From Bacteroides eggerthii (GTDB taxonomy: Bacteria > Bacteroidota > Bacteroidia > Bacteroidales > Bacteroidaceae), in contig NZ_CP102258.1 of the NCBI RefSeq assembly GCF_025146565.1, positions 3,070,001-3,134,000 on the forward strand: DNA of 64,000 nt. Reading direction: 5' to 3'. Below the pieces are notes generated by a model that was given only the letters and a program-made list of their open reading frames with translations, ran no database searches and was not told the DNA's origin. The position numbers and the translations under genes are program-made. How positions within the stretch are numbered: position 1 is the stretch's first letter; each line of letters opens with the position of its first letter. Positions 1-64,000 of this stretch are shown here, piece after piece.

Positions 1-529
1 GGGCAGTCCGCATTGTTAGCGCATCGTTGCGATACATGGTAGGCGTAGCTACAATAATAGCTTCCGCCAATGTATAGAGGTTGAGATTATACGGATTGTT
101 CGTATCAATCTTTGAGGGCAATTCCGCCCCTAAATTAAAAACAGAGGTCGGAGGAATTAATGGAACCATATAGTCGTTACCTTTAGGTGCTCTTATAAGA
201 ACTTGGTTCGGTATGATGGTGGCACCTGTATATATCGACAACGATTGTTCGGCAGATAGACACCATTCATTGCCGTAGCGTTCATTTGCATACCGGGTAA
301 TAAAGCTCCAAAACGAAGCATACCATGCCGTACTGTCGCCCGGCGTTGCCCTTGGGTCGGTAACCACATACCAGCCCTTAATGATGGGCTTGAGAAAATG
401 ATTATCTACCAATCTTTTTATGTGCGTCCGGGATAAGTCGCTACTTTTAATTATCGTAAAATCCTCACCCCGTTGTACTTGTTTCAGCGCATTCAAAGAA
501 GATGCTAACAGTTCTGCTATCGTTGCCAT
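1..529 (-). CDS. AbiEi-type winged-helix protein, probably N-terminal part of a Fic-family protein (partial)
   Basis: Read from ATG at 529 leftward, the frame is open for 176 codons and runs off the window, so the C-terminus is missing. The N-terminus begins MATIAELLASSLNALKQ and continues with a winged-helix-like region (residues about 25-55, containing LSRTHIKRLVDNHFLKP and KGWYVV), as in AbiEi-type antitoxins. The following part (TAWYASFWSF, LSAEQSL, NQVLIRAP) matches my memory of long Bacteroidetes proteins in which this antitoxin-like module precedes a C-terminal Fic domain that transfers AMP to targets. The Fic part is not visible here, so that is inference. An autoregulated promoter with three operator-like repeats lies directly upstream. 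Alternative: a free-standing AbiEi antitoxin with its toxin gene beyond the edge. Confidence 0.6.
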   Translation of the reverse strand, partial: MATIAELLASSLNALKQVQRGEDFTIIKSSDLSRTHIKRLVDNHFLKPIIKGWYVVTDPRATPGDSTAWYASFWSFITRYANERYGNEWCLSAEQSLSIYTGATIIPNQVLIRAPKGNDYMVPLIPPTSVFNLGAELPSKIDTNNPYNLNLYTLAEAIIVATPTMYRNDALTMRTA

Positions 530-552
530 AGTTCCGATACATTTATGTATTA

Positions 553-609
553 CACGAATATTCTATTATTGAGAAACACGAATATATCGCTTTTATATTC
601 CACGAATAT
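553..609 (-). promoter_or_regulatory. Three direct operator-like repeats, exact 24-bp spacing
   Basis: The 9-mer CACGAATAT (ATATTCGTG on the transcribed strand) occurs at 553-561, 577-585 and 601-609, starting exactly 24 bp apart. The repeats lie between the -7 element at 614-621 and the start codon at 529, where a bound protein would block transcription. The most likely binder is the winged-helix N-terminus of the gene itself, as AbiEi-type antitoxins repress their own promoters by binding repeats. Binder is inferred; spacing is directly seen. Confidence 0.6.
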
Positions 610-613
610 TTTG

Positions 614-645
614 CAAATATAGCCAGATATTATTTGAAAAACAAA
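614..645 (-). promoter_or_regulatory. Bacteroides-type promoter for the AbiEi/Fic-like gene
   Basis: On the minus strand, TTTG (642-645) and TATATTTG (614-621) are separated by 20 bp, matching the Bacteroides consensus TTTG-N19-21-TAnnTTTG. Transcription would begin near 607, inside the first operator-like repeat. Confidence 0.7.
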
Positions 646-730
646 TAAATAGAAGCACAACAAAGTGCAAAGACTGATTTAATCTTTCAAGTTACACTCA
701 AGTAACTCTCTTTTTTTATGCCTGAAAAGC

Positions 731-772
731 CCGTTTTACCTCCCGGTCCGGGCAAACCGGGAAGTAAAACGG
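731..772 (-). terminator. Terminator-like hairpin after the SDR gene
   Basis: Arms 731-746 and 757-772 pair over 16 positions with one mismatch (CCGTTTTAC and TCCCGG against their complements) around a 10-nt loop. It lies 9 bp beyond the stop codon of the minus-strand oxidoreductase. The T-tract after it is weak (CTTTTC). Confidence 0.55.
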
Positions 773-780
773 AGAAGCAT

Positions 781-1542
781 TTACTTTCGGCTGACGATTG
801 TCCCGGTGGCCTGGTTGGCAGGCATTACCAGCACCTCCGCCACTTGTATATGTTCGGGTACGGCAGCGGCAAAGTACACCACTTCGGCAATGTCGTCACC
901 GGTAAGCGGACGGATGCCCTTGTACACATTGTCGGCAGCGGCTTTGTCTCCACGAAAGCGCACTACGGAGAAATTCGTCTCCACAAGGCCGGGCTTGATG
1001 TTCGTCACCCGGACGGGAGTATCCACGAGGTCGATGCGCAAGCCGTCGGACAGGGCTTTGACGGCAGCTTTTGTGGCACAATACACACTACCTCCCGGAT
1101 AGGCATAATCGCCGGCAATAGACCCCATGTTGATGACATGACCGCGTCCGCGCTCCACCATTCCGGGCACAACGAGGCGGGTCATGGCAAGCAAGGATTT
1201 CACGTTGGTATCAATCACCACATCCCATTCGTCCAGACTACCCTCATGCTCTTTGTCCACACCGATAACCAGTCCGGCATTGTTAATCAGGATGTCTATT
1301 GCCTTCCACGCTTCGGGAAGCGAATCGAGGGCGGCTGCCGCAGCCCGGCGGTCGCGCACATCGAAAGGAAGCAGGCAGACGTCCGCATGATATTCCGTTT
1401 CCAGCTCACGCTTTACGGCTGCCAGTTTCTCTACATTCCGTCCGTTGAGGATGAGACGGTAACCATTCATGGCAAACTTACGAGCACAGCCCTCTCCTAT
1501 ACCGGAAGAGGCGCCTGTGATAAATACAATTTTCTTTTCCAT
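781..1542 (-). CDS. SDR family NAD(P)-dependent oxidoreductase (YdfG-like)
   Basis: A 253-residue classical short-chain dehydrogenase. Visible motifs are the Rossmann cofactor loop TGASSGIG (residues about 10-17), NNAG (about 86-89), and the catalytic Ser in INMGSIAG with YCATK (Tyr and Lys four apart). An Arg after the second strand (LNGRN) favours NADP(H). Length and motifs fit the E. coli YdfG type, which acts on 3-hydroxy acids such as allo-threonine or malonic semialdehyde; the actual substrate cannot be read from sequence. The gene stands alone, with its own promoter at 1724-1756 and a hairpin after its stop. Its 5' leader is unusually long (about 175 nt) and carries tandem repeats. Confidence 0.9.
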   Translation of the reverse strand: MEKKIVFITGASSGIGEGCARKFAMNGYRLILNGRNVEKLAAVKRELETEYHADVCLLPFDVRDRRAAAAALDSLPEAWKAIDILINNAGLVIGVDKEHEGSLDEWDVVIDTNVKSLLAMTRLVVPGMVERGRGHVINMGSIAGDYAYPGGSVYCATKAAVKALSDGLRIDLVDTPVRVTNIKPGLVETNFSVVRFRGDKAAADNVYKGIRPLTGDDIAEVVYFAAAVPEHIQVAEVLVMPANQATGTIVSRK

Positions 1543-1654
1543 ACTGATAGTTTATAATTCATTGTTTGAATTTCATTGTTTGTAATTCGTCTTCTGTAAT
1601 TTATCATCAGCAAATCTTCTTCTTTTTCTTCTTCTTCTTCTGCTGCTTCTGCTG

Positions 1655-1710
1655 CAATTCGTCATCAGCAATTCGTCATCAACAATTCGTCATCTGCAAT
1701 TCATAATCAG
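1655..1710. repeat. Four tandem copies of a 14-bp repeat in the SDR leader
   Basis: The unit caattcgtcatcag occurs four times in a row (1655-1668, 1669-1682, 1683-1696, 1697-1710) with 1-2 changes per copy. It is flanked by a pyrimidine-rich stretch (ctt/ctg triplets) and further degenerate copies at about 1570-1615. It sits between the predicted promoter and the start codon of the minus-strand SDR gene, so it would be transcribed as leader RNA. No spacers are present, so it is not a CRISPR array. Confidence 0.8.
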
Positions 1711-1723
1711 ATGTTACGAAGTG

Positions 1724-1756
1724 CAAAGTTATGACTTATTTGCGAGCATCAACAAA
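1724..1756 (-). promoter_or_regulatory. Promoter for the SDR gene
   Basis: On the minus strand, TTTG (1753-1756) and TAACTTTG (1724-1731) are 21 bp apart, matching the Bacteroides consensus. It predicts a leader of about 175 nt that contains the 14-bp tandem repeats. Confidence 0.6.
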
Positions 1757-1806
1757 TAACTCGCAACTTATCCTCCATAACCCTTAAAGTTTTCAAGAAA
1801 TATATG

Positions 1807-1814
1807 TACCTTTG
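1807..1814 (+). promoter_or_regulatory. -7 element upstream of potA
   Basis: TACCTTTG fits the TAnnTTTG element and lies about 75 bp before potA. No convincing TTTG is present at the -33 position, so this is a partial match only. Confidence 0.4.
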
Positions 1815-1889
1815 CGCCACTTTTTGTGATGACTGACTATATCAGGTAGAGATTTGTTTAATTAGTTTGGATAAAGATAAGAAACGCTT

Positions 1890-3272
1890 ATGCAAAAGTC
1901 CGATTGCATCATCGGTGTAGAGCACGTATCGAAATTCTTTGGAGATAAAGCCGTACTGAATGATGTGAATTTGTCTGTCCGTAAGGGCGAGTTTGTAACG
2001 ATATTGGGACCGTCCGGTTGCGGAAAGACGACGTTGCTGCGTCTGATTGCAGGTTTCCAGACCGCTTCGGAAGGAGTGATTACCATTGCAGGGAAAGACA
2101 TCACGCAGACCCCGCCCCACCGCCGTCCGGTGAACACAGTGTTCCAGAAGTATGCCCTGTTCCCGCACCTCAACGTATTCAACAACATTGCCTTCGGCCT
2201 CAAACTGAAGAAGCTCCCCGCCACCACCATCGAAAAGAAGGTGAAACAGGCGCTCCGCATGGTGGGCATGACCGACTATGAAGACCGCGACGTGGACTCC
2301 CTCTCCGGCGGACAGCAGCAGCGTGTGGCCATAGCCCGCGCCATCGTCAACGAACCCGAAGTGCTGCTCCTCGACGAGCCTCTTGCCGCCCTCGACCTGA
2401 AAATGCGCAAGGACATGCAAATGGAACTGAAAGAGATGCATCAGAAGCTGGGCATCACTTTCGTATACGTCACCCACGACCAGGAAGAAGCGCTCACGCT
2501 GAGCGACACGATTGTCGTCATGAGCGAGGGTAAGATACAGCAGACAGGCACCCCGATAGACATCTACAACGAACCTATCAACTCCTTTGTGGCCGACTTC
2601 ATAGGCGAAAGCAACATCCTGAACGGCGTCATGTTGCACGACCAGCTCGTCAGCTTCTGCGGACATGAATTCGACTGCGTGGACACCGGTTTCGGCGAAC
2701 AGGCACAGGTGGACGTCGTGATCCGTCCGGAAGACATCTACATCTTCGACCCCTCGGATGCGGCACAACTGACGGGAACCGTAACAAGTTCCATCTTCAA
2801 AGGCGTGCACTACGAGATGCTGGTGCAGACCCGCGAAGGCTACGAGCTGATGGTGCAGGACTACCACTGCTTCGAAGCCGGTCGTGAGGTGGGCTTGCTG
2901 GTGAAACCCTTCGACATCCACGTGATGAAGAAAGAACGCACCTGCAACACCTTCGAAGGCAAACTGCTGGACGAAACCCATGTGGAATTCCTGGGATGCA
3001 GCTTTGAGTGCAGCCCGGTGCACGACATCCGTCCGGAAACACCCGTAAAGGTGGAAGTGGACTTCCAGAACATCATCCTTGAGGACAACGAAGAGGACGG
3101 ACGACTGACAGGCGAAGTGAAATTCATCCTCTACAAAGGCAACCACTATCATCTGACTGTGTTCACCGACTGGGACGAGGACATCTTCGTAGACACCAAC
3201 GACGTATGGGACGACGGCGACAGAGTGGGAATACGAATAGCACCGGAGAATATACGAATCACTAACCACTAA
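1890..3272 (+). CDS. potA: Spermidine/putrescine ABC transporter ATPase PotA, with duplicated C-terminal module
   Basis: A 460-residue ABC ATPase that would power polyamine import with PotB, PotC and PotD. Walker A GPSGCGKT is at residues 40-47, the signature LSGGQQQR near 139, and Walker B LLLDEP near 163, followed by the conserved THDQEEAL. PotA of E. coli has 378 residues. The extra length here comes from a tandem duplication of the C-terminal regulatory part: residues about 242-346 and 353-458 resemble each other ([10 protein letters not shown] with [21 protein letters not shown] with [11 protein letters not shown]). It is the first gene of a four-gene operon, with potB starting 20 bp after its stop. 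Confidence 0.95.
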
Positions 3273-3292
3273 CCACTCAAAACAATTTGCCA

Positions 3293-4081
3293 ATGAAAAG
3301 TTTCTTCATGCGGCGGCGTAACTGGACACTACCCTACGCACTGTTCCTGCTGATATTTGTGATAGTGCCGTTGCTACTGATTGTGTTGTATGCCTTTACA
3401 GATGCCGAGGGAGCATTCACCCTTGCCAACTTCCGCAAGTTTATGATGCACCCCGAAGCGATGAACACCTTCATCTACTCCATCGGCATAGCCATCATCA
3501 CCACGCTGGCGTGCCTGCTGCTGGGCTATCCGGCTGCCTATATCCTCAGTCAGAAGCAGTTCAACACCTCGCAGACCATGGTGGTGCTGTTCATCCTGCC
3601 CATGTGGGTGAACATACTGATACGCACGCTTGCCACAGTGGCGCTGTTCGACTTCCTGAACCTGCCGCTGGGCGAAGGCGCACTCCTGTTCGGCATGGTG
3701 TACAACTTCCTGCCGTTCATGATATACCCCATCTACAATACATTGCAGAAAATGGACCACAGCCTCATAGAAGCTGCCCAAGACCTCGGAGCCACCCCCT
3801 TGCAGATATTCGGCAAAGTGATCCTGCCCCTCTCCATGCCGGGCATCATGAGCGGCATCGTCATGGTGTTCATGCCTACGGTAAGCACCTTTGCCATTGC
3901 CGAACTGCTGACGATGAACAACATCAAGCTCTTCGGAACAACGGTGCAGGAGAACATATACAACGGAATGTGGAACTACGGTGCGGCCCTGTCGCTCATC
4001 ATGCTGCTGCTGATAGGCGTCACCATCCTCTTCACGAACGAGGAGGACAGCGCATCCAATGAAAGCGGAGGTGTGATATGA
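3293..4081 (+). CDS. potB: Spermidine/putrescine ABC transporter permease PotB
   Basis: A 262-residue inner-membrane permease with about six hydrophobic segments. The permease EAA loop EAAQDLGATPLQIFGKVILP (near residues 160-179) is the docking site for the ATPase. The ATG at 3293 is preferred over the in-frame TTG at 3287. Its stop codon overlaps the potC start by 4 bp (ATGA), which suggests translational coupling. Together with PotC it would form the membrane channel. Confidence 0.93.
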   Translation: MKSFFMRRRNWTLPYALFLLIFVIVPLLLIVLYAFTDAEGAFTLANFRKFMMHPEAMNTFIYSIGIAIITTLACLLLGYPAAYILSQKQFNTSQTMVVLFILPMWVNILIRTLATVALFDFLNLPLGEGALLFGMVYNFLPFMIYPIYNTLQKMDHSLIEAAQDLGATPLQIFGKVILPLSMPGIMSGIVMVFMPTVSTFAIAELLTMNNIKLFGTTVQENIYNGMWNYGAALSLIMLLLIGVTILFTNEEDSASNESGGVI

Positions 4082-4869
4082 TGACACGTATTCTTGCCAA
4101 AGGCTATCTGTGGCTGCTGCTTGCGCTGCTCTACTCGCCTATCCTTATCATTATGATCTTCTCCTTCACCGAAGCCAAGGTGCTGGGCAACTGGACGGGA
4201 TTTTCCACCAAGCTGTACAGCTCCCTCTTTACGGGCGGCATGCACCACTCACTGATGAATGCCATTTGGAACACCTTTGCCATTGCCATGCTGGCAGCCA
4301 CCGCATCGACGGCACTGGGCAGCATTGCGGCTATCGGCATCTTCAACCTGCGCACACGCACACGTCAGGTGATGAACTTTGCCAACGCCATTCCGATGAT
4401 GAACGCCGACATCATTACGGGTGTGTCGCTGTTCCTGCTGTTCGTCAGCTTCGGCATATCGCAGGGATTCACAACGGTGGTACTGGCGCACATCACGTTC
4501 TGCACCCCCTACGTAGTGCTGAGCGTGATGCCCCGTCTGAAAAAGATGAACCAAAACGTGTACGAAGCCGCCCTCGACCTCGGCGCAACCCCGTTCCAGG
4601 CATTGCGCAAGGTCATCCTTCCGGAGATATTTCCGGGCATGATAAGCGGGTTCATCCTTGCCTTTACACTCTCCATCGACGACTTCGCAGTAACCATATT
4701 CACCATCGGGAACGAAGGACTGGAAACGCTCTCCACCTACATCTACGCCGATGCCCGCAAAGGCGGACTGACACCGGAGCTGCGCCCCCTCTCCACCATA
4801 ATATTCATTACGGTGCTGGTGCTGCTGATCGTCATCAACAAACGCGCGGAACGTGCACAGAAGAGTTGA
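4078..4869 (+). CDS. potC: Spermidine/putrescine ABC transporter permease PotC
   Basis: A 263-residue permease with six predicted membrane segments and the EAA loop EAALDLGATPFQALRKVILP near residue 162. It starts inside the potB stop codon (4-bp overlap) and is followed 41 bp later by potD. The order A-B-C-D is the classical pot operon order. The C-terminal tail (NKRAERAQKS) is short and basic. Confidence 0.93.
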   Translation: MMTRILAKGYLWLLLALLYSPILIIMIFSFTEAKVLGNWTGFSTKLYSSLFTGGMHHSLMNAIWNTFAIAMLAATASTALGSIAAIGIFNLRTRTRQVMNFANAIPMMNADIITGVSLFLLFVSFGISQGFTTVVLAHITFCTPYVVLSVMPRLKKMNQNVYEAALDLGATPFQALRKVILPEIFPGMISGFILAFTLSIDDFAVTIFTIGNEGLETLSTYIYADARKGGLTPELRPLSTIIFITVLVLLIVINKRAERAQKS

Positions 4870-4910
4870 AAACTGAAAGTATAGTCAAAATAAACTTACC
4901 GAACAAAAAA

Positions 4911-6251
4911 ATGAAAAGACTGACAGGTATACTCCTTCTCCTCTGCCTTGCCCTTGCCGCCGTTTCGTGCAAAGGTTCAGGCGAAGAGCGCAGCCACGTA
5001 CTGAAAATCTACAACTGGGCGGACTACATCGACGAAGACGTGCTTGCCGAATTCCCCGACTGGTACAAACAGCAGACAGGCGAGGACATCCGCCTTGTCT
5101 ACCAAGTGTTCGACATCAACGAAATCATGCTCACCAAGATAGAACGCGGGCACGAAGACTTCGACGTGGTATGCCCCTCGGAGTACATCATCGAACGCAT
5201 GCTGAAGAAAGACCTTCTCCTGCCCATCGACCGCAGCTTCGGCAAGACCCCGGACTATCTGCCCAACATTTCCCCCTACATCCGCCGGGAACTGAACAAG
5301 ACCAGTCAGCCGGGACGCACCACCACAGACTATGCCGTACCCTATATGTGGGGCACAGCCGGCATACTCTACAACCGCAGCTTCATCACCCCCGACGAAG
5401 CCGGCAGTTGGCACTGCCTGTGGAACTCCAAGAACAAAGGCAAGCTCCTGATGAAAGACAGCTACCGCGACGCCTACGGAACCGCCATCATCTACGCCCA
5501 CGCCCGCCAGCTTGCCGACAGCACCGTTACGGTGGAACAACTCATGAACGACAACTCCCCCGAAGCCATAGCCCTTGCCGAAAAGTACCTGAAAGCCCTG
5601 AAACCCAACATTTCCGGTTGGGAGGCCGATTTCGGCAAGGAGATGATGACCAAGAACAAAACATGGCTCAACCTCACCTGGAGCGGCGACGCCGTATGGG
5701 CAATTGACGAAGCCGAGGCCGTAGGCGTAGACCTTGCATACGAAGTGCCGCGCGAGGGCAGCAACATCTGGTACGACGGCTGGGTAATCCCCAAATACGC
5801 CCGGAATCCCAAGGCAGCCAGCTACTTCATCAACTACCTCTGCCAGCCCGAAATCGCCTTGCGCAATATGGACGCCATAGGCTACGTCAGCGCCGTTGCC
5901 ACCCCCGAAATCATGGAAGCCAAACGGGATACTTCCATAGAAACACGCTCCGACCTCAGCTACTTCTTCGGTGAAGGCATGGGCGCGGACAGCCTGCAAA
6001 TCAATCCCGTACAATATCCCGACAGGAAAATCGTGGAACGCTGCGCCATGATACGCGACTTCGGCGACCGCACCGAACTGGTTCTCGAAATGTGGAGCCG
6101 CGTGAAAGGCGACAACCTCAACACCGGCATCGTACTGCTGATATTCTCCGTATTCGGAGCACTGTTCGTTTGGCTGGTATACGGCAAGATACGCAAGTAC
6201 CGGCAGAAGCAACGCCACCGCCGGAGGCGGAAGGGAAGGCCGGCGATTTAA
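4911..6251 (+). CDS. potD: Spermidine/putrescine-binding protein PotD, lipoprotein with C-terminal membrane helix
   Basis: A 446-residue solute-binding protein. The start is ATG 4911 with the lipoprotein signal MKRLTGILLLLCLALAAVSC (lipobox Cys20). The body matches the PotD/PotF fold (KIYNWADYIDEDVL, NEIMLTKIERG, DVVCPSEYIIERM, VPYMWGTAGILYN). E. coli PotD has about 348 residues. Here the C-terminus is longer and ends in a hydrophobic helix (GIVLLIFSVFGALFVWLVYG, near residues 405-424) followed by a very basic tail. The protein may therefore be anchored twice. A longer reading frame running in from inside potC is not believed, because potC is clearly coding in another frame. Confidence 0.93.
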   Translation: MKRLTGILLLLCLALAAVSCKGSGEERSHVLKIYNWADYIDEDVLAEFPDWYKQQTGEDIRLVYQVFDINEIMLTKIERGHEDFDVVCPSEYIIERMLKKDLLLPIDRSFGKTPDYLPNISPYIRRELNKTSQPGRTTTDYAVPYMWGTAGILYNRSFITPDEAGSWHCLWNSKNKGKLLMKDSYRDAYGTAIIYAHARQLADSTVTVEQLMNDNSPEAIALAEKYLKALKPNISGWEADFGKEMMTKNKTWLNLTWSGDAVWAIDEAEAVGVDLAYEVPREGSNIWYDGWVIPKYARNPKAASYFINYLCQPEIALRNMDAIGYVSAVATPEIMEAKRDTSIETRSDLSYFFGEGMGADSLQINPVQYPDRKIVERCAMIRDFGDRTELVLEMWSRVKGDNLNTGIVLLIFSVFGALFVWLVYGKIRKYRQKQRHRRRRKGRPAI

Positions 6252-6282
6252 AACACCGGATAAGCCATTTAAAACCCCGGAT
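6246..6282 (+). repeat. 21-bp-spaced direct repeat at the potD stop
   Basis: ATTTAAAACNCCGGAT occurs at 6246-6261 and 6267-6282 with one difference, starting 21 bp apart. The first copy contains the potD stop codon. It lies between potD and nagA; function unknown. Confidence 0.55.
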
Positions 6283-6306
6283 GTAGGAATTCTGATTTAT
6301 AATACT

Positions 6307-6314
6307 TAATTTTG
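6307..6314 (+). promoter_or_regulatory. -7 element upstream of nagA
   Basis: TAATTTTG fits TAnnTTTG 26 bp before the nagA start. No clear TTTG is found 19-21 bp upstream, so nagA may have its own weak promoter or be read through from pot. Confidence 0.35.
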
Positions 6315-6340
6315 GCATCCGATAAACTTAAAACCTAAAA

Positions 6341-7507
6341 ATGCTTACTCAAATTATAAACGGGCGCATATTCACCCCGCAGGGCTGGCTGAATGAAGGT
6401 TCTGTCCTGATACGTGACGGAAAGATTCTTGAAGTGACCAACTGTGACCTCGCACTGATCGGTGCACGTCTCATTGATGCCAAAGGCATGTACATAGTGC
6501 CCGGTTTCGTGTGTATGCACGCCCATGGCGGCAGCGGACACGACTTCAACGAATGTACCGAGGAAGCATTCCGCAGCATCGTGCAGGCACACCTCAAGCA
6601 TGGCGCCACAAGCTTCTACCCCACCATCTCCTCCTCCCCCTTCAGCAAGCTCCACCAAGCCGCCCATGTGTGCGAACGGCTCATGGAAGAACCGGACAGC
6701 CCCATACTCGGACTGCATATCGAAGGCCCTTACCTCAGCAGGAAAATGGCCGGCGAGCAGTTTGCCGGACAGGTGAAAGAGATTGACGAACAAGAATACA
6801 GGGAACTTGTGGAAAACACCCGCTGCATCCGCCGCTGGGACGCCTCTCCCGAACTGCCGGGAGCATTGGAGTTTGCCGGCTACCTGCGCGAAAAAGGCAT
6901 ACTGGCAGCCATATCCCACACCGAAGCCGAGTATGACGACATCTGCGCCGCCTACAAAGCCGGATTCACCCATGCCGCCCACTTCTACAACGCCATGCCG
7001 GGCTTCCACAAACGCCGCGAATACAAATACGAGGGCACAGTGGAAAGCGTCTACCTGACCGACGGCATGACCATCGAACTCATAGCCGACGGCATCCACC
7101 TGCCTTCCACCATCTTGAAACTGGCCTACAAACTGAAAGGCGTGGAGCACACCTGCCTCGTAACGGACGCCCTCTCCTGTGCCGCAACCGAAGGCAAGGA
7201 AACCAGCAACCCCCGCTACATCATCGAGGACGGCGTATGCAAACTCGCCGACCGTTCCTCACTGGCAGGCAGCATCGCCACAATGGACGTGCTGGTGCGC
7301 ACCATGACACAGGCCGGCATCCCGCTGGGAGACGCACTGCGAATGGCTTCCGAAACTCCGGCACGCATCATGGGAGTGTACGACCGCAAAGGCTCCCTGC
7401 AAAAGGACAAAGACGCCGACATCCTGATTATGGACAAGGAACTGAACATACGCGCCGTATGGCAAGCGGGAAAACTGGTGCAGGAAAGCTTCCTGAACTA
7501 TAAGTAG
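6341..7507 (+). CDS. nagA: N-acetylglucosamine-6-phosphate deacetylase
   Basis: A 388-residue amidohydrolase-fold enzyme that removes acetate from GlcNAc-6-phosphate, feeding host- or wall-derived amino sugars into glycolysis and wall synthesis. Metal-binding and catalytic motifs are visible: MHAHGG (about residue 60), LHIEGPYLS with the metal-ligand Glu, ISHTEAEYDD, THAAHFYNAM, DGIHLP, and the catalytic Asp in LVTDALSCA. Length fits the family. nagB is not in the window. It starts 89 bp after potD. Confidence 0.95.
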   Translation: MLTQIINGRIFTPQGWLNEGSVLIRDGKILEVTNCDLALIGARLIDAKGMYIVPGFVCMHAHGGSGHDFNECTEEAFRSIVQAHLKHGATSFYPTISSSPFSKLHQAAHVCERLMEEPDSPILGLHIEGPYLSRKMAGEQFAGQVKEIDEQEYRELVENTRCIRRWDASPELPGALEFAGYLREKGILAAISHTEAEYDDICAAYKAGFTHAAHFYNAMPGFHKRREYKYEGTVESVYLTDGMTIELIADGIHLPSTILKLAYKLKGVEHTCLVTDALSCAATEGKETSNPRYIIEDGVCKLADRSSLAGSIATMDVLVRTMTQAGIPLGDALRMASETPARIMGVYDRKGSLQKDKDADILIMDKELNIRAVWQAGKLVQESFLNYK

Positions 7508-7577
7508 CGACGCGCCCGAAAGCCTGTTTCTAAAAAAAACCTTTTTTATAAGTTTCTTATAATTCTTTTTCAGTATC

Positions 7578-8906
7578 GTGCTCGGAGCCAAAAATCTTAC
7601 CCAAGGACCCATCAACCGCCAACTGTTCAGCTTGGCAATGCCCATTATGGCCACCTCCTTCATCCAAATGGCATACAGCCTGACGGATATGGCATGGGTG
7701 GGCCGTCTGGGCAGCGAAGCGGTGGCGGCAGTGGGCGCGGTGGGCATCCTCACGTGGATGTCAGGCTCTATCGCTCTGCTGAACAAAGTGGGGTCGGAAG
7801 TCAGTGTGGCACAGTCCATCGGGGCGCAGAACCGGGACGACGCGCGTGCGTTTGCCTCGCACAACATCAGCATCGCATTGCTCATCGCCATTTGCTGGGG
7901 CGGACTGCTGTTTGTTTTCGCCCGGCCCATTATGAGCCTTTTCGAACTGGAAGCACATATCACCGCCAACGCCGTCACCTACCTGCGCATTGTCTCGACA
8001 GCATTGCCCTTCGTCTTTCTCTCGGCTGCCTTTACGGGCATCTACAACGCTTCGGGACGCAGCAAGACACCGTTCTACATCAGCGGTACGGGACTTGTGA
8101 TGAATATCCTGCTCGACCCTCTCTTCATCTTCGGGTTCGGCTGGGGAACCGTAGGGGCAGCGCTTGCCACGTGGCTGTCCGAAGCTGCCGTCTTCCTCAT
8201 CTTTGTCTATAAGCTCCGGCGAAAGGACGACTTGCTCGGAGGATTTCCGTTTTTCGTCCGGCTCAAGAGGAAGTACAGCAGACGCATCTTCAAACTGGGA
8301 CTGCCCGTTGCCACGCTGAACACACTGTTTGCCTTCGTCAACATGTTCCTCTCGCGCACTGCAGCCGAGCAAGGCGGGCACATCGGACTCATGGCATTCA
8401 CCACCGGCGGACAAATAGAAGCTATCACCTGGAATACCTCACAGGGATTCTCTACGGGGCTCAGCGCCTTCATCGCACAGAATTATGCCGCCGGACAGAA
8501 AACGCGCGTGTGGCAGGCATGGAAAACGACGCTCTGGATGACAGGAGTGTTCGGCACGCTCTGCTCGCTGCTGTTCATCTTCTACGGCAGCGAGGTATTC
8601 TCCATTTTCGTGCCCGAAGAAGCAGCCTACCGCACTGGCGGCAATTTCCTGCGCATCGACGGCTACTCACAGTTGTTCATGATGCTGGAAATCACCATGC
8701 AGGGCGTATTCTACGGCATAGGACGCACCGTACCGCCGGCCGTTGTCAGCATCGGATGCAACTACATGCGCATTCCGGTGGCCCTGCTACTGGTAGAAAT
8801 GGGTTTGGGAGTGGACGCCATTTGGTGGGCAGTGAGCAGCACCACCATCGTCAAGGGGCTGATTCTGACAGGATGGTTTATCTTTATTAAAAAGAAAATT
8901 CTCTAA
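7578..8906 (+). CDS. MATE family efflux transporter (NorM/DinF-like)
   Basis: A 442-residue membrane protein with about 12 hydrophobic segments arranged as two similar halves (LFSLAMPIMATSFIQMAYSL and FKLGLPVATLNTLFAFVNMF). It would export cationic drugs or metabolites in exchange for Na+ or H+. The only reasonable start is GTG at 7578, just before LGAKNLTQGPINRQL, a typical MATE N-terminus. It follows nagA by 70 bp. Substrate cannot be deduced. Confidence 0.9.
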   Translation: MLGAKNLTQGPINRQLFSLAMPIMATSFIQMAYSLTDMAWVGRLGSEAVAAVGAVGILTWMSGSIALLNKVGSEVSVAQSIGAQNRDDARAFASHNISIALLIAICWGGLLFVFARPIMSLFELEAHITANAVTYLRIVSTALPFVFLSAAFTGIYNASGRSKTPFYISGTGLVMNILLDPLFIFGFGWGTVGAALATWLSEAAVFLIFVYKLRRKDDLLGGFPFFVRLKRKYSRRIFKLGLPVATLNTLFAFVNMFLSRTAAEQGGHIGLMAFTTGGQIEAITWNTSQGFSTGLSAFIAQNYAAGQKTRVWQAWKTTLWMTGVFGTLCSLLFIFYGSEVFSIFVPEEAAYRTGGNFLRIDGYSQLFMMLEITMQGVFYGIGRTVPPAVVSIGCNYMRIPVALLLVEMGLGVDAIWWAVSSTTIVKGLILTGWFIFIKKKIL

Positions 8907-8955
8907 AAAAACTGCAACAGTAAACTTTTTGATGCCAACAAATGTAATATATACA

Positions 8956-8963
8956 TAAATTTG
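8956..8963 (+). promoter_or_regulatory. -7 element upstream of the OmpA-like lipoprotein gene
   Basis: TAAATTTG fits TAnnTTTG; a TTTG occurs at 8928-8931, but the 24-bp spacer is longer than the usual 19-21 bp. Confidence 0.4.
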
Positions 8964-9000
8964 CATTAGTAAAATTTGAACCAACTAAAAAATAAAAGGT

Positions 9001-9678
9001 ATGAAAAAGATGAAATTTACAGCATTTTTGCTGAGCGGCACTATACTATTGGGTAGTTGCGGAACCATGAACAACACAACCAAAGGCGGAATCATTGGCG
9101 GCGGTTCGGGCGCAGCTGCAGGAGCCATAATCGGCGGCTTGTTCGGCAAGGGCAAAGGCGCGGCTATCGGTGCGGCAGTGGGCGCAGCCGTTGGTACGGG
9201 TGCCGGTGTGGCAATCGGCCACAAAATGGACAAAAAAGCTGCCGAAGCCGCCAAGATTGAAGGCGCACAGGTGGAAGTGGTGAAAGACGCCAACAACCTG
9301 GATGCCGTAAAGGTGACGTTCGACTCCGGTATCCTGTTTGCTTTCAACTCCTCAACGCTGAGCAACGACGCGAAGGCATCCCTGCGCGACTTGGCCAAGA
9401 TTCTGAAAGAGGATACTACTACGGACATCGCCATCATCGGACATACGGACAAAGTAGGCACGTACGAAGCCAATATGAAGGTTTCCAAAAATCGCGCTTA
9501 TGCCGTAGAAAACTATTTGCAGGACTGTGGCGTGTCTCCCTCACAATTCAAGCAAGTGGAAGGCGTGGGATACAATGAGTACGATGAGAGCCTCTCTGCC
9601 AGCCAGAACCGCAGGGTGGTAATCTTTATGTATGCCAGCGAACAGATGATTAAGAACGCTGAAGCCGGACAATCGTAA
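9001..9678 (+). CDS. OmpA family lipoprotein with glycine-zipper region
   Basis: A 225-residue outer-membrane lipoprotein. The signal [20 protein letters not shown] gives lipidation at Cys20. Residues about 28-78 form a glycine-zipper stretch ([18 protein letters not shown]). Residues about 100-215 are an OmpA C-terminal domain ([34 protein letters not shown]), which binds peptidoglycan non-covalently. It probably ties the outer membrane to the wall. The wall enzyme gene mtgA follows 13 bp later, so the two may be co-transcribed. Confidence 0.9.
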
Positions 9679-9691
9679 TTATCCTTCTCCC

Positions 9692-10408
9692 ATGAAGTTT
9701 TCCAACCCCTTGCGGATAATCCGCAATCTGTTGCTCTTCTTCTTTGTATCCACTACTGTAATGGTAGTGGTTTATCGTTTTGTGCCGGTGTACGTCACGC
9801 CGTTGATGGTTATCCGAAGCGTGCAACAGGTTTTTAAAGGAGAAAGTCCCGCATGGCATCACGAGTGGGTGCCGTTCGACAGGATTTCTCCCCACCTGCC
9901 TATGGCCGTCATCGCATCCGAGGATAATCGCTTTGCCACCCACAACGGCTTCGACTTCATCGAAATACAGAAAGCCATGAAAGAGAACGAAAAGCGCAAG
10001 CGGAAACGCGGAGCAAGCACCATCAGCCAGCAGACGGCAAAGAACGTGTTCCTGTGGCCGCAATCCTCATGGCTCCGCAAGGGATTCGAAGTCTACTTCA
10101 CATGGATGATAGAACTCTTCTGGTCTAAAGAACGGATAATGACGGTCTACCTCAACTCCATTGAAATGGGCAAAGGCATCTACGGGGCACAGGCAGCCGC
10201 CCGTTACAAGTTCCATACCACTGCCGCCAAGCTCTCTGCCGGCCAATGCGCACTGATTGCCGCAACATTGCCCAACCCCATACGCTTTGACTCCGCACAC
10301 CCTTCGAGCTACATCCTGAAAAGACAGGGACAGATACTGCGGTTGATGAAGCTCGTAGCGAAATTCCCACCGGAAAAAACTGCGGTTTCCAAGAAAAAAA
10401 AGAAATAA
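9692..10408 (+). CDS. mtgA: Monofunctional biosynthetic peptidoglycan transglycosylase
   Basis: A 238-residue GT51 enzyme that polymerises lipid II into glycan strands without a transpeptidase domain. One N-terminal membrane anchor ([18 protein letters not shown]) is followed by the GT51 motifs: [13 protein letters not shown] with the catalytic Glu, [30 protein letters not shown], and [20 protein letters not shown]. Length fits MtgA. The poly-Lys C-terminus ([10 protein letters not shown]) is short and unremarkable. Confidence 0.95.
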
Positions 10409-10513
10409 ACAGCTTTTGCCGATGCAACAAAAAGGAATATTCACTACATTTGCAAAAAGCATATCAGTAAAAATAGAATATTAAAAATAAAAAGTAGAAA
10501 AAAACATAAACTA

Positions 10514-10556
10514 TTAAGTAAATGTAAAAAATTAGCAGATAATGCCATTTACTTAA
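10514..10556. repeat. 11-bp perfect inverted repeat
   Basis: TTAAGTAAATG at 10514-10524 is the exact reverse complement of 10546-10556, with a 21-nt AT-rich loop. It lies in the roughly 390-bp gap between mtgA and the HTH gene. It could be an mtgA terminator or part of a mobile-element remnant. Confidence 0.45.
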
Positions 10557-10635
10557 ATGAACAGAATTCATATAATTAAGGAAAAGCGTTTCCATTCATA
10601 TACTTATTAGATATTGAGCTTTAGCTCTTATTCTC

Positions 10636-10786
10636 TGTTCTGAAAACCGCCAAATTGAAAGACCGTTGAGAATAAGTAAGTAAAAGTTCACGCTGTGAGG
10701 CGTGAACTGTTCGTACTTATTTATACGGTTGGGTGCTTGGCGGTACCTCGGAACAAGATAGGTTACGAATGGTTCCGCCTTTTTTT
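10636..10786 (+). promoter_or_regulatory. Large nested inverted repeat with a competing terminator-like hairpin before the HTH gene
   Basis: Arms pair in layers around a centre at about 10696: AGTTCACGC (10685-10693) with 10700-10708; AATAAGTA (10671-10678) with 10714-10721; ACCGT (10662-10666) with 10725-10729; ACCGCCAA (10646-10653) with 10737-10744. The segment GGAAC (10750-10754) can pair upstream with GTTC (10637-10640), or downstream with GTTCC (10772-10776), which is followed by seven T (10780-10786). This is the layout of an attenuator: one fold hides GGAAC, the other forms a terminator. The HTH start codon follows directly. It could instead be a MITE-like relic. Confidence 0.45.
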
Positions 10787-10799
10787 CATGCCCAGCACC

Positions 10800-11048
10800 A
10801 TGATACACATCGGACAAATGATAGAAGCAGAACTACATCGCCAGGAACGTTCCGTCATCTGGTTTGCAAAGAAACTGTATTGTGACCGCACCAATGTGTA
10901 CTCCATATTCAAACGGCAAAACATAGACACTGACTTATTAATGCGCATCTGCTACATATTGAACTGCAATTTCTTCGATTATTATTCCACTGAGTTCAAA
11001 GAAAACCCTCTCTCCCATTCCGGCAAAAAAGACGGCATCAGGAAATAA
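10800..11048 (+). CDS. Small XRE-type helix-turn-helix protein
   Basis: An 82-residue protein starting MIHIGQMIEAELHRQERS; the second Met is preferred over ATG 10788 because related Bacteroides proteins, as I recall them, begin at this point. The middle part (WFAKKLYCDRTNVYSIFKRQ) is a helix-turn-helix, and DTDLLMRICYILNCNFFDYY is the usual third part of a Cro/CI-like fold. It is probably a DNA-binding regulator; target unknown. It stands alone, downstream of a large hairpin structure. It has no toxin-like partner. Confidence 0.75.
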   Translation: MIHIGQMIEAELHRQERSVIWFAKKLYCDRTNVYSIFKRQNIDTDLLMRICYILNCNFFDYYSTEFKENPLSHSGKKDGIRK

Positions 11049-11133
11049 ATTCAACAAATATGTAGAATACAATTCTACACTTTTGTATAAACACCAACGA
11101 CATCCGGAAAGACGTTTTCTTTTGTAAAGCAAC

Positions 11134-11141
11134 TACCTTTG
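11134..11141 (+). promoter_or_regulatory. -7 element upstream of the small lipoprotein gene
   Basis: TACCTTTG fits TAnnTTTG 37 bp before the start codon. No well-spaced TTTG lies upstream. Confidence 0.4.
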
Positions 11142-11177
11142 CCTCGTTTTTAATACTAATTTAATTAAAAAGATAAA

Positions 11178-11618
11178 ATGAAAAAGTTTGAACTTAAATT
11201 TTGGCTGTCATGCGTAATGATGGCTTTGTGCATTGGCTTTACAGCTTGTAGTGATGACGACGAAGAAGGCATTGCCGGAGATGCCAAAACACTCATTGTA
11301 GGTACTTGGGAATCTACCTGGAGTAAAGGATATGAGATATACGAAGGTGAGAAAGAAGAATGGGACGAGGCCTATACCGAAGATGTGTACACCTTTAAGA
11401 ACGACGGTAGCGGAACATACAAAGATGTATCAGGAAGCACTCCCTATACGGAGGACTTCACCTGGAGCATTTCCGGAAACAAACTTAAAATCACTTTCAA
11501 CGGTTATAGCGATGAAGCTACCATCAAAACTCTGAACGGAACCACATTGGTAATCATTGCTCAGGAAAAGGATGAAAACGAAGAGTTTTATGACGAAATC
11601 AGTTTCAAGAAAAAATAA
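11178..11618 (+). CDS. Lipocalin-like lipoprotein
   Basis: A 146-residue lipoprotein. The signal ends in CIGFTACSDDDEE: a lipobox Cys followed by acidic residues, which in Bacteroides resembles the surface-export signal of lipoproteins. The rest (LIVGTWESTWSKGYEI, TFKNDGSGTYKD, FTWSISGNKLKITF) has the alternating pattern of a small lipocalin-like beta-barrel. Function unknown. A 9-bp inverted repeat just after the stop probably ends its transcript. Confidence 0.75.
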   Translation: MKKFELKFWLSCVMMALCIGFTACSDDDEEGIAGDAKTLIVGTWESTWSKGYEIYEGEKEEWDEAYTEDVYTFKNDGSGTYKDVSGSTPYTEDFTWSISGNKLKITFNGYSDEATIKTLNGTTLVIIAQEKDENEEFYDEISFKKK

Positions 11619-11620
11619 CC

Positions 11621-11652
11621 AACCGGAAAGGAACGGATTATAGTTTCCGGTT
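11621..11652 (+). terminator. Hairpin after the lipocalin-like gene
   Basis: AACCGGAAA (11621-11629) is the exact reverse complement of 11644-11652, with a 14-nt loop. It starts 3 bp after the stop codon. There is no strong T-tract. Confidence 0.5.
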
Positions 11653-11676
11653 ATCGGGAAAGCATCCATAAAAGCG

Positions 11677-11854
11677 GGTGTGTCAAAACTATGGCAATCA
11701 TATCATTAGCTTCGCTCAAAATATCTTTTATTTCTTACGCTAATGTATAGTCTGTCATGCAGAACGTAGTGAAGCATCTCTTCTCCTACTCACAAAGAAA
11801 GTAGATTCTTGAATGACAGAGTAAAATGATAGTTAATGTTAGTTTTGACACACC
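11677..11854. mobile_element. 178-bp MITE-like element with 15-bp terminal inverted repeats
   Basis: GGTGTGTCAAAACTA at 11677-11691 is the exact reverse complement of 11840-11854. A second, inner palindrome begins near CTGTCAT and ends near ATGACAG, enclosing CAGAACGTAGTGAAGCATCT, which recalls a palindromic intergenic repeat found in many bacteria. No open reading frame of useful size lies inside. Size, perfect ends and lack of coding fit a non-autonomous element, but no clear target-site duplication is visible. Confidence 0.55.
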
Positions 11855-11890
11855 TTCTTTCTCTTATATCTCCGGGCATCTATGATGAAA

Positions 11891-11923
11891 ACTCCGGGAC
11901 AACCGGAAGCAGATCTCCGGAGT
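11891..11923 (-). terminator. Terminator-like hairpin after cydB
   Basis: ACTCCGG (11891-11897) pairs with CCGGAGT (11917-11923); on the minus strand the stem is followed by TTTC. It lies 7 bp beyond the cydB stop codon. Confidence 0.5.
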
Positions 11924-11930
11924 TGCAAAA

Positions 11931-13082
11931 TCAATAAGCATGTCCCCCTTCATCCTGCATCTCCTTCGCATCAATCTTCTTCCTGTCAATGCTGCGCCAT
12001 GCGTAGAATATGTATGCAAGCACAAAGGGAACCAGAATAGACACGTAGGCCATCACCCTCAGCGTGAACTGGCTGGAGCAGCTGTTTGCCAATGTAAGCG
12101 AGCTTTGCAGGTCGGCGGTGGAAGGATAATAGGCAGTGTTATTATAACCTGCCACAAGCAGCAACGCCAACACCGTAAGCACCGTACCTGCACCTGCAAA
12201 CCATATTCCTTTATCGAAAGCCGGTTTCCACAACGTACGGATAATTCCCCACAGCACAGCAAGCACACCGATCAGGAACACAACCAGCACCACAGGCATC
12301 TCGATGAAGTTTGTCAGATACTTATAAGGCTCCATAAAGATCTCCCCGTTCTCCGGATTCACCGCATAGCCATCGGCAAGCAGTGTGCGGATGACGAATG
12401 ACAGGAAAAAGATCAGGAACAAGCCCGTATTGCCCCACAACGCACGACGGCAACGCTTCACCAAATCGGCATCACTGATATTATTGATGAAATAGAGCGA
12501 ACCGAGAATACGCGCCAAGAAGAACACAGCCAGCCCCAGCACCACATTCCAAGGATTGAGCAACGCGTCCAGACCATGACCGGCATTGGCCCAACTGCTG
12601 ATGACAGGCATCATCGTATCTGCAATATTGCCTTTATTGATATAGAACGCCGACCCCGTAAAGAACGTTGCCACAGCACCGCCCAGCAACACCGGTCCCA
12701 CCACTCCGTTCAGCACAAGGAACACACGATATGCCTTCTTTCCCAGCAGGTTACCCGCCTTCGACTGAAACTCATAGCTGACCGCCTGCAACACGAAAGT
12801 AAACAGGATTATCATCCACAGCCAATAGGCACCGCCGAAGCTCGTGCTGTAAAACAACGGAAACGATGCAAAAAAAGCACCGCCAAACGTTACGAGCGTA
12901 GTGAACGTAAACTCCCATTTACGCCCCGTAGAGTTGATTATCATTTTGCGCTGCTCTTCCGTCTTGCCCAAACAGAATATCAACGAATTGCCACCCTGCA
13001 CGAACAGCAGGAAAACAAGTATAGCGCCCAACAGGGATACTACAAACCACCAGTATTGTTGAAGAAATATATAGGTATTCAT
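11931..13082 (-). CDS. cydB: Cytochrome bd quinol oxidase subunit II
   Basis: A 383-residue membrane subunit that pairs with CydA to form the bd oxidase, which reduces O2 to water with quinol electrons. About nine hydrophobic segments are visible. The N-terminus (QQYWWFVVSLLGAILVFLLFVQGG) and the conserved TLVTFGGAFFASFPLFYSTS resemble CydB. In Bacteroides this oxidase is used to respire at very low oxygen levels. It starts 26 bp after cydA in the same operon. Confidence 0.95.
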   Translation of the reverse strand: MNTYIFLQQYWWFVVSLLGAILVFLLFVQGGNSLIFCLGKTEEQRKMIINSTGRKWEFTFTTLVTFGGAFFASFPLFYSTSFGGAYWLWMIILFTFVLQAVSYEFQSKAGNLLGKKAYRVFLVLNGVVGPVLLGGAVATFFTGSAFYINKGNIADTMMPVISSWANAGHGLDALLNPWNVVLGLAVFFLARILGSLYFINNISDADLVKRCRRALWGNTGLFLIFFLSFVIRTLLADGYAVNPENGEIFMEPYKYLTNFIEMPVVLVVFLIGVLAVLWGIIRTLWKPAFDKGIWFAGAGTVLTVLALLLVAGYNNTAYYPSTADLQSSLTLANSCSSQFTLRVMAYVSILVPFVLAYIFYAWRSIDRKKIDAKEMQDEGGHAY

Positions 13083-13108
13083 GTGAATTATAAATTATGG
13101 ATTGTGAA

Positions 13109-14674
13109 TTATGAATTATGAGTTACTCCCTTTTCCGGACCTTTCCGTATCGCTTTCAGCATAATACCCACTTCGGCAATCAACATAACGGTGAACAATA
13201 CGAGGAAGATGAAGAACGTGGTCTGGACAGAACCCACATCCAGTTTGGAGATAGCCGCACCGGTGGGCAGCATATCCTGAATGGCCCAAGGCTGACGACC
13301 GCACTCGGCAACCACCCAGCCTGCCTGTCCGGCAAGATATCCCAGCGGAATGGTGAGCATTGCCACCCAATGCATCCAGCGCATCCGCGACAGATCTTTC
13401 TTATAGGCAAAAACAAGAACTGCAATGAAGAAAAGGATGAAGTATCCGCCCAATATCACCATTACGCGAAACATATAGAACGTAAGCGGCACATTGGGAA
13501 CCAACTCGTTGACATCCTTTATATAACCATAGCCGAAATAGGCCACATTCTCCTTCAGCACCTTAGCTGCCACCTGCGCCTCGGCATCGTTGCCAGCGGC
13601 CTTTGCCTTACGATAGTCGGAGAAAGCGCCGATAGCCGTTTTCCCTTTCTCAATCTTCTCCCGGGCAGAAAGCGCGGTTGTGCCGTCTTTCAGAGGATAA
13701 CCGCCTTTCAGCAAGTCATTGATGCCCGGCACAAAAGCCTTTGAGTCGCGCTCGGCAAGCAGCGAAAGGAGATTGGGAATCTCCATGCGGAAAAGGAAGG
13801 CATCCTTTCCGTCATCGGCGGTCTTCTTCTCCGGATTGAGAATGCCAAAGGCCACCAGTCCGGCCCCTTCCCGTCCCTGATAATAACCTTCCATGGCAGC
13901 CAGCTTCATAGGCTGTTTCTGCGCCACCTGATAACCGGAACCGTCGCCCGTCCATGCGGAGAGCAAAGCGGCAGCCAGTCCCACCCAGGCAGCTATCTTT
14001 ATACTCGACAAAGCAAATTTCTTCTCACGATTCTTCCACAAATACCAGCAACTCACTCCCACTACGAACACAGCCGCCAGCACCCAGCCGGACAAGATGC
14101 TGTGGAAAAACTTATTGACTGCCATCGGAGAAGTAGCCACCGCCCAGAAGTCCACCATTTCATTACGGGCGGTATCGGGATTGAACTCCATGCCTACCGG
14201 ATTCTGCATCCACGCATTTGCCACCAGAATCCACCAGGCGGAGATCGTTGCACCCAGCCCCGTAAGCCAGGTGGAAGCCAGATGAAAGCGTTTGCTCACC
14301 TTATCCCAACCAAAGAACATCACTGCAATGAACGTGGCCTCCATGAAGAATGCCAAAATGCCTTCGATGGCAAGCGGTGCACCGAAGATGTCGCCCACAA
14401 ACCAGCTATAATTACTCCAGTTCGTACCAAACTCGAACTCCAAAATCAACCCCGTAGCCACACCTATGGCAAAGTTGATTCCGAAAAGTTTCATCCAGAA
14501 CTTGGCTGTGTGTTTCCAAAACTCATCACCCGTACGGTAATACGCCGTTTCCATGATGCCCATAATAACCGCCAGTCCCAAAGTCAGCGGTACAAAAATC
14601 CAATGATAGATAGCAGTCAAGGCGAATTGCGCTCTCGACCAGTCAATCAGGGAAGTGTCAATGTTTTCAAGCAT
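13109..14674 (-). CDS. cydA: Cytochrome bd quinol oxidase subunit I
   Basis: A 521-residue haem-bearing subunit. His24 (in FALTAIYHWIFVPLTLG) corresponds to the axial haem ligand of the E. coli enzyme, and FFHSILSGWVL holds the second conserved His. The quinol-binding loop carries GYQVAQKQPMKLAAMEG with the conserved Lys and Glu. GRQPWAIQDMLPT near the C-terminus is typical. The loop region also contains a lineage-specific stretch (residues about 280-360). It is second in the operon DUF4492-cydA-cydB. Confidence 0.96.
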   Translation of the reverse strand: MLENIDTSLIDWSRAQFALTAIYHWIFVPLTLGLAVIMGIMETAYYRTGDEFWKHTAKFWMKLFGINFAIGVATGLILEFEFGTNWSNYSWFVGDIFGAPLAIEGILAFFMEATFIAVMFFGWDKVSKRFHLASTWLTGLGATISAWWILVANAWMQNPVGMEFNPDTARNEMVDFWAVATSPMAVNKFFHSILSGWVLAAVFVVGVSCWYLWKNREKKFALSSIKIAAWVGLAAALLSAWTGDGSGYQVAQKQPMKLAAMEGYYQGREGAGLVAFGILNPEKKTADDGKDAFLFRMEIPNLLSLLAERDSKAFVPGINDLLKGGYPLKDGTTALSAREKIEKGKTAIGAFSDYRKAKAAGNDAEAQVAAKVLKENVAYFGYGYIKDVNELVPNVPLTFYMFRVMVILGGYFILFFIAVLVFAYKKDLSRMRWMHWVAMLTIPLGYLAGQAGWVVAECGRQPWAIQDMLPTGAAISKLDVGSVQTTFFIFLVLFTVMLIAEVGIMLKAIRKGPEKGVTHNS

Positions 14675-14770
14675 GAGAGTTAAATATTAATTGTTAAGTA
14701 TAAAGTATGAGATATAAGTTGAGGCAACGAAAATTGCTGTCCTGCCTCACTCCTCACTGAGCATTCCTCA

Positions 14771-14998
14771 CTAATCGCTGTCCCCCCCTGCCCGCAGAAT
14801 CAGTTCACGACTGACATAATCTTCCTTATCAGCGCCTGCGGCAGCTTCATTCAAATAGTTCGGGAAGAAGAAAAGACGGAGGATGAAGAACATAATAAAA
14901 AGCTTTATGGCTATTATCAACCATAAAGTGCGTCCTAACGTCATACTTCGGAAGCCTTCAACGTAGAATTGCCAGATGGCGGTCACGAGGTTTCTCAT
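14771..14998 (-). CDS. DUF4492 small membrane protein of the bd oxidase operon
   Basis: A 75-residue protein with one membrane helix (LWLIIAIKLFIMFFILRLFF). The start MRNLVTAIWQFYVEGFRSMT and position directly before cydA match DUF4492, a family found with cydAB in Bacteroidetes and Epsilonproteobacteria. By analogy with CydX of E. coli it may stabilise or assemble the oxidase; that is inference. Its stop lies 96 bp before cydA, and a consensus promoter is just upstream. Confidence 0.85.
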   Translation of the reverse strand: MRNLVTAIWQFYVEGFRSMTLGRTLWLIIAIKLFIMFFILRLFFFPNYLNEAAAGADKEDYVSRELILRAGGDSD

Positions 14999-15021
14999 AG
15001 GGATTCAAATTATAATCATTA

Positions 15022-15053
15022 CAAATATAAAATACTTTTATATAAATAACAAA
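15022..15053 (-). promoter_or_regulatory. Promoter of the DUF4492-cydAB operon
   Basis: On the minus strand, TTTG (15050-15053) is followed after exactly 20 bp by TATATTTG (15022-15029), a full consensus match 24 bp before the DUF4492 start. Confidence 0.75.
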
Positions 15054-15126
15054 TAAAATCCCGAAAAGTTAATTGTCGGCAGAAAAAAGCGATCCGACGG
15101 CATAAATCCGGCAAACGTCTATCTCT

Positions 15127-15158
15127 TTTGCAACTTCAAGAGAGGCGGCATACCTTTG
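15127..15158 (+). promoter_or_regulatory. Promoter of the TolC-MacAB efflux operon
   Basis: TTTG (15127-15130) and TACCTTTG (15151-15158) are separated by 20 bp, a full consensus match 30 bp before the tolC-like start. It is divergent from the cyd promoter. Confidence 0.75.
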
Positions 15159-15187
15159 TCAAAGTAAAATTATAGACATTAGGCAAT

Positions 15188-16591
15188 ATGATAAACGTAA
15201 AAAGATTGACACTGATATCGCTCTGCATGGCAAGCCCCTGCATCGGCAGCATGACGTTGCAGGCTCAGGAAACAGCCGCCAGCACACAGCAGCAGAACAG
15301 TGCACAGCCCCTTCCGGCACAATGGGATTTGCAGACATGCATCGACTACGCCCTGCAACAAAACATTACCATTCGCAAAAACCGCCTCAACGCCGAAAGT
15401 GCTGAAGTGGACGTCAAGACCGCCAAAGCAGCCCTCTTCCCCAGCCTTACGGCATCCGTCAGCCAGCGCATCGTGAACCGCCCCAACAGCGAAACCAACA
15501 CCATCATCAACGGCGACAACATCACCAGCAGCCAAAGCAAAACCAGCTATAACGGCAGCTACGGCATCGATGCCAACTGGACACTCTACAACGGCAGCAA
15601 ACGACTGAACACCCTAAAGCAGCAGCGAATGAACAACCGCATCGCCGAACTGAACGTAGCGGAAAGTGAAAACAGCATTGAGGAAAGCATCACGCAGATT
15701 TACGTGCAGATACTCTATGCCGCCGAAGCCGTCAAAGTAAACGAGACCACCCTCGACGTGAGCCAAGCGGAATGTGAACGGGCGCGCGCCCTGCTCGCAG
15801 CGGGAAGCATCGCCAAAAGCGACCTTGCCCAACTGGAAGCGCAAGTCAGTACCGACAAATATCAGCTGGTAACCGCACAAGCCACCCTGCAAGATTACAA
15901 ACTGCAACTGAAACAGCTCCTCGAACTGAGCGGCGAAGAGGAAATGGACCTCTACATCCCCGCGCTCGGCGATGAAAACGTGCTGTCTCCGCTGCCTTCC
16001 AAGAGCGATGTGTACCGTTCCGCCCTCACCCTGCGCCCTGAAATAGAGGCCGGCAGGCTGAACGTCAAAGCCTCGGAGCTCGACATCAACATAGCCCGTT
16101 CCGGCTACATCCCCACCGTCAGCCTCAGCGCCGGTATAGGAAGTACAAACACCAACGGCAACGACTTCACCTTCGGAGAGCAAATCAAGCAGAACTGGAA
16201 CAACTCACTGGGAGTGACCGTAAGTGTGCCCATCTTCAACAACCGTCAAACCAAGAGTGCCGTACAGAAAGCCAAAATCCAAAAACAGTCCAGCGAACTG
16301 GATCTGCTGGACAACCAGAAAGCCCTGTATAAAACTATCGAAGGATTGTGGCTGGATGCCAGCAGCGCACAGCAGCGTTACGTTGCCGCCATAGAGAAGC
16401 TGCGCAGCACGCAAACCAGCTACGACCTCATCCAAGAGCAATTCAACCTCGGCATGAAGAACACCGTAGAACTGCTGACAGAGAAAAGCAACCTGCTCAA
16501 CGCACAGCAGGAAACCTTGCAGGCCAAGTACATGGCGATACTGAATACCCAATTGCTGAAATTCTATCAGGGAGAAAAGATTACGCTTTAA
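15188..16591 (+). CDS. TolC family outer membrane efflux protein
   Basis: A 467-residue outer-membrane channel. A signal peptide (about 30 residues, ending near LQAQ) is followed by two OEP repeats of coiled helices (WDLQTCIDYALQQNITIRKN, DVKTAKAALFPSLTASVSQR, ARSGYIPTVSLSAGIG, NNSLGVTVSVPIFNNRQTKS). It would form the exit duct for the MacA/MacB pump encoded directly downstream (71 bp gap). The Q-rich stretch after the signal peptide is linker. Tripartite role follows from gene order and family. Confidence 0.93.
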   Translation: MINVKRLTLISLCMASPCIGSMTLQAQETAASTQQQNSAQPLPAQWDLQTCIDYALQQNITIRKNRLNAESAEVDVKTAKAALFPSLTASVSQRIVNRPNSETNTIINGDNITSSQSKTSYNGSYGIDANWTLYNGSKRLNTLKQQRMNNRIAELNVAESENSIEESITQIYVQILYAAEAVKVNETTLDVSQAECERARALLAAGSIAKSDLAQLEAQVSTDKYQLVTAQATLQDYKLQLKQLLELSGEEEMDLYIPALGDENVLSPLPSKSDVYRSALTLRPEIEAGRLNVKASELDINIARSGYIPTVSLSAGIGSTNTNGNDFTFGEQIKQNWNNSLGVTVSVPIFNNRQTKSAVQKAKIQKQSSELDLLDNQKALYKTIEGLWLDASSAQQRYVAAIEKLRSTQTSYDLIQEQFNLGMKNTVELLTEKSNLLNAQQETLQAKYMAILNTQLLKFYQGEKITL

Positions 16592-16662
16592 TCCGTCTCC
16601 CTCCCCCGAATTCTCAATCACCAAGTTAAGATAAAACAAATCAATAAAGAAGATATAGCACT

Positions 16663-17892
16663 ATGAACAAGAAGAAAATCATTCTTATCGCCGTAAGCAT
16701 TGCAGTTGTGGCCGGCGCAGGCTTCTGGCTCTTTGGCAGCTCTAAGGCCCAGCATAAAGTGACCTACGAAACGGCTGTCGTAACCAGAGGCGAAATATCG
16801 GAATCTATCACCGCCACCGGAACAATCGAACCGGTGACGGAAGTGGAAGTCGGCACGCAGGTCAGCGGCATCATCGACAAGATATATGCCGACTATAACT
16901 CCGTAGTCACCAAAGGCCAGCTCATAGCCGAAATGGACCGCGTGACACTGCAAAGCGAAGTAGCCTCGCAACGCGCCGCCTACAACGGGGCAAAAGCCGA
17001 GTACGAGTATCAGCAGAAGAACTACGAGCGCAACCGGGGACTGCACGAGAAACAACTCATCAGCGACACCGACTACGAACAGTCCGTCTATAATTATGAG
17101 AAAGCAAAAAGTAACTACGAAAGCAGTCAGGCATCACTTGCCAAGGCAGAACGCAACCTTTCGTACGCCACCATCACCTCTCCCATCGACGGCGTCGTCA
17201 TCAATCGTGCGGTGGAGGAAGGACAGACGGTGGCATCCGGTTTCGAGACTCCTACGCTGTTCACCATTGCCGCCGACCTGACGCAAATGCAGGTAGTGGC
17301 CGATGTGGATGAAGCCGACATAGGCGGTGTGGAAGAGGGACAGCGCGTTTCGTTCACCGTAGACGCTTATCCCAATGACACGTTTGAAGGCACAGTGACA
17401 CAAATCCGTTTGGGAGAGGACAGCTCCACAAGTTCCGGCAGCAGCACTTCCAGCACAGTTGTCACTTATGAAGTCGTAATCTCCGCCCCCAATCCCGACT
17501 TAAAACTGAAGCCGCGCCTGACGGCCAATGTCACAATCTACACGCTCGACCGCAAAGACGTACTTTCCGTTCCGGCACGCGCCCTCCGCTTCACCCCCGA
17601 AAGGCCGCTTATCGGCGAAAACGACATCGTGAAAGACTGCGAAAGTCCCCACAAACTCTGGACGCGTGAAGGAAACACATTCACCGCGCATCCGGTGACA
17701 GTGGGCATCTCCAACGGCATCAATACGGAGATTATAAGCGGCATCAGCGAAGGCGCAACAATAGTGACCGAAGCCACCATAGGAAAGATGCCGGGAGGAG
17801 GAGCACCGGCAGACATGCAACAGGCTGCCGGCGGAGAGAGAAGCCCTTTCATGCCCGGCCCTCCGGGAAGCAACAAGAAGAAGAGCAAATGA
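16663..17892 (+). CDS. macA: MacA-like periplasmic adaptor (HlyD/RND membrane fusion family)
   Basis: A 409-residue adaptor with one N-terminal membrane anchor (IILIAVSIAVVAGAGFWLFG). The lipoyl-like halves (GTIEPVTEVEVGTQVSGIID and YATITSPIDGVVINRAVEEG) flank a coiled-coil hairpin (residues about 95-165). A beta-barrel part and a C-terminal membrane-proximal part follow (VLSVPARALRFTPE). The tail is rich in Gly, Pro and Lys. It links MacB in the inner membrane to the TolC-like channel. The next gene starts 34 bp later. Confidence 0.92.
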   Translation: MNKKKIILIAVSIAVVAGAGFWLFGSSKAQHKVTYETAVVTRGEISESITATGTIEPVTEVEVGTQVSGIIDKIYADYNSVVTKGQLIAEMDRVTLQSEVASQRAAYNGAKAEYEYQQKNYERNRGLHEKQLISDTDYEQSVYNYEKAKSNYESSQASLAKAERNLSYATITSPIDGVVINRAVEEGQTVASGFETPTLFTIAADLTQMQVVADVDEADIGGVEEGQRVSFTVDAYPNDTFEGTVTQIRLGEDSSTSSGSSTSSTVVTYEVVISAPNPDLKLKPRLTANVTIYTLDRKDVLSVPARALRFTPERPLIGENDIVKDCESPHKLWTREGNTFTAHPVTVGISNGINTEIISGISEGATIVTEATIGKMPGGGAPADMQQAAGGERSPFMPGPPGSNKKKSK

Positions 17893-17926
17893 TAACCCAT
17901 ATCCCCATAAATATACATCATCAGCC

Positions 17927-18673
17927 ATGAGCAAGACCGTAATTGAACTTCAAAACATAAAACGCAACTTCCAGGTGGGAGATGAAACGGTGCATGCACT
18001 ACGTGGCGTGTCGTTCTCTATCAACGAAGGAGAGTTCGTCACGATTATGGGTACATCCGGTTCGGGAAAATCGACCCTGCTGAACATACTCGGCTGTCTG
18101 GACACACCCACAACAGGCGAGTATCTGTTGGACGGGATTTCCGTACGCACCATGAGCAAGTCCCAACGCGCCGTACTCCGCAACCGCAAAATAGGTTTCG
18201 TTTTCCAGAACTACAACCTGCTGCCCAAGACCACCGCCATAGAAAACGTGGAGCTTCCGCTAATGTACAACTCGTCCGTATCGGCCTCCGAACGCCGCAG
18301 CCGGGCCATCGAAGCGCTCAAAGCCGTAAGCCTGGGCGACCGTCTGGAGCATAAGTCCAATCAGATGTCCGGCGGACAGATGCAACGCGTGGCCATTGCC
18401 CGCGCATTGGTGAACGACCCTGCCGTAATACTGGCAGACGAAGCCACCGGCAATCTGGACACGCGCACCTCGTTCGAGATTTTGGTGCTCTTCCAAAAGC
18501 TGCATGCAGAAGGGCGTACCATCATCTTCGTAACGCACAACCCGGAAATAGCCCAATACAGCAGCCGCAACATCGTATTACGTGACGGACAGGTGAAGGA
18601 CGACAAAGTGAATCCCGACATTCTGAACGCCGCCGAAACTCTGGCAGCATTGCCCAAACAGGAGGACGACTGA
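17927..18673 (+). CDS. MacB-type ABC transporter ATP-binding protein
   Basis: A 248-residue ATPase of the LolD/MacB class. Walker A GTSGSGKST, the Q-loop region GFVFQNYNLLPKTTAIENVE, signature [14 protein letters not shown] and Walker B VILADEATGNLD are all present. In E. coli the ATPase and permease of MacB are fused; here they are separate genes 51 bp apart. With MacA and TolC it would expel peptides, macrolides or lipid-like substrates. Confidence 0.94.
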   Translation: MSKTVIELQNIKRNFQVGDETVHALRGVSFSINEGEFVTIMGTSGSGKSTLLNILGCLDTPTTGEYLLDGISVRTMSKSQRAVLRNRKIGFVFQNYNLLPKTTAIENVELPLMYNSSVSASERRSRAIEALKAVSLGDRLEHKSNQMSGGQMQRVAIARALVNDPAVILADEATGNLDTRTSFEILVLFQKLHAEGRTIIFVTHNPEIAQYSSRNIVLRDGQVKDDKVNPDILNAAETLAALPKQEDD

Positions 18674-18724
18674 TGCGGCAGTCTCAGGCAGTCTCAAAAA
18701 CATTTTTCATAAAACATCAAACTA

Positions 18725-19945
18725 ATGAACGGAACAAACCTCTTCAAAATAGCTCTCCGGGCACTTGCCAACAACAAGCTGCGCGCCTTCCTCACCATGC
18801 TGGGCATTATCATCGGCGTGGCATCCGTCATCACGATGCTTGCTATCGGACAAGGCTCAAAGAAAAGTATTCAGGCGCAAATCTCCGAAATGGGCTCCAA
18901 CATGATAATGATCCATCCGGGAGCGGATATGCGCGGCGGCGTCCGTCAAGACCCCAGCGCCATGCAGACCCTGAAACTTGCCGACTACGAGGCGCTGCGC
19001 AACGAGACGAACTTCCTGTCCGCCGTCAGCCCCAACGTCTCCTCCTCCGGACAGCTCATTGCAGGCAATAACAACTATCCTTCTTCCGTAAGCGGTGTAG
19101 GTACGGAATACCTTGAAATACGCCAGCTTACGGTGGACAACGGAGCAATGTTTACCGAAGCCGATATACAGACTTCAGCCAAAGTATGCGTCATCGGAAA
19201 GACGATACAAGAGAATCTTTTTCCAACGGGAGAAGACCCCGTAGGACGCATTATCCGGTTCAACCAAGTGCCCTTCCGCGTGGTGGGTGTACTAAAGGCC
19301 AAAGGATATAACAGCATGGGAATGGACCAGGACGACGTCGTGCTGGCCCCCTACACCACCGTAATGAAGCGTCTGCTTGCCCAAACCTACCTGCAAGGCA
19401 TCTTTGCCTCCGCACTCACCGAGGACATGACGGACAATGCCACCGAGGAAATCACCGAAATCCTGCGACGGAACCACAAACTGAAAAGCAGCGATGACGA
19501 TGACTTCACCATACGCAGCCAACAGGAACTCAGCTCGATGATGAATACCACCACCGACCTGATGACGACACTGCTTGCCTGCATCGCAAGCATATCACTG
19601 ATAGTAGGCGGCATAGGAATCATGAACATCATGTATGTGTCTGTAACGGAACGCACCCGCGAAATCGGCCTACGCATGAGTGTGGGCGCCAGAGGAGTAG
19701 ACATCCTGTCGCAATTCCTCATCGAGGCCATCCTCATCAGTATCACCGGCGGACTGATTGGCGTAATCATAGGCTGCGGCGCAAGCTGGATAGTGAAAAG
19801 CGTGGCCCACTGGCCCATCTACATACAGGCTTGGAGCGTATTCCTCAGCTTTGCCGTCTGCACAGTGACGGGAGTGTTCTTCGGCTGGTATCCCGCCAAG
19901 AAAGCGGCAGACCTGGATCCGATAGAAGCAATACGGTATGAGTGA
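18725..19945 (+). CDS. MacB-type ABC transporter permease (FtsX fold)
   Basis: A 406-residue permease. An N-terminal membrane helix with the typical ALRALANNKLRAFLTMLGII is followed by a large periplasmic MacB_PCD domain (residues about 45-250). Three C-terminal helices form the FtsX domain (IASISLIVGGIGIMNIMYVS, TERTREIGLRMSVGA). The last residues (GWYPAKKAADLDPIEAIRYE) are the hallmark of the family. It is the last pump gene; a 15-bp hairpin separates it from the histidine kinase. Confidence 0.94.
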   Translation: MNGTNLFKIALRALANNKLRAFLTMLGIIIGVASVITMLAIGQGSKKSIQAQISEMGSNMIMIHPGADMRGGVRQDPSAMQTLKLADYEALRNETNFLSAVSPNVSSSGQLIAGNNNYPSSVSGVGTEYLEIRQLTVDNGAMFTEADIQTSAKVCVIGKTIQENLFPTGEDPVGRIIRFNQVPFRVVGVLKAKGYNSMGMDQDDVVLAPYTTVMKRLLAQTYLQGIFASALTEDMTDNATEEITEILRRNHKLKSSDDDDFTIRSQQELSSMMNTTTDLMTTLLACIASISLIVGGIGIMNIMYVSVTERTREIGLRMSVGARGVDILSQFLIEAILISITGGLIGVIIGCGASWIVKSVAHWPIYIQAWSVFLSFAVCTVTGVFFGWYPAKKAADLDPIEAIRYE

Positions 19946-19949
19946 GCAA

Positions 19950-19982
19950 ATGATTGGTGATTAATGATTAATCGCCAATCAT
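19950..19982. terminator. 15-bp hairpin between the pump operon and the two-component genes
   Basis: Arms 19950-19964 (beginning ATGATTGGTG) and 19968-19982 pair at all 15 positions with one G-T wobble around a 3-nt loop. No T-tract follows, so it may slow or process the transcript rather than end it. Confidence 0.45.
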
Positions 19983-20014
19983 TAATCCTAAAAAAATCCT
20001 ATCTTTGCATTTGT

Positions 20015-21079
20015 ATGAAACAGTTTCTTTATTCACGATCACGCATCATCGAATCTCTGATTCACATCATCGGCTGGGGAATTGTATTTGCATTTCCTTT
20101 CGTTATGATGACACGTGGAGGATTCGATATAACATTGGTGGAATACCTGCGCCATGGCAGCATTGTTCCACTTTCGTTTCTCATCGTCTTCTACACCAAC
20201 TACTGCTTCCTCATCCCCCGGTATCTGTTCGAAGGACGCATCAAGCAATATCTCCTGCTGAACATAGTGCTGATAGTCTGCATCACCGCCGGAGTGCACT
20301 TCTGGCAGGAATATGCTTTCCACACCTACACCAAAGGAGGAAATGAAGGAAGAAGCCACATGGGACCTCCGAAATGGATATTCATCATGCGCGACTTATT
20401 CTCCATGATACTCACCGTCGGACTAAGCGCCGCCATCCGCCTTAGCGGACGTTGGGTACAAGTGGAAGCTGCCCGCCGCGAAGCCGAGAAAAGCCGTACG
20501 GAAGCGGAATTGAAAAATCTCCGCAACCAGCTCAACCCCCACTTCCTGCTCAATACGCTGAATAACATCTACGCTCTCATCGCCTTCGACACCGACAAGG
20601 CGCAAATGGCAGTACAGGAACTGAGCCGCCTGCTGCGCCATGTTCTCTACGACAACCAGCAAAATTTCGTGCCTCTGGCCAAAGAGATAGATTTCATCCG
20701 AAACTACATTGCACTGATGCGCATACGACTCTCGTCCAATGTGACCGTTGAAACACGTTTCGACATTCGCCCCGACACTCCAACGGAGATCGCCCCGATG
20801 ATATTCATCTCTCTCATAGAGAATGCCTTCAAGCATGGAATCTCTCCTACCGAACCCAGCTATATCCGTATCTATTTTAGCGAAAGTGCCGATAGCGTGT
20901 GTTGCGAAATAGCCAACAGTTATCACCCCAAGAACGAAGCCGACAAGAGTGGAAGCGGTATCGGTCTGGAACAAGTGCGCAAGCGTCTGGAACTCACCTA
21001 TCCCGGTCGGTACGAATGGCAGCATAGCGTAAGTGAGGATGAGAAAGAATATAAATCGATTTTAGTAATCAACCATTGA
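20015..21079 (+). CDS. LytS/YehU-type sensor histidine kinase
   Basis: A 354-residue kinase starting at ATG 20015 (MKQFLYSRSRIIESL); an upstream in-frame start would fall inside the hairpin. Four N-terminal hydrophobic segments are followed by a short coiled coil and the His_kinase domain, with the phospho-accepting His in NPHFLLNTLNN. The ATP-binding region (PMIFISLIENAFKHGIS and GSGIGLEQVRKRLELTYPG) is complete. It is paired with the LytTR regulator 4 bp downstream. Placed next to the MacAB-TolC genes, it may sense envelope stress; that is inference. Confidence 0.92.
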   Translation: MKQFLYSRSRIIESLIHIIGWGIVFAFPFVMMTRGGFDITLVEYLRHGSIVPLSFLIVFYTNYCFLIPRYLFEGRIKQYLLLNIVLIVCITAGVHFWQEYAFHTYTKGGNEGRSHMGPPKWIFIMRDLFSMILTVGLSAAIRLSGRWVQVEAARREAEKSRTEAELKNLRNQLNPHFLLNTLNNIYALIAFDTDKAQMAVQELSRLLRHVLYDNQQNFVPLAKEIDFIRNYIALMRIRLSSNVTVETRFDIRPDTPTEIAPMIFISLIENAFKHGISPTEPSYIRIYFSESADSVCCEIANSYHPKNEADKSGSGIGLEQVRKRLELTYPGRYEWQHSVSEDEKEYKSILVINH

Positions 21080-21083
21080 CAAC

Positions 21084-21785
21084 ATGAATCTGAAATGTGC
21101 AATCGTAGATGATGAGCCATTGGCCTTGGACCTTTTGGAAAGCTACGTCAACAAGACCCCGTTCCTTGAACTTGCCGGCAAATACTCCAGTGCCGTACAG
21201 GCAATGAACAACCTGTCCGGCAAGGACATCGATCTCCTGTTTCTCGACATCCAAATGCCCGAACTCAACGGGCTGGAGTTTTCTAAAATGGTAGATATGC
21301 ATACACGAATTGTTTTCACTACCGCCTTCGACCGGTATGCCATAGACGGCTACAAAGTCAATGCTCTCGATTATCTGCTGAAGCCTATCTCGTATGTGGA
21401 TTTTCTGCAAGCCGCCAACAAAGCCTTGCAATGGTTTGAATTGTTGCAGCAACCCAAAGAGGAAGTGGAAAGCATCTTCGTGAAAAGCGATTATAAACTG
21501 ATACAAGTGGAGCTCAAAAACATTCTCTACATTGAAGGTCTGAAGGACTATATCAAAATCTACGAAGAGAACTCCCCCAAACCCATTCTCTCACTGATGA
21601 GCATGAAGTCTATGGAGGAACTGCTGCCTGCTTCCCGCTTTATACGTGTGCACCGTTCCTACATCGTTCAAAAGGATAAGATACGTATCATCGACCGAGG
21701 GCGTATCGTTTTTGGCAAGAATTATATTCCTGTCAGTGACAGTTACAAACAAATATTTCAGGACTTTCTTAATAAAAGGAGTTAA
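21084..21785 (+). CDS. LytTR-type response regulator
   Basis: A 233-residue regulator. The receiver domain (residues 1-120) has the acidic pair DD9-10, the phospho-acceptor Asp55 in LLFLDIQMPELNG, and the conserved Lys in YLLKPIS. The C-terminal LytTR DNA-binding domain (residues about 135-230) contains ILYIEGLKDYIKIY and FIRVHRSYIVQ. It starts 4 bp after the kinase gene, so the two are surely co-expressed. Targets are unknown; the adjoining efflux operon is a candidate. Confidence 0.94.
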   Translation: MNLKCAIVDDEPLALDLLESYVNKTPFLELAGKYSSAVQAMNNLSGKDIDLLFLDIQMPELNGLEFSKMVDMHTRIVFTTAFDRYAIDGYKVNALDYLLKPISYVDFLQAANKALQWFELLQQPKEEVESIFVKSDYKLIQVELKNILYIEGLKDYIKIYEENSPKPILSLMSMKSMEELLPASRFIRVHRSYIVQKDKIRIIDRGRIVFGKNYIPVSDSYKQIFQDFLNKRS

Positions 21786-21842
21786 AAAAGTTATCAATCC
21801 GTATATATTTTATTGATTCCGGCTGATTTCTAATAATATCCT

Positions 21843-21874
21843 ATTGCATATTAAAAGATGTTTCCTTATCTTTG
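21843..21874 (+). promoter_or_regulatory. Promoter of the candidate small RNA
   Basis: ATTG (21843-21846, one base from TTTG) is followed after 20 bp by TATCTTTG (21867-21874). Confidence 0.5.
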
Positions 21875-21880
21875 CAGCGA

Positions 21881-21985
21881 ACAGATAGGAGTTGTGAAAC
21901 TCCCCAATAGAATAGTTTAGTTAAGTCTAGTTTAGTTTTTGTGTAAAGCACTTCCTCCGTAAGCGAACGTTGGAAGTGCTTTTAC
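21881..21985 (+). ncRNA. Candidate small RNA of about 105 nt
   Basis: A promoter match at 21843-21874 predicts a start near 21881. The first part folds as GGAGTT (21888-21893), a GTGA tetraloop of the GNRA type, and AACTCC (21898-21903). A 30-nt U/A-rich single-stranded section (with repeated TAGTTTAG) follows, then a terminator with an 11-bp perfect stem. No open reading frame is convincing. No family name can be given from sequence alone. It could also be a leader, but the next gene is on the opposite strand. Confidence 0.55.
21945..21985 (+). terminator. Intrinsic terminator of the candidate small RNA
   Basis: AAAGCACTTCC (21945-21955) is the exact reverse complement of 21972-21982, with a 16-nt loop and a run of four T overlapping the end of the stem. 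Confidence 0.7.
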
Positions 21986-22016
21986 ATTATGGTATATCCT
22001 TTATTCAGGCATCTTC

Positions 22017-22721
22017 TCAAAGTGCCTTTTCTATTGCAGCTTTAATCAGCGGTTCCATGACATCATATCCCTCACCCGTCGGATGAACGCCATCTTTGGT
22101 ATAGCGGGAGTTTAAAGCCTTGTTATCGGCAGATACCATTGCCTGATAATAATCAACAAACGGTATTTTGTTGGCCTCTGCATATGCTTTTATGCGGGTA
22201 TTCAGAGCTTGGATTTTTTGCGGAGCATCCTTTATTTCCATTCTCCACTTAAAGGCGGCGGCAGGAAGTACCGAGGTCAATATAACCTTTATTTTATTGA
22301 CTTTAGCAAGTTCCACCATAGACACGATATTGCCCAAGGTATAATCCTCATTATACGGATTCGTATTTTCTGCCACATCATTGGTTCCGGCGTTAATGAC
22401 CACCAAAGCCGGAGAAAGATTGATCACATCTTCCCGAAAACGTAACAGAAATTGATATGAAGTCTGCCCGCTAATGCCGCGACCAATATATCCATTCGTT
22501 TTAAAGAAATCCGGATGAGTCCGCACCCAGCCTTCCGTAATAGAGTTGCCTAGAAAAACAACCCTTTTCTCCTTTTTGGCTGGTTTTGGCAACATTGCGT
22601 TTTCTTTGGAATAGCGAGCCAAATTTCCAAAATCTTTCTTCTGAGCACAAGCCTCCCCTATTGAGAGACAACAACTGATAGCTGCCAGCAATGCCCACTG
22701 GCCAATTCTTTTTCCTAGCAT
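22017..22721 (-). CDS. Secreted SGNH/GDSL family hydrolase
   Basis: A 234-residue enzyme starting at ATG 22721 (MLGKRIGQWALLAAISCCLS), which gives a proper signal peptide; a longer upstream frame has no such signal. SGNH blocks are present: GNSITEG with the nucleophile Ser, RGISGQTS with Gly, NAGTNDV with Asn, and KDGVHPTGEGY with the catalytic Asp and His. The family removes acyl or acetyl groups from carbohydrates or lipids, and the closest type is the PAF-acetylhydrolase-like group. It could deacetylate dietary or host glycans; substrate unknown. It stands alone. Confidence 0.88.
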   Translation of the reverse strand: MLGKRIGQWALLAAISCCLSIGEACAQKKDFGNLARYSKENAMLPKPAKKEKRVVFLGNSITEGWVRTHPDFFKTNGYIGRGISGQTSYQFLLRFREDVINLSPALVVINAGTNDVAENTNPYNEDYTLGNIVSMVELAKVNKIKVILTSVLPAAAFKWRMEIKDAPQKIQALNTRIKAYAEANKIPFVDYYQAMVSADNKALNSRYTKDGVHPTGEGYDVMEPLIKAAIEKAL

Positions 22722-22762
22722 GTTTCTGTTTTTAAGTATTAACATTAGTTCTGGCAAACATA

Positions 22763-22770
22763 CAAATATA
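22763..22770 (-). promoter_or_regulatory. -7 element of the SGNH hydrolase gene
   Basis: On the minus strand TATATTTG; an ATTG occurs 22 bp upstream (22793-22796). Confidence 0.45.
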
Positions 22771-22989
22771 TCAGGAAAAAAACAAGAATTCTCAATTTGT
22801 ACAAATAGCATCGCATAACAAAGATCGGGATCTTTCTCCTCCTCCCATCCACAATCCCCTTTAAACAAGACGGCACACATTTGTATATTTTAGTCAATTT
22901 ATAGAGAATTATATGTATAAAATAATCACTGATTCGAAAATTAATATATATTCACATCCCTCACTCCGTAAAAATCAAAATAATATAAG

Positions 22990-23095
22990 TAAGTTTGCAT
23001 TGACTTATCGTTTAGAGAAAATCTTTTTCTAGATGATTGTTTGTTTTGTTTGCATATCATCCTTTCTTTAAGCGTAAAGAAAGGATGATCTCAAC
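22990..23095 (+). ncRNA. Candidate small RNA with strong terminator
   Basis: The gap 22722-23136 has no gene. On the plus strand TAAGTTTG (22990-22997) fits a -7 element, although no good -33 is seen. A small hairpin with arms TAGAgAAA and TTTtTCTA follows at about 23010-23030. The stretch ends in a 14-bp perfect stem: 23056-23069 pairs with 23076-23089 around a 6-nt loop. No gene precedes this terminator on the plus strand for over 1 kb, so it probably ends a short untranslated RNA. It might also serve minus-strand read-through from beyond pdxH. Confidence 0.4.
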
Positions 23096-23136
23096 ACTTT
23101 CCACATCTTCATTGTTATCAACCTAAAGAATAGTAT

Positions 23137-23814
23137 ATGGAACTGCAACTCTCAAACATACGGAAAGAATACAAGAAAGATAAGTTGATGCGCAACACCA
23201 TCTCTGAAAACCCCTTTGAGCAATTCGCCTGCTGGCTTAATGATGCTTTGCATTGCGGTGAAGACGAACCCACCGCTATGATCGTGGCCACCGTTGCTCC
23301 CGACGGCCGCCCTTCCACCCGCACAGTGCTGCTGAAAGGTGTAGAAAACGGCAGATTCATCTTCTACACCAACTACGAAAGCCGCAAAGGACAACAGCTA
23401 GCCGATAATCCCTACATCTCCCTCTCCTTCGTCTGGCATAAGCTGGAAAGGCAGATACATATTGAAGGCAAAGCAGAAAAGTGCCCCCAAAAAGACTCGG
23501 ACGCTTACTTCTCCACCCGCCCCTACAAAAGCAAAATAGGTGCAAGAATATCCCCACAAAGCCGGATCATCAACAACCGGACGGAAATCATCCGCGCCTT
23601 TGTAAAGGAAGCGATTAAGCTGACCGGACAGAGAATACAGCGTCCCGGCAACTGGGGCGGTTTTGCCGTTACCCCTACTCGTTTCGAGTTTTGGCAAGGG
23701 CGGGAAAACAGGTTGCACGACCGCTTTCTGTATACTCTTTGCAAAGAAGAACATATCCCCTCATCTTCATCTCCTGAATCCGACGGATGGAGAATAGTGC
23801 GTCTTGCACCCTGA
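23137..23814 (+). CDS. pdxH: Pyridoxamine 5'-phosphate oxidase
   Basis: A 225-residue FMN enzyme that oxidises pyridoxine or pyridoxamine phosphate to pyridoxal phosphate, the last step of vitamin B6 synthesis and salvage. Family motifs: RTVLLKGVENGRFIFYTNYE (FMN binding), SRKGQQLADNP, SFVWHKLERQIHIEG, SPQSRIINNR, and the C-terminal FEFWQGRENRLHDRF and WRIVRLAP. The MELQLSNIRKEYKK start fits the family. It stands alone; the oxygen-dependent reaction fits an organism with bd oxidase, though other B6 routes cannot be excluded. Confidence 0.96.
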   Translation: MELQLSNIRKEYKKDKLMRNTISENPFEQFACWLNDALHCGEDEPTAMIVATVAPDGRPSTRTVLLKGVENGRFIFYTNYESRKGQQLADNPYISLSFVWHKLERQIHIEGKAEKCPQKDSDAYFSTRPYKSKIGARISPQSRIINNRTEIIRAFVKEAIKLTGQRIQRPGNWGGFAVTPTRFEFWQGRENRLHDRFLYTLCKEEHIPSSSSPESDGWRIVRLAP

Positions 23815-23862
23815 CCCGGCCTGCCGCACCGAACAAAACAGCCTCCCCGAAAGACAACTGTT

Positions 23863-24567
23863 TTATCCGGTAATTTCTATGTCAGTAAAGATGTCCACGT
23901 CTTCGGCATGATGTGCTACATAGGCTGCCGGACCGGTATCACCCGATTCCAGTATATCGTAAACGACACCCGCTTTACCTTTGCCTGTAATTAGGAATAC
24001 AATCTTTTTAGCACTGAAAAGCAAGCAGCCTGTCATAGCAATCCGCGGCTGGCCGTTATAAGGATTTATACTCTCCTCATACGGCTGAAAGGATGATAGC
24101 AAATATTCCTGACCGGGAAAAATGGAAGAAGTGTGTCCGTCATCACCTGCTCCCAGCAACACCATGTCGAAAGCGGGAAATCCCCGGCGCAAGGGCACTG
24201 TGCTGCATACCAAATCCGAATAGCGTTTCGCCTCTTGCGACGGATGACGGCACGTGCCGCAGATAGGAAATACAAATTCATCGGGCATCCCCACTTCGCT
24301 AAGCAACAGGCGGAACATTGTACCGTAATTGCTGTCCGAATCATTGACAGGCACACAACGCTCGTCCACCCAAAAGATGCGCATCCGCATCCAGGGAGTT
24401 TCTTCGCGATACTCATGCGCCCAAATATCAAACATTAAAGAAGGTGTTGTCCCTCCACTGAAAGCAAAATAAAAAATCCGATCCGGCTCTCGGTTCATCA
24501 TGTCAATTATGTATCGGATAAGAGCACGCGAGGTCGAAGTAGCAGTAGGATATATATAACTTTTCAT
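23863..24567 (-). CDS. pgl: 6-phosphogluconolactonase
   Basis: A 234-residue enzyme of the DevB/NagB-like family that hydrolyses 6-phosphogluconolactone. Motifs: FAFSGGTTPSLMFD, the active-site stretch FWVDERCVPVNDSDSNYG, and LLGAGDDGHTSSIFPG with the catalytic His. The start ATG 24567 overlaps the zwf stop by 4 bp (ATGA), which is preferred over an upstream start at 24576. It is the last gene of the gnd-zwf-pgl operon. Confidence 0.95.
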   Translation of the reverse strand: MKSYIYPTATSTSRALIRYIIDMMNREPDRIFYFAFSGGTTPSLMFDIWAHEYREETPWMRMRIFWVDERCVPVNDSDSNYGTMFRLLLSEVGMPDEFVFPICGTCRHPSQEAKRYSDLVCSTVPLRRGFPAFDMVLLGAGDDGHTSSIFPGQEYLLSSFQPYEESINPYNGQPRIAMTGCLLFSAKKIVFLITGKGKAGVVYDILESGDTGPAAYVAHHAEDVDIFTDIEITG

Positions 24568-26060
24568 AATTCGCAATATTCATCGGTATTCGTCAAATTC
24601 TTGCATGGATTAGTCCATTCAGCTCCATGTTCGTTCATCATTGCTTCGCTTTCCAAAGGCCCCCAAGTCCCCACAGGATAACCGTAAAGCGGTGCATCAG
24701 GATGTTCCTGCCAATACTTCAACACAGGATTAAAGAAACGCCATGACGCATCCACAGCATCGCTACGCGTGAAGAGGGTCTGGTCGCCTTGTATGCAGTC
24801 CTCTATCAGACGGGCATACGCATCTCCGGCGGGCAATCCTCCCAAATCGGAATAGCTGAAGTCCATCATCACCTGTTTCACATCAAACCCCGGCCCGGGA
24901 ACTTTCATTCCAAATTTCAGCACGATGCCTTCGTTGGGCTGTAAACGCAAGATCAATTTGTTGGCACGCGGGCAATGGCCGCCTTCGCAGCGAAACATCT
25001 GATGCGGTGTCTCACGAAAGTGCACCACGATCTCGGTTACTTTGGTCGGCATCTGCTTTCCTGTACGTATGTAAAAAGGAACGCCGTTCCAACGCCAGTT
25101 GTTGATACCGATTTTCATGGCAATATATGTTTCGGTACGGGAGTCCGGAGCAACATTCTTCTCTTCGCGATATCCCGGTTTCGTAGCAGATGCAGTGTAT
25201 TGCCCGCGGACAATATGTTCTTTCAGATCTTCCCCGGTCAACGGCGAGAGGGATTCGTACACTTTCACCACTTCATTACGGAAGTTGTCGGCATTGAACA
25301 CAGCCGGCGGTTCCATTGCAGTAAGCGCCACCAGTTGGATCAGATGATTCTGCACCATATCCCGCAAAGCTCCGGCTCCTTCATAGAATCCTCCACGCTG
25401 CTCGATACCCAAGTTTTCTACTGCGGTAATCTCTACATAGTCGATATAATTACGGTTCCAAAGCGGTTCAAAGATGCCGTTAGCAAAGCGGAAAGCAAGA
25501 ATATTCTGCGCCGTTTCTTTGCCCAGGAAGTGGTCTATACGGTAAATCTGCTGTTCTTCGAACACCGACGCATATATGCGGTTCAATTCGCGGGCCGATT
25601 CCAAATCATAGCCAAAGGGTTTCTCCACAATGATACGCGTGTGGGGGCGATTCAAATGGGCAGCCTTGAGGTGAAGGGGAATCACACCGTACAAAGAAGG
25701 CGGTGTAGCCAAATAATACAACATGCCATCCGGCTCCTGCTCACCCGTCAGTTCCTGAAGGCGTACATTCAGTTTCCCATAATCGGCTGCATCGGCGGGA
25801 TTAAGGGAAAGATAGTGTAAGCGTTTACAGAAATCCTCCATGCACTCAGGCGCATATTCTTCCGAAGCGACAAAACGCTCCAATTCGGAACGGATGTAAG
25901 CGCGGTAAGTATCATCTTGGTATTCGGTGCGTCCCACACCTAATACTGCAAAACTTTCCGGTAAACGTTTCTCCTTATATAAGGTATACAGCGCCGGCAT
26001 CAACTTACGCTTCGTCAAGTCACCGGAAGCGCCGAAAATTATCATCACAAATCTATTCAT
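24564..26060 (-). CDS. zwf: Glucose-6-phosphate 1-dehydrogenase
   Basis: A 498-residue enzyme that starts the oxidative pentose phosphate route and makes NADPH. The NADP loop GASGDLTKRKLMPAL is close to the N-terminus, the active-site RIDHFLGKETAQN and EKPFGYDLESA are clear, and the C-terminal part (GWRF-type region, DASWRFFNPVL) is complete. ATG 26060 (MNRFVMIIFG) is the family start; ATG 26084 is possible. The order gnd-zwf-pgl makes one unit for three consecutive steps. Confidence 0.95.
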   Translation of the reverse strand: MNRFVMIIFGASGDLTKRKLMPALYTLYKEKRLPESFAVLGVGRTEYQDDTYRAYIRSELERFVASEEYAPECMEDFCKRLHYLSLNPADAADYGKLNVRLQELTGEQEPDGMLYYLATPPSLYGVIPLHLKAAHLNRPHTRIIVEKPFGYDLESARELNRIYASVFEEQQIYRIDHFLGKETAQNILAFRFANGIFEPLWNRNYIDYVEITAVENLGIEQRGGFYEGAGALRDMVQNHLIQLVALTAMEPPAVFNADNFRNEVVKVYESLSPLTGEDLKEHIVRGQYTASATKPGYREEKNVAPDSRTETYIAMKIGINNWRWNGVPFYIRTGKQMPTKVTEIVVHFRETPHQMFRCEGGHCPRANKLILRLQPNEGIVLKFGMKVPGPGFDVKQVMMDFSYSDLGGLPAGDAYARLIEDCIQGDQTLFTRSDAVDASWRFFNPVLKYWQEHPDAPLYGYPVGTWGPLESEAMMNEHGAEWTNPCKNLTNTDEYCEL

Positions 26061-26108
26061 AGCTTTATTTATGTTTGAGGACATTCCACTGAGTTCCATT
26101 AAGAAGGG

Positions 26109-27584
26109 CTACACATTATATGTTCCCGACTTTGTATCTCCGCCATGTCCGGTCCAGTTTTCATGAAAGAATTGTCCGCGCAATTCATCTACACGCTCAA
26201 AGGTGTGCGCGCCAAAGTAATCGCGTTGTGCCTGAATCATGTTTGCCGGCAGCTTGACGGAAACCAATGAATAGAAATAGTTCAATGCCGACGAAAAGGC
26301 GGGAACCGGAAGTTCCTCTTTCATGGCCTGTGCCACCAGATGCTTCCAACCGGGAAGCAACTGTTTCATCTCATTGCTGAAATAAGGGGCAAGAAGAAGA
26401 TGCTGCGGCTTCTCGTTCTGTTCGAAAGCTGCGGCGATATCATTAAGGAATACGCTGCGGATGATGCAACCGCCCCGCCACATGCGGGCAATGGAAGCCA
26501 AATTGAGCTGCCATCCGAAAGCCTCGGAAGCACGCTGCAATACAGCGAACCCTTGTGCATAGGACACCAGTTTGGATGCATACAGTGCAGAATAGATGTC
26601 CTTCACCATTTCCGACTTGTTATATACCACATCCGTATGCCGACAGACAAAGTGCCTGGATGCTGCCTCACGCAAATTCTTCTGCGCCGAGAGGCTCCGT
26701 TCAAAGACCGCCGTAGCAATCAGTCCCAACGGCATGCCCAGTTCCATAGCATTGACCACCGACCATTTGCCCGTACCCTTTTGTCCGGCAACGTCCAATA
26801 TTTTGTCTATCAGGAAACCGCCCGATTTATCTTTATGTTGCAGTATGTTGGCAGTGATTTCAATGAGATAGCTGCGCAACTTGCCCTCGTTCCAATAGGA
26901 AAAGACGGAAGACATTTCTTCATTGCCCAGTTTCAGGAGATTCTTCATCAGCCAATAGGCCTCAGAAATAAGCTGCATATCACCATACTCAATGCCATTG
27001 TGAATCATCTTGACAAAATGACCGGATCCAGCCGGCCCCACCCATTGGCAACATGGCGTTCCATCCGATGCTTTAGCGGCAATGCTTTGTAGAACAGGCT
27101 TTACTTCTTCCCATGCACTTACAGAGCCTCCCGGCATGATGGAAGCACCGTTCAAGGCGCCTTCCTCACCACCGGAAACACCTGCTCCAACAAAGCGGAA
27201 GCCTTTCTCTTCAGCCAGCGCCACGCGGCGGTTGGTATCCTCGTAATTGGAGTTTCCCCCGTCTATCAGTATATCCCCCGGCGACAGCAAAGGGAATAGT
27301 TGCTCCATCAGCTCGTCTACGGCATTGCCGGCACGAACCATCATCATTATTTTACGTGGAGTGGCAATGGACTCCACGAAAAGAGCCATGTCCGTATATC
27401 CCTGAATTCTTTTTCCGCGTGCTCTCCCGTTCATAAAACGCTCAACCACGCCTTCTTCCACTCCCGGAACCGTACGGTTATAGACTGAAACCTGCCAGCC
27501 TTTATCAGCCATGTTCAGAGCCAGATTTTCGCCCATAACGGCCAGGCCTATCAGTCCAATGTCTGTTTTATTTAAGTTCTTCAT
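26109..27584 (-). CDS. gnd: 6-phosphogluconate dehydrogenase (decarboxylating)
   Basis: A 491-residue enzyme turning 6-phosphogluconate into ribulose 5-phosphate with NADPH and CO2. Motifs: GLAVMGENLALNMADKG (cofactor), DGGNSNYEDTNRR, VSGGEEGAL, the active-site HFVKMIHNGIEYGDMQ with Lys, and the C-terminal FHENWTGHGG. ATG 27584 (MKNLNKTDIGLIGLAV) is the likely start; a 33-nt longer frame exists. First gene of the operon, 48 bp ahead of zwf. Confidence 0.96.
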   Translation of the reverse strand: MKNLNKTDIGLIGLAVMGENLALNMADKGWQVSVYNRTVPGVEEGVVERFMNGRARGKRIQGYTDMALFVESIATPRKIMMMVRAGNAVDELMEQLFPLLSPGDILIDGGNSNYEDTNRRVALAEEKGFRFVGAGVSGGEEGALNGASIMPGGSVSAWEEVKPVLQSIAAKASDGTPCCQWVGPAGSGHFVKMIHNGIEYGDMQLISEAYWLMKNLLKLGNEEMSSVFSYWNEGKLRSYLIEITANILQHKDKSGGFLIDKILDVAGQKGTGKWSVVNAMELGMPLGLIATAVFERSLSAQKNLREAASRHFVCRHTDVVYNKSEMVKDIYSALYASKLVSYAQGFAVLQRASEAFGWQLNLASIARMWRGGCIIRSVFLNDIAAAFEQNEKPQHLLLAPYFSNEMKQLLPGWKHLVAQAMKEELPVPAFSSALNYFYSLVSVKLPANMIQAQRDYFGAHTFERVDELRGQFFHENWTGHGGDTKSGTYNV

Positions 27585-27715
27585 ATACTTGTAAAATTTA
27601 TCTTTATGATGAAACAAAAAGCAAAACCCATTTGTTCATGTAAAATTTGAAATTACCCCCTGCGATATAGTGCAAATGCCTAAAATATGAATAATTGTAA
27701 AATCATTTGCCGTAT

Positions 27716-27723
27716 TAGCTTTG
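27716..27723 (+). promoter_or_regulatory. -7 element upstream of gmd
   Basis: TAGCTTTG; an ATTG lies 18 bp upstream (27694-27697). A partial match to the consensus. Confidence 0.4.
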
Positions 27724-27796
27724 CCGTCTCACAATAAATCACGATTTTTGCACATCGAAACATGTAACGATCAGAAAAAACATAACATCAGAATCA

Positions 27797-28876
27797 ATGA
27801 AGAAAGCTCTAATTTCCGGAATCACCGGGCAGGACGGTTCGTTCCTTGCAGAATTCCTGTTGCAAAAGGGATATGAAGTACATGGCATTATGCGGCGCTC
27901 ATCATCTTTCAATACAGGCCGCATCGAGCATCTGTACTTTGACGAATGGGTACGTGACATGAAGCAGAAACGCACCATTAATTTGCACTACGGAGATATG
28001 ACGGACAGCAGCTCGCTTATCCGCATCATCCAGCAGGTACAACCGGACGAGATATATAATCTTGCCGCACAAAGCCACGTAAAAGTTTCCTTTGACGTGC
28101 CCGAATATACCGCCGAGACAGATGCCGTAGGCACATTGCGTATGCTTGAAGCAGTACGTATCTTAGGACTGGAAAAGAAAACAAAGATATATCAGGCATC
28201 CACTTCCGAACTGTTCGGCAAAGTACAGGAAGTGCCCCAAAAGGAGACGACTCCTTTCTATCCGCGCAGCCCGTATGGCGTAGCCAAGCAATACGGTTTC
28301 TGGATTACGAAGAACTACCGCGAAAGCTACGGCATGTTCGCCGTCAACGGTATCCTCTTCAACCATGAGAGCGAACGGCGTGGAGAAACTTTCGTGACGC
28401 GTAAGATTACACTGGCTGCCGCACGCATAGCGCAAGGTTTTCAGGATAAGCTGTATTTGGGAAACCTCGATGCACGCCGCGACTGGGGATATGCCCGCGA
28501 TTATGTGGAATGCATGTGGCTCATCCTCCAACATGATACGCCGGAGGACTTTGTGATTGCTACCGGAGAGATGCACACCGTACGCGAGTTCGCCACACTG
28601 GCTTTTGAAGAAGTAGGCATACCGTTGCGTTGGGAAGGTGCAGGAATAAACGAAAAAGGCATCGACACCCGAACCGGTAAAGTGCTGGTTGAGGTAGATC
28701 CCAAATATTTCCGCCCGTCCGAAGTGGAGCAACTGCTGGGCGATCCCACCAAAGCCAAAACCTTGCTGGGTTGGAACCCGCAGCAGACAAGTTTTGAGGA
28801 GCTGGTAAGAATCATGGCTGCACACGACATGAAGTTCGTAAAGAAGTTGCATGCCCGTTCAAAAGAAGAAGAATAA
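27797..28876 (+). CDS. gmd: GDP-mannose 4,6-dehydratase
   Basis: A 359-residue extended SDR enzyme that turns GDP-mannose into GDP-4-keto-6-deoxymannose, the first step to GDP-L-fucose. Motifs: [15 protein letters not shown] (NADP loop), [15 protein letters not shown], the catalytic STSELFGKV with Thr/Ser-Glu, and YGVAK. Length fits Gmd. fcl follows after 22 bp. GDP-fucose is used by Bacteroides for capsules and for fucosylating surface proteins. Confidence 0.97.
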
Positions 28877-28898
28877 CATTGCCAAGACAACATCAATC

Positions 28899-29975
28899 AT
28901 GGAAAAAAATGCCAAAATATACATTGCAGGACATCATGGACTGGTAGGTTCTGCTATCTGGAAAAACCTGCAAGAAAAGGGTTACACCAACCTTATAGGA
29001 AAAACCCATAAAGAGCTTGATTTGCTGGACGGAGTTGCCGTACGCCGTTTCTTCGATGAAGAACAGCCGGAATATGTATTCCTTGCCGCCGCTTTCGTGG
29101 GCGGCATCATGGCAAACAGCATCTATCGTGCAGATTTCATCTACAAGAATCTCCAAATACAACAAAACGTCATTGGCGAGAGTTTCCGTCACAACGTGAA
29201 GAAACTGCTGTTCTTAGGCAGCACCTGCATCTATCCGCGCGATGCCGAACAGCCGATGAAGGAAGATGTCCTGCTCACCTCACCGTTGGAATACACCAAT
29301 GAGCCGTATGCCATTGCCAAGATTGCCGGACTGAAGATGTGTGAAAGTTTCAATCTGCAATACGGAACGAACTACATCGCCGTAATGCCCACCAACCTCT
29401 ACGGTCCCAACGACAATTTCGATCTGGAGCGCAGCCACGTGCTTCCCGCCATGATCCGTAAGGTGCATCTGGCGCACTGCCTGCAACAGGGCAACTGGGA
29501 TGCCGTACGCCTTGACATGAACCAGCGTCCCGTAGAAGGTATCAGCGGCAGCAACAGCAACGCAGAAATACTGGACATACTTGCCAAATACGGCATCAGC
29601 GACAAGGAAGTCAAACTCTGGGGAACCGGCACGCCACTGCGCGAATTCCTCTGGAGCGAAGAAATGGCAGATGCCAGTGTATTCGTCATGGAGCACGTAG
29701 ACTTCAAAGACACCTACAAGCCCGGTGATAAAGATGTTCGCAACTGCCACATCAACATCGGCACAGGCAAGGAAATCACGATCCGCCAACTGGCCGAACT
29801 GATTGTGGACACCGTAGGTTATCAGGGAAAACTCACGTTCGACAGTACCAAACCCGACGGCACCATGCGCAAACTCACCGATCCAAGCAAACTGCACGCA
29901 TTGGGCTGGCATCACAAGATAGACATTGAGGAAGGCGTGCAACGAATGTACCGGTGGTACTTGGGCAACGATTAA
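28899..29975 (+). CDS. fcl: GDP-L-fucose synthase
   Basis: A 358-residue epimerase/reductase that finishes GDP-L-fucose synthesis. ATG 28899 (MEKNAKIYIAGHHGLVGSA) is chosen because the NADP loop must be near the start. Catalytic motifs: LGSTCIYPRDA and YAIAKIAG with Tyr and Lys. It carries an insertion relative to E. coli WcaG (321 residues) around residues 215-240 (RPVEGISGSNSNAEIL). Same operon as gmd. Confidence 0.96.
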   Translation: MEKNAKIYIAGHHGLVGSAIWKNLQEKGYTNLIGKTHKELDLLDGVAVRRFFDEEQPEYVFLAAAFVGGIMANSIYRADFIYKNLQIQQNVIGESFRHNVKKLLFLGSTCIYPRDAEQPMKEDVLLTSPLEYTNEPYAIAKIAGLKMCESFNLQYGTNYIAVMPTNLYGPNDNFDLERSHVLPAMIRKVHLAHCLQQGNWDAVRLDMNQRPVEGISGSNSNAEILDILAKYGISDKEVKLWGTGTPLREFLWSEEMADASVFVMEHVDFKDTYKPGDKDVRNCHINIGTGKEITIRQLAELIVDTVGYQGKLTFDSTKPDGTMRKLTDPSKLHALGWHHKIDIEEGVQRMYRWYLGND

Positions 29976-30062
29976 TTCCCAAAGGCAATCCAAACCTGCC
30001 TCACACAGGAAAGAACCGTAGCGTTTCAGGGCATCCGTCCAAATAGTATTTCCCACTAAAAG

Positions 30063-30094
30063 TTTGTATTCTCTAATATAAACCCTTATATTTG
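30063..30094 (+). promoter_or_regulatory. Promoter of the acyl-CoA-ligase-like gene
   Basis: TTTG (30063-30066), exactly 20 bp, TATATTTG (30087-30094): a full consensus match 28 bp before the start codon. Confidence 0.75.
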
Positions 30095-30122
30095 CGCAAT
30101 TTTCAACTAAATGTGCAAATAA

Positions 30123-31781
30123 ATGGAACAAAGTTTTATCGCCTATATAGAGAATAGTATCAAAGCAAACTGGGATCTGGATGCCCTGACCGACTATAAA
30201 GGAGCAACCTTGCAATATAAGGATGTAGCCCGGAAAATAGAAAAGCTGCATATCATTTTTGAAGCAAGCGGCATCAGGAAAGGCGATAAGATCGCCGTCT
30301 GCGGACGCAACAGTTCACACTGGGGAGTAACATTCCTCGCCACGCTGACGTATGGCGCGGTCATCGTACCCATTCTTCACGAATTCAAGGCGGACAATGT
30401 GCACAACATCGTCAATCACTCCGAAGCCAAGCTCCTTTTCGTAGGAGACCAAGTATGGGAAAACCTCAATGAAAGCGCCATGCCCCTGCTGGAAGGCATT
30501 TTCATGATGACGGACTTCACCCTGCTCGTGTCGCGTAACGAACGTGTCACCTATGCCCGCGAGCACCTCAATGAGATGTTCGGCAAGAAATTCCCCAAGA
30601 ACTTCCGCAAAGAGCATATCGACTATCACAAAGACCAGCCCGAAGAACTGGCGGTCATCAACTATACCTCCGGCACAACCAGCTACTCGAAAGGCGTCAT
30701 GCTCCCCTATCGCAGCCTGTGGTCCAACACCAAATTCGCCTTTGAAGTGCTGCCGCTGAAAGCCGGTGACAAGCTGGTATGCATGTTGCCAATGGCACAC
30801 ATGTACGGACTTGCATTTGAGTTCCTGTATGAGTTTTCTGTGGGTTGCCACATCTATTACCTCACCCGCATGCCAAGCCCGAAGATCATCTTCCAAGCCT
30901 TTGCCGACGTGAAGCCCAACCTCATTGTGGCCGTACCGCTCATCATCGAAAAGATCATCAAGAAGAGCGTATTGCCCAAGTTGGAAACGCCCACCATGAA
31001 ACTGTTGCTGAAAGTGCCTATCATCAACGACAAGATAAAAGCCACCGTACGCGAACAGATGATACAAGCCTTCGGCGGTAATTTTGCGGCAGTCATTGTA
31101 GGCGGTGCGGCCTTCAATCAGGAAGTGGAACAATTCCTGCGCATGATAGACTTCCCCTACACAGTAGGTTACGGCATGACGGAATGTGGCCCCATCATCT
31201 GCTACGAGGATTGGACACGCTTCAAACCCGGTTCTTGCGGTAAGGCAGCTCCCCGCATGGAAGTGAAAATCCTCTCTCCCGACCCAGAGAACATCCCCGG
31301 TGAGATTGTTTGCCGCGGTCCCAATGCCATGTTGGGTTACTACAAGAATGAAGAAGCCACCGAACAGGTGGTGGACAAAGAAGGCTGGCTGCACACCGGC
31401 GACCTTGCCTTGATGGATGCCGAAGGCAATGTCACCATCAAGGGACGCAGCAAAAACATGCTCCTCGGTCCAAGCGGACAAAACATCTACCCCGAAGAGA
31501 TAGAAGATAAGTTGAACAACCTGCCCTACGTGGCCGAAAGCATCATTGTGCAGCAAAACGAGAAACTCGTCGGACTGGTATATCCCGATTTCGATGATGC
31601 CTTTGCCCATGGGCTCACCAACGATGACATAGAACGTGTCATGGAAGAGAATCGTGTGGCTCTGAACGCAGAATTGCCCGCTTACAGCCAGGTATCAAAA
31701 ATGAAGATATATCCTGAGGAATTTGAGAAAACGCCGAAAAAATCCATTAAACGTTTCTTATACCAAGAAGCAAAAGGATAA
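30123..31781 (+). CDS. AMP-dependent synthetase, long-chain acyl-CoA ligase-like
   Basis: A 552-residue adenylate-forming enzyme. Core motifs: the P-loop YTSGTTSYSKGVMLPYRSL, VGYGMTECGPII, GWLHTGDLALMDAEG, GRSKNMLLGPSGQNIYPEEI and the C-terminal catalytic Lys region TPKKSIKRFLY. The enzyme would activate a fatty or other carboxylic acid with ATP and then CoA. The replacement of the usual Pro/Lys pattern in the P-loop is mild. It is followed 38 bp later by the 16-residue-repeat protein, and the two may share a transcript. Confidence 0.9.
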   Translation: MEQSFIAYIENSIKANWDLDALTDYKGATLQYKDVARKIEKLHIIFEASGIRKGDKIAVCGRNSSHWGVTFLATLTYGAVIVPILHEFKADNVHNIVNHSEAKLLFVGDQVWENLNESAMPLLEGIFMMTDFTLLVSRNERVTYAREHLNEMFGKKFPKNFRKEHIDYHKDQPEELAVINYTSGTTSYSKGVMLPYRSLWSNTKFAFEVLPLKAGDKLVCMLPMAHMYGLAFEFLYEFSVGCHIYYLTRMPSPKIIFQAFADVKPNLIVAVPLIIEKIIKKSVLPKLETPTMKLLLKVPIINDKIKATVREQMIQAFGGNFAAVIVGGAAFNQEVEQFLRMIDFPYTVGYGMTECGPIICYEDWTRFKPGSCGKAAPRMEVKILSPDPENIPGEIVCRGPNAMLGYYKNEEATEQVVDKEGWLHTGDLALMDAEGNVTIKGRSKNMLLGPSGQNIYPEEIEDKLNNLPYVAESIIVQQNEKLVGLVYPDFDDAFAHGLTNDDIERVMEENRVALNAELPAYSQVSKMKIYPEEFEKTPKKSIKRFLYQEAKG

Positions 31782-31819
31782 ACGCATACTCTATTCCTAT
31801 TCCCAAAGACAAACGAATC

Positions 31820-32998
31820 ATGAAACGTATATTCTCATTCATCTGCCTGTCCTTGCTTTTAGCAGGGACAGTTGTTTATGCTCAAACAGACAAGCTCCGC
31901 CCAGCCCGCAAGGAAAGAGCAGGCATCAACCTCTCTCTTTGGAAGAACCTTGCCACACAACGTACGGACACAGTAGGGAGCACATTCCTCAATCTCGGTA
32001 TCTTCTCTGCCATGAACCGCCTGAACGGTTTGGGAGTAAACGTATTGGGTTCCGTTACGGGCAGAGACATGAACGGTGTGCAATTCTCCGGCATATCCAA
32101 TATAGTAGGCGGAAGTATGCGAGGCATACAGGTAGCAGGCATAACCAATATCAACGGTGACAATCTCTGCGGCCTGTCCGTTTCCGGCCTTGTAGGCATC
32201 ACAGGCAATCATGCGCAGGGAGTGGTATTCTCCGGTCTGGCCAACATTGCAGGCGACAACAGTAACGGAGTCATCATAGGCGGCCTGCTGAACATCACCG
32301 GCGAAAAGACCGGCGGTGTGCAGCTTGCAGGACTTGCCAACATTTCGGGCGGTGATTTCGCGGGTGTCACCACATCCGGCCTGCTGAACGTGGTAGGCAA
32401 CAATATGAAAGGGATTCAGATCTCCGGTTTAGGGAACATCACAGGCGGAACGGCTACCGGCATTCAACTTGCCCCCCTAAACGTGGCTGTCCGCGCCAAA
32501 GGGCTCCAGATAGGTTTAGTGAACTATTACAAAGAGAAGCTGGACGGGTTTCAGCTGGGACTGGTCAATGCCAATCCCGACACCCAAGTGCAGATGATGC
32601 TTTTTGGCGGCAACGCCACCAAGCTGAATATGGCCGCCCGCTTCAAGAACGAGCTGTTCTACACCATTCTCGGCGGCGGTACGCATTACCTCGATTTCAG
32701 CGACAAATTCTCCGGTGCACTCTTCTACCGCGCCGGCTTGGAACTGCCTCTTTACAAGCAACTATTCATCAGCGGCGATTTAGGCTACCAGCATGTAGAG
32801 ACCTTCAAGAACAAAGATTACGGTTTTCCGGCACGCCTCTACTCTCTCCAGACCCGCATAAACCTTGAATACCGCCTGACGGAACGCTTGGGTGTGTTCG
32901 TGACCGGCGGTTACGGCTGGGACAGGTATTACAACCGAAATGCCAACTTCGACAAAGGAGTGATTGTGGAAGGCGGTATAGTATTATTCAAATACTAA
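31820..32998 (+). CDS. LA_2272-type surface repeat protein with C-terminal barrel
   Basis: A 392-residue exported protein with signal peptide MKRIFSFICLSLLLAGTVVYAQ. Residues 85-212 are eight tandem 16-residue units of the form xGVQxSGLxNIxGxxx (NGVQFSGISNIVGGSM, RGIQVAGITNINGDNL, and so on), a regular pattern expected to form a beta-solenoid or strand series. Residues about 215-392 (LQIGLVNYYKEKLDGFQLGL, GVFVTGGYGWDRYYN) look like a small outer-membrane barrel ending in a terminal aromatic residue. Such proteins are called LA_2272-type surface repeat proteins in Bacteroidetes and Leptospira. Function unknown. Confidence 0.8.
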   Translation: MKRIFSFICLSLLLAGTVVYAQTDKLRPARKERAGINLSLWKNLATQRTDTVGSTFLNLGIFSAMNRLNGLGVNVLGSVTGRDMNGVQFSGISNIVGGSMRGIQVAGITNINGDNLCGLSVSGLVGITGNHAQGVVFSGLANIAGDNSNGVIIGGLLNITGEKTGGVQLAGLANISGGDFAGVTTSGLLNVVGNNMKGIQISGLGNITGGTATGIQLAPLNVAVRAKGLQIGLVNYYKEKLDGFQLGLVNANPDTQVQMMLFGGNATKLNMAARFKNELFYTILGGGTHYLDFSDKFSGALFYRAGLELPLYKQLFISGDLGYQHVETFKNKDYGFPARLYSLQTRINLEYRLTERLGVFVTGGYGWDRYYNRNANFDKGVIVEGGIVLFKY

Positions 32999-33014
32999 AG
33001 CCGATACTGACGGA

Positions 33015-33126
33015 ATAAAATCATCCCACAAGATAAAATAAATCATCCCATGAGACGAATAAATTCATCTTACGGGATGATTTTATTCATCCCGCAGGAC
33101 CAAATTATTTATCCTGCGAGACGAAT
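33015..33126. repeat. Degenerate 22-24-bp repeats between convergent genes
   Basis: About five imperfect units of the type AATCATCCCACAAGATAAAAT lie in a row, the later ones partly inverted (ATCATCCC at 33040s against GGGATGAT at 33070s), so the stretch can fold into hairpins. It separates the convergent repeat-protein gene and fbp and may act as a bidirectional terminator. Confidence 0.55.
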
Positions 33127-33137
33127 CCGAGTATAAC

Positions 33138-35132
33138 TCAAAAAATCTCTTTCTCTTTGATCAAGCCGGTTCTATATGCCACCAACAGCTTTTTCAAGTC
33201 CTGAATCTGCGTTACAAGCTGTTTGCCTTTATCCGTATCCTTCACCATCATGCGCTGCGAATTGAACTCGATGACGAATGTTGTCGACTTAATATCCTGT
33301 CCTTCCTCAATCGCCTTCTGACGGCTTTGGAAAGGATCATGCTGCACCAGCTGCATTCCATGCGAATGATATACCAGCGTGTATCCCGCAATGCCCGTTT
33401 CGGGCTGGTAGGCTTTGGAAAAGCCGCCGTCAATCACCAGCAGCTTGCCGTCGGCCTTTATGGGGCGTTCGCCTTTAATCGTCTTTACAGGTACATGTCC
33501 GTTGATGATGTGTGAATGAGGGCCCGGCTCCACCCCGAACTCCGTTAAAATACTGTCACAGATATCGGCGCGGTTGCGAAGCGTATAATAATATCCCTTG
33601 TTCTCCTTGTGCAATGCCTTGTCGGCAACGAAATAACGCTCAAACGTCGCCATTTTATCCTTGTCGAAAGACGGTGCATCCGGTCCGCACCACATATACC
33701 ACATATAGTCCAGTGCAAAGTTCTTCTCCTCCGAACCGTCCTCGTCAAAGTACGCGGTACGAATCAACTGGTCCGTTTTTTGCAGCAGCTTATGTCCCCA
33801 ATATTCTTTCTTGCCGATGCGCACATGCTTGAAACTTCCGTCTTCGTTCAGGGGTACGGAAGCGTGGTACAACAGGTTACTGTTGCACACCAGATACATG
33901 CCGCCATACGTAAACAGGCAACGCATGTGTTTCTTCAGCTTCTCGCTATTCATAAACGAAGCGTGTATCTTGTCCACCAGCTCCCGTTCCTCATCGGTCA
34001 GGCGGTACGGATCGGCCGGGTCAATGGTTGGGAAATTGGCATCGCGCAACTCATACTCTTTTCCTTCGTACACAAACACTCCCCGTTCAAAGTCTATCTT
34101 ATGCAACAGCTTCCTGTTCTCCATGCCAAACTCCGGACGGCGGTTGATGATCTCCGCTTCCAGCTTGAATTGAATAATCGTAATGGCCTTATGCATCTGC
34201 GTAATCAGGCGCAAAGTCTTTTCATTATAATTGGCATCGGCAAAATTCATCTTCGGGGCAAAGATGGCACAAGAGTCATCCGCATAAGTATCCATTGCAA
34301 AGGTGGCCAGCGGCAGCAGGTTGATGCCGTATCCGTCTTCCAGCGTCGCCAGGTTGGCATAGCGCATGGACATGCGGATTACGTTCGCTATGCAGGCATC
34401 ATTGCCCGATGCAGCTCCCATCCACAGGATATCGTGGTTTCCCCATTGAATATCGAAGTTGTGATAGTCGCAGAGCGTATCCATGATGATATGCGCCCCC
34501 GGACCGCGGTCGTAGATGTCTCCTACGATGTGCAGGGAATCTATCGTCAGCCGTTGGATCAGCTTGCACATGGCTATGATGAAATCATCCGCACGCTTGG
34601 TCGAGATGATCGTGCTGACGATGACATTGATATACGCATGTTTGTTGGGCTCTACGCTCGACTCGTGCAGCAGCTCCTGAATGATGTAGGAGAATTCTGC
34701 CGGCAATGCCTTGCGCACCTTCGAGCGTGTATATTTGGAAGAGACATTCTGGCACACCTTCACCAACTGGTTCAGGGTGATGAGATACCAGTCGTCCAAA
34801 TCCGTTTCCTCTTCCTTTATCAGCTGCAGCTTCTCTTCCGGATAATAAATCAGCGTACAGATTTCTTTCTTTTCACTTTCGCGCAGCGTGTGGCCGAAGA
34901 TTTCATTCACCTTCCTCTTCACCGCGCCCGAAGCGTTCTTCAATACGTGCTGAAAAGCCTCGTATTCTCCATGAATATCCGTAAGAAAATGTTCCGTCCC
35001 CTTAGGCAAATTCAGAATAGCCTCCAGGTTAATGATTTCCGTACTGGCATCGGCTATGGTAGGAAAACTGCGCGACAGTAACTGCAGATAGCGCAAGTCG
35101 CTGATTATACTTTCCGGAGTAATGGTTCCCAT
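33138..35132 (-). CDS. fbp: Fructose-1,6-bisphosphatase class III
   Basis: A 664-residue metallophosphatase-type FBPase (Bacillus type), the key step of gluconeogenesis. ATG 35132 (MGTITPESIISDLRYLQLL) is the likely start. Metal motifs: TDIHGEYEAFQHVL, GDIYDRGPGAHIIMDTL, QWGNHDILWMGAASGN, INGHVPVKTIKG and LLVIDGGFSKAYQ. Length fits the Bacillus enzyme (about 670). The AAE transporter gene lies 84 bp upstream on the same strand. Confidence 0.95.
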   Translation of the reverse strand: MGTITPESIISDLRYLQLLSRSFPTIADASTEIINLEAILNLPKGTEHFLTDIHGEYEAFQHVLKNASGAVKRKVNEIFGHTLRESEKKEICTLIYYPEEKLQLIKEEETDLDDWYLITLNQLVKVCQNVSSKYTRSKVRKALPAEFSYIIQELLHESSVEPNKHAYINVIVSTIISTKRADDFIIAMCKLIQRLTIDSLHIVGDIYDRGPGAHIIMDTLCDYHNFDIQWGNHDILWMGAASGNDACIANVIRMSMRYANLATLEDGYGINLLPLATFAMDTYADDSCAIFAPKMNFADANYNEKTLRLITQMHKAITIIQFKLEAEIINRRPEFGMENRKLLHKIDFERGVFVYEGKEYELRDANFPTIDPADPYRLTDEERELVDKIHASFMNSEKLKKHMRCLFTYGGMYLVCNSNLLYHASVPLNEDGSFKHVRIGKKEYWGHKLLQKTDQLIRTAYFDEDGSEEKNFALDYMWYMWCGPDAPSFDKDKMATFERYFVADKALHKENKGYYYTLRNRADICDSILTEFGVEPGPHSHIINGHVPVKTIKGERPIKADGKLLVIDGGFSKAYQPETGIAGYTLVYHSHGMQLVQHDPFQSRQKAIEEGQDIKSTTFVIEFNSQRMMVKDTDKGKQLVTQIQDLKKLLVAYRTGLIKEKEIF

Positions 35133-35216
35133 GACAAGATTTATGATTTTAGATTTATGATTCATATTCGGTTGTCCGTAATTAAAACAACTCTTCTTTT
35201 CTCAACTTTTTAATTC

Positions 35217-36881
35217 TCAACCCAGCAAGAACATCAACAGCACTTGCGCTATGATTACGCGCAGGAACATACACATCGGATAGACCGTTGCATACGCCAC
35301 CGACGGATTGTCTCCCGGAATGGTGTCGTTGGCATAATTCAGCGCCATGGGGTTTGCCATACTTCCGCACAGCATACCTGCTATGGAACCGAAGTCCACT
35401 TTCATCCATTTAAAGGCGATCACGCCCATTATCAGTACCGGAACAACAGTCAGCACAAATCCCGCAGCAATCCACAGCAGACCCTCCGGACGGAACACCG
35501 TCTCGAAGAAGTGCGCCCCCGCATCCAACCCCAGACAAGCAAGGTAGAGTGACAGTCCCAACGCGCGAAGCATCAGGTTGGCGCTGCGCGTGGTATAGGT
35601 CACCATGTGCATGCGCGGTCCGAAAGTGCCTATCAGAATACCTACAATAATCGGGCCGCCTGCCAGTCCCAGTTTCACCGGAGCGCTGATGCCCGGCAAG
35701 GAAAAGGGAATTGCTCCCAAAGCCAGTCCCAGGACAATGCCTATGAACACCGCCACCAGGTTCGGTTCTTTCAGGCTCTTGATAGCGTTGCCCAACACTT
35801 TTTCCACATTCTGTATGGCAGCTGCTTCACCTACCACCGTCAGGCGGTCTCCCAGTTGCAAGGTCAGCTCTGCAGTGGCAAGAAGCTGCACGCCGCTACG
35901 ATACACACGACTGATGTTGATGCCGTAATGGTTGCGCAGATGAAGCGAGCCCAGCTTCTTTCCGTTCAGTTCGGGGCGCGTCACTACGATCCGTTGTGAT
36001 ATGAGCTGGCTGTCTATGGCATTCCAGTCAATATCTTCCTTATTCCAGTCGGTATGCTCCTGTTCTCCGAACAGCACAGTCAGTGCCGGAGCATACTTTT
36101 CCGAAGTCACCACCAGCAAGCGGTCTCCCTCCTTAATTATCTTCTCGGAGGTAGGAATACTCACGTTACCGTCCCTCCACAAACGGGAAATGACGAACTT
36201 CGGATAGTTCAGCCCGCCTATCTCCTTGATGCTTTTATTGAAAATGGCCGGGTTGTGTACTTGAAACGCCGCAATGTAGGTTTTGTTCGCATCGTCCTTC
36301 TCTTTCAGCTCCAGATCTTCCTTGCGCACCAGCGCCTTGCGTATTGCCAGCACAGCAAGAATCACTCCCACCACGCCAAGCGGATATGCCACCGCGCAGC
36401 CCAAAGCCGGAGTACTGGACTCCAGTCCCATTTGCTTCAGAGTCTGCTGTGCCGCACCCAGCGCTGGGGTATTGGTCGTAGCGCCGCAAAGGATACCCAC
36501 CATGTCCGGCAGCGAGATATTCAGCCCGTAACTGCCCAGCACAGTCATCAAAGTACCAATCAGCACCACACCCAGAGCCAGCATATTGAGTTGTACGCCT
36601 CCCTTGCGGAAAGAGCTGAAGAAACCGGGCCCCACCTGCAGTCCCAACGCATATACAAATATCACCAATCCGAAACTTTCCGCATAGTTCAGCATCTGCG
36701 GATCAATGGACAATCCGAAATGCCCGGCAAGGATACCGGCAAAGAACACAAACGTCACTCCAAGGGAAATGCCGCAAACATGCACCTTTCCCAAGCCCAA
36801 TCCGATAGCGGAAATCAGCGAGAGCACCACCACTGCCTGCAAGGCAGAGTGTTCGACAAACAAACTATATAGCCAGTCCAA
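35217..36881 (-). CDS. AAE family antiporter (aspartate:alanine exchanger type) with two TrkA-C domains
   Basis: A 554-residue inner-membrane protein. Two similar halves of about five helices each (LGLQVGPGFFSSFRKGGVQL and LGLDAGAHFFETVFRPEGLL) flank two cytoplasmic TrkA-C domains (residues about 205-285 and 295-375; EGDRLLVVTSEKYAP, LGDRLTVVGEAAAIQNVEKV). This is the YidE/YbjL/AspT layout. AspT exchanges aspartate for alanine; some relatives export dicarboxylates such as succinate, which would suit Bacteroides, but the substrate is not readable here. A -7 element (TATCTTTG, 36915-36922 on the minus strand) lies upstream. Confidence 0.88.
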   Translation of the reverse strand: MDWLYSLFVEHSALQAVVVLSLISAIGLGLGKVHVCGISLGVTFVFFAGILAGHFGLSIDPQMLNYAESFGLVIFVYALGLQVGPGFFSSFRKGGVQLNMLALGVVLIGTLMTVLGSYGLNISLPDMVGILCGATTNTPALGAAQQTLKQMGLESSTPALGCAVAYPLGVVGVILAVLAIRKALVRKEDLELKEKDDANKTYIAAFQVHNPAIFNKSIKEIGGLNYPKFVISRLWRDGNVSIPTSEKIIKEGDRLLVVTSEKYAPALTVLFGEQEHTDWNKEDIDWNAIDSQLISQRIVVTRPELNGKKLGSLHLRNHYGINISRVYRSGVQLLATAELTLQLGDRLTVVGEAAAIQNVEKVLGNAIKSLKEPNLVAVFIGIVLGLALGAIPFSLPGISAPVKLGLAGGPIIVGILIGTFGPRMHMVTYTTRSANLMLRALGLSLYLACLGLDAGAHFFETVFRPEGLLWIAAGFVLTVVPVLIMGVIAFKWMKVDFGSIAGMLCGSMANPMALNYANDTIPGDNPSVAYATVYPMCMFLRVIIAQVLLMFLLG

Positions 36882-37103
36882 AGTTTTCTCAGTTTTATCT
36901 TATTTTTAGGAGTGCAAAGATAGGAAGTTCCTCGAAGCCGAAAAAAGATAAATACAGGAAAATCGCGTAAAGCCGAAAAAAACGGCTATTCATTCGAGCA
37001 AATCACCGGAAATACAGAATTTTACCCAAAAGATGTATCACCAAAGAAAAAACATGTAACACAAACATGACGCTTTTTCCTAAAAGAAAGCCTTATTTTG
37101 TAA

Positions 37104-39284
<2,181 letters not shown>

Positions 39285-39342
39285 AAGCATGTATGCAATG
39301 AAAGAGTTGAACGCGTTATAAAAGCAGGAAACGATATTTAGA

Positions 39343-39391
39343 CAAAGCGTAATGAATCAGCCCGAAAAGCCGTTCATTACGCTTTGTTTTT
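39343..39391. terminator. Bidirectional terminator between xylanase and GH43 genes
   Basis: CAAAGCGTAATGAA (39343-39356) is the exact reverse complement of 39373-39386, a 14-bp stem with 16-nt loop, followed by five T on the plus strand. Confidence 0.75.
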
Positions 39392-39396
39392 CATAC

Positions 39397-40866
39397 TTAT
39401 TTTGTAAAGCTCCAGTAATCCATGCGGAAGAGTTCTCCCTCCTCCCCTTTAAACACCAGATACAAGTCATAAACTCCTCCCAAGTGCTTGACATCCGTTG
39501 TCATCGTCTGCCATTTCTCCCAACTGCCGGTCGATGAGACAGGAAGGGTTCCTATAAGCAATCCGTCCACTCCCTCTAAGCGTATTTCCACCCGTCCACT
39601 TCCTTTCAATGCGGAAAGTGAGGCAGCAAACTTTGATGCACCTCCGTTTTTGAAATCAACCCCGCGGATTTTCAAATAGTCTCCATTATGAATGGAAGTT
39701 ACTATGCGGTCGGAACATCCTCTGGCCTTGAATTCCGTATCAATTCCATAGCCTTTTGCCATTGTTTCCGCTTCGTTTCTCCGGTAAGGGTCAACGTTCT
39801 TCAACTGTTCCAACCCGTCACGCGTCACTTCAACTGTTTGAACAGTGCCATCTTCGTTATGGAATAGACGGTCTATGCATACACTGCGCATATATTCACG
39901 AGAGCGCTGATCCTGTTCGTTATTCTCATAGGCAACTTTACGGTTATGATAGGCAATATACCATTCACCTTTAAACTGAAAGATGGAGTGGTGATTGTTA
40001 AAGCCGTCATTAACCGGCGGATTGGGCAAAATGACTCCCGGATTCCTGAAACCTTCCATAGGCTTGTCACTCATTACATATTCTATATTGGCAGGCTTCC
40101 CAAAATAATGTCCGGCATAAGAAAGATAGTATTTACCCCTGTATTTGTGTACAAAAGAAGCCTCAAAAAATCCGGGAGTGTTGGGCTTGACCGCACTTCC
40201 GTCAACCTCCGTCATATTCTCTTTTAGTTTGATAATCCGGGAATTGTCGGGGTGAGCACCGCCAAAATACATATATGCCTGTCCGTCATCGTCTACAAAC
40301 ACACATGGATCAAAGCACCACATCCCCCAGTTCTCACTACCCGATATGGCCCCCGGCACTCCTTTTTTGTTTTTAATGCAACGGTTGTTCTCGTCGTAGA
40401 GGAGCACACCCGGAGTATCCATGCCCACCACAGGCCGGTCGTGGTTGTCAATATAGGGTCCGGTCGGCAGATCGCTTACCGCTACGCCAATCCCACCGCT
40501 GTTGGCATCTCCATAATATAAGTAGAATTTTCCATTTCGGTGAACCACGCAAGGCGCCCAAGTCATTTTGGCCCCCCATTTAGAATCTTTCGCATGAAAA
40601 ACCTCTCCATGATCGGTCCAGTTTTTCATATCGTCTGTGGAAATGCAGGTTATATCATTCATGAAATAGCCATATCCTCTTTCCGCATTGTATGTGTCAT
40701 GTGAGCAAAACAGATACAAGCGCCCGTTATATTCTATCCCTGAGGGATCTGCCGTATAACGCTGCCAAAAAATAGGATAATCAGCCTTGGCACTGTGGCC
40801 GATACATAGAAACAAAAACAATAATGTCCATTTACTGTGTTTGTGCGACGAATAATTCTTTTTCAT
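39397..40866 (-). CDS. GH43 arabinoxylan-active glycosidase with CBM6
   Basis: A 489-residue secreted enzyme starting at ATG 40866 (MKKNYSSHKHSKWTLLFLF), which gives a signal peptide ending near SAKA. The GH43 five-blade propeller shows the catalytic Asp in YTADPSGIEYNGRLY, the pKa-tuning Asp in WCFDPCVFVDDDG and the acid Glu in FFEASFVHKY. Residues about 355-489 (RRNEAETMAKGYGIDTEF to the C-terminus) form a CBM6-like domain. The likely role is removal of arabinofuranose or xylose from xylan, supporting the GH10-CE1 enzyme next door. Confidence 0.9.
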   Translation of the reverse strand: MKKNYSSHKHSKWTLLFLFLCIGHSAKADYPIFWQRYTADPSGIEYNGRLYLFCSHDTYNAERGYGYFMNDITCISTDDMKNWTDHGEVFHAKDSKWGAKMTWAPCVVHRNGKFYLYYGDANSGGIGVAVSDLPTGPYIDNHDRPVVGMDTPGVLLYDENNRCIKNKKGVPGAISGSENWGMWCFDPCVFVDDDGQAYMYFGGAHPDNSRIIKLKENMTEVDGSAVKPNTPGFFEASFVHKYRGKYYLSYAGHYFGKPANIEYVMSDKPMEGFRNPGVILPNPPVNDGFNNHHSIFQFKGEWYIAYHNRKVAYENNEQDQRSREYMRSVCIDRLFHNEDGTVQTVEVTRDGLEQLKNVDPYRRNEAETMAKGYGIDTEFKARGCSDRIVTSIHNGDYLKIRGVDFKNGGASKFAASLSALKGSGRVEIRLEGVDGLLIGTLPVSSTGSWEKWQTMTTDVKHLGGVYDLYLVFKGEEGELFRMDYWSFTK

Positions 40867-41026
40867 ATTATTTCTCAATTCTGATGATTTATTATTCTCA
40901 TAAAACAACAAAAAATCCATTATCCACAGACAACGGACTTTTATAAATCTTTTCTCAAGGTCCCGTATATATATAAGGACATTTTTATTCCATAGCTTTG
41001 CAACTATTTGTTACGCATAACGAGCC

Positions 41027-41057
41027 CAAATATACGCAAAAACTTCAAAAAAACAAT
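41027..41057 (-). promoter_or_regulatory. Promoter of the GH43 gene
   Basis: On the minus strand ATTG (41054-41057), 19 bp, TATATTTG (41027-41034). It lies just after the stop codon of the upstream hydrolase gene and predicts a leader of about 150 nt. Confidence 0.6.
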
Positions 41058-41064
41058 ACCTATC

Positions 41065-42150
41065 TCACTCAATGGCAATTGTTTCAATCGGCTGCTGTTT
41101 TACTGCATCAAGAGGCACAGCACGATACTCCACCTTACCAAAGTCGATTTTATTCAAATCAAAACAACGAATATTACTGTTGTACATTGTACGATAATAA
41201 ATAATGCGGTTCGTCATATCCGAAACAGCCGTCCATTGCGTGGCACTGGGTATATTGACGGGTATCTGCCCGGAAGGAAACTCAACACCTAAAGGGATGT
41301 CGAAATTATTCAATATTTGGAAACACTGCAAAACAGTTTCTTCGCCAGCATCCTGCTGTGGAGCAGAAGCCTGGAAGAAAGCGGCGCGTACAAATCTGGA
41401 AGGAGGAGTAACATCGCCGGGAATACCTAAAAAGCCACTGCCTGAACCAAATGGGGTAAGTACGATATCACCCAATGATTTCGTCTCCGCACTGCCCGGA
41501 AAAAGATTGACATAGTTATTAAGATTCGTCATTTGCCATTCAAAATCCGGTGAGTTAGTCAGTACCCCCAGTTTATTTTCATAAAAATGAGGTTCACCAT
41601 CTATGATTTCCAAAACCAATTGACGTCCGGTGCCATCCGCAATGCGCCAGTGCACAGTTGAAGCCCGAGGATCAATGGAAACGACATGTACCCTACGAAT
41701 CGCATCTTTAACTTCATCCACATTCGTGAAGTTACCCAATATCCATGATACCAGTTGCAAATCAGCTATACTCGAAGTGCGCAATGAGGGATTGTATTCT
41801 TCGTATTTACCGTATCCTGGAAAATAAAACAAACCGGCTGAAAGGCCAGCCTCATTCAAACCTTCAGCTATAAATTCCTTTTGCTCAACGGCCAAGCCCA
41901 CATAACCATATCTGGCTGTAAATTTCATTCCCGACCCGTTTGTTTCCGGCACATAGGAATATTGCTCATAACCGCGTGGCACGATGACGTACTGGCTGTG
42001 AAGATTGCTCCCTCCCCATTCAATGGTGCGGGCAACAATTCGTGAACTGTCTTTGGCAGTCAAGGTGATTCCTGTGCACGAAAGAACACGCTGTGGCATG
42101 GAACTGGCGGCTGCAGCAGCTATTAATAAGATAAACGTAAAATTTTTCAT
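41065..42150 (-). CDS. Choloylglycine hydrolase family (bile salt hydrolase / penicillin V acylase type), secreted
   Basis: A 361-residue N-terminal-nucleophile hydrolase starting at ATG 42150 (MKNFTFILLIAAAAASS). Cleavage after VLS would expose Cys as the catalytic N-terminal residue (SCTGITLTAKD). Further active-site features are ARTIEW with Arg, LTNSPDFEWQMTNLNNY with the Asn, and TPPSRFVRA with the late Arg. Well-studied bile salt hydrolases have Asp where this protein has Glu in RTIEW. The family frees glycine or taurine from bile salts, or cleaves similar amides. Substrate here is inference. It is upstream of GH43 but separately promoted. Confidence 0.88.
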   Translation of the reverse strand: MKNFTFILLIAAAAASSMPQRVLSCTGITLTAKDSSRIVARTIEWGGSNLHSQYVIVPRGYEQYSYVPETNGSGMKFTARYGYVGLAVEQKEFIAEGLNEAGLSAGLFYFPGYGKYEEYNPSLRTSSIADLQLVSWILGNFTNVDEVKDAIRRVHVVSIDPRASTVHWRIADGTGRQLVLEIIDGEPHFYENKLGVLTNSPDFEWQMTNLNNYVNLFPGSAETKSLGDIVLTPFGSGSGFLGIPGDVTPPSRFVRAAFFQASAPQQDAGEETVLQCFQILNNFDIPLGVEFPSGQIPVNIPSATQWTAVSDMTNRIIYYRTMYNSNIRCFDLNKIDFGKVEYRAVPLDAVKQQPIETIAIE

Positions 42151-42292
42151 GACTTTGTTTTTCTGTAAAAACAATTCTATTCCCAAATTGTTTACCATCG
42201 AGCTTTTGCCTCACAAATTTGTAAGAGACACAAAAGGAAAGCATAGAAAAGAACAGGATATGCAGAAGATATTTTTCTATATAGATACCATT

Positions 42293-42367
42293 TATATACA
42301 ATATGTACATCTAGCAAAAAGCTTAAACAGCAGTTATACAACTGTTTGTATATAGCACTATGTACAT
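42293..42367. repeat. Paired AT-rich direct repeat in a 388-bp gap
   Basis: The gap 42151-42538 between divergent genes has no ORF. It contains two similar words, TATATACAATATGTACAT (42293-42310) and TATATAGCACTATGTACAT (42349-42367), about 56 bp apart, with a small hairpin between them (CAGTT-like arms). They could be regulator binding sites for either flanking gene. No full consensus promoter is seen. Confidence 0.35.
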
Positions 42368-42538
42368 AATAAAAATTGTTTTACGAGAGAAAAGCTATTT
42401 CCTTTGCAATGGAAAACTAAACAAATACATAAATTACTTTTAGCATGATAGAACAGACGGTCGGGCATCACCAACGAATGCCCTATCTTAAGATTCATAG
42501 TGCCAAAAGACAAAAATGGTATATTAAAAGTTAAAGAT

Positions 42539-44188
42539 ATGCGGTTGGGAACATATTTAATTGCATTAATGCTGGTCATGTGTTTATTCTCATGTGGTCA
42601 TCAACAAAGCAACATTTATAGCCCGTCGTTGCTTGTACTGGAAGATTCTTTGGAAACAATGCCTGAAAAATCCTTGAGGCAAATACTTGATATGGATACA
42701 ACCACTTTGCGGAAATCCGACAAAGTATTTTATTATTATTTATTGGTTAAGGCCAAGATGCTCGTTCCCGACATCCCAGCATTACCTGACAAATCAGATC
42801 TTGCTTTGAGCCATTTTGCAGAGCAAAAGGATTCTAGCCGTTTGTGCCAGTTATATTTTTTCTTAGGAAGAATATATGCCGGCAGGTATGCTTTCCTGAG
42901 AGCTAATGCTTTTTATAATCAAGCCGAAAAATTTGCAGGGCAAAATATCAGGATGTTATTTGCCATCAAAGTAGGTGAAGCATATATTTATCGCTTCAAA
43001 ATGATGCATGGCATGGAAAAAGAATGCCTGGAGCGTGCTCTCGACATTGCCTGCGAATTAAAAGATTCCACTCTCAGGGCAGAGGCTATGCATGAACTCG
43101 CAGAACTTCGCATTTCTGAGAAAAATTACATAAAAGCAAGAAATCGGCTGCATCGGGCACTTGAGCTGGTACCTCCACAAAAAAAACTGGCCAAAGCTGA
43201 ATATAATAAAGATCTTGCCAGAGTTTATCTAGCCATGAATATGCTTGATTCAGCTTTATACTATACGGACATAGCCTTGCAAGACGGACATTCGTATAAC
43301 TTTAAAATGACATGCAATATACTCAGAGGTAATATATTTCTGAAAATGCACCGCTTAAAAGAAGCAGAGTCTATTTTTATGAAAGATATTGAAAAGCTTT
43401 CCCTAAAAGAGAGACAAGGTGTATATCATAAACTATCTTTGTTGAAAAAGGAGAAGAAAGATTTTCAATCCGCATGTGAATATGCGGAAAAGAGTATCCG
43501 TTGCAGAGATTCTCTTGAGATGAACAATAAGGCAGGATACATTAGCAACCTGAATGCTTTTCAGGAACACGAACGCCAACAGAGAAGAATTGCCCAAATG
43601 AACATAGAACTTTCAGAACATGAGCTCTCTTATTACAGGCTGGCTATCCTCTTATCTTTCATCTTGCTTTCGGGAACATCACTAGTTTTCCGTATAAAAC
43701 AATCCAAGAAAAAAGTTGAGATGTCTCTAAAGGAAAAGGAACTGGCAATGGTTCGTCTCCAAAATAGCCAGTGGGAAACAGAAATAAAGTATTTGCAGGA
43801 AAAGCATGATCGTGAAGCTATCGAAATAGAATCACTAAATCAGAGCGTTGAATATTACAAGCGCCTGAATGCCTTAACCGTACCTATTCTGATGAAAAGC
43901 CAGAATTCGCAAGGAGCTATGCATATGAAAAAGGAAGAATGGGATATTATCATACAGAACACGAATGCATGTTTCAATGATTTCACTCTTCGTTTGGAAA
44001 AAGCATATCCGCAACTTACATTAGAAGAAATACGTTTTGCATGTCTATTGAAGATGGAGTTCTCGCTCTCCTTACTTTCGGAAATCTATCATATAGCTAA
44101 AGGAAGCATTTCAAGAAAGAAAATGCGTCTGAAAGAAAAAATGCAAATTGAGAATATGACTTTGGATGATTTCATAAAACAGTTCTAA
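42539..44188 (+). CDS. Membrane TPR protein with C-terminal HTH-like region, probable regulator
   Basis: A 549-residue lipoprotein-like protein. ATG 42539 (MRLGTYLIALMLVMCLFSC) gives a lipobox Cys. Residues about 90-340 are TPR-type helical repeats, then comes a membrane helix (LAILLSFILLSGTSLVF, about 365-390), a coiled coil (MSLKEKELAMVRLQN to about 450), and a C-terminal region (LTLEEIRFACLLKMEFS, KGSISRKKMRLKEKM) resembling a helix-turn-helix. Bacteroides has many such TPR-TM-coil-HTH proteins next to surface-protein genes, thought to control them. The gene is markedly AT-rich compared with its neighbours, which suggests recent transfer. Confidence 0.75.
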   Translation: MRLGTYLIALMLVMCLFSCGHQQSNIYSPSLLVLEDSLETMPEKSLRQILDMDTTTLRKSDKVFYYYLLVKAKMLVPDIPALPDKSDLALSHFAEQKDSSRLCQLYFFLGRIYAGRYAFLRANAFYNQAEKFAGQNIRMLFAIKVGEAYIYRFKMMHGMEKECLERALDIACELKDSTLRAEAMHELAELRISEKNYIKARNRLHRALELVPPQKKLAKAEYNKDLARVYLAMNMLDSALYYTDIALQDGHSYNFKMTCNILRGNIFLKMHRLKEAESIFMKDIEKLSLKERQGVYHKLSLLKKEKKDFQSACEYAEKSIRCRDSLEMNNKAGYISNLNAFQEHERQQRRIAQMNIELSEHELSYYRLAILLSFILLSGTSLVFRIKQSKKKVEMSLKEKELAMVRLQNSQWETEIKYLQEKHDREAIEIESLNQSVEYYKRLNALTVPILMKSQNSQGAMHMKKEEWDIIIQNTNACFNDFTLRLEKAYPQLTLEEIRFACLLKMEFSLSLLSEIYHIAKGSISRKKMRLKEKMQIENMTLDDFIKQF

Positions 44189-44415
44189 AAGCTCGCTGTG
44201 AATAATTTTATTTTAGGCAAAACCTTCCTCCACCCATTACCGGCCCGGAGGTGCGTGCAAGTTGCCTTTAAATGTACATCACATAACCAAATAATCATCT
44301 GCATATCAATATATTGCTCATTCAAGATGTCCATCACAGATGTTTTAATCTCTTACTATAAGGAGTTAATTTTGCAACAAAATCATCAATAATATATAAT
44401 TTTATATGTGAACGT

Positions 44416-46290
44416 ATGAAAAGAGTAACAAGAATTTTATTCACATGCATCCTATTACCTTTGGCAGCCTGCAAATTGTCTGCGAAATCCGTAGCTCAGG
44501 ACAGTATACGTCCCTACTCTCCCTACACCTTCAGAGAGAAGGAGAATTATCCTGAAACTACCGGATACTGGTACATCGGTGCGGGTTATTCCGTACCATT
44601 CATGTTCGGTGACATGAGCTCACTGACAAACAAACATGATTTTTGGGGTAACAAAGTTTCCCTCAAGCCCGGTTACAAGTTTTCACCATTTTTTGGAATC
44701 GAAATGGGAGTATCCGTAGGCCGAATGCGCGGCTTCTCACCTCGGTCAGCGGAGAACTTTCGCCTTGGAACGGAGGATGCTATGACTTATTATCCTTATA
44801 CTATATTAGGAGGAAAGGATAATTACCAGACAGCCCCTGACAACGCGGGCATATGGGAGAATCAAGGAAACAATGTCTATATCAAGTCAGTTCCCTATTC
44901 GCAAATCTACAGTGAATCACGTTACTGGGAAGTTTCGTTACAGGCAGTGTTCAATTTCAACCGCCTTTTTGGCCACGTACCCGAAGGACGTGAACAGCCC
45001 ATATCACTGTTGGTAAAGCCGGGAATCTACCTGCAAAAATTTCACGCGCAAGCACACTCCCTGAGTGATAAAAGTCGAATATCTCCCAAGCAACGCCCCT
45101 TGTCAATCGGGTTGGGTGGTGACCTCGCAGTTCATTTTGCACTTACGCAAAAGCTGGGACTGGAGATAAGCAGCGGTCTGGTGTGGGTCAACAAACGAGA
45201 ATTCGACGGCATACGTACTATACGGCACAGCCATGACGACTTCATCTGGCAGAACGGCGTATCGCTTTTTTGGAAATTCCGCCGGAATAAACCACAACTC
45301 CATTCCACACCGACTGCAATAGAAGTGTTGCCTGCTGCGACCCTATTGACAAATCCCTTCTCGAACGGAGAGTTCGCTTTCGACTACCTGCAACCTGACA
45401 CAGTCATACGTAAGGAACGTTCCCTGAGTCGACAGGCACACTTGTACTTCCCTGTTTCGAAATGGGACATACGACCTGAGTTGGGAGACAATCTGAAAGA
45501 ACTGGGAAAAATAGCTACAGCTTTCCAAGAGCTTACCAACGATGAGGATATCTACATCAGCTCCATTTCCATTGACGGATATGCCTCGCCCGAAGGACCG
45601 CATGATTTCAATATCCTACTCAGCCAAAACCGCGCAAAGGCCATCGCCTCCCACATTGCCAAAAACTTCAATTATCCCGAAAGCCAGATTCAGAGCCGAG
45701 GCCACGCCGAAGACTGGAATGGACTTGAGCGCCTGTTACAGGCCTGGGAAAATCCTGAAAAAGAACGTGCACTTGCCATTCTCCGGAGTGATGCGGATGT
45801 GGAGACACGTCAAAACAAACTTGCACATTTGGCAGCTTACAGAAGCATGCTGAACGAGTTATATCCGCAGTTAAGACGCAACGAATATACTTTTCATTAC
45901 ACGATTGTTCCATTTACCATTGAACGAGCAACGCGACTTATACATACACAACCGGAGAAACTCAGTGTGGAAGAAATGATAGCCGTAACCAACTGCTACC
46001 CGATGTATTCCGAAGCATTCAATGAGTGTGCGGGCATCGCCTTCAAGTTCTATCCAGAAGCCCCGATAGCACGCATCTACATGGCCGCCATCGCATTGCA
46101 TAAAAATGACACCAGCATGGCTACCGCTTACCTGTCACACCTCTTGGATGACTATCGGGCATGGAACCTCCTGGGAGTTTGTGCAGCACTTGAAAATAAT
46201 CCAACAAAGGCATCACACTATTTTCACATGGCTGCCGAAAAAGGTGACACCGCCGCTATCGCTAACCAAAAAAGACTGGGAAGCCGCTGA
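44416..46290 (+). CDS. OmpA-like outer membrane protein with N-terminal barrel and TPR-like tail
   Basis: A 624-residue envelope protein with signal MKRVTRILFTCILLPLAAC (possible lipobox). Residues about 45-290 have the alternating pattern of an outer-membrane barrel (GYWYIGAGYSVPFMFGDMSS, FFGIEMGVSVGRMRGF). Residues about 355-445 form an OmpA-like peptidoglycan-binding domain (ISIDGYASPEGPHDFNILLS, QNRAKAIASHIAK). The tail (residues about 490-620) carries helical repeats (YMAAIALHKNDTSMATAYLS, AWNLLGVCAALENNPTKASH). It probably anchors a surface structure together with the collagen-like lipoprotein downstream (55 bp). Confidence 0.75.
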   Translation: MKRVTRILFTCILLPLAACKLSAKSVAQDSIRPYSPYTFREKENYPETTGYWYIGAGYSVPFMFGDMSSLTNKHDFWGNKVSLKPGYKFSPFFGIEMGVSVGRMRGFSPRSAENFRLGTEDAMTYYPYTILGGKDNYQTAPDNAGIWENQGNNVYIKSVPYSQIYSESRYWEVSLQAVFNFNRLFGHVPEGREQPISLLVKPGIYLQKFHAQAHSLSDKSRISPKQRPLSIGLGGDLAVHFALTQKLGLEISSGLVWVNKREFDGIRTIRHSHDDFIWQNGVSLFWKFRRNKPQLHSTPTAIEVLPAATLLTNPFSNGEFAFDYLQPDTVIRKERSLSRQAHLYFPVSKWDIRPELGDNLKELGKIATAFQELTNDEDIYISSISIDGYASPEGPHDFNILLSQNRAKAIASHIAKNFNYPESQIQSRGHAEDWNGLERLLQAWENPEKERALAILRSDADVETRQNKLAHLAAYRSMLNELYPQLRRNEYTFHYTIVPFTIERATRLIHTQPEKLSVEEMIAVTNCYPMYSEAFNECAGIAFKFYPEAPIARIYMAAIALHKNDTSMATAYLSHLLDDYRAWNLLGVCAALENNPTKASHYFHMAAEKGDTAAIANQKRLGSR

Positions 46291-46345
46291 TGCTTCCTGA
46301 TCAGATATTCCAAACATCAATTTCTATCAATAAAAGTATACCGAA

Positions 46346-48388
46346 ATGAAACGGAAAAAGACCATATTTGTCATAGAAAGCCTGCTGGGACTACTTATAC
46401 TGGTCACAGCCTGTCACAAAGAAGATATAAGCACTTTATACAGTCGCCAATATCAATTGTCAGCCGAGATTACCGGGATCAACGCGGAGATTCTACGCAT
46501 TAACAATGAAATCGTAGAACTGAAAAATCTCTATACCATTCTGGCAAACAAACCTACCGTTACCGGATTTGACTACCGAATTGTAGAAAATAACGGACAA
46601 AAGGATACCATAGGAGTAGACATAACATTGGATACCTACAAGTTCTTCATTCCCTATGGACGCGACGGTAAAAACGGAACGGACGGACGCTCCCCTGTTG
46701 TGGGCATCAGTGATGATGGCTACTGGATTATCAATGGCGTGAAAACCCAAGATAAAGCCCTTGGCGACAAGGGTGACAAGGGCGACAAGGGCGATCCCGG
46801 AAAGGACGGAATAAACGGAGATACTCCCCTTATCAGTGCCGCCAAAGACCCTGACAACCCCGCAGACGAAAACTACTATTGGACCATCAAGTACCCGAAA
46901 GAGAATAACTATACATTCATATTGGACGGCGGGCAAAAAATAAAAGCCACTGGACCCAAAGGAGACAAAGGAGAAACTCTGTCGGTGGATCCAATCATCG
47001 AAAGTGTGGTGAAAGCAGATGACGGTACCTCAATCACCATCAACCTGCACGATGGCACCTCCTACAATATCCCCTTGCTGGGAATTAACTTCAAGCTTAA
47101 GCCGGGAAACCTTGCACTGAAAGATCATAATGGAGTGGATTCCATTATCGTATTTCTTCGTGAAGGGCATACCATCAGCGTGCCGTATACTAGTTCAAAC
47201 AATGTGGAACGTATCGAAGCAATGCTCCCCGCAGGCTGGAGTGCTACCGCCGATATCAGCCCCACTGATTCAACCAAGCGTATCATACACATAACTTCAC
47301 CCAGGTTAATGGATCTGGACCGCGCACAATTTGAAGGTGGTGCAACCTTTATCGCATTCGACCAGAAAGGGGCCTCCCTGACGCAATACATAAAACTAAA
47401 GTTGAACAAGTACATCTATATGAGCTTTTTCTACAATGAATTGAATGCTGTGGAATTGAACCGTCCCAACAGTCCCTTCAATGAACTGAAGTGGACAGAG
47501 AATCATCATCTCCTCATCGAGTTTTATGAACTGACTAACCGGCAGTTTGAACTCAAAGGACGCTTTCCGGCAGGAATAAACACAAATGAACCGCTGACAC
47601 CCAGTCTGTCCGATTACCCTTCGTTTATCTTCAATAAAGCCGATAAGGATGTAGACAAACAATTCAAGATCAACGCTTTCCTCTTCCGCCCCGATTCAGT
47701 TAACTTAAGCAATATTTCAGGTAATGACAGTCCGGACGGACGCGTGATATTTGCCAACCAATACACAGCCAGTGATAACGAAATTTATATGAGACCTGTA
47801 CCTTACGACACTTACATAGTGCAATACAGCTATTCGTTGAATAATGGCAGTAATAACGAACTGATTCGCATCCGTCGTGCAGCTACCAAATATAAAGTGC
47901 ATCTGTTCAAAGCATCAGAATTTCTAGGCATTGACAAGGACGACTTCGACTATAAAAAAGTCACTATTCTCCTTACCCAGCAGTCCCAACTGCTATCAGC
48001 AGTATATAAGGCCTATAATAGGGTACCCTACGTAGCACAGGGCAACACAATGACCTATGACCCTGTTACCGACCAACTGGAATGTGTGTTCTGTACACTG
48101 GGTGCCGCCAACAGTTCGATAGGACTCAATTTCTATTACGACAAAGAAGGCAAGAAACGCTGGGAACCCAGTTCACTGGCCAGCGTATTACTACGGCCGG
48201 ACTGGGAAGCCAACATGTATGTGAATCATTCCGGGGAACCTTTCCCTGGTGCCGGTTCATCATACGACAATTATGTCGGATATACCAATAACGGTGAGGG
48301 AAATACGCGATATGGAGGAGGACGTGTGTATACGCCAGAAAATAGTAGTCAACAGTTCGTACCCCGAACCCTACCAGACCTGAAGTAA
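46346..48388 (+). CDS. Surface lipoprotein with collagen-like Gly-X-Y repeats (DUF4988-like N-terminus)
   Basis: A 680-residue lipoprotein (lipobox LVTAC, Cys23). Residues about 30-68 form a short coiled coil (LSAEITGINAEILRINNEIV), typical of a trimerising stalk. Collagen-like triplets follow in three blocks: GRDGKNGTDG (about 105), GDKGDKGDKGDPGKDGINGD (140-159) and GPKGDKGE (about 203). Residues about 260-680 are a large beta-rich region without a motif I can name. The N-terminal part recalls DUF4988 of Bacteroides surface proteins. The domain order (lipid anchor, coil, collagen rod, head) fits a fibre-like adhesin. Partner genes: the OmpA-like and TPR genes upstream. Confidence 0.75.
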   Translation: MKRKKTIFVIESLLGLLILVTACHKEDISTLYSRQYQLSAEITGINAEILRINNEIVELKNLYTILANKPTVTGFDYRIVENNGQKDTIGVDITLDTYKFFIPYGRDGKNGTDGRSPVVGISDDGYWIINGVKTQDKALGDKGDKGDKGDPGKDGINGDTPLISAAKDPDNPADENYYWTIKYPKENNYTFILDGGQKIKATGPKGDKGETLSVDPIIESVVKADDGTSITINLHDGTSYNIPLLGINFKLKPGNLALKDHNGVDSIIVFLREGHTISVPYTSSNNVERIEAMLPAGWSATADISPTDSTKRIIHITSPRLMDLDRAQFEGGATFIAFDQKGASLTQYIKLKLNKYIYMSFFYNELNAVELNRPNSPFNELKWTENHHLLIEFYELTNRQFELKGRFPAGINTNEPLTPSLSDYPSFIFNKADKDVDKQFKINAFLFRPDSVNLSNISGNDSPDGRVIFANQYTASDNEIYMRPVPYDTYIVQYSYSLNNGSNNELIRIRRAATKYKVHLFKASEFLGIDKDDFDYKKVTILLTQQSQLLSAVYKAYNRVPYVAQGNTMTYDPVTDQLECVFCTLGAANSSIGLNFYYDKEGKKRWEPSSLASVLLRPDWEANMYVNHSGEPFPGAGSSYDNYVGYTNNGEGNTRYGGGRVYTPENSSQQFVPRTLPDLK

Positions 48389-48520
48389 GACAACAAGAAC
48401 CTTACTCTTAAATCATATTATATTGACAGTAACAATTCACATCATCCCGGTAAGAGCATCTTGCCGGGATGAAATCTATAACCTCCTCTCCCCCTATTTT
48501 GCAGAGAGAGCCCTAAAACA

Positions 48521-48559
48521 AGAAAAGTTCTGAAAATCAATAATTTTCAGAACTTTTCT
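48521..48559. terminator. Strong bidirectional terminator, 17-bp perfect stem
   Basis: 48521-48537 (starting AGAAAAGTTCTG) is the exact reverse complement of 48543-48559, with a 5-nt loop. It lies between the collagen-like gene and the minus-strand tRNA operon and can end transcripts from both sides. Confidence 0.8.
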
Positions 48560-48577
48560 TTTCGTGTTTAAAATTCG

Positions 48578-48650
48578 TACACCCTCAGGGATTCGAACCC
48601 TGGACCCACTGATTAAGAGTCAGTTGCTCTACCAACTGAGCTAAGAGTGC
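48578..48650 (-). tRNA. tRNA-Lys (CTT)
   Basis: A 73-nt cloverleaf: acceptor GCACTCT with AGGGTGT (two wobble pairs), D-arm AGCTCAGTTGGTAGAGCA, anticodon loop CTCTTAA with anticodon CTT, and T-arm GGGTTCGAATCCC. CCA is not encoded. It is the last of three tRNA genes in a minus-strand operon. Confidence 0.95.
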
Positions 48651-48677
48651 ATTCAAACATTTTACAAAAAAACTTTG

Positions 48678-48749
48678 TAGTGGATACGAGAATCGAACTC
48701 GTATTGCATGCGTGAGAGGCATGTGTCCTAACCGTTAGACGAATCCACC
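48678..48749 (-). tRNA. tRNA-Glu (CTC)
   Basis: A 72-nt cloverleaf: acceptor GGTGGAT with ATCCACT, D-arm CGTCTAACGGTTAGGAC, anticodon loop CTCTCAC with anticodon CTC, T-loop GTTCGATTC. CCA is not encoded. Middle gene of the tRNA operon. Confidence 0.95.
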
Positions 48750-48791
48750 GATTTGAAAAGCACCGGCTTTTACAAACCGATGCTTTCTTTG

Positions 48792-48878
48792 CGGAAGCTG
48801 GGGGATTCGAACCCCCGGTACGGTTACCCGTACGTCAGTTTAGCAAACTGGTGGTTTCAGCCACTCACCCAAACTTCC
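48792..48878 (-). tRNA. tRNA-Ser (GCT)
   Basis: An 87-nt class II cloverleaf: acceptor GGAAGTT with AGCTTCC, anticodon stem-loop AGTTTGCTAAACT with anticodon GCT, a long variable arm (GTACGGGTAACCGTAC), and T-arm GGGGGTTCGAATCCCCC. First gene of the tRNA operon. Confidence 0.95.
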
Positions 48879-48911
48879 TTAGTGTAACCAGCATTCTTCT
48901 CAAATGCGGTG

Positions 48912-48943
48912 CAAATGTATGGTAAACTTTTGGACTATGCAAA
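48912..48943 (-). promoter_or_regulatory. Promoter of the tRNA operon
   Basis: On the minus strand TTTG (48940-48943), exactly 20 bp, TACATTTG (48912-48919): a full consensus match 33 bp before the tRNA-Ser 5' end. Confidence 0.8.
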
Positions 48944-49070
48944 TCTTTCCTGCATATTTTTTTCTGCAATCCGACAAGAAAAGAGATAACACGTTAACAC
49001 TCAAAATCTAAAAGGACAGAAAAAAATTAATAAATTTCCAAGCTCCCCTTCAAACGCCATTAAACAAATG

Positions 49071-50411
49071 CTATTTAATGAAACTTTTGCTCACCCACTT
49101 CATGCTGTACCAACGGCGGACAAAGATAGCCCCCCGGATGTTTTCGTCCAGCAGGAAAGCAACCCACATGCCGCAAATGCCCCAGCCAAACGGAATTCCG
49201 AACAGATAGCCAAGCCCCACAGCCACGCTCCACATCACCACCAGCCCCACATAGAACGGATAGTTCACATCTCCTGCCGCACGCAGTGCATTCGTAGCAA
49301 AAATATTGATGGGACGTCCTATCTCCAGCACGACATCAATCATCAGGACAGTAGCCCCCATTCTGATAATCTCGGGATTGGACGTCAGCCAGCCAAAAAT
49401 CGTATGCCCGAAGAGCGCAAGTATGCCGGACAGGATCACAGTGATCATTACAGACTTCTTCATCACATACTTCCCCATCAGAAAAGCGGCATGCGGTTTT
49501 TTCTCCCCTATCAGATGCCCGATACATATCGCTCCACCCTGTGCCATAGAGATGCTGAACAGATAGGCGAACATAATAATATTGACGCAGTAGGTACGTG
49601 TGGCAAGCGCCTCCACTCCCAGCATATTGATGAAATAAGTGATTACCACCTGCGACGAGCTGTAAGAAAGCTGCTCCCCGGCAGAAGGCAGCCCCACCTT
49701 CATCAGATTCTTCAGCTCCACCCATGGGAACGGACGGAAATAAACCCGCGGGAAACTATGGATATGCTTGCGGAACAGGATTACGAACAGAATGATCATC
49801 GATACACCCCGGCTGAAGGCAGTGGAGATAGCAGCCCCCTCCACCCCTAATTCCGGAAATCCGAAACGTCCGAAAATCAGAGAATAGTTGCCTATTATAT
49901 TAAGGATATTGACCACCACCGTAACCAGCATCGGATACACCGCCTTATTGGCGCTTCTCAACGAAGCGGAAAGAGTCAGGGATAATGCCTGAAAGAATGC
50001 GAACGCTCCCACAATGCGCATGTAGTCCATGCCATCCTGCATCAGTTCAGGCCCAAGCCCCATCAGGCGCAGAATAGGCCCTGCACAGCCGAACAACAGC
50101 ATACTGATAGTGATGCCCACCACCAGATTGACCAAAATGGAAACTCCCACCACCTGCACCACCTGCTTATGCAAGCGCGCACCGATATATTGTGAACACA
50201 GTACGGAAGTACCGAGATTTATCACTTCAAACACCAGAAACGTCAGCATGATAATCTGATTGACCACGCCTACGGCAGCCACACTGTTATCCGAATGGCG
50301 GCTCAGCATGACGGTGTCCACCGCGCCGAGCATCATAATAAGTAGCGTCTCAATAAAGATAGGAGCCGCCAGCTTGGCAAGCCGTTTCTTTAAATTTTCC
50401 TGCTGTATCAT
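49071..50411 (-). CDS. MATE family efflux transporter
   Basis: A 446-residue membrane exporter starting at ATG 50411 (MIQQENLKKRLAKLAAPIF); a longer in-frame extension lacks family similarity and crosses the promoter. About 12 hydrophobic segments in two halves (LIMMLGAVDTVMLSRHSDN, GLPSAGEQLSYSSSQVVITY). It belongs to a different MATE branch from the exporter at 7578. It is divergent from the Crp-like gene; both -7 elements lie in the short shared gap. Substrate unknown. Confidence 0.9.
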   Translation of the reverse strand: MIQQENLKKRLAKLAAPIFIETLLIMMLGAVDTVMLSRHSDNSVAAVGVVNQIIMLTFLVFEVINLGTSVLCSQYIGARLHKQVVQVVGVSILVNLVVGITISMLLFGCAGPILRLMGLGPELMQDGMDYMRIVGAFAFFQALSLTLSASLRSANKAVYPMLVTVVVNILNIIGNYSLIFGRFGFPELGVEGAAISTAFSRGVSMIILFVILFRKHIHSFPRVYFRPFPWVELKNLMKVGLPSAGEQLSYSSSQVVITYFINMLGVEALATRTYCVNIIMFAYLFSISMAQGGAICIGHLIGEKKPHAAFLMGKYVMKKSVMITVILSGILALFGHTIFGWLTSNPEIIRMGATVLMIDVVLEIGRPINIFATNALRAAGDVNYPFYVGLVVMWSVAVGLGYLFGIPFGWGICGMWVAFLLDENIRGAIFVRRWYSMKWVSKSFIK

Positions 50412-50444
50412 TATATTGTAGAATGTGTTATGGTAAAAATCGCG

Positions 50445-50452
50445 CAAAGATA
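50445..50452 (-). promoter_or_regulatory. -7 element of the second MATE gene
   Basis: On the minus strand TATCTTTG, 34 bp before the start. No TTTG at the expected -33 position. Confidence 0.4.
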
Positions 50453-50473
50453 CGGAAATGAAAAAAAGATGAG

Positions 50474-50506
50474 ATTGATACATATCAAATAATTTTCCTA
50501 TCTTTG
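50474..50506 (+). promoter_or_regulatory. Promoter of the Crp-like gene
   Basis: ATTG (50474-50477), 21 bp, TATCTTTG (50499-50506). It overlaps the control region of the divergent MATE gene, so a regulator bound here could control both. Confidence 0.55.
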
Positions 50507-50541
50507 CCATGCTAAATGACACCCAACCCTACATAATCGTT

Positions 50542-51126
50542 ATGGATACATTACTCAAAGAGACGGTGGACCTTACAGTCAACTCCCGTTATCCCGGCAT
50601 GGCTCCCGAAGGCAGACGGCAAATAGAAGAAGTCCTGATCCGCAAAGAAGTGGAAAAAGGAGAGATTCTATTGAAAGAAGGACAAATAAGCCATAATCTT
50701 GTATTCGTCGGCAAAGGCATGTTGCGCCAGTTCTACTATAAAAACGGCAAGGACGTCACCGAACATTTCTCTTATGAAGGTTGCATTATCATCTGCATTG
50801 AAAGTACCCTGAAGAAAGAGCCCACCCACCTCATGATTGAGGCGCTTGAGGACAGCATTGTCTACTTGCTGCCTTATGACAAGCTGATGCTGCTCACCGA
50901 AGTGTCTTGGGAAATCAATATGTTCTACCGCAAAATACTCGAATATTCCCTCATCACTTCACAAATAAAAGCCGACTCCTGGCGGTTCGAAACTGCACGC
51001 GAGCGTTACAACCTGCTGATGCAGCACCAGCCTGAAGTTATCAAGCGGGCTCCCTTGTCGCACATTGCTTCCTATCTGCTGATGACTCCGGAGACATTGA
51101 GTAGAGTGCGTTCGGGCATACTCTGA
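50542..51126 (+). CDS. Crp/Fnr family transcriptional regulator
   Basis: A 194-residue protein. Residues about 10-120 form a cyclic-nucleotide-binding fold (EKGEILLKEGQISHNLVFVG, KGMLRQFYYKNGKDVTEHF) without the full cAMP pocket motif. The C-terminus holds a helix-turn-helix (PLSHIASYLLMTPETLSRVR) that ends a few residues after the recognition helix, a shortened form common in Bacteroides. It is divergent from the MATE exporter, a common regulator-pump layout. Start ATG 50542 is chosen because the first residues of a longer frame lie inside the promoter region. Confidence 0.85.
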   Translation: MDTLLKETVDLTVNSRYPGMAPEGRRQIEEVLIRKEVEKGEILLKEGQISHNLVFVGKGMLRQFYYKNGKDVTEHFSYEGCIIICIESTLKKEPTHLMIEALEDSIVYLLPYDKLMLLTEVSWEINMFYRKILEYSLITSQIKADSWRFETARERYNLLMQHQPEVIKRAPLSHIASYLLMTPETLSRVRSGIL

Positions 51127-51270
51127 CGTTTCTACGGGGTTGTCCGGACCGGTCATATCTGAATTTATATAGAATATTAACTTATTCTATGCCTAAACAG
51201 CTTCCTGTCTCAAATCTTTTTATGAGACAGCTTGTTTATCAAAAACGTTATTCATCTTAAAATTCAGATT

Positions 51271-52197
51271 ATGACCACAATATATACTTTCGCACAAAGT
51301 GCGATCGAAGAAGCCCAAAATGCCGGACGCTATGGAACCGCCAATCTGTACACCAGCGCCATTAAAAGTTTCCGAAAATTCACCGGAGACATACCTCTTA
51401 CCTTCAAAGAACTCACACCGGGACTGATTAAGAAATACGAAGAAAGCCTGCTCCAGAAAGGGCGGCGCCACAACACCATATCAGCCTATATGCGTATGCT
51501 GCGCTCCATCTTCAACCAAGCGTACGTACAAGGCATTCCCGATGCCACATCTGCCGACGAACTGTTTCGCTTCGTATTCACAGGATACGAGCCTACCACC
51601 AAGCGGGCCATCTCTCCCGCCCTTATACGCCGCCTTTCACAGTTAAAGTTGGAGCAGCATCCTCATTTATGCTTCAGCCGCGACCTGTTCCTGCTTAGTT
51701 TTTACCTCAGAGGAATTCCATTTGTCGACCTCGTCTATCTTCGCAAGACGGACATGAGGCATAACACCATTTATTACTACCGCCACAAAACCCGCCAGCA
51801 GCTATCGGTCTACATCGAACCTTACGCTGCCGACATCCTGCGCCGGTACACTAACAAACATTCCCAATCCCCCTATCTCCTACCCATACTTTCGTCCACC
51901 GGCTCGGAAGGCTACCGGCAATACAAAAGCGCCTTACGCCTTTACAACCAACATCTGCACCAACTTTCCAAAATGCTACATCTAAACGTGCCACTCACCT
52001 CCTACGTGGCGCGCCACTCTTGGGCCACCACCGCCAAAGAAGAGGGAGTAGCCATTGCCATGATAAGCGAAGGCCTGGGACACAGCTCCGAAAAAGTAAC
52101 AAACGTTTATCTCGCCTCCTTCAACAACAATGCAATGAGCAAAGCCAACAGGAAAGTCATTTCAAGAATCTATCCAAAGAAAAAGAAAAAAAGGTAA
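51271..52197 (+). CDS. Tyrosine-type site-specific recombinase (probable DNA invertase of the capsule promoter)
   Basis: A 308-residue recombinase starting at MTTIYTFAQSAIEEAQ. Residues about 10-95 are a SAM-like core-binding domain. The catalytic domain contains the first Arg in SFYLRGIPFVDLVYL, a Lys-bearing strand (YYRHKTRQQLSVYI), the box HSWATTAKEEG with an upstream Arg (YVARHSW), HSSEKVTNVYL with the nucleophile Tyr, and a Lys-rich end. It lies 56 bp from a perfect pair of inverted repeats, which it probably recombines. Similar integrase genes stand before capsule loci in other Bacteroides. Confidence 0.92.
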   Translation: MTTIYTFAQSAIEEAQNAGRYGTANLYTSAIKSFRKFTGDIPLTFKELTPGLIKKYEESLLQKGRRHNTISAYMRMLRSIFNQAYVQGIPDATSADELFRFVFTGYEPTTKRAISPALIRRLSQLKLEQHPHLCFSRDLFLLSFYLRGIPFVDLVYLRKTDMRHNTIYYYRHKTRQQLSVYIEPYAADILRRYTNKHSQSPYLLPILSSTGSEGYRQYKSALRLYNQHLHQLSKMLHLNVPLTSYVARHSWATTAKEEGVAIAMISEGLGHSSEKVTNVYLASFNNNAMSKANRKVISRIYPKKKKKR

Positions 52198-52253
52198 GTT
52201 AAAATGTAAAATATATTCACATATACAAAGAAAAAGCTAAAATATCTATCTCA

Positions 52254-52576
52254 TTCTCTTACTTACAAGGTAAGAGAATGAGATTTATGGGGACAAAGGT
52301 AGAAAAAAAATCAACAAATAAGCAAATGATTTTATATTTTAATCAAATTATATGGTATTAAACCTCATAAAATATAAATAAAAACTATTTTTCATTATTG
52401 CGTTCATTTCGATTTTATTTACACATTTTTCTTTCCTGTTTTATTCTATTCTCTGACATCATTTTCTCAATTTAAACAATAATAAGCATCGTTAATGTGT
52501 AATAATCAGATGTTAACAAAGAGAGAGAGACTATTTACTATGCCTCATTTATTCTCTTACCTTGTAAGTAAGAGAA
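52254..52576. promoter_or_regulatory. Invertible capsule promoter segment (in OFF orientation here)
   Basis: Perfect 25-bp inverted repeats at 52254-52278 and 52552-52576 enclose 273 bp of non-coding DNA. Each repeat has 9-bp arms (TTCTCTTAC and GTAAGAGAA) around a 7-bp centre (TTACAAG or CTTGTAA), the layout of a tyrosine-recombinase crossover site. At the left repeat the palindrome extends to 15-bp arms. The only consensus promoter inside points left, away from the capsule genes. Inversion would place it facing right, with its -7 element ending near 52536, about 125 bp before the first capsule gene. Confidence 0.85.
52294..52326 (-). promoter_or_regulatory. Promoter inside the invertible segment
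   Basis: On the minus strand TTTG (52323-52326), 21 bp, TACCTTTG (52294-52301). The plus strand of the segment has no TTTG or TAnnTTTG at all, so the direction of this promoter decides the state of the locus. Confidence 0.7.
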
Positions 52577-52661
52577 CATAAAAACAGGAACAAGCAATTA
52601 AAGAGTACGGCCTAATTCTTTTTTTATCGGAAAAAACTGATTATAAACGTATTACAAATCC

Positions 52662-54065
52662 ATGAAACAAGTATTACGATTTAATAAAGTCATCAAGTTA
52701 ATCATCATTGCCGGTGATTTATGTATATTGAATACTATCTTCATAGTATTATATCATATAATAGATGTCCAGACCCTCGGTGAGACATTTGCCAATTCTC
52801 TTCTCCGGCTATTAGTCCTTCTGAACCTGGTCTATATTACCTGCAACTACTCCCAAGGCGTTATTCTGCATGAACGCATTGTGCGTCCGGAACGGATTGT
52901 GACGCGTGCCATACGCAACACTTTTTTCCATGCAGTAGTATTCATCAGCCTTATCAGTCTTGCAGATTTCGGAACTCTTTCCGCACGTTTCTTTATCTTG
53001 TTCTATTTCTTTTTTCTTATTTGCTTAACTATCTACCGGCTGACTTTCCGCCAAATTTTAAAGTCCTATCGTCGTTCGGGCGGCAACTCCCGTAGCACCA
53101 TACTCTTAGGCGACGGTGAAGACATGATTGAGCTTTACCATGAAATGGCAGGAAATGCAGCATCCGGTTTCAAGATAATCGGCTATTTTGCGGAAGCGCC
53201 TTCCCCACTCTATCCCGAACAATGCCCTTATTTGGGCCTTCCCCAACATGCACTTCCTTACATCCAACATAGCCCAACAGAACACGTGTACTGCGGACTT
53301 CCTTCATCATACAGCAAGGAAATCCTACCCATCATCAATTACTGTGAAAATCATCTTATACACTTTTACAGTGTGCCCGATGTGCGCAGATACCTCAAAC
53401 GCCACATGCATTTTGAAATGTTGGGCAACGTTCCCATTCTATACATCCGTCAGGAACCATTGGCGCAGCCGGAAAACAGACTTCTTAAACGAATGTTCGA
53501 CATTCTTTTCTCACTGCTTTTTCTGTGCACGCTTTTCCCTGTGATATACCTGATAATAGGCACAGCCATAAAAATCACCTCACCCGGTCCCATCTTCTTC
53601 AAGCAAAAACGCAGTGGAGAAGCCGGCAAAGAGTTCTGGTGCTACAAGTTCCGTTCCATGCGCGTAAACAAAGACAGTGACACCATGCAGGCCACCAAAA
53701 ACGATCCGCGCAAAACGAAGTTGGGAAATTTCCTACGCAAAAGCAACATCGACGAACTTCCGCAGTTCATCAACGTCCTGTTGGGCAGCATGTCCGTAGT
53801 GGGACCTCGTCCTCACATGCTGAAACACACCGAGGAATATTCCAAGCTGGTTGACAAATACATGGTGCGGCATCTCATAAAACCCGGCATCACCGGATGG
53901 GCGCAAATCAACGGTTTTCGTGGCGAGACCAAAGAACTGTGGCAAATGGAAGGCCGCGTGGAACGAGACATCTGGTATCTGGAACACTGGACTTTCATGC
54001 TCGACCTATACATCATTTACAAAACCGTAAAAAACCTGATAAGAGGAGATAAAGAGGCCTATTGA
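52662..54065 (+). CDS. Undecaprenyl-phosphate glucose phosphotransferase (WcaJ-like)
   Basis: A 467-residue polyprenyl sugar-1-phosphate transferase that puts the first sugar of a capsule repeat on undecaprenyl phosphate. Four N-terminal membrane helices, a CoA-binding-like middle domain ([20 protein letters not shown]), another membrane segment and the catalytic domain follow: [55 protein letters not shown], and [17 protein letters not shown]. Gluco- versus galacto-specificity cannot be fixed from sequence. It is first behind the invertible promoter. Confidence 0.93.
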
Positions 54066-54109
54066 AGTGAATCGAAGCTTGAGTATTGAAAGTTAAAAAC
54101 CAAAAACAC

Positions 54110-54916
54110 ATGAAAAGAAGAAATCTGATATTTTTATTATTGCCTCTGCTACTGGCAGGATGCCAAAGCTACAAGAAAGTGCCTTATCTGCAGAATGATT
54201 TGGGCCAGATTGCCTCAGCCGATACAAGCACACGCAGCATGACCCTATATGATGCCCGCATCATGCCGAAAGACTTGCTGACAATCGTAGTGAGCTGTCC
54301 TGAAGAGCCCGAACTGGCAGAACCATTCAACCTGACCATAGCAACTCCCGCCAGCAACACCGGCAACAGATCCCTTACTTCCCAGCCTGCGCTGCAACAA
54401 TATCTCGTAGACAATGACGGAAATGTGGAATTTCCCGTATTGGGTACTATCCACTTAGGCGGCCTCACCAAAGGAGAAGCCGAACAGTACATCAAGGACA
54501 AACTCAAATCCCAGTTTCGTGGAACACCCATTGTCACCGTACGCATGGTTAATTATAAAATTTCAGTCATCGGCGAAGTGGGCAGTCCGGGAACATTTAC
54601 CATCTCCAACGAAAAGGTCAATATCTTCGAAGCCCTTGCCATGGCAGGCGATATGACTATCTACGGCATTCGCGATAACGTGAAGCTGATTCGTGAAGAC
54701 AATACCGGCAAACGTGAGATTGTGACGCTCAACCTGAACGATCAGGACATTCTGCAATCACCTTATTACTACCTGCAACAGAATGACATTTTATATGTCA
54801 CCCCAAATAAGACCAAGGCAAAAACATCCAATATCAGTAGCAGCACCACTATCTGGTTCTCGGTTGTCGGCTCACTGGTTTCATTGGCGAGTCTTATTAT
54901 AGCAATTACCAAATAA
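54110..54916 (+). CDS. Polysaccharide export lipoprotein (Wza-like)
   Basis: A 268-residue outer-membrane polysaccharide export protein. ATG 54110 gives the lipoprotein signal MKRRNLIFLLLPLLLAGC. The Poly_export domain (YDARIMPKDLLTIVVSCPEE) and SLBB-like domains (VDNDGNVEFPVLGTIHLGG, ISVIGEVGSPGTFTISNEK) follow. A C-terminal membrane helix (VVGSLVSLASLIIAITK) is the amphipathic barrel segment typical of Wza. The kinase gene begins directly after its stop codon. Confidence 0.93.
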   Translation: MKRRNLIFLLLPLLLAGCQSYKKVPYLQNDLGQIASADTSTRSMTLYDARIMPKDLLTIVVSCPEEPELAEPFNLTIATPASNTGNRSLTSQPALQQYLVDNDGNVEFPVLGTIHLGGLTKGEAEQYIKDKLKSQFRGTPIVTVRMVNYKISVIGEVGSPGTFTISNEKVNIFEALAMAGDMTIYGIRDNVKLIREDNTGKREIVTLNLNDQDILQSPYYYLQQNDILYVTPNKTKAKTSNISSSTTIWFSVVGSLVSLASLIIAITK

Positions 54917-57376
54917 GTGAGACAGAAAGACAAAACTGTAAATAAAAAAATTACGGACGTGAAAGAAGAAATATACGACGACTTGTTCGAAGAAAAAGAA
55001 GAGAAAACCAACTGGCAGGCTACACTTTTCAAATATGTCATCCGCTGGCCGTGGTTTATAGCCTCAATCATTCTCTGCATGGCATGTGCATGGCTCTATC
55101 TGAAAACCATTACTCCGGTGTACAATATCAACGCATCCATCATTATCAAGGATGACAAGAAAGGTGGAAATTCCGGCGGTGATCTCAGTGCATTCGAGAA
55201 CTTCGGCTTCATATCGTCCGCTAAAAACATTGACAATGAAATAGAAATTCTCCGCAGCAAATCGCTCATCAAGGATGTAGTCAGCGAACTGGGCTTATAC
55301 ATTAGCTATTCAGGCGAAAGCGGATTCAACAGAATCGATTTATACGGTTCATCCCCAATACTTGTGCATTTCCTGCCCGAAGATGCCGAACGCATGTCTG
55401 CCCCTATACTTCTGAACATCAGCTATCACTCCAACCAACAGATAGATGTGACGGCAACCATTGGAGAAAATACCGTCAGCAAACATTTCACGAAATTACC
55501 AGCCGTTCTCTCCGGTGAGGCCGGTACACTCACTTTTATGTCCAACCCTTCTGTTCCTCCCACAGGCAGCGGTAATATAGATGTAAGCATTGTCAATCCC
55601 CTGTCCGTAGCCAAAGGATACCGGGGAGCCTTGTCCATTGAACCGACCAGCAAAAGCACTTCCGTTGTTACCGTATCGGTGAAAAACACGAATAAGAAAC
55701 GCGGCGAGGATTTTATAAACAAGCTAATAGAAATATATAATAAAAAAGCCAACAACGACAAGAACGAAGTGGCGCAGAATACCGCCCGGTTCATTGACGA
55801 ACGCATCTCCGTCATCAATCAGGAATTAGGCACTACGGAGCAGGAGCTGGAAAGCTTCAAACGCGAAGCAGGCCTCACCGACCTCAGCAACGACGCACAG
55901 CTTGCCGTCAGCGAACAGTCCGCCTACGAAAAGCTGTGCGTGGAAAACGGCACACAGCTCAATCTGATTCAGTATCTCTCCGAATACATTCAAAAGCCGG
56001 AAAATGCAACCTCCACCCTACCTGCCAACGTGGGGCTGAACGACGCCACCCTATCCGGCCTTATAGCCCAATACAATGCCCTGATTCTGGAACGTAACCG
56101 ACTGCTGCGCACTTCTTCGGAAGCCAACCCTGTTGTGCGCCGTCTCGACAGCAATATACAGGATATGCGTGCCGGTATCATCACCACCATTACCAGCACA
56201 CGCAAAGGACTGCTCATCACCAAAGCCGACCTCGACCGTCAGGCAGGCAAATACGCCGGACGCATCAGTAACGCTCCTGCACAGGAACGCCGTTTCGTCA
56301 GCATCCAGCGCCAGCAGGAAATCAAAGCTGGACTTTATCTCATGCTATTGCAGAAACGCGAGGAAAACAACATCGCACTGGCTGCTACCGCCAATAATGC
56401 CAAAATCATAGACGATGCATTGGCAGATGATTTCCCGGTATCTCCCAATAGTAAGTCAATCTACATGATTGCGTTCACACTTGGACTCGGTATTCCGGCA
56501 GGGATTATTTACATCCTGAATCTCCTCAGTTTCCGTATTGAGGGACGTGCCGATGTAGAGAAACTCACCGCTGTACCCATTATCGGCGATCTTCCCCTTA
56601 CCGAACCGGAAGCCGGACACACTCATACCATAGCCGTCCGCGAAAACGACAATGATATTATGGCGGAAACATTCCGGAGCCTGCGCACCAACCTGCTTTT
56701 CATTTTGGGCGATCCGGACAAGAAAGTAATTCTCATCACATCCACCATGAGTGGTGAGGGAAAAACATTCATCGCATCCAATTTGGCTGTCAGCCTGGCA
56801 TTATTGGGAAAGAAAGTGATTATCGTCGGGCTGGACATCCGCAAGCCGGGACTGAACAAAGTGTTCCACATCTCCCACAAGGAGTATGGCATCACCCAAT
56901 ATTTGTCTGCCCCCCAAAGCACCGATCTGCGTTCCATGATACAACCTTCCGGCATATCTCCCAATCTCAGCGTATTGCCCGGCGGAATCATACCACCCAA
57001 CCCAACGGAACTGCTGGCACGCCAATCCTTAGAAGATGCCGTTGAAATATTGAAACAAGATTACGATTATATCGTGCTTGATACCGCCCCTATCGGCATG
57101 GTGACCGATACGCAGCTTATAGCTCGTGTGGCCGACGCCAGTATTTATGTCTGCCGCGCCGATTATACACATAAGAACGATTACCAACTGATCAACGAGT
57201 TGTACAACAATAATCGTTTGCCCAATTTGTGCACCGTCATCAACGGGCTGGATATGAAAAAGAAGAAATACGGCTATTACTACGGCTACGGCAAGTATGG
57301 CAAGTACTATGGTTACGGCAAGAAATATGGCTACGGTTATGGATACGGCTATGGCAGCACCTCCGACCGTAAATAG
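54917..57376 (+). CDS. Capsule chain-length/tyrosine autokinase (Wzc-like)
   Basis: An 819-residue inner-membrane protein with N-terminal Wzz domain, coiled coil and C-terminal BY-kinase. GTG 54917 directly follows the upstream stop and is the only start ahead of the Wzz part. Membrane helices lie near residues 45-65 and 515-535. Kinase motifs: Walker A STMSGEGKTFIASN, A' VGLDIRKPG, and Walker B YIVLDTAPIG. The last residues are a Tyr-Gly-Lys tail (YGYYYGYGKYGKYYGYG), the autophosphorylation cluster that controls polymer length and export. The tail is unusually dense in Tyr (about 15). Confidence 0.94.
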   Translation: MRQKDKTVNKKITDVKEEIYDDLFEEKEEKTNWQATLFKYVIRWPWFIASIILCMACAWLYLKTITPVYNINASIIIKDDKKGGNSGGDLSAFENFGFISSAKNIDNEIEILRSKSLIKDVVSELGLYISYSGESGFNRIDLYGSSPILVHFLPEDAERMSAPILLNISYHSNQQIDVTATIGENTVSKHFTKLPAVLSGEAGTLTFMSNPSVPPTGSGNIDVSIVNPLSVAKGYRGALSIEPTSKSTSVVTVSVKNTNKKRGEDFINKLIEIYNKKANNDKNEVAQNTARFIDERISVINQELGTTEQELESFKREAGLTDLSNDAQLAVSEQSAYEKLCVENGTQLNLIQYLSEYIQKPENATSTLPANVGLNDATLSGLIAQYNALILERNRLLRTSSEANPVVRRLDSNIQDMRAGIITTITSTRKGLLITKADLDRQAGKYAGRISNAPAQERRFVSIQRQQEIKAGLYLMLLQKREENNIALAATANNAKIIDDALADDFPVSPNSKSIYMIAFTLGLGIPAGIIYILNLLSFRIEGRADVEKLTAVPIIGDLPLTEPEAGHTHTIAVRENDNDIMAETFRSLRTNLLFILGDPDKKVILITSTMSGEGKTFIASNLAVSLALLGKKVIIVGLDIRKPGLNKVFHISHKEYGITQYLSAPQSTDLRSMIQPSGISPNLSVLPGGIIPPNPTELLARQSLEDAVEILKQDYDYIVLDTAPIGMVTDTQLIARVADASIYVCRADYTHKNDYQLINELYNNNRLPNLCTVINGLDMKKKKYGYYYGYGKYGKYYGYGKKYGYGYGYGYGSTSDRK

Positions 57377-57434
57377 CATATACCCCATAAGTCCGGGGTA
57401 CTTCTACATGAAATACTGTCCCCGTCTCCGGGCT

Positions 57435-57442
57435 TATATTTG
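57435..57442 (+). promoter_or_regulatory. -7 element between the kinase and upxY genes
   Basis: TATATTTG. No well-spaced TTTG upstream. If active, its transcript would start just before the terminator hairpin that precedes upxY. Confidence 0.3.
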
Positions 57443-57452
57443 TTTGTTTGTC

Positions 57453-57495
57453 GGTACGTTGCGGCGGTAGAGCGCTGCCGTCGCACGTACCTTTT
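57453..57495 (+). terminator. Strong intrinsic terminator in the upxY leader
   Basis: GGTACGT (57453-57459) pairs with ACGTACC (57485-57491), then after a 1-nt bulge GCG-G-CGG (57461-57467) pairs with CCG-T-CGC (57478-57484), and four T follow. The hairpin stands 22 bp before the upxY start, so the downstream gene needs read-through or antitermination. Confidence 0.7.
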
Positions 57496-57517
57496 AAACT
57501 AATGGATCACAAAAACA

Positions 57518-58081
57518 ATGCAAAGTACCAAATACACAGAAACGGAAACCGACGCCGTTTGTCGCCAATGGCTGGTGGCTTACGTGCAGTCATGCCTTGA
57601 GAAGAGGACAGCCCGGCGGCTCGCCGCTATGGGCATTGAATGTTATCTGCCCATTCAAAGTGAGATTCACCAGTGGAGCGACCGCCGCAAACGGGTGGAC
57701 CGCCTGATAATTCCGATGATGATATTCGTGCACGTCACTCCGCAGGAACGTGCGCTTCCGCTAAGCCTGCAAGCCGTCAACCGCTATATGGTGTTGCGCG
57801 GTGAAAGTGCGCCTGCCGTAATCCCCGACGAGCAAATGGCACAATTCCGCTTCATGCTCGATTACAGTCAGGAGGCAGTGGAGATGTGCAGCGCCCCGCT
57901 CGCTCCCGGCGACGCCGTAAAAGTCATAAAAGGCCCGCTGGCCGGACTGGAAGGAGAACTCGTCATCCTAAACGGAAAAAGCAAAGTAGCCGTCCGTCTG
58001 GACAAACTGGGATATGCCCATGTGGATATGCCCGTAGGCTTTGTAGAGAAAAAAAAGAAGGCGCCAACCGGCGCCTTCTAA
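57518..58081 (+). CDS. upxY: UpxY family transcription antiterminator (NusG-like)
   Basis: A 187-residue NusG-type protein. Residues about 15-120 are the NGN domain (RQWLVAYVQSCLEKRTARRL, GIECYLPIQSEIHQWSDRRK, LIIPMMIFVHV), and residues about 130-180 a KOW motif (GDAVKVIKGPLAGLEGELVI). In B. fragilis, UpxY proteins let polymerase pass early terminators in their own capsule locus. Normally upxY opens a locus and is followed by upxZ; here it follows the export genes and no upxZ is present in the window. Its last codons overlap a hairpin that serves the opposite strand. Confidence 0.9.
   Translation: MQSTKYTETETDAVCRQWLVAYVQSCLEKRTARRLAAMGIECYLPIQSEIHQWSDRRKRVDRLIIPMMIFVHVTPQERALPLSLQAVNRYMVLRGESAPAVIPDEQMAQFRFMLDYSQEAVEMCSAPLAPGDAVKVIKGPLAGLEGELVILNGKSKVAVRLDKLGYAHVDMPVGFVEKKKKAPTGAF
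58051..58078 (-). terminator. Terminator of the HU-smalltalk operon, overlapping the upxY end
   Basis: GAAGGCGCC (58057-58065) is the exact reverse complement of 58070-58078, with a 4-nt loop. On the minus strand the stem is followed by T6 or more (the A-run at 58049-58056), so it is a perfect intrinsic terminator for the minus strand. It encodes the last residues of UpxY on the plus strand. Confidence 0.8.
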
Positions 58082-58136
58082 ACAAAACATGCAACAAAGA
58101 GCATTACGCTCTTACACTGTCAGGACATCTCCCCTC

Positions 58137-58250
58137 CTACACCGTCATCGCATTTGCCCCGAACACGCCCAGCACTGCCGAGGCCACTGCAATCACCACT
58201 TTCAGAATTGTATCCCAAATACCTGCACTTTTACTCATTTTCTTCTTCAT
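58137..58250 (-). CDS. Smalltalk protein
   Basis: A 37-residue protein found by reading the minus strand from ATG 58250: MKKKMSKSAGIWDTILKVVI, then a hydrophobic stretch and the end GANAMTV. It has one membrane helix after a basic N-terminus. Sequence and place beside an HU-like gene match the tiny Bacteroides family named 'smalltalk'. Function unknown; the basic-plus-helix form would suit a small membrane or holin-like protein, but that is a guess. It follows the HU-like gene by 36 bp. Confidence 0.85.
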   Translation of the reverse strand: MKKKMSKSAGIWDTILKVVIAVASAVLGVFGANAMTV

Positions 58251-58286
58251 TTTAAATTGTTCATAAAAACTTGTTCATCACTCTCC

Positions 58287-58784
58287 TCATCCCAACGGGT
58301 TTTCCTCTTCCCCATCGTCCGGAAGGCCGCCTGTTCCGCCCGATGAACTGCCGCCGTCGGCAGAAACCAGTTCGTAGGTAATGTTATTCGGAGCGCCTTT
58401 CGTGGTGGCTACCGAATCGTTCACCAGTCGCAACGTACCGGCAACCTTGAAGTTGACCCGCACCTTATCAATGTTCTTCACCGTACAATCCTTTTCCAGC
58501 TCCGTAGCCACACAATGGAACGAAGTGCGGAAAATCCCGAAATCATCCAGACGGACACTGTTTCCGTCTGCCAACTTCTCACGTATGTTTCTCACGATTG
58601 CCTTGCCCACGTGCAGCACATCTTCCGCCGACATGCCACCCAAAGCCTCAATCTCTTCCGCGATACGCTTCAAATCATACATCTTCGCATCGCGCGGCTT
58701 TCTTTTCAGGGTATAAACCAGCGGAGAAGTCTTATCTCCAATCTTTTTGTAGCGCTGTGTACGCACTACCAATGCATTTGCCAT
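58287..58784 (-). CDS. HU family DNA-binding protein with extra C-terminal tail
   Basis: A 165-residue protein. Residues about 36-90 (DLKRIAEEIEALGGMSAEDV, SVRLDDFGIFRTSF) match the HU/IHF fold, but it has an extra N-terminal segment (about 35 residues, TQRYKKIGDKTSPLVYTLKR) and a Gly/Ser/acidic tail (GGSSSGGTGGLPDDGEEENP). This is the long HU-like form common beside capsule loci and mobile regions of Bacteroides. A -7 element (TATCTTTG, 58871-58878 minus strand) lies upstream. It shares an operon with smalltalk. Confidence 0.88.
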   Translation of the reverse strand: MANALVVRTQRYKKIGDKTSPLVYTLKRKPRDAKMYDLKRIAEEIEALGGMSAEDVLHVGKAIVRNIREKLADGNSVRLDDFGIFRTSFHCVATELEKDCTVKNIDKVRVNFKVAGTLRLVNDSVATTKGAPNNITYELVSADGGSSSGGTGGLPDDGEEENPLG

Positions 58785-59051
58785 AAATCTTTACTTTTTT
58801 AATGGTTGTTACTTTTTCACTTTTCAATTCTCGATTGTCAAATCTCTCAGGAGCTCCTTTTTTGACAATGCAAAGATACCTCCTCCACCCCACTCCGCTA
58901 CCCCTTCTCACCCCTTTGCGCATCCTTGCACACCATAAGGAGAGTTACCGCGGCTTATGGCACCTTATGACGCAATAAACCTCTGCACATGCTTTCATAC
59001 CCCGTCATTTTTCATTAACTTTACATCAACAATCGTAATAAAAATGTTCCA

Positions 59052-59276
59052 ATGGAAAAATCCTCATTCACCATACGCAGTTACAGCAAAAGCGAGCTGG
59101 CCATGCTTTACAGCCCTTACATCACACCCAAAGCCGCTGTCCGGAAACTAAACCGCTGGATAGCCTTCAAACCCGGACTTCAAGAACAACTCCGGGCCAG
59201 CGGCATGCTTCCCAACGCCAAATGCTACACGCCGCTTCAAGTGCACACAATCGTGGAAGCGCTGGGAGAACCCTGA
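59052..59276 (+). CDS. DUF4248 family protein
   Basis: A 74-residue protein: FTIRSYSKSELAMLYSPYIT, then PKAAVRKLNRWIAFKP and YTPLQVHTIVEALGEP. This is the DUF4248 pattern, a small helix-turn-helix-like family found next to HU-like and primase genes in Bacteroides capsule and mobile regions. It could bind DNA, perhaps as a replication accessory; unproven. It is divergent from the HU-like gene and convergent with the primase-helicase. Confidence 0.85.
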   Translation: MEKSSFTIRSYSKSELAMLYSPYITPKAAVRKLNRWIAFKPGLQEQLRASGMLPNAKCYTPLQVHTIVEALGEP

Positions 59277-59288
59277 CGTTTACAAAGC

Positions 59289-59325
59289 AAATGCCGGGCG
59301 TTGCTGCTGCAAACACCCGGCATTT
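59289..59325 (+). terminator. Terminator of the DUF4248 gene
   Basis: AAATGCCGGG (59289-59298) is the exact reverse complement of 59316-59325, with a 17-nt loop, 12 bp after the stop codon. Further degenerate CCCCGGA repeats follow at 59335-59370. Confidence 0.6.
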
Positions 59326-59379
59326 CATGCGTAAATCCCCGGACTTTCAGGAGTAAAACCCCGGAAAAACAACCAAACA

Positions 59380-59411
59380 TTTGATTCCTGCCCCTAAAAT
59401 TCCTACTTTTG
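59380..59411 (+). promoter_or_regulatory. Consensus promoter pointing antisense into the primase-helicase gene
   Basis: TTTG (59380-59383), exactly 20 bp, TACTTTTG (59404-59411): a full match. It would start a transcript near 59418 that runs antisense across the 3' end of the primase-helicase gene. No convincing plus-strand gene follows. Confidence 0.6.
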
Positions 59412-59473
59412 CATGATTTTTCAGAACAAATGTACGAACTCCTCTTTTTGTGAGAGGGGGCGGCGTAGCGTTT

Positions 59474-61453
59474 TCATCCCTCTTCCTTTTTCAGCAGTTC
59501 AATCCAGGGCAGCCTGTCCTTATCCAGCACTTTGCCCTGCATTTCTGCCATTACCTGCTGTTCCGACTCGCGCTCATCATACCGGCCGCATGGCTGCCGC
59601 ACGAACAACACGCTGCCCGTCCGGCACAAATCCTGGTCGCGCACCTTCAGCATGTCGAGCCTTGTATAGTTGCGGTCCGGCTGGTTGATGCGGCTGATAG
59701 AAAAAATGAAGTCGGCAAGATTGGCCCAGTTGGCACTGCCCGAAATGGTGTACATGTCTATTTCTTCCAGTTCATCCTTTCCACTCTGCTTCTTCAGGCT
59801 GCGGGGATGCGCCACGATGATGACCCAGATGCCATTGCTGCGCCCCCATGCCTGCATCTGCGTCAGCATGGCCTTAATGGCCTGTGTTTCCGTATTGTAG
59901 CGTCCGCTTTCCATCTCCATGAAAAGATACGGGTCGATGATGAGATACTTCAACGGTACAGCCCGTTTCACCCGTTCCGCACGCTCAATGATATTGGTAG
60001 GTGTGGGCGAAATCTCATGCAGATCCAGATGCACCATGTGGGCGTTCAGAAAAGAGACAATGGGCTGCAACTGCTCCCGGGTATATGCCGTCATGTTCAC
60101 TTTGCCCAACATCAACCGGATGAGGTGCGCAATGTGCTTATTCTTGTCGGGAACCTCGAAAGAGAGAAAGCAGACGTAGCGCCCGGTCTTGGCCATGAGG
60201 TGGCAAGTCAGGTCATTCAGAAAATCCGTCTTGCCGCTGTTGGGCTTCCCGGTAACGATTATCAGTCCGCCCTGATCGGTGGGATGAAACACTTGGTCGG
60301 TCAGCGGGCCATAGCCCACATCGTATCCATGATCGTATTCGCCACGCAGCACGTTCAGCACCTCATCCGTCCGTTCGCCTACGGTGATGATGTCCGCCGT
60401 ATGCCGCGGACGTGCAGAGTCGATAATCTCGCGCACCACACCGGAACCGTATGCCACAAGCACATCGGATATGTCCTTGCAGCCGCCGGGCAAAGTGGTG
60501 AACAGGCAGCGGGACCCGAAGTAGTCGGCAAGGTGCTTCACGAGTGTCCGCCCCGGCAGGTCGCAATCACCGCAAATCACCAGTTCGCGCACCTGGTCCA
60601 GCCAGGGAACAAAAGCCTCGAAACTTTTGCGAAGGTCGCTTGCAGCGCCGTTGGGCACACTGATGACATAAGGGTAGCCCGCCTCGTACAGAGTCAGCAC
60701 ATCCCTTCCTCCTTCGGTGACAATCAGACGGGCAACACTCTCTTCGGAAATCCGCAGCGGGTTAATGCAGTCGATATTATAGGGCGGACAAGGCGTAGTG
60801 GGCGAATCCTGACTCCAGCATTTGGTGTATCCGGACGAGGAAGGGTCGCACGAACGATACTTCACGTTGACAGGTTGCCCGTTGACGTAGTTCACATAGG
60901 CAATGCAGTGGTACATCGTTCCGGCAGCGTTCTTTTCGTCCTTGCCGTCCTTTCCACCGAAGCAGCGGTGCGTCAGGCAACCGAGATGTGCACTGACAGC
61001 CGTTTTCAGGGATATTCCCTGGTCGGCAAGATAACGGCGGGCGGCAAGCTGATCAGGGTCGGCCGTCTCCGGCTCATCTGTCAGCGGCTTTATTCTGGCG
61101 AGCACGTCGGGCGAGAGATGTTTGTAGTCATCGGGAATCATCGAGACTTCGGACACGAAAGTTTCCCCACCACCGGCATTGCCCGCCAACGCCGCACTTC
61201 CGTTCTTCCTTCCCGCCGATGCAGGGAAAGAAGCGGACGGGCCGCCATACGCCCTCCCGGCCGACAGCGGGCGTTCTTCCCAAAAGTCTTTCAGGCGGCC
61301 ATGAAAATCACATCCGGCATAGAAACAATGGTAAAATCCCGTCTCGCGGGAAATCGAAAGGTGTTTCTTGCCACATTTAGGACACAGGGCCAGATAATTC
61401 TTACCCACGTTCTTGCGTTCAGGAAAATCGCAGAGATAATAAAACGGTTTCAC
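59474..61453 (-). CDS. Primase-helicase (zinc finger, TOPRIM, DnaB-like helicase)
   Basis: A 659-residue phage-type replication protein of the T7 gp4/Twinkle kind. The N-terminus has a CHC2-like zinc finger (ALCPKCGKKHLS with FYHCFYAGC). The TOPRIM part (RLIVTEGGRDVLTLYEAGY, VICGDCDLPGRTLVKHL) follows near residues 245-330. The C-terminal helicase shows Walker A IVTGKPNSGKTDF, KYLIIDPYLFME and IWVIIVAHPRSL. The start is GTG 61453, overlapping the upstream stop by 4 bp (GTGA). Such genes recur beside Bacteroides capsule loci, without known capsule function. Confidence 0.88.
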   Translation of the reverse strand: MKPFYYLCDFPERKNVGKNYLALCPKCGKKHLSISRETGFYHCFYAGCDFHGRLKDFWEERPLSAGRAYGGPSASFPASAGRKNGSAALAGNAGGGETFVSEVSMIPDDYKHLSPDVLARIKPLTDEPETADPDQLAARRYLADQGISLKTAVSAHLGCLTHRCFGGKDGKDEKNAAGTMYHCIAYVNYVNGQPVNVKYRSCDPSSSGYTKCWSQDSPTTPCPPYNIDCINPLRISEESVARLIVTEGGRDVLTLYEAGYPYVISVPNGAASDLRKSFEAFVPWLDQVRELVICGDCDLPGRTLVKHLADYFGSRCLFTTLPGGCKDISDVLVAYGSGVVREIIDSARPRHTADIITVGERTDEVLNVLRGEYDHGYDVGYGPLTDQVFHPTDQGGLIIVTGKPNSGKTDFLNDLTCHLMAKTGRYVCFLSFEVPDKNKHIAHLIRLMLGKVNMTAYTREQLQPIVSFLNAHMVHLDLHEISPTPTNIIERAERVKRAVPLKYLIIDPYLFMEMESGRYNTETQAIKAMLTQMQAWGRSNGIWVIIVAHPRSLKKQSGKDELEEIDMYTISGSANWANLADFIFSISRINQPDRNYTRLDMLKVRDQDLCRTGSVLFVRQPCGRYDERESEQQVMAEMQGKVLDKDRLPWIELLKKEEG

Positions 61454-62403
61454 AAGTTCCCTCCTTCCCAGTTATTGCTCAGCACATTCCACACGCTCCC
61501 TGCTCCCGGGCGCGGAGACGCATCATCAGGGATGTTGACCATTCCCTCTATCGGGTCGTCATAAAAGCGCATTCCGGTTTCGGTGTCCGTCCACTCAAAC
61601 TCGCACAGCGGATGATTGTTGCGCTGCTCGCTCCGCATCTCACGCATTGCCTGCTCCCTTTTCCGCCTTCCGGCGGTTGCGGCATCCTTCAGCAGGCGTT
61701 GTCCATGGGCAGACTTCAGCAGGTTGTTCAGCCAGCACAGACGTCCGCTGTGACCGGATTTCATGAAACGCTCCTGCCCCGCAAAGTGAGGAACCAGCAA
61801 TTCGTTCACCAAGTGCACAAGGTTGGCACAGGCATCCCCGCGTGTCAGTCCCTCCTCCTGCTGGAAGCGGTTGATCAGCGGAATGAAGATCTGCAATTTC
61901 TGCACCGGGTTTTCGTTGATGACATGAAAGAAGTGCCGGGCAGCTTCCAGACATTCTTCCGCAGGAATCGGATTTCCTTTAGGAATATCTTTAGTAGATT
62001 TATAATTATTATATATATTATAATTATATATATCCGCTTGCGGAAACTTTTCCGGTAATTCTTCCGGTAATGTTTCCGGTAAACTTTCCGCAGCATCTTT
62101 TGCTTTCCAAAGATAAGAGTAGAAAGATTTCATTCCATACACATTGCCGTCCGGAACGATGCCGAACGAACGGCTTTGCCTGACCGCCTCCACCAGGCAG
62201 CGTGCATTCTTGAACTTCAACGACAGGCCGAGGTCGTAGAAATTCTCTACGGGGTAAACCGCTTCATCGTTCATGTAGGCGGTGACTCCCAAATAGAGGT
62301 CCAGCAGTTTCGAAATGGTAGAATCTGTTATTTTACGGCTTTTCCACAGCCCTATGGTCTTTCGCAGTTCGTATATGGAAAGAGTAGTCATGTTTGCTTT
62401 CAT
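61450..62403 (-). CDS. Replication-associated helper protein (DUF4373/DUF7833-like)
   Basis: A 317-residue protein with an N-terminal winged-helix-like part (LSIYELRKTIGLWKSRKITD, LLDLYLGVTAYM), a charged linker with a curious ELPEKFPQ-ADIYNYNIYNN stretch, and a C-terminal helical domain (RFQQEEGLTRGDACANLVHL). The layout is like phage replication-initiation or helicase-loader proteins that precede DnaB-like genes. It is coupled to the primase-helicase by a 4-bp overlap. The family name is from memory and may be inexact. Confidence 0.6.
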   Translation of the reverse strand: MKANMTTLSIYELRKTIGLWKSRKITDSTISKLLDLYLGVTAYMNDEAVYPVENFYDLGLSLKFKNARCLVEAVRQSRSFGIVPDGNVYGMKSFYSYLWKAKDAAESLPETLPEELPEKFPQADIYNYNIYNNYKSTKDIPKGNPIPAEECLEAARHFFHVINENPVQKLQIFIPLINRFQQEEGLTRGDACANLVHLVNELLVPHFAGQERFMKSGHSGRLCWLNNLLKSAHGQRLLKDAATAGRRKREQAMREMRSEQRNNHPLCEFEWTDTETGMRFYDDPIEGMVNIPDDASPRPGAGSVWNVLSNNWEGGNL

Positions 62404-62455
62404 TATCTGTTATTTTTAAAATCTCGGCGAAGTTAACGCTTTGCCCCCGGAAAAA

Positions 62456-62478
62456 CTGTACCCGACAGTTGGGTACAG
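62456..62478. promoter_or_regulatory. Operator-like palindrome between divergent replication genes
   Basis: CTGTACCC (62456-62463) is the exact reverse complement of GGGTACAG (62471-62478), 7 bp apart. It lies between the helper protein gene (minus) and the XRE-like gene (plus) and is a natural site for a small repressor. Confidence 0.5.
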
Positions 62479-62523
62479 ATATACAGTTTCTTATATTTAT
62501 TAACATTTAAAAACGAAATCAGT

Positions 62524-62798
62524 ATGATTTTAAAAGCAAAAAAAGCCGCCGACCACATGGAGTTCGGCGCATTCATCAGTCGTGAAATCCGTCTTCTAAA
62601 AATTGATCGCGCAATGTTCCGCGAAGAGTGTCACATGAGTCAGTCCTATCTTGAGGACATAAAAAAGGGCTCCATAATTATGAGATAGACTATTATGAGC
62701 ACATTCTGAGCGCGTTCAGCAAATTTACCACTCCCGAAAACGCCCGGCGCATCTATCTGGAAGGGGTAAAAATCCTGTTTCCGAAGCTGAAAGAGTGA
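62524..62798 (+). pseudogene. XRE-like small gene split by a -1 frameshift at A_AAA_AAG
   Basis: The first frame (ATG 62524, MILKAKKAADHMEFGAFISR) stops at 62688 after 54 codons. The -1 frame continues smoothly as KGLHNYEIDYYEHILSAF and ends FPKLKE at the stop 62796-62798, giving a sensible protein of about 91 residues. The shift point is the heptamer A AAA AAG (62661-62667), in phase with the first frame. That is the classical -1 slippery sequence of dnaX. So the gene is either broken by loss of one A in a run, or translated by programmed frameshifting, or a sequencing error. The product looks like a small XRE/helix-turn-helix regulator. Confidence 0.65.
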
Positions 62799-62848
62799 TT
62801 TTTTTCCACTGCTCATTGCGAGGGAAAAACACATTTCCTGTCAAAATA

Positions 62849-62880
62849 CTTGGTGTTCTGACGAGTTATCCGTAATTTTG
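62849..62880 (+). promoter_or_regulatory. Promoter-like site in the gap after the XRE-like gene
   Basis: CTTG (62849-62852, one base from TTTG), 20 bp, TAATTTTG (62873-62880). The gap 62799-63106 holds no gene. The transcript would carry TGTGGGAGAGG and GCGTAGCG, words also found after the antisense promoter at 59380-59411. Confidence 0.4.
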
Positions 62881-63106
62881 CCTCGCATTTATCAATTACT
62901 ATGGCTTTCGTCTTTCCTGCAAAATGTGGGAGAGGCGAAAGCGTAGCGTACTTGTCAGGAAGAAAAAACTTCATAATTATCCCAAGTTGATTCCTATTTC
63001 CAATCAAAAATATAACTCAAAGTGGGTTATAATACCTTTATGGGAATTATAGCCATACAGTGAGTGCTTACAACTTTAACCTTTGCCACATACTTAAAAA
63101 CTATCA

Positions 63107-63553
63107 ATGAATAAAGACACTCTGTATACTCAAACACCCCTTATTCTGGATAATCCACCTTCCAATGTCACTGACATTGAGGCCCTGTATGGTGCTTTTA
63201 TAGTCTCTTTGACTTTGCTGTTCGTAATATCCTTTATAAAATATTTTATTGGAACAGATATTAAGCAAAAAGAAGTCATAAATATCATGATAGAATTGCC
63301 TATAGATATTTTCACAATCGCGATTACCACTTTAATTACCTTTTACTATATGGTTAATTCCATGAATCAAATGTTCATACTATTGCTAATGTCTTTTGTT
63401 ATCATGCTATTAAGCAGCACCTTTCGTCGCTATGCCATAAAGGAGTTGAACAATGACAACATCAGAATAGGTAGAATCACAATATATACTTTTTTTGAGA
63501 CAGCATTATCCTTTGGCGGTGTTTTCCTAATCGCCATAATACTATCCAACTAA
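63107..63553 (+). CDS. Four-helix membrane protein of unknown function
   Basis: A 148-residue protein with four clear membrane helices (near residues 28-48, 58-80, 86-105 and 122-146; for example ALYGAFIVSLTLLFVISFIK and MFILLLMSFVIMLLSS) and short loops. I do not recognise a family. It is AT-rich compared with core genes and is followed 8 bp later by a gene on the same strand, so the two act as a pair. It may be a membrane effector or a helper of its neighbour. Confidence 0.7.
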   Translation: MNKDTLYTQTPLILDNPPSNVTDIEALYGAFIVSLTLLFVISFIKYFIGTDIKQKEVINIMIELPIDIFTIAITTLITFYYMVNSMNQMFILLLMSFVIMLLSSTFRRYAIKELNNDNIRIGRITIYTFFETALSFGGVFLIAIILSN

Positions 63554-63561
63554 CAATCATC

Positions 63562-64000
63562 ATGGACAACATAACACTCATTTCTATTATAGTTTCTTTT
63601 TCTACTACAATCTTCACCAGCATATTAGTTTTCAACGCTATAAAGCTAAAGAAGGGCATCGCTTTACGTCAAAAAGAAAAAAAGACTCAAGCCACACTCA
63701 GTTACCAAAGAGAACGTATAGAATCAGAGGTTTACGCAGCTACCGAGAAACTATTAGGGAGCAATCTCCGCTTTGAAGAGACCAATCATCTCTTTTATAA
63801 CGAGCCTAGCCCGGATATCAAATTAAGCGAGCATGTCATCGATGAATCCTTCTTCCATAATTTGGGCATTAACATTCAAGATATGGAAGTAGAAAAAAAC
63901 TGTATAACTTGTTTAATGCCTTTCCATAAATCATTTGACCGCTTGTATGACACCATAAAAAAGACATGCAGTTCTGTTGACTTTCAATGTACCAGAAGTG
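63562..64000 (+). CDS. Membrane-anchored protein with possible nucleotide-sensor (SLOG/deoxyribosyltransferase-like) domain, partial
   Basis: Read from ATG 63562 (MDNITLISIIVSFSTTIFTS) the frame is open to the window end (146 codons). An N-terminal helix is followed by a basic coil (LKKGIALRQKEKKTQ) and a linker. The last visible part (NCITCLMPFHKSFDRLYDTI, then KKTCSSVDFQC) resembles the start of Rossmann-like domains with a C-x-x-MPF motif in nucleotide-sensing or nucleoside-processing proteins of bacterial defence systems. That resemblance is from memory and weak, and the catalytic part is beyond the edge. Its partner is the four-helix protein upstream. Confidence 0.5.
   Translation, partial: MDNITLISIIVSFSTTIFTSILVFNAIKLKKGIALRQKEKKTQATLSYQRERIESEVYAATEKLLGSNLRFEETNHLFYNEPSPDIKLSEHVIDESFFHNLGINIQDMEVEKNCITCLMPFHKSFDRLYDTIKKTCSSVDFQCTRS

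Follow-up and report, generated by a model that had tools for sequence, protein, structure and literature searches.

A probable Tsr-type promoter inverton ahead of wcaJ-wza-wzc capsule genes in Bacteroides eggerthii

The locus described here, which lies in a 64,000-nucleotide stretch of Bacteroides eggerthii DNA analysed as a whole (hereafter, the window), is very probably a locally encoded promoter inverton of the Tsr (tyrosine recombinase) type, captured in the orientation that is OFF for the adjacent capsule genes. Judging from sequence comparisons, promoter inversion at this locus is well supported; the neighbouring recombinase is the presumed actor, and the segment presumably also flips in the present strain. 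The kind of switch, the family of sites and the operon are already known, Tsr19/BF2766 being the literature precedent with experiments. In the open-access literature, we found no description of the present locus in the present species group. The features are listed in Table 1.

Table 1 Features of the switch and of the genes behind it, in window coordinates
Feature	Position	Strand	Evidence or remark
Tyrosine recombinase, 308 aa, candidate invertase	51271-52197	+	PF13102 7e-19, PF00589 9e-11; 3' end towards segment
Left recombination site (inverted repeat)	52254-52279	+	centre TTACAAG; palindrome grows to 15-bp arms over 52248-52284
Invertible segment	52279-52551	.	273 bp between 25-bp repeats; OFF orientation as shown
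Bacteroides-type promoter, towards recombinase (OFF for capsule genes)	52294-52326	-	TTTG, 21 bp, TACCTTTG
Right recombination site	52551-52576	-	left site reversed and complemented exactly; one copy in this locus, tandem copies in several relatives
WcaJ-type undecaprenyl-phosphate sugar phosphotransferase, first gene under switch when ON	52662-54065	+	TIGR03023 465 bits, over cut-off
Wza-type polysaccharide export protein	54086-54916	+	PF02563 4e-18
Wzc-type co-polymerase / tyrosine autokinase	54917-57376	+	TIGR01007 over cut-off
Structured leader, terminator-like hairpin and T-run, between wzc and upxY	57377-57517 (stem 57453-57491)	+	fold z-score -5.8; putative role
UpxY-family transcription antiterminator	57518-58081	+	NF033644 161 bits, over cut-off

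Each copy of the recombination site reads TTCTCTTAC-TTACAAG-GTAAGAGAA (9 + 7 + 9), and the palindrome of the left site has 15-bp arms at 52248-52262 and 52270-52284. The first-pass annotation of this DNA had described perfect 25-bp inverted repeats (52254-52278 and 52552-52576) with 9-bp arms, 7-bp centres and a distance of 273 bp; all of this was recovered, the true perfect match being 26 bp long. Perfect inverted repeats reached at most 14 bp across 1,000 dinucleotide shuffles of the intergenic DNA (464 bp), and within the 64-kb window the site pair is the sole perfect inverted repeat of at least 16 bp with arms 50-700 bp apart. With up to 3 mismatches allowed, no further copies of the 25-mer were found in the 4.2-Mb genome, and viral contigs contained 0 exact copies. 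When the genome was searched for a distant second target with a looser pattern, there were 22 + 28 matches (both real sites included), fewer than the 50 + 43 of the control, in searches that leave diverged sites possible. The switch had been proposed to be local and self-contained, and the lack of a detectable second repeat target in the genome is consistent with this.

Located at 52326 to 52294 on the minus strand, the promoter (TTTG-21-TACCTTTG) is the sole match to the Bacteroides consensus inside the segment (the −7 consensus being TAnnTTTG, as quoted in the excerpts of PMC4747536), and a still looser Bacteroides pattern adds one match, which lies across the left repeat. A scan for E. coli sigma-70 promoters found several weak sites within the segment and 19 sites over 51127-58400, compared to 12.1 (sd 3.5) in shuffles. 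The earlier claim of a single consensus promoter therefore stands for the Bacteroides consensus but not under the E. coli scan; that the promoter faces the recombinase, away from the capsule genes, was borne out on the minus strand. The promoter pattern also arises in 156 of 2,000 shuffles in its loose form and in 32 of 2,000 in its strict form (about 1.6-8%), so that the motif by itself is moderate evidence; its recurrence at the same place in orthologous loci is stronger evidence than the motif alone.

The recombinase gene, the stop codon of which ends at 52197, 56 bp ahead of the left repeat, had been called a tyrosine recombinase gene from the letters alone, and this is confirmed by the Pfam domains Phage_int_SAM_5 and Phage_integrase. 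In the motifs RGIPFVDL, HKT, YVARH, GLGH and VYL, we located R147, K173, R248, H249, H271 and Y280, which we take to be the expected catalytic residues of the tyrosine recombinase family.

Orthologues of the recombinase were sought in 158 genomes of the genus (E <= 1e-110, with the best 14 candidates per genome scored) and were identified in nine, the present genome included, with 66-90% identity in the eight others. At E <= 1e-60, 95 of 149 genus genomes had a match, many of these being paralogues. In all nine clade members (L001, i.e. the window locus, and L002, L003, L004, L005, L006, L007, L008 and L035), a site pair lies behind the 3' end of the recombinase gene, with 15-bp cores 275-291 bp apart; the gene is convergent with the segment, and 64-81 bp separate the end of the recombinase match from the first site core. 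This core-to-core length is steady across the nine loci despite an interior that is hardly conserved. The site centre is ACA in eight loci and CCA in L008, and the right copy in L005 is degenerate. On the capsule side, there is one site in three loci (L001, L005 and L008) and two in the other six, namely, L002, L004, L006, L007 and L035, which have tandem copies, and L003, whose tandem copy is degenerate; L002 has two sites on the recombinase side too. Capsule genes had been expected behind the switch, and by family profiles the genes for WcaJ, Wza and Wzc do come next in the window. Of the eight clade genomes besides that of the window, seven show the wcaJ-wza-wzc order behind the switch (L032/L002, L034/L006, L055, L056, L057, L059 and L060); these seven are the ones covered by a long stretch, G152 being the eighth genome. 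In L057 (genome G056), Wzc is matched at 5398-7712 as two overlapping parts, and the MatE match is split likewise, possibly as a result of frameshifts or assembly errors.

The promoter points to the recombinase in seven of the nine loci (L001, L002, L003, L006, L007, L035 and L008) and to the capsule genes in two (L004 and L005). Thus, the search of related genomes for a reversed segment, which the first-pass annotation had recommended, revealed both orientations among orthologous loci of different species (7 vs 2), with each species represented by one genome. When the inner segments of the nine loci were aligned pairwise in both directions, all 36 pairs agreed with the split based on the promoter. 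All 14 OFF-ON pairs scored higher with one segment reversed (the reversed score was reached by 0-4 of 300 shuffles), all 21 OFF-OFF pairs scored higher as read, and so did the ON-ON pair (28 vs 13). The reversed and as-read scores were 68 vs 16 for L003-L004 and 59 vs 15 for L002-L004. The OFF-ON pairs that include the window locus are weak, at 24 vs 14 with L004 and 19 vs 16 with L005, the weakest of all; a segment aligned to its own reverse reaches 22-29, and the interior is poorly conserved. Because the segments include the promoter, these alignments are not independent of promoter direction.

It had been argued that B. fragilis uses Mpi for its capsules and that the present switch is hence distinct. 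The locus is indeed not of the Mpi type, but the argument does not hold for B. fragilis as a whole because, according to the excerpts of PMC3090145 and PMC4747536, the tyrosine recombinase Tsr19 of this species inverts the promoter of an EPS operon (WbaP-type, Wza, Wzc). The Tsr19 locus (BF2780 in NCTC 9343; BF2766 in YCH46) with the EPS / large-capsule promoter IVp-I has the same order as the window, i.e. recombinase, invertible promoter and WbaP/WcaJ-Wza-Wzc, and likewise the Bacteroides −7 consensus. The window locus is OFF, and the B. fragilis promoter is mostly so, being OFF in the three strains compared in the excerpted part of PMC3090145 and predominantly OFF in culture in that of PMC4747536. 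The same excerpts describe repeats duplicated at one or both ends of the B. fragilis segment (PMC3090145), whereas the window has a single site on each side, and report that transcription decreases with more repeats between the promoter and the EPS genes (PMC4747536). Tsr19 also acts on a distant promoter in addition to the local one (PMC4747536, in excerpt); in the window, no distant target was found, and Crp-like and MatE genes lie upstream of the recombinase in place of Mpi. Given that the Mpi neighbour is absent from the window (Resolvase has 10 matches genome-wide and 0 in the window) and that there is no detectable distant target, we regard the window locus as related to the Tsr19/EPS switch, not as Tsr19 itself.

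Loci L053, L054, L058 and L009-L013 appear to be of the B. fragilis type. In L053 and L054, the genes for the recombinase, WcaJ, Wza and Wzc occur in the same order as in the window, and a Resolvase (Mpi-like) gene is located head-to-head with the recombinase gene, a layout that matches the arrangement of Mpi and Tsr19 in the published excerpts. Compared to the window, the recombinases of these two loci are 56-57% identical and WcaJ, Wza and Wzc are 65-74% identical; upxY is the gene immediately after wzc in the window but is found about 5 kb further along in L053 and L054. In L058, Resolvase is present and a WecG/glycosyltransferase-4 type gene replaces WcaJ. In the recombinase tree, the window clade (100/99) is placed beside five fragilis-type rows with weak support (82/77). 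The primers given in the excerpts of PMC3090145 were used in an attempt to identify the fragilis-type loci; they had no exact match in any of the loci searched, and a near match was seen by eye in L010. L011, which is without a promoter motif, aligns with L009 as read (255 vs 26); L013 has no promoter motif inside, and its alignment scores are 13 vs 12.

We propose that the recombinase would bind both palindromic sites and flip the segment by strand exchange within the identical centres. In the captured OFF state, the promoter would fire leftwards to the 3' end of the recombinase gene; in the ON state, it would come to lie just inside the right site and fire into wcaJ-wza-wzc via a short leader that contains the site hairpin. 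Transcription might then read through the hairpin upstream of upxY, and UpxY might act on the distal glycan cluster.

A different reading of the same inverton is that the OFF orientation chiefly serves antisense transcription into the recombinase gene, as a feedback on switching; we consider this unlikely, although several observations are compatible with it. In every one of the nine clade members, the recombinase gene runs towards the segment, its match ending 64-81 bp short of the first core, and no minus-strand terminator-like site was found in four of them (L002, L004, L006 and L008). If RNA antisense to the recombinase were made from the OFF promoter and lowered the recombinase level, OFF cells would rarely flip and ON cells would flip back readily; such cis-acting feedback, itself a doubtful proposition, would explain why seven of the nine switches are OFF, as well as the loss of the OFF bias of the B. 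fragilis Tsr19 switch once the recombinase was supplied from a plasmid (PMC4747536, in excerpt). However, terminator-like hairpins of varying strength stand in the path in the other five loci (L001, L003, L005, L007 and L035), and the convergence may merely hold the invertase outside promoter control, as the excerpts of PMC11892184 suggest. A terminator that shields the recombinase from the OFF promoter was considered as well and rejected as inconsistent between species (five of nine with, four of nine without).

To place the sites in a broader family, the pattern TTACTT-NNN-AGGTAA was searched in 23 genomes picked for strong recombinase matches, yielding 165 matches compared to 40 for the backward control. 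Grouping of sites less than 1.5 kb apart was performed on the 150 of the 165 matches listed (none from G120 or G079 and five of six from G017). Among these, there were 87 groups, of which 56 had both orientations and 31 were singletons; the two arms share one NNN and have their AGG side directed inward in 56 of the 56 two-orientation groups among the matches listed. Tandem second copies among the matches listed are 32-33 bp away, and the copies in L004 are 31 bp apart. Tyrosine recombinases need identical overlap sequences, which the equal NNN centres fit. The fixed polarity of the sites may reflect common descent, given that inversion leaves polarity unchanged. The possibility that NNN is a strict switch-specific barcode is refuted by G094, with four CAT groups, and G036, with three CAC groups. 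More distant switches or recombinases (L014-L030) were used for the site family and the tree only.

The genome of the present strain contains a second site pair of this family, with TGT as the centre and an adjacent recombinase of its own that is 39% identical to that of the window. In this genome, there are 31 Phage_integrase matches, the window recombinase among them, and another of the 30 could in principle act on the site under study; Tsr19, in the excerpts of PMC4747536, provides an example of action on both a distant and a local site. Even so, an inverton flipped by a recombinase encoded elsewhere, with the neighbouring enzyme serving other sites, is very improbable: the gene and the site pair are linked in nine of nine clade genomes and in the fragilis-type loci L009-L013, and the other site pair of the genome has its own recombinase and a different centre. 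It is scarcely credible that, without any inversion, the repeats serve just as RNA hairpins or as a terminator for both directions in the recombinase-wcaJ interval: each repeat is itself a hairpin, and the left one resembles a minus-strand terminator (15 pairs and a weak T tail), but hairpins do not need long-range identity between copies 298 bp apart, and the asymmetric centre shared by the two arms (in 56 of 56 groups among the matches listed) and the reversed segment in relatives (14 of 14 OFF-ON pairs) likewise argue against this reading.

The TGT-centre pair (L044, 6474-6798; genome positions 3450474-3450798) lies upstream of genes that encode surface proteins (DUF3575, OmpA-like and Mfa2-like). 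No promoter matching the Bacteroides pattern was found at this pair.

The excerpts of PMC12118408 also describe promoter switches of the tyrosine-invertase kind, with palindromic repeats of the GTTAC...GTAAC type, at CPS loci in B. thetaiotaomicron and B. xylanisolvens. As in the window, a tyrosine-type invertase/integrase is adjacent at CPS1/3/5/6 of B. thetaiotaomicron and at CPS loci of B. xylanisolvens (PMC12118408, in excerpt). In B. xylanisolvens, the invertible DNA is 289-290 bp long and the repeat contains TTACTT-CTT-AGGTAA, whereas the window has ACA rather than CTT as the centre and C/G rather than G/C as the flanks; the repeats of CPS3-5 in that species adjoin upxY, whereas in the window wcaJ-wza-wzc come first (all from the same excerpts).

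Mpi, a serine invertase, acts on many B. fragilis loci (PMC4747536, in excerpt), and its capsule promoters follow the same logic as the window locus, with an invertible promoter upstream of capsule genes. In the window, neither the 12-mer Mpi-type repeat ACGTTCGTTTAA nor its 10-base core was found, the bare 8-mer ACGAACGT occurring at 30538 only. In the genome, nine UpxY genes exceed the family cut-off, and the eight besides that of the window were examined. Seven of the eight loci have Mpi-type repeats (ACGTTCGTTTAA-like, 11-26 bp, with 176-188 bp between them and a promoter inside), two of the seven, L045 and L046, being ON in this assembly, with the promoter directed to the capsule genes, and five, L047, L048, L049, L050 and L051, being OFF, with the promoter directed away; at L052, no Mpi-type repeat was found. 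The combination of several Mpi-type capsules with one Tsr switch, an arrangement already known in B. fragilis, is seen here in another genome.

These observations extend the EPS switch type of B. fragilis to the B. clarus / gallinarum / fluxus group. Because the number of capsule-side sites varies within the clade and, in B. fragilis, correlates inversely with EPS transcription (PMC4747536, in excerpt), the clade is a natural series for testing the effect of site number on EPS transcription. The identical centres and the fixed polarity of the sites may, in addition, aid the prediction of cross-reacting switches.

Behind the capsule export genes, wzc is followed by upxY in the window, as it is in five of the seven further clade genomes covered by a long stretch (L032/L002, L034/L006, L055, L059 and L060); the stretches retrieved for L056 and L057 yielded no upxY. 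Of the six loci compared, five retain the hairpin between wzc and upxY, and L059 lacks it. In its stem, 9 of 17 pairs are changed on both sides (5 sequences), which 0 of 500 shuffles reach; further pair types number 12, and 470 of 500 shuffles are at least as high, so that an excess above shuffles is absent for this measure. No Rfam families were found in 51100-58400 at E <= 1. No promoter is conserved among the six loci in the wzc-upxY interval, and a separate upxY promoter was rejected, as the TATATTTG box at 57435 occurs in the window only and is missing from the other five loci compared. Given that a gene for an UpxY-family antiterminator is located directly after the hairpin, it is plausible that the hairpin is a terminator that needs read-through, which would make the UpxY level dependent on the switch.

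The genes after upxY are on the minus strand (HU-like, primase/helicase-like and one without a family match). A plus-strand glycan cluster extends from about 63 kb onward, beyond the end of the window, with genes for a UDP-sugar dehydrogenase, a flippase, an EpsG-type polymerase, a UDP-galactopyranose mutase, an acyltransferase and several glycosyltransferases; because minus-strand genes intervene, this cluster is probably a separate transcription unit. The minus-strand HU-like and primase/helicase-like genes separate upxY from the glycan cluster over 58287-62403, and similar genes are present in L055 and L060.
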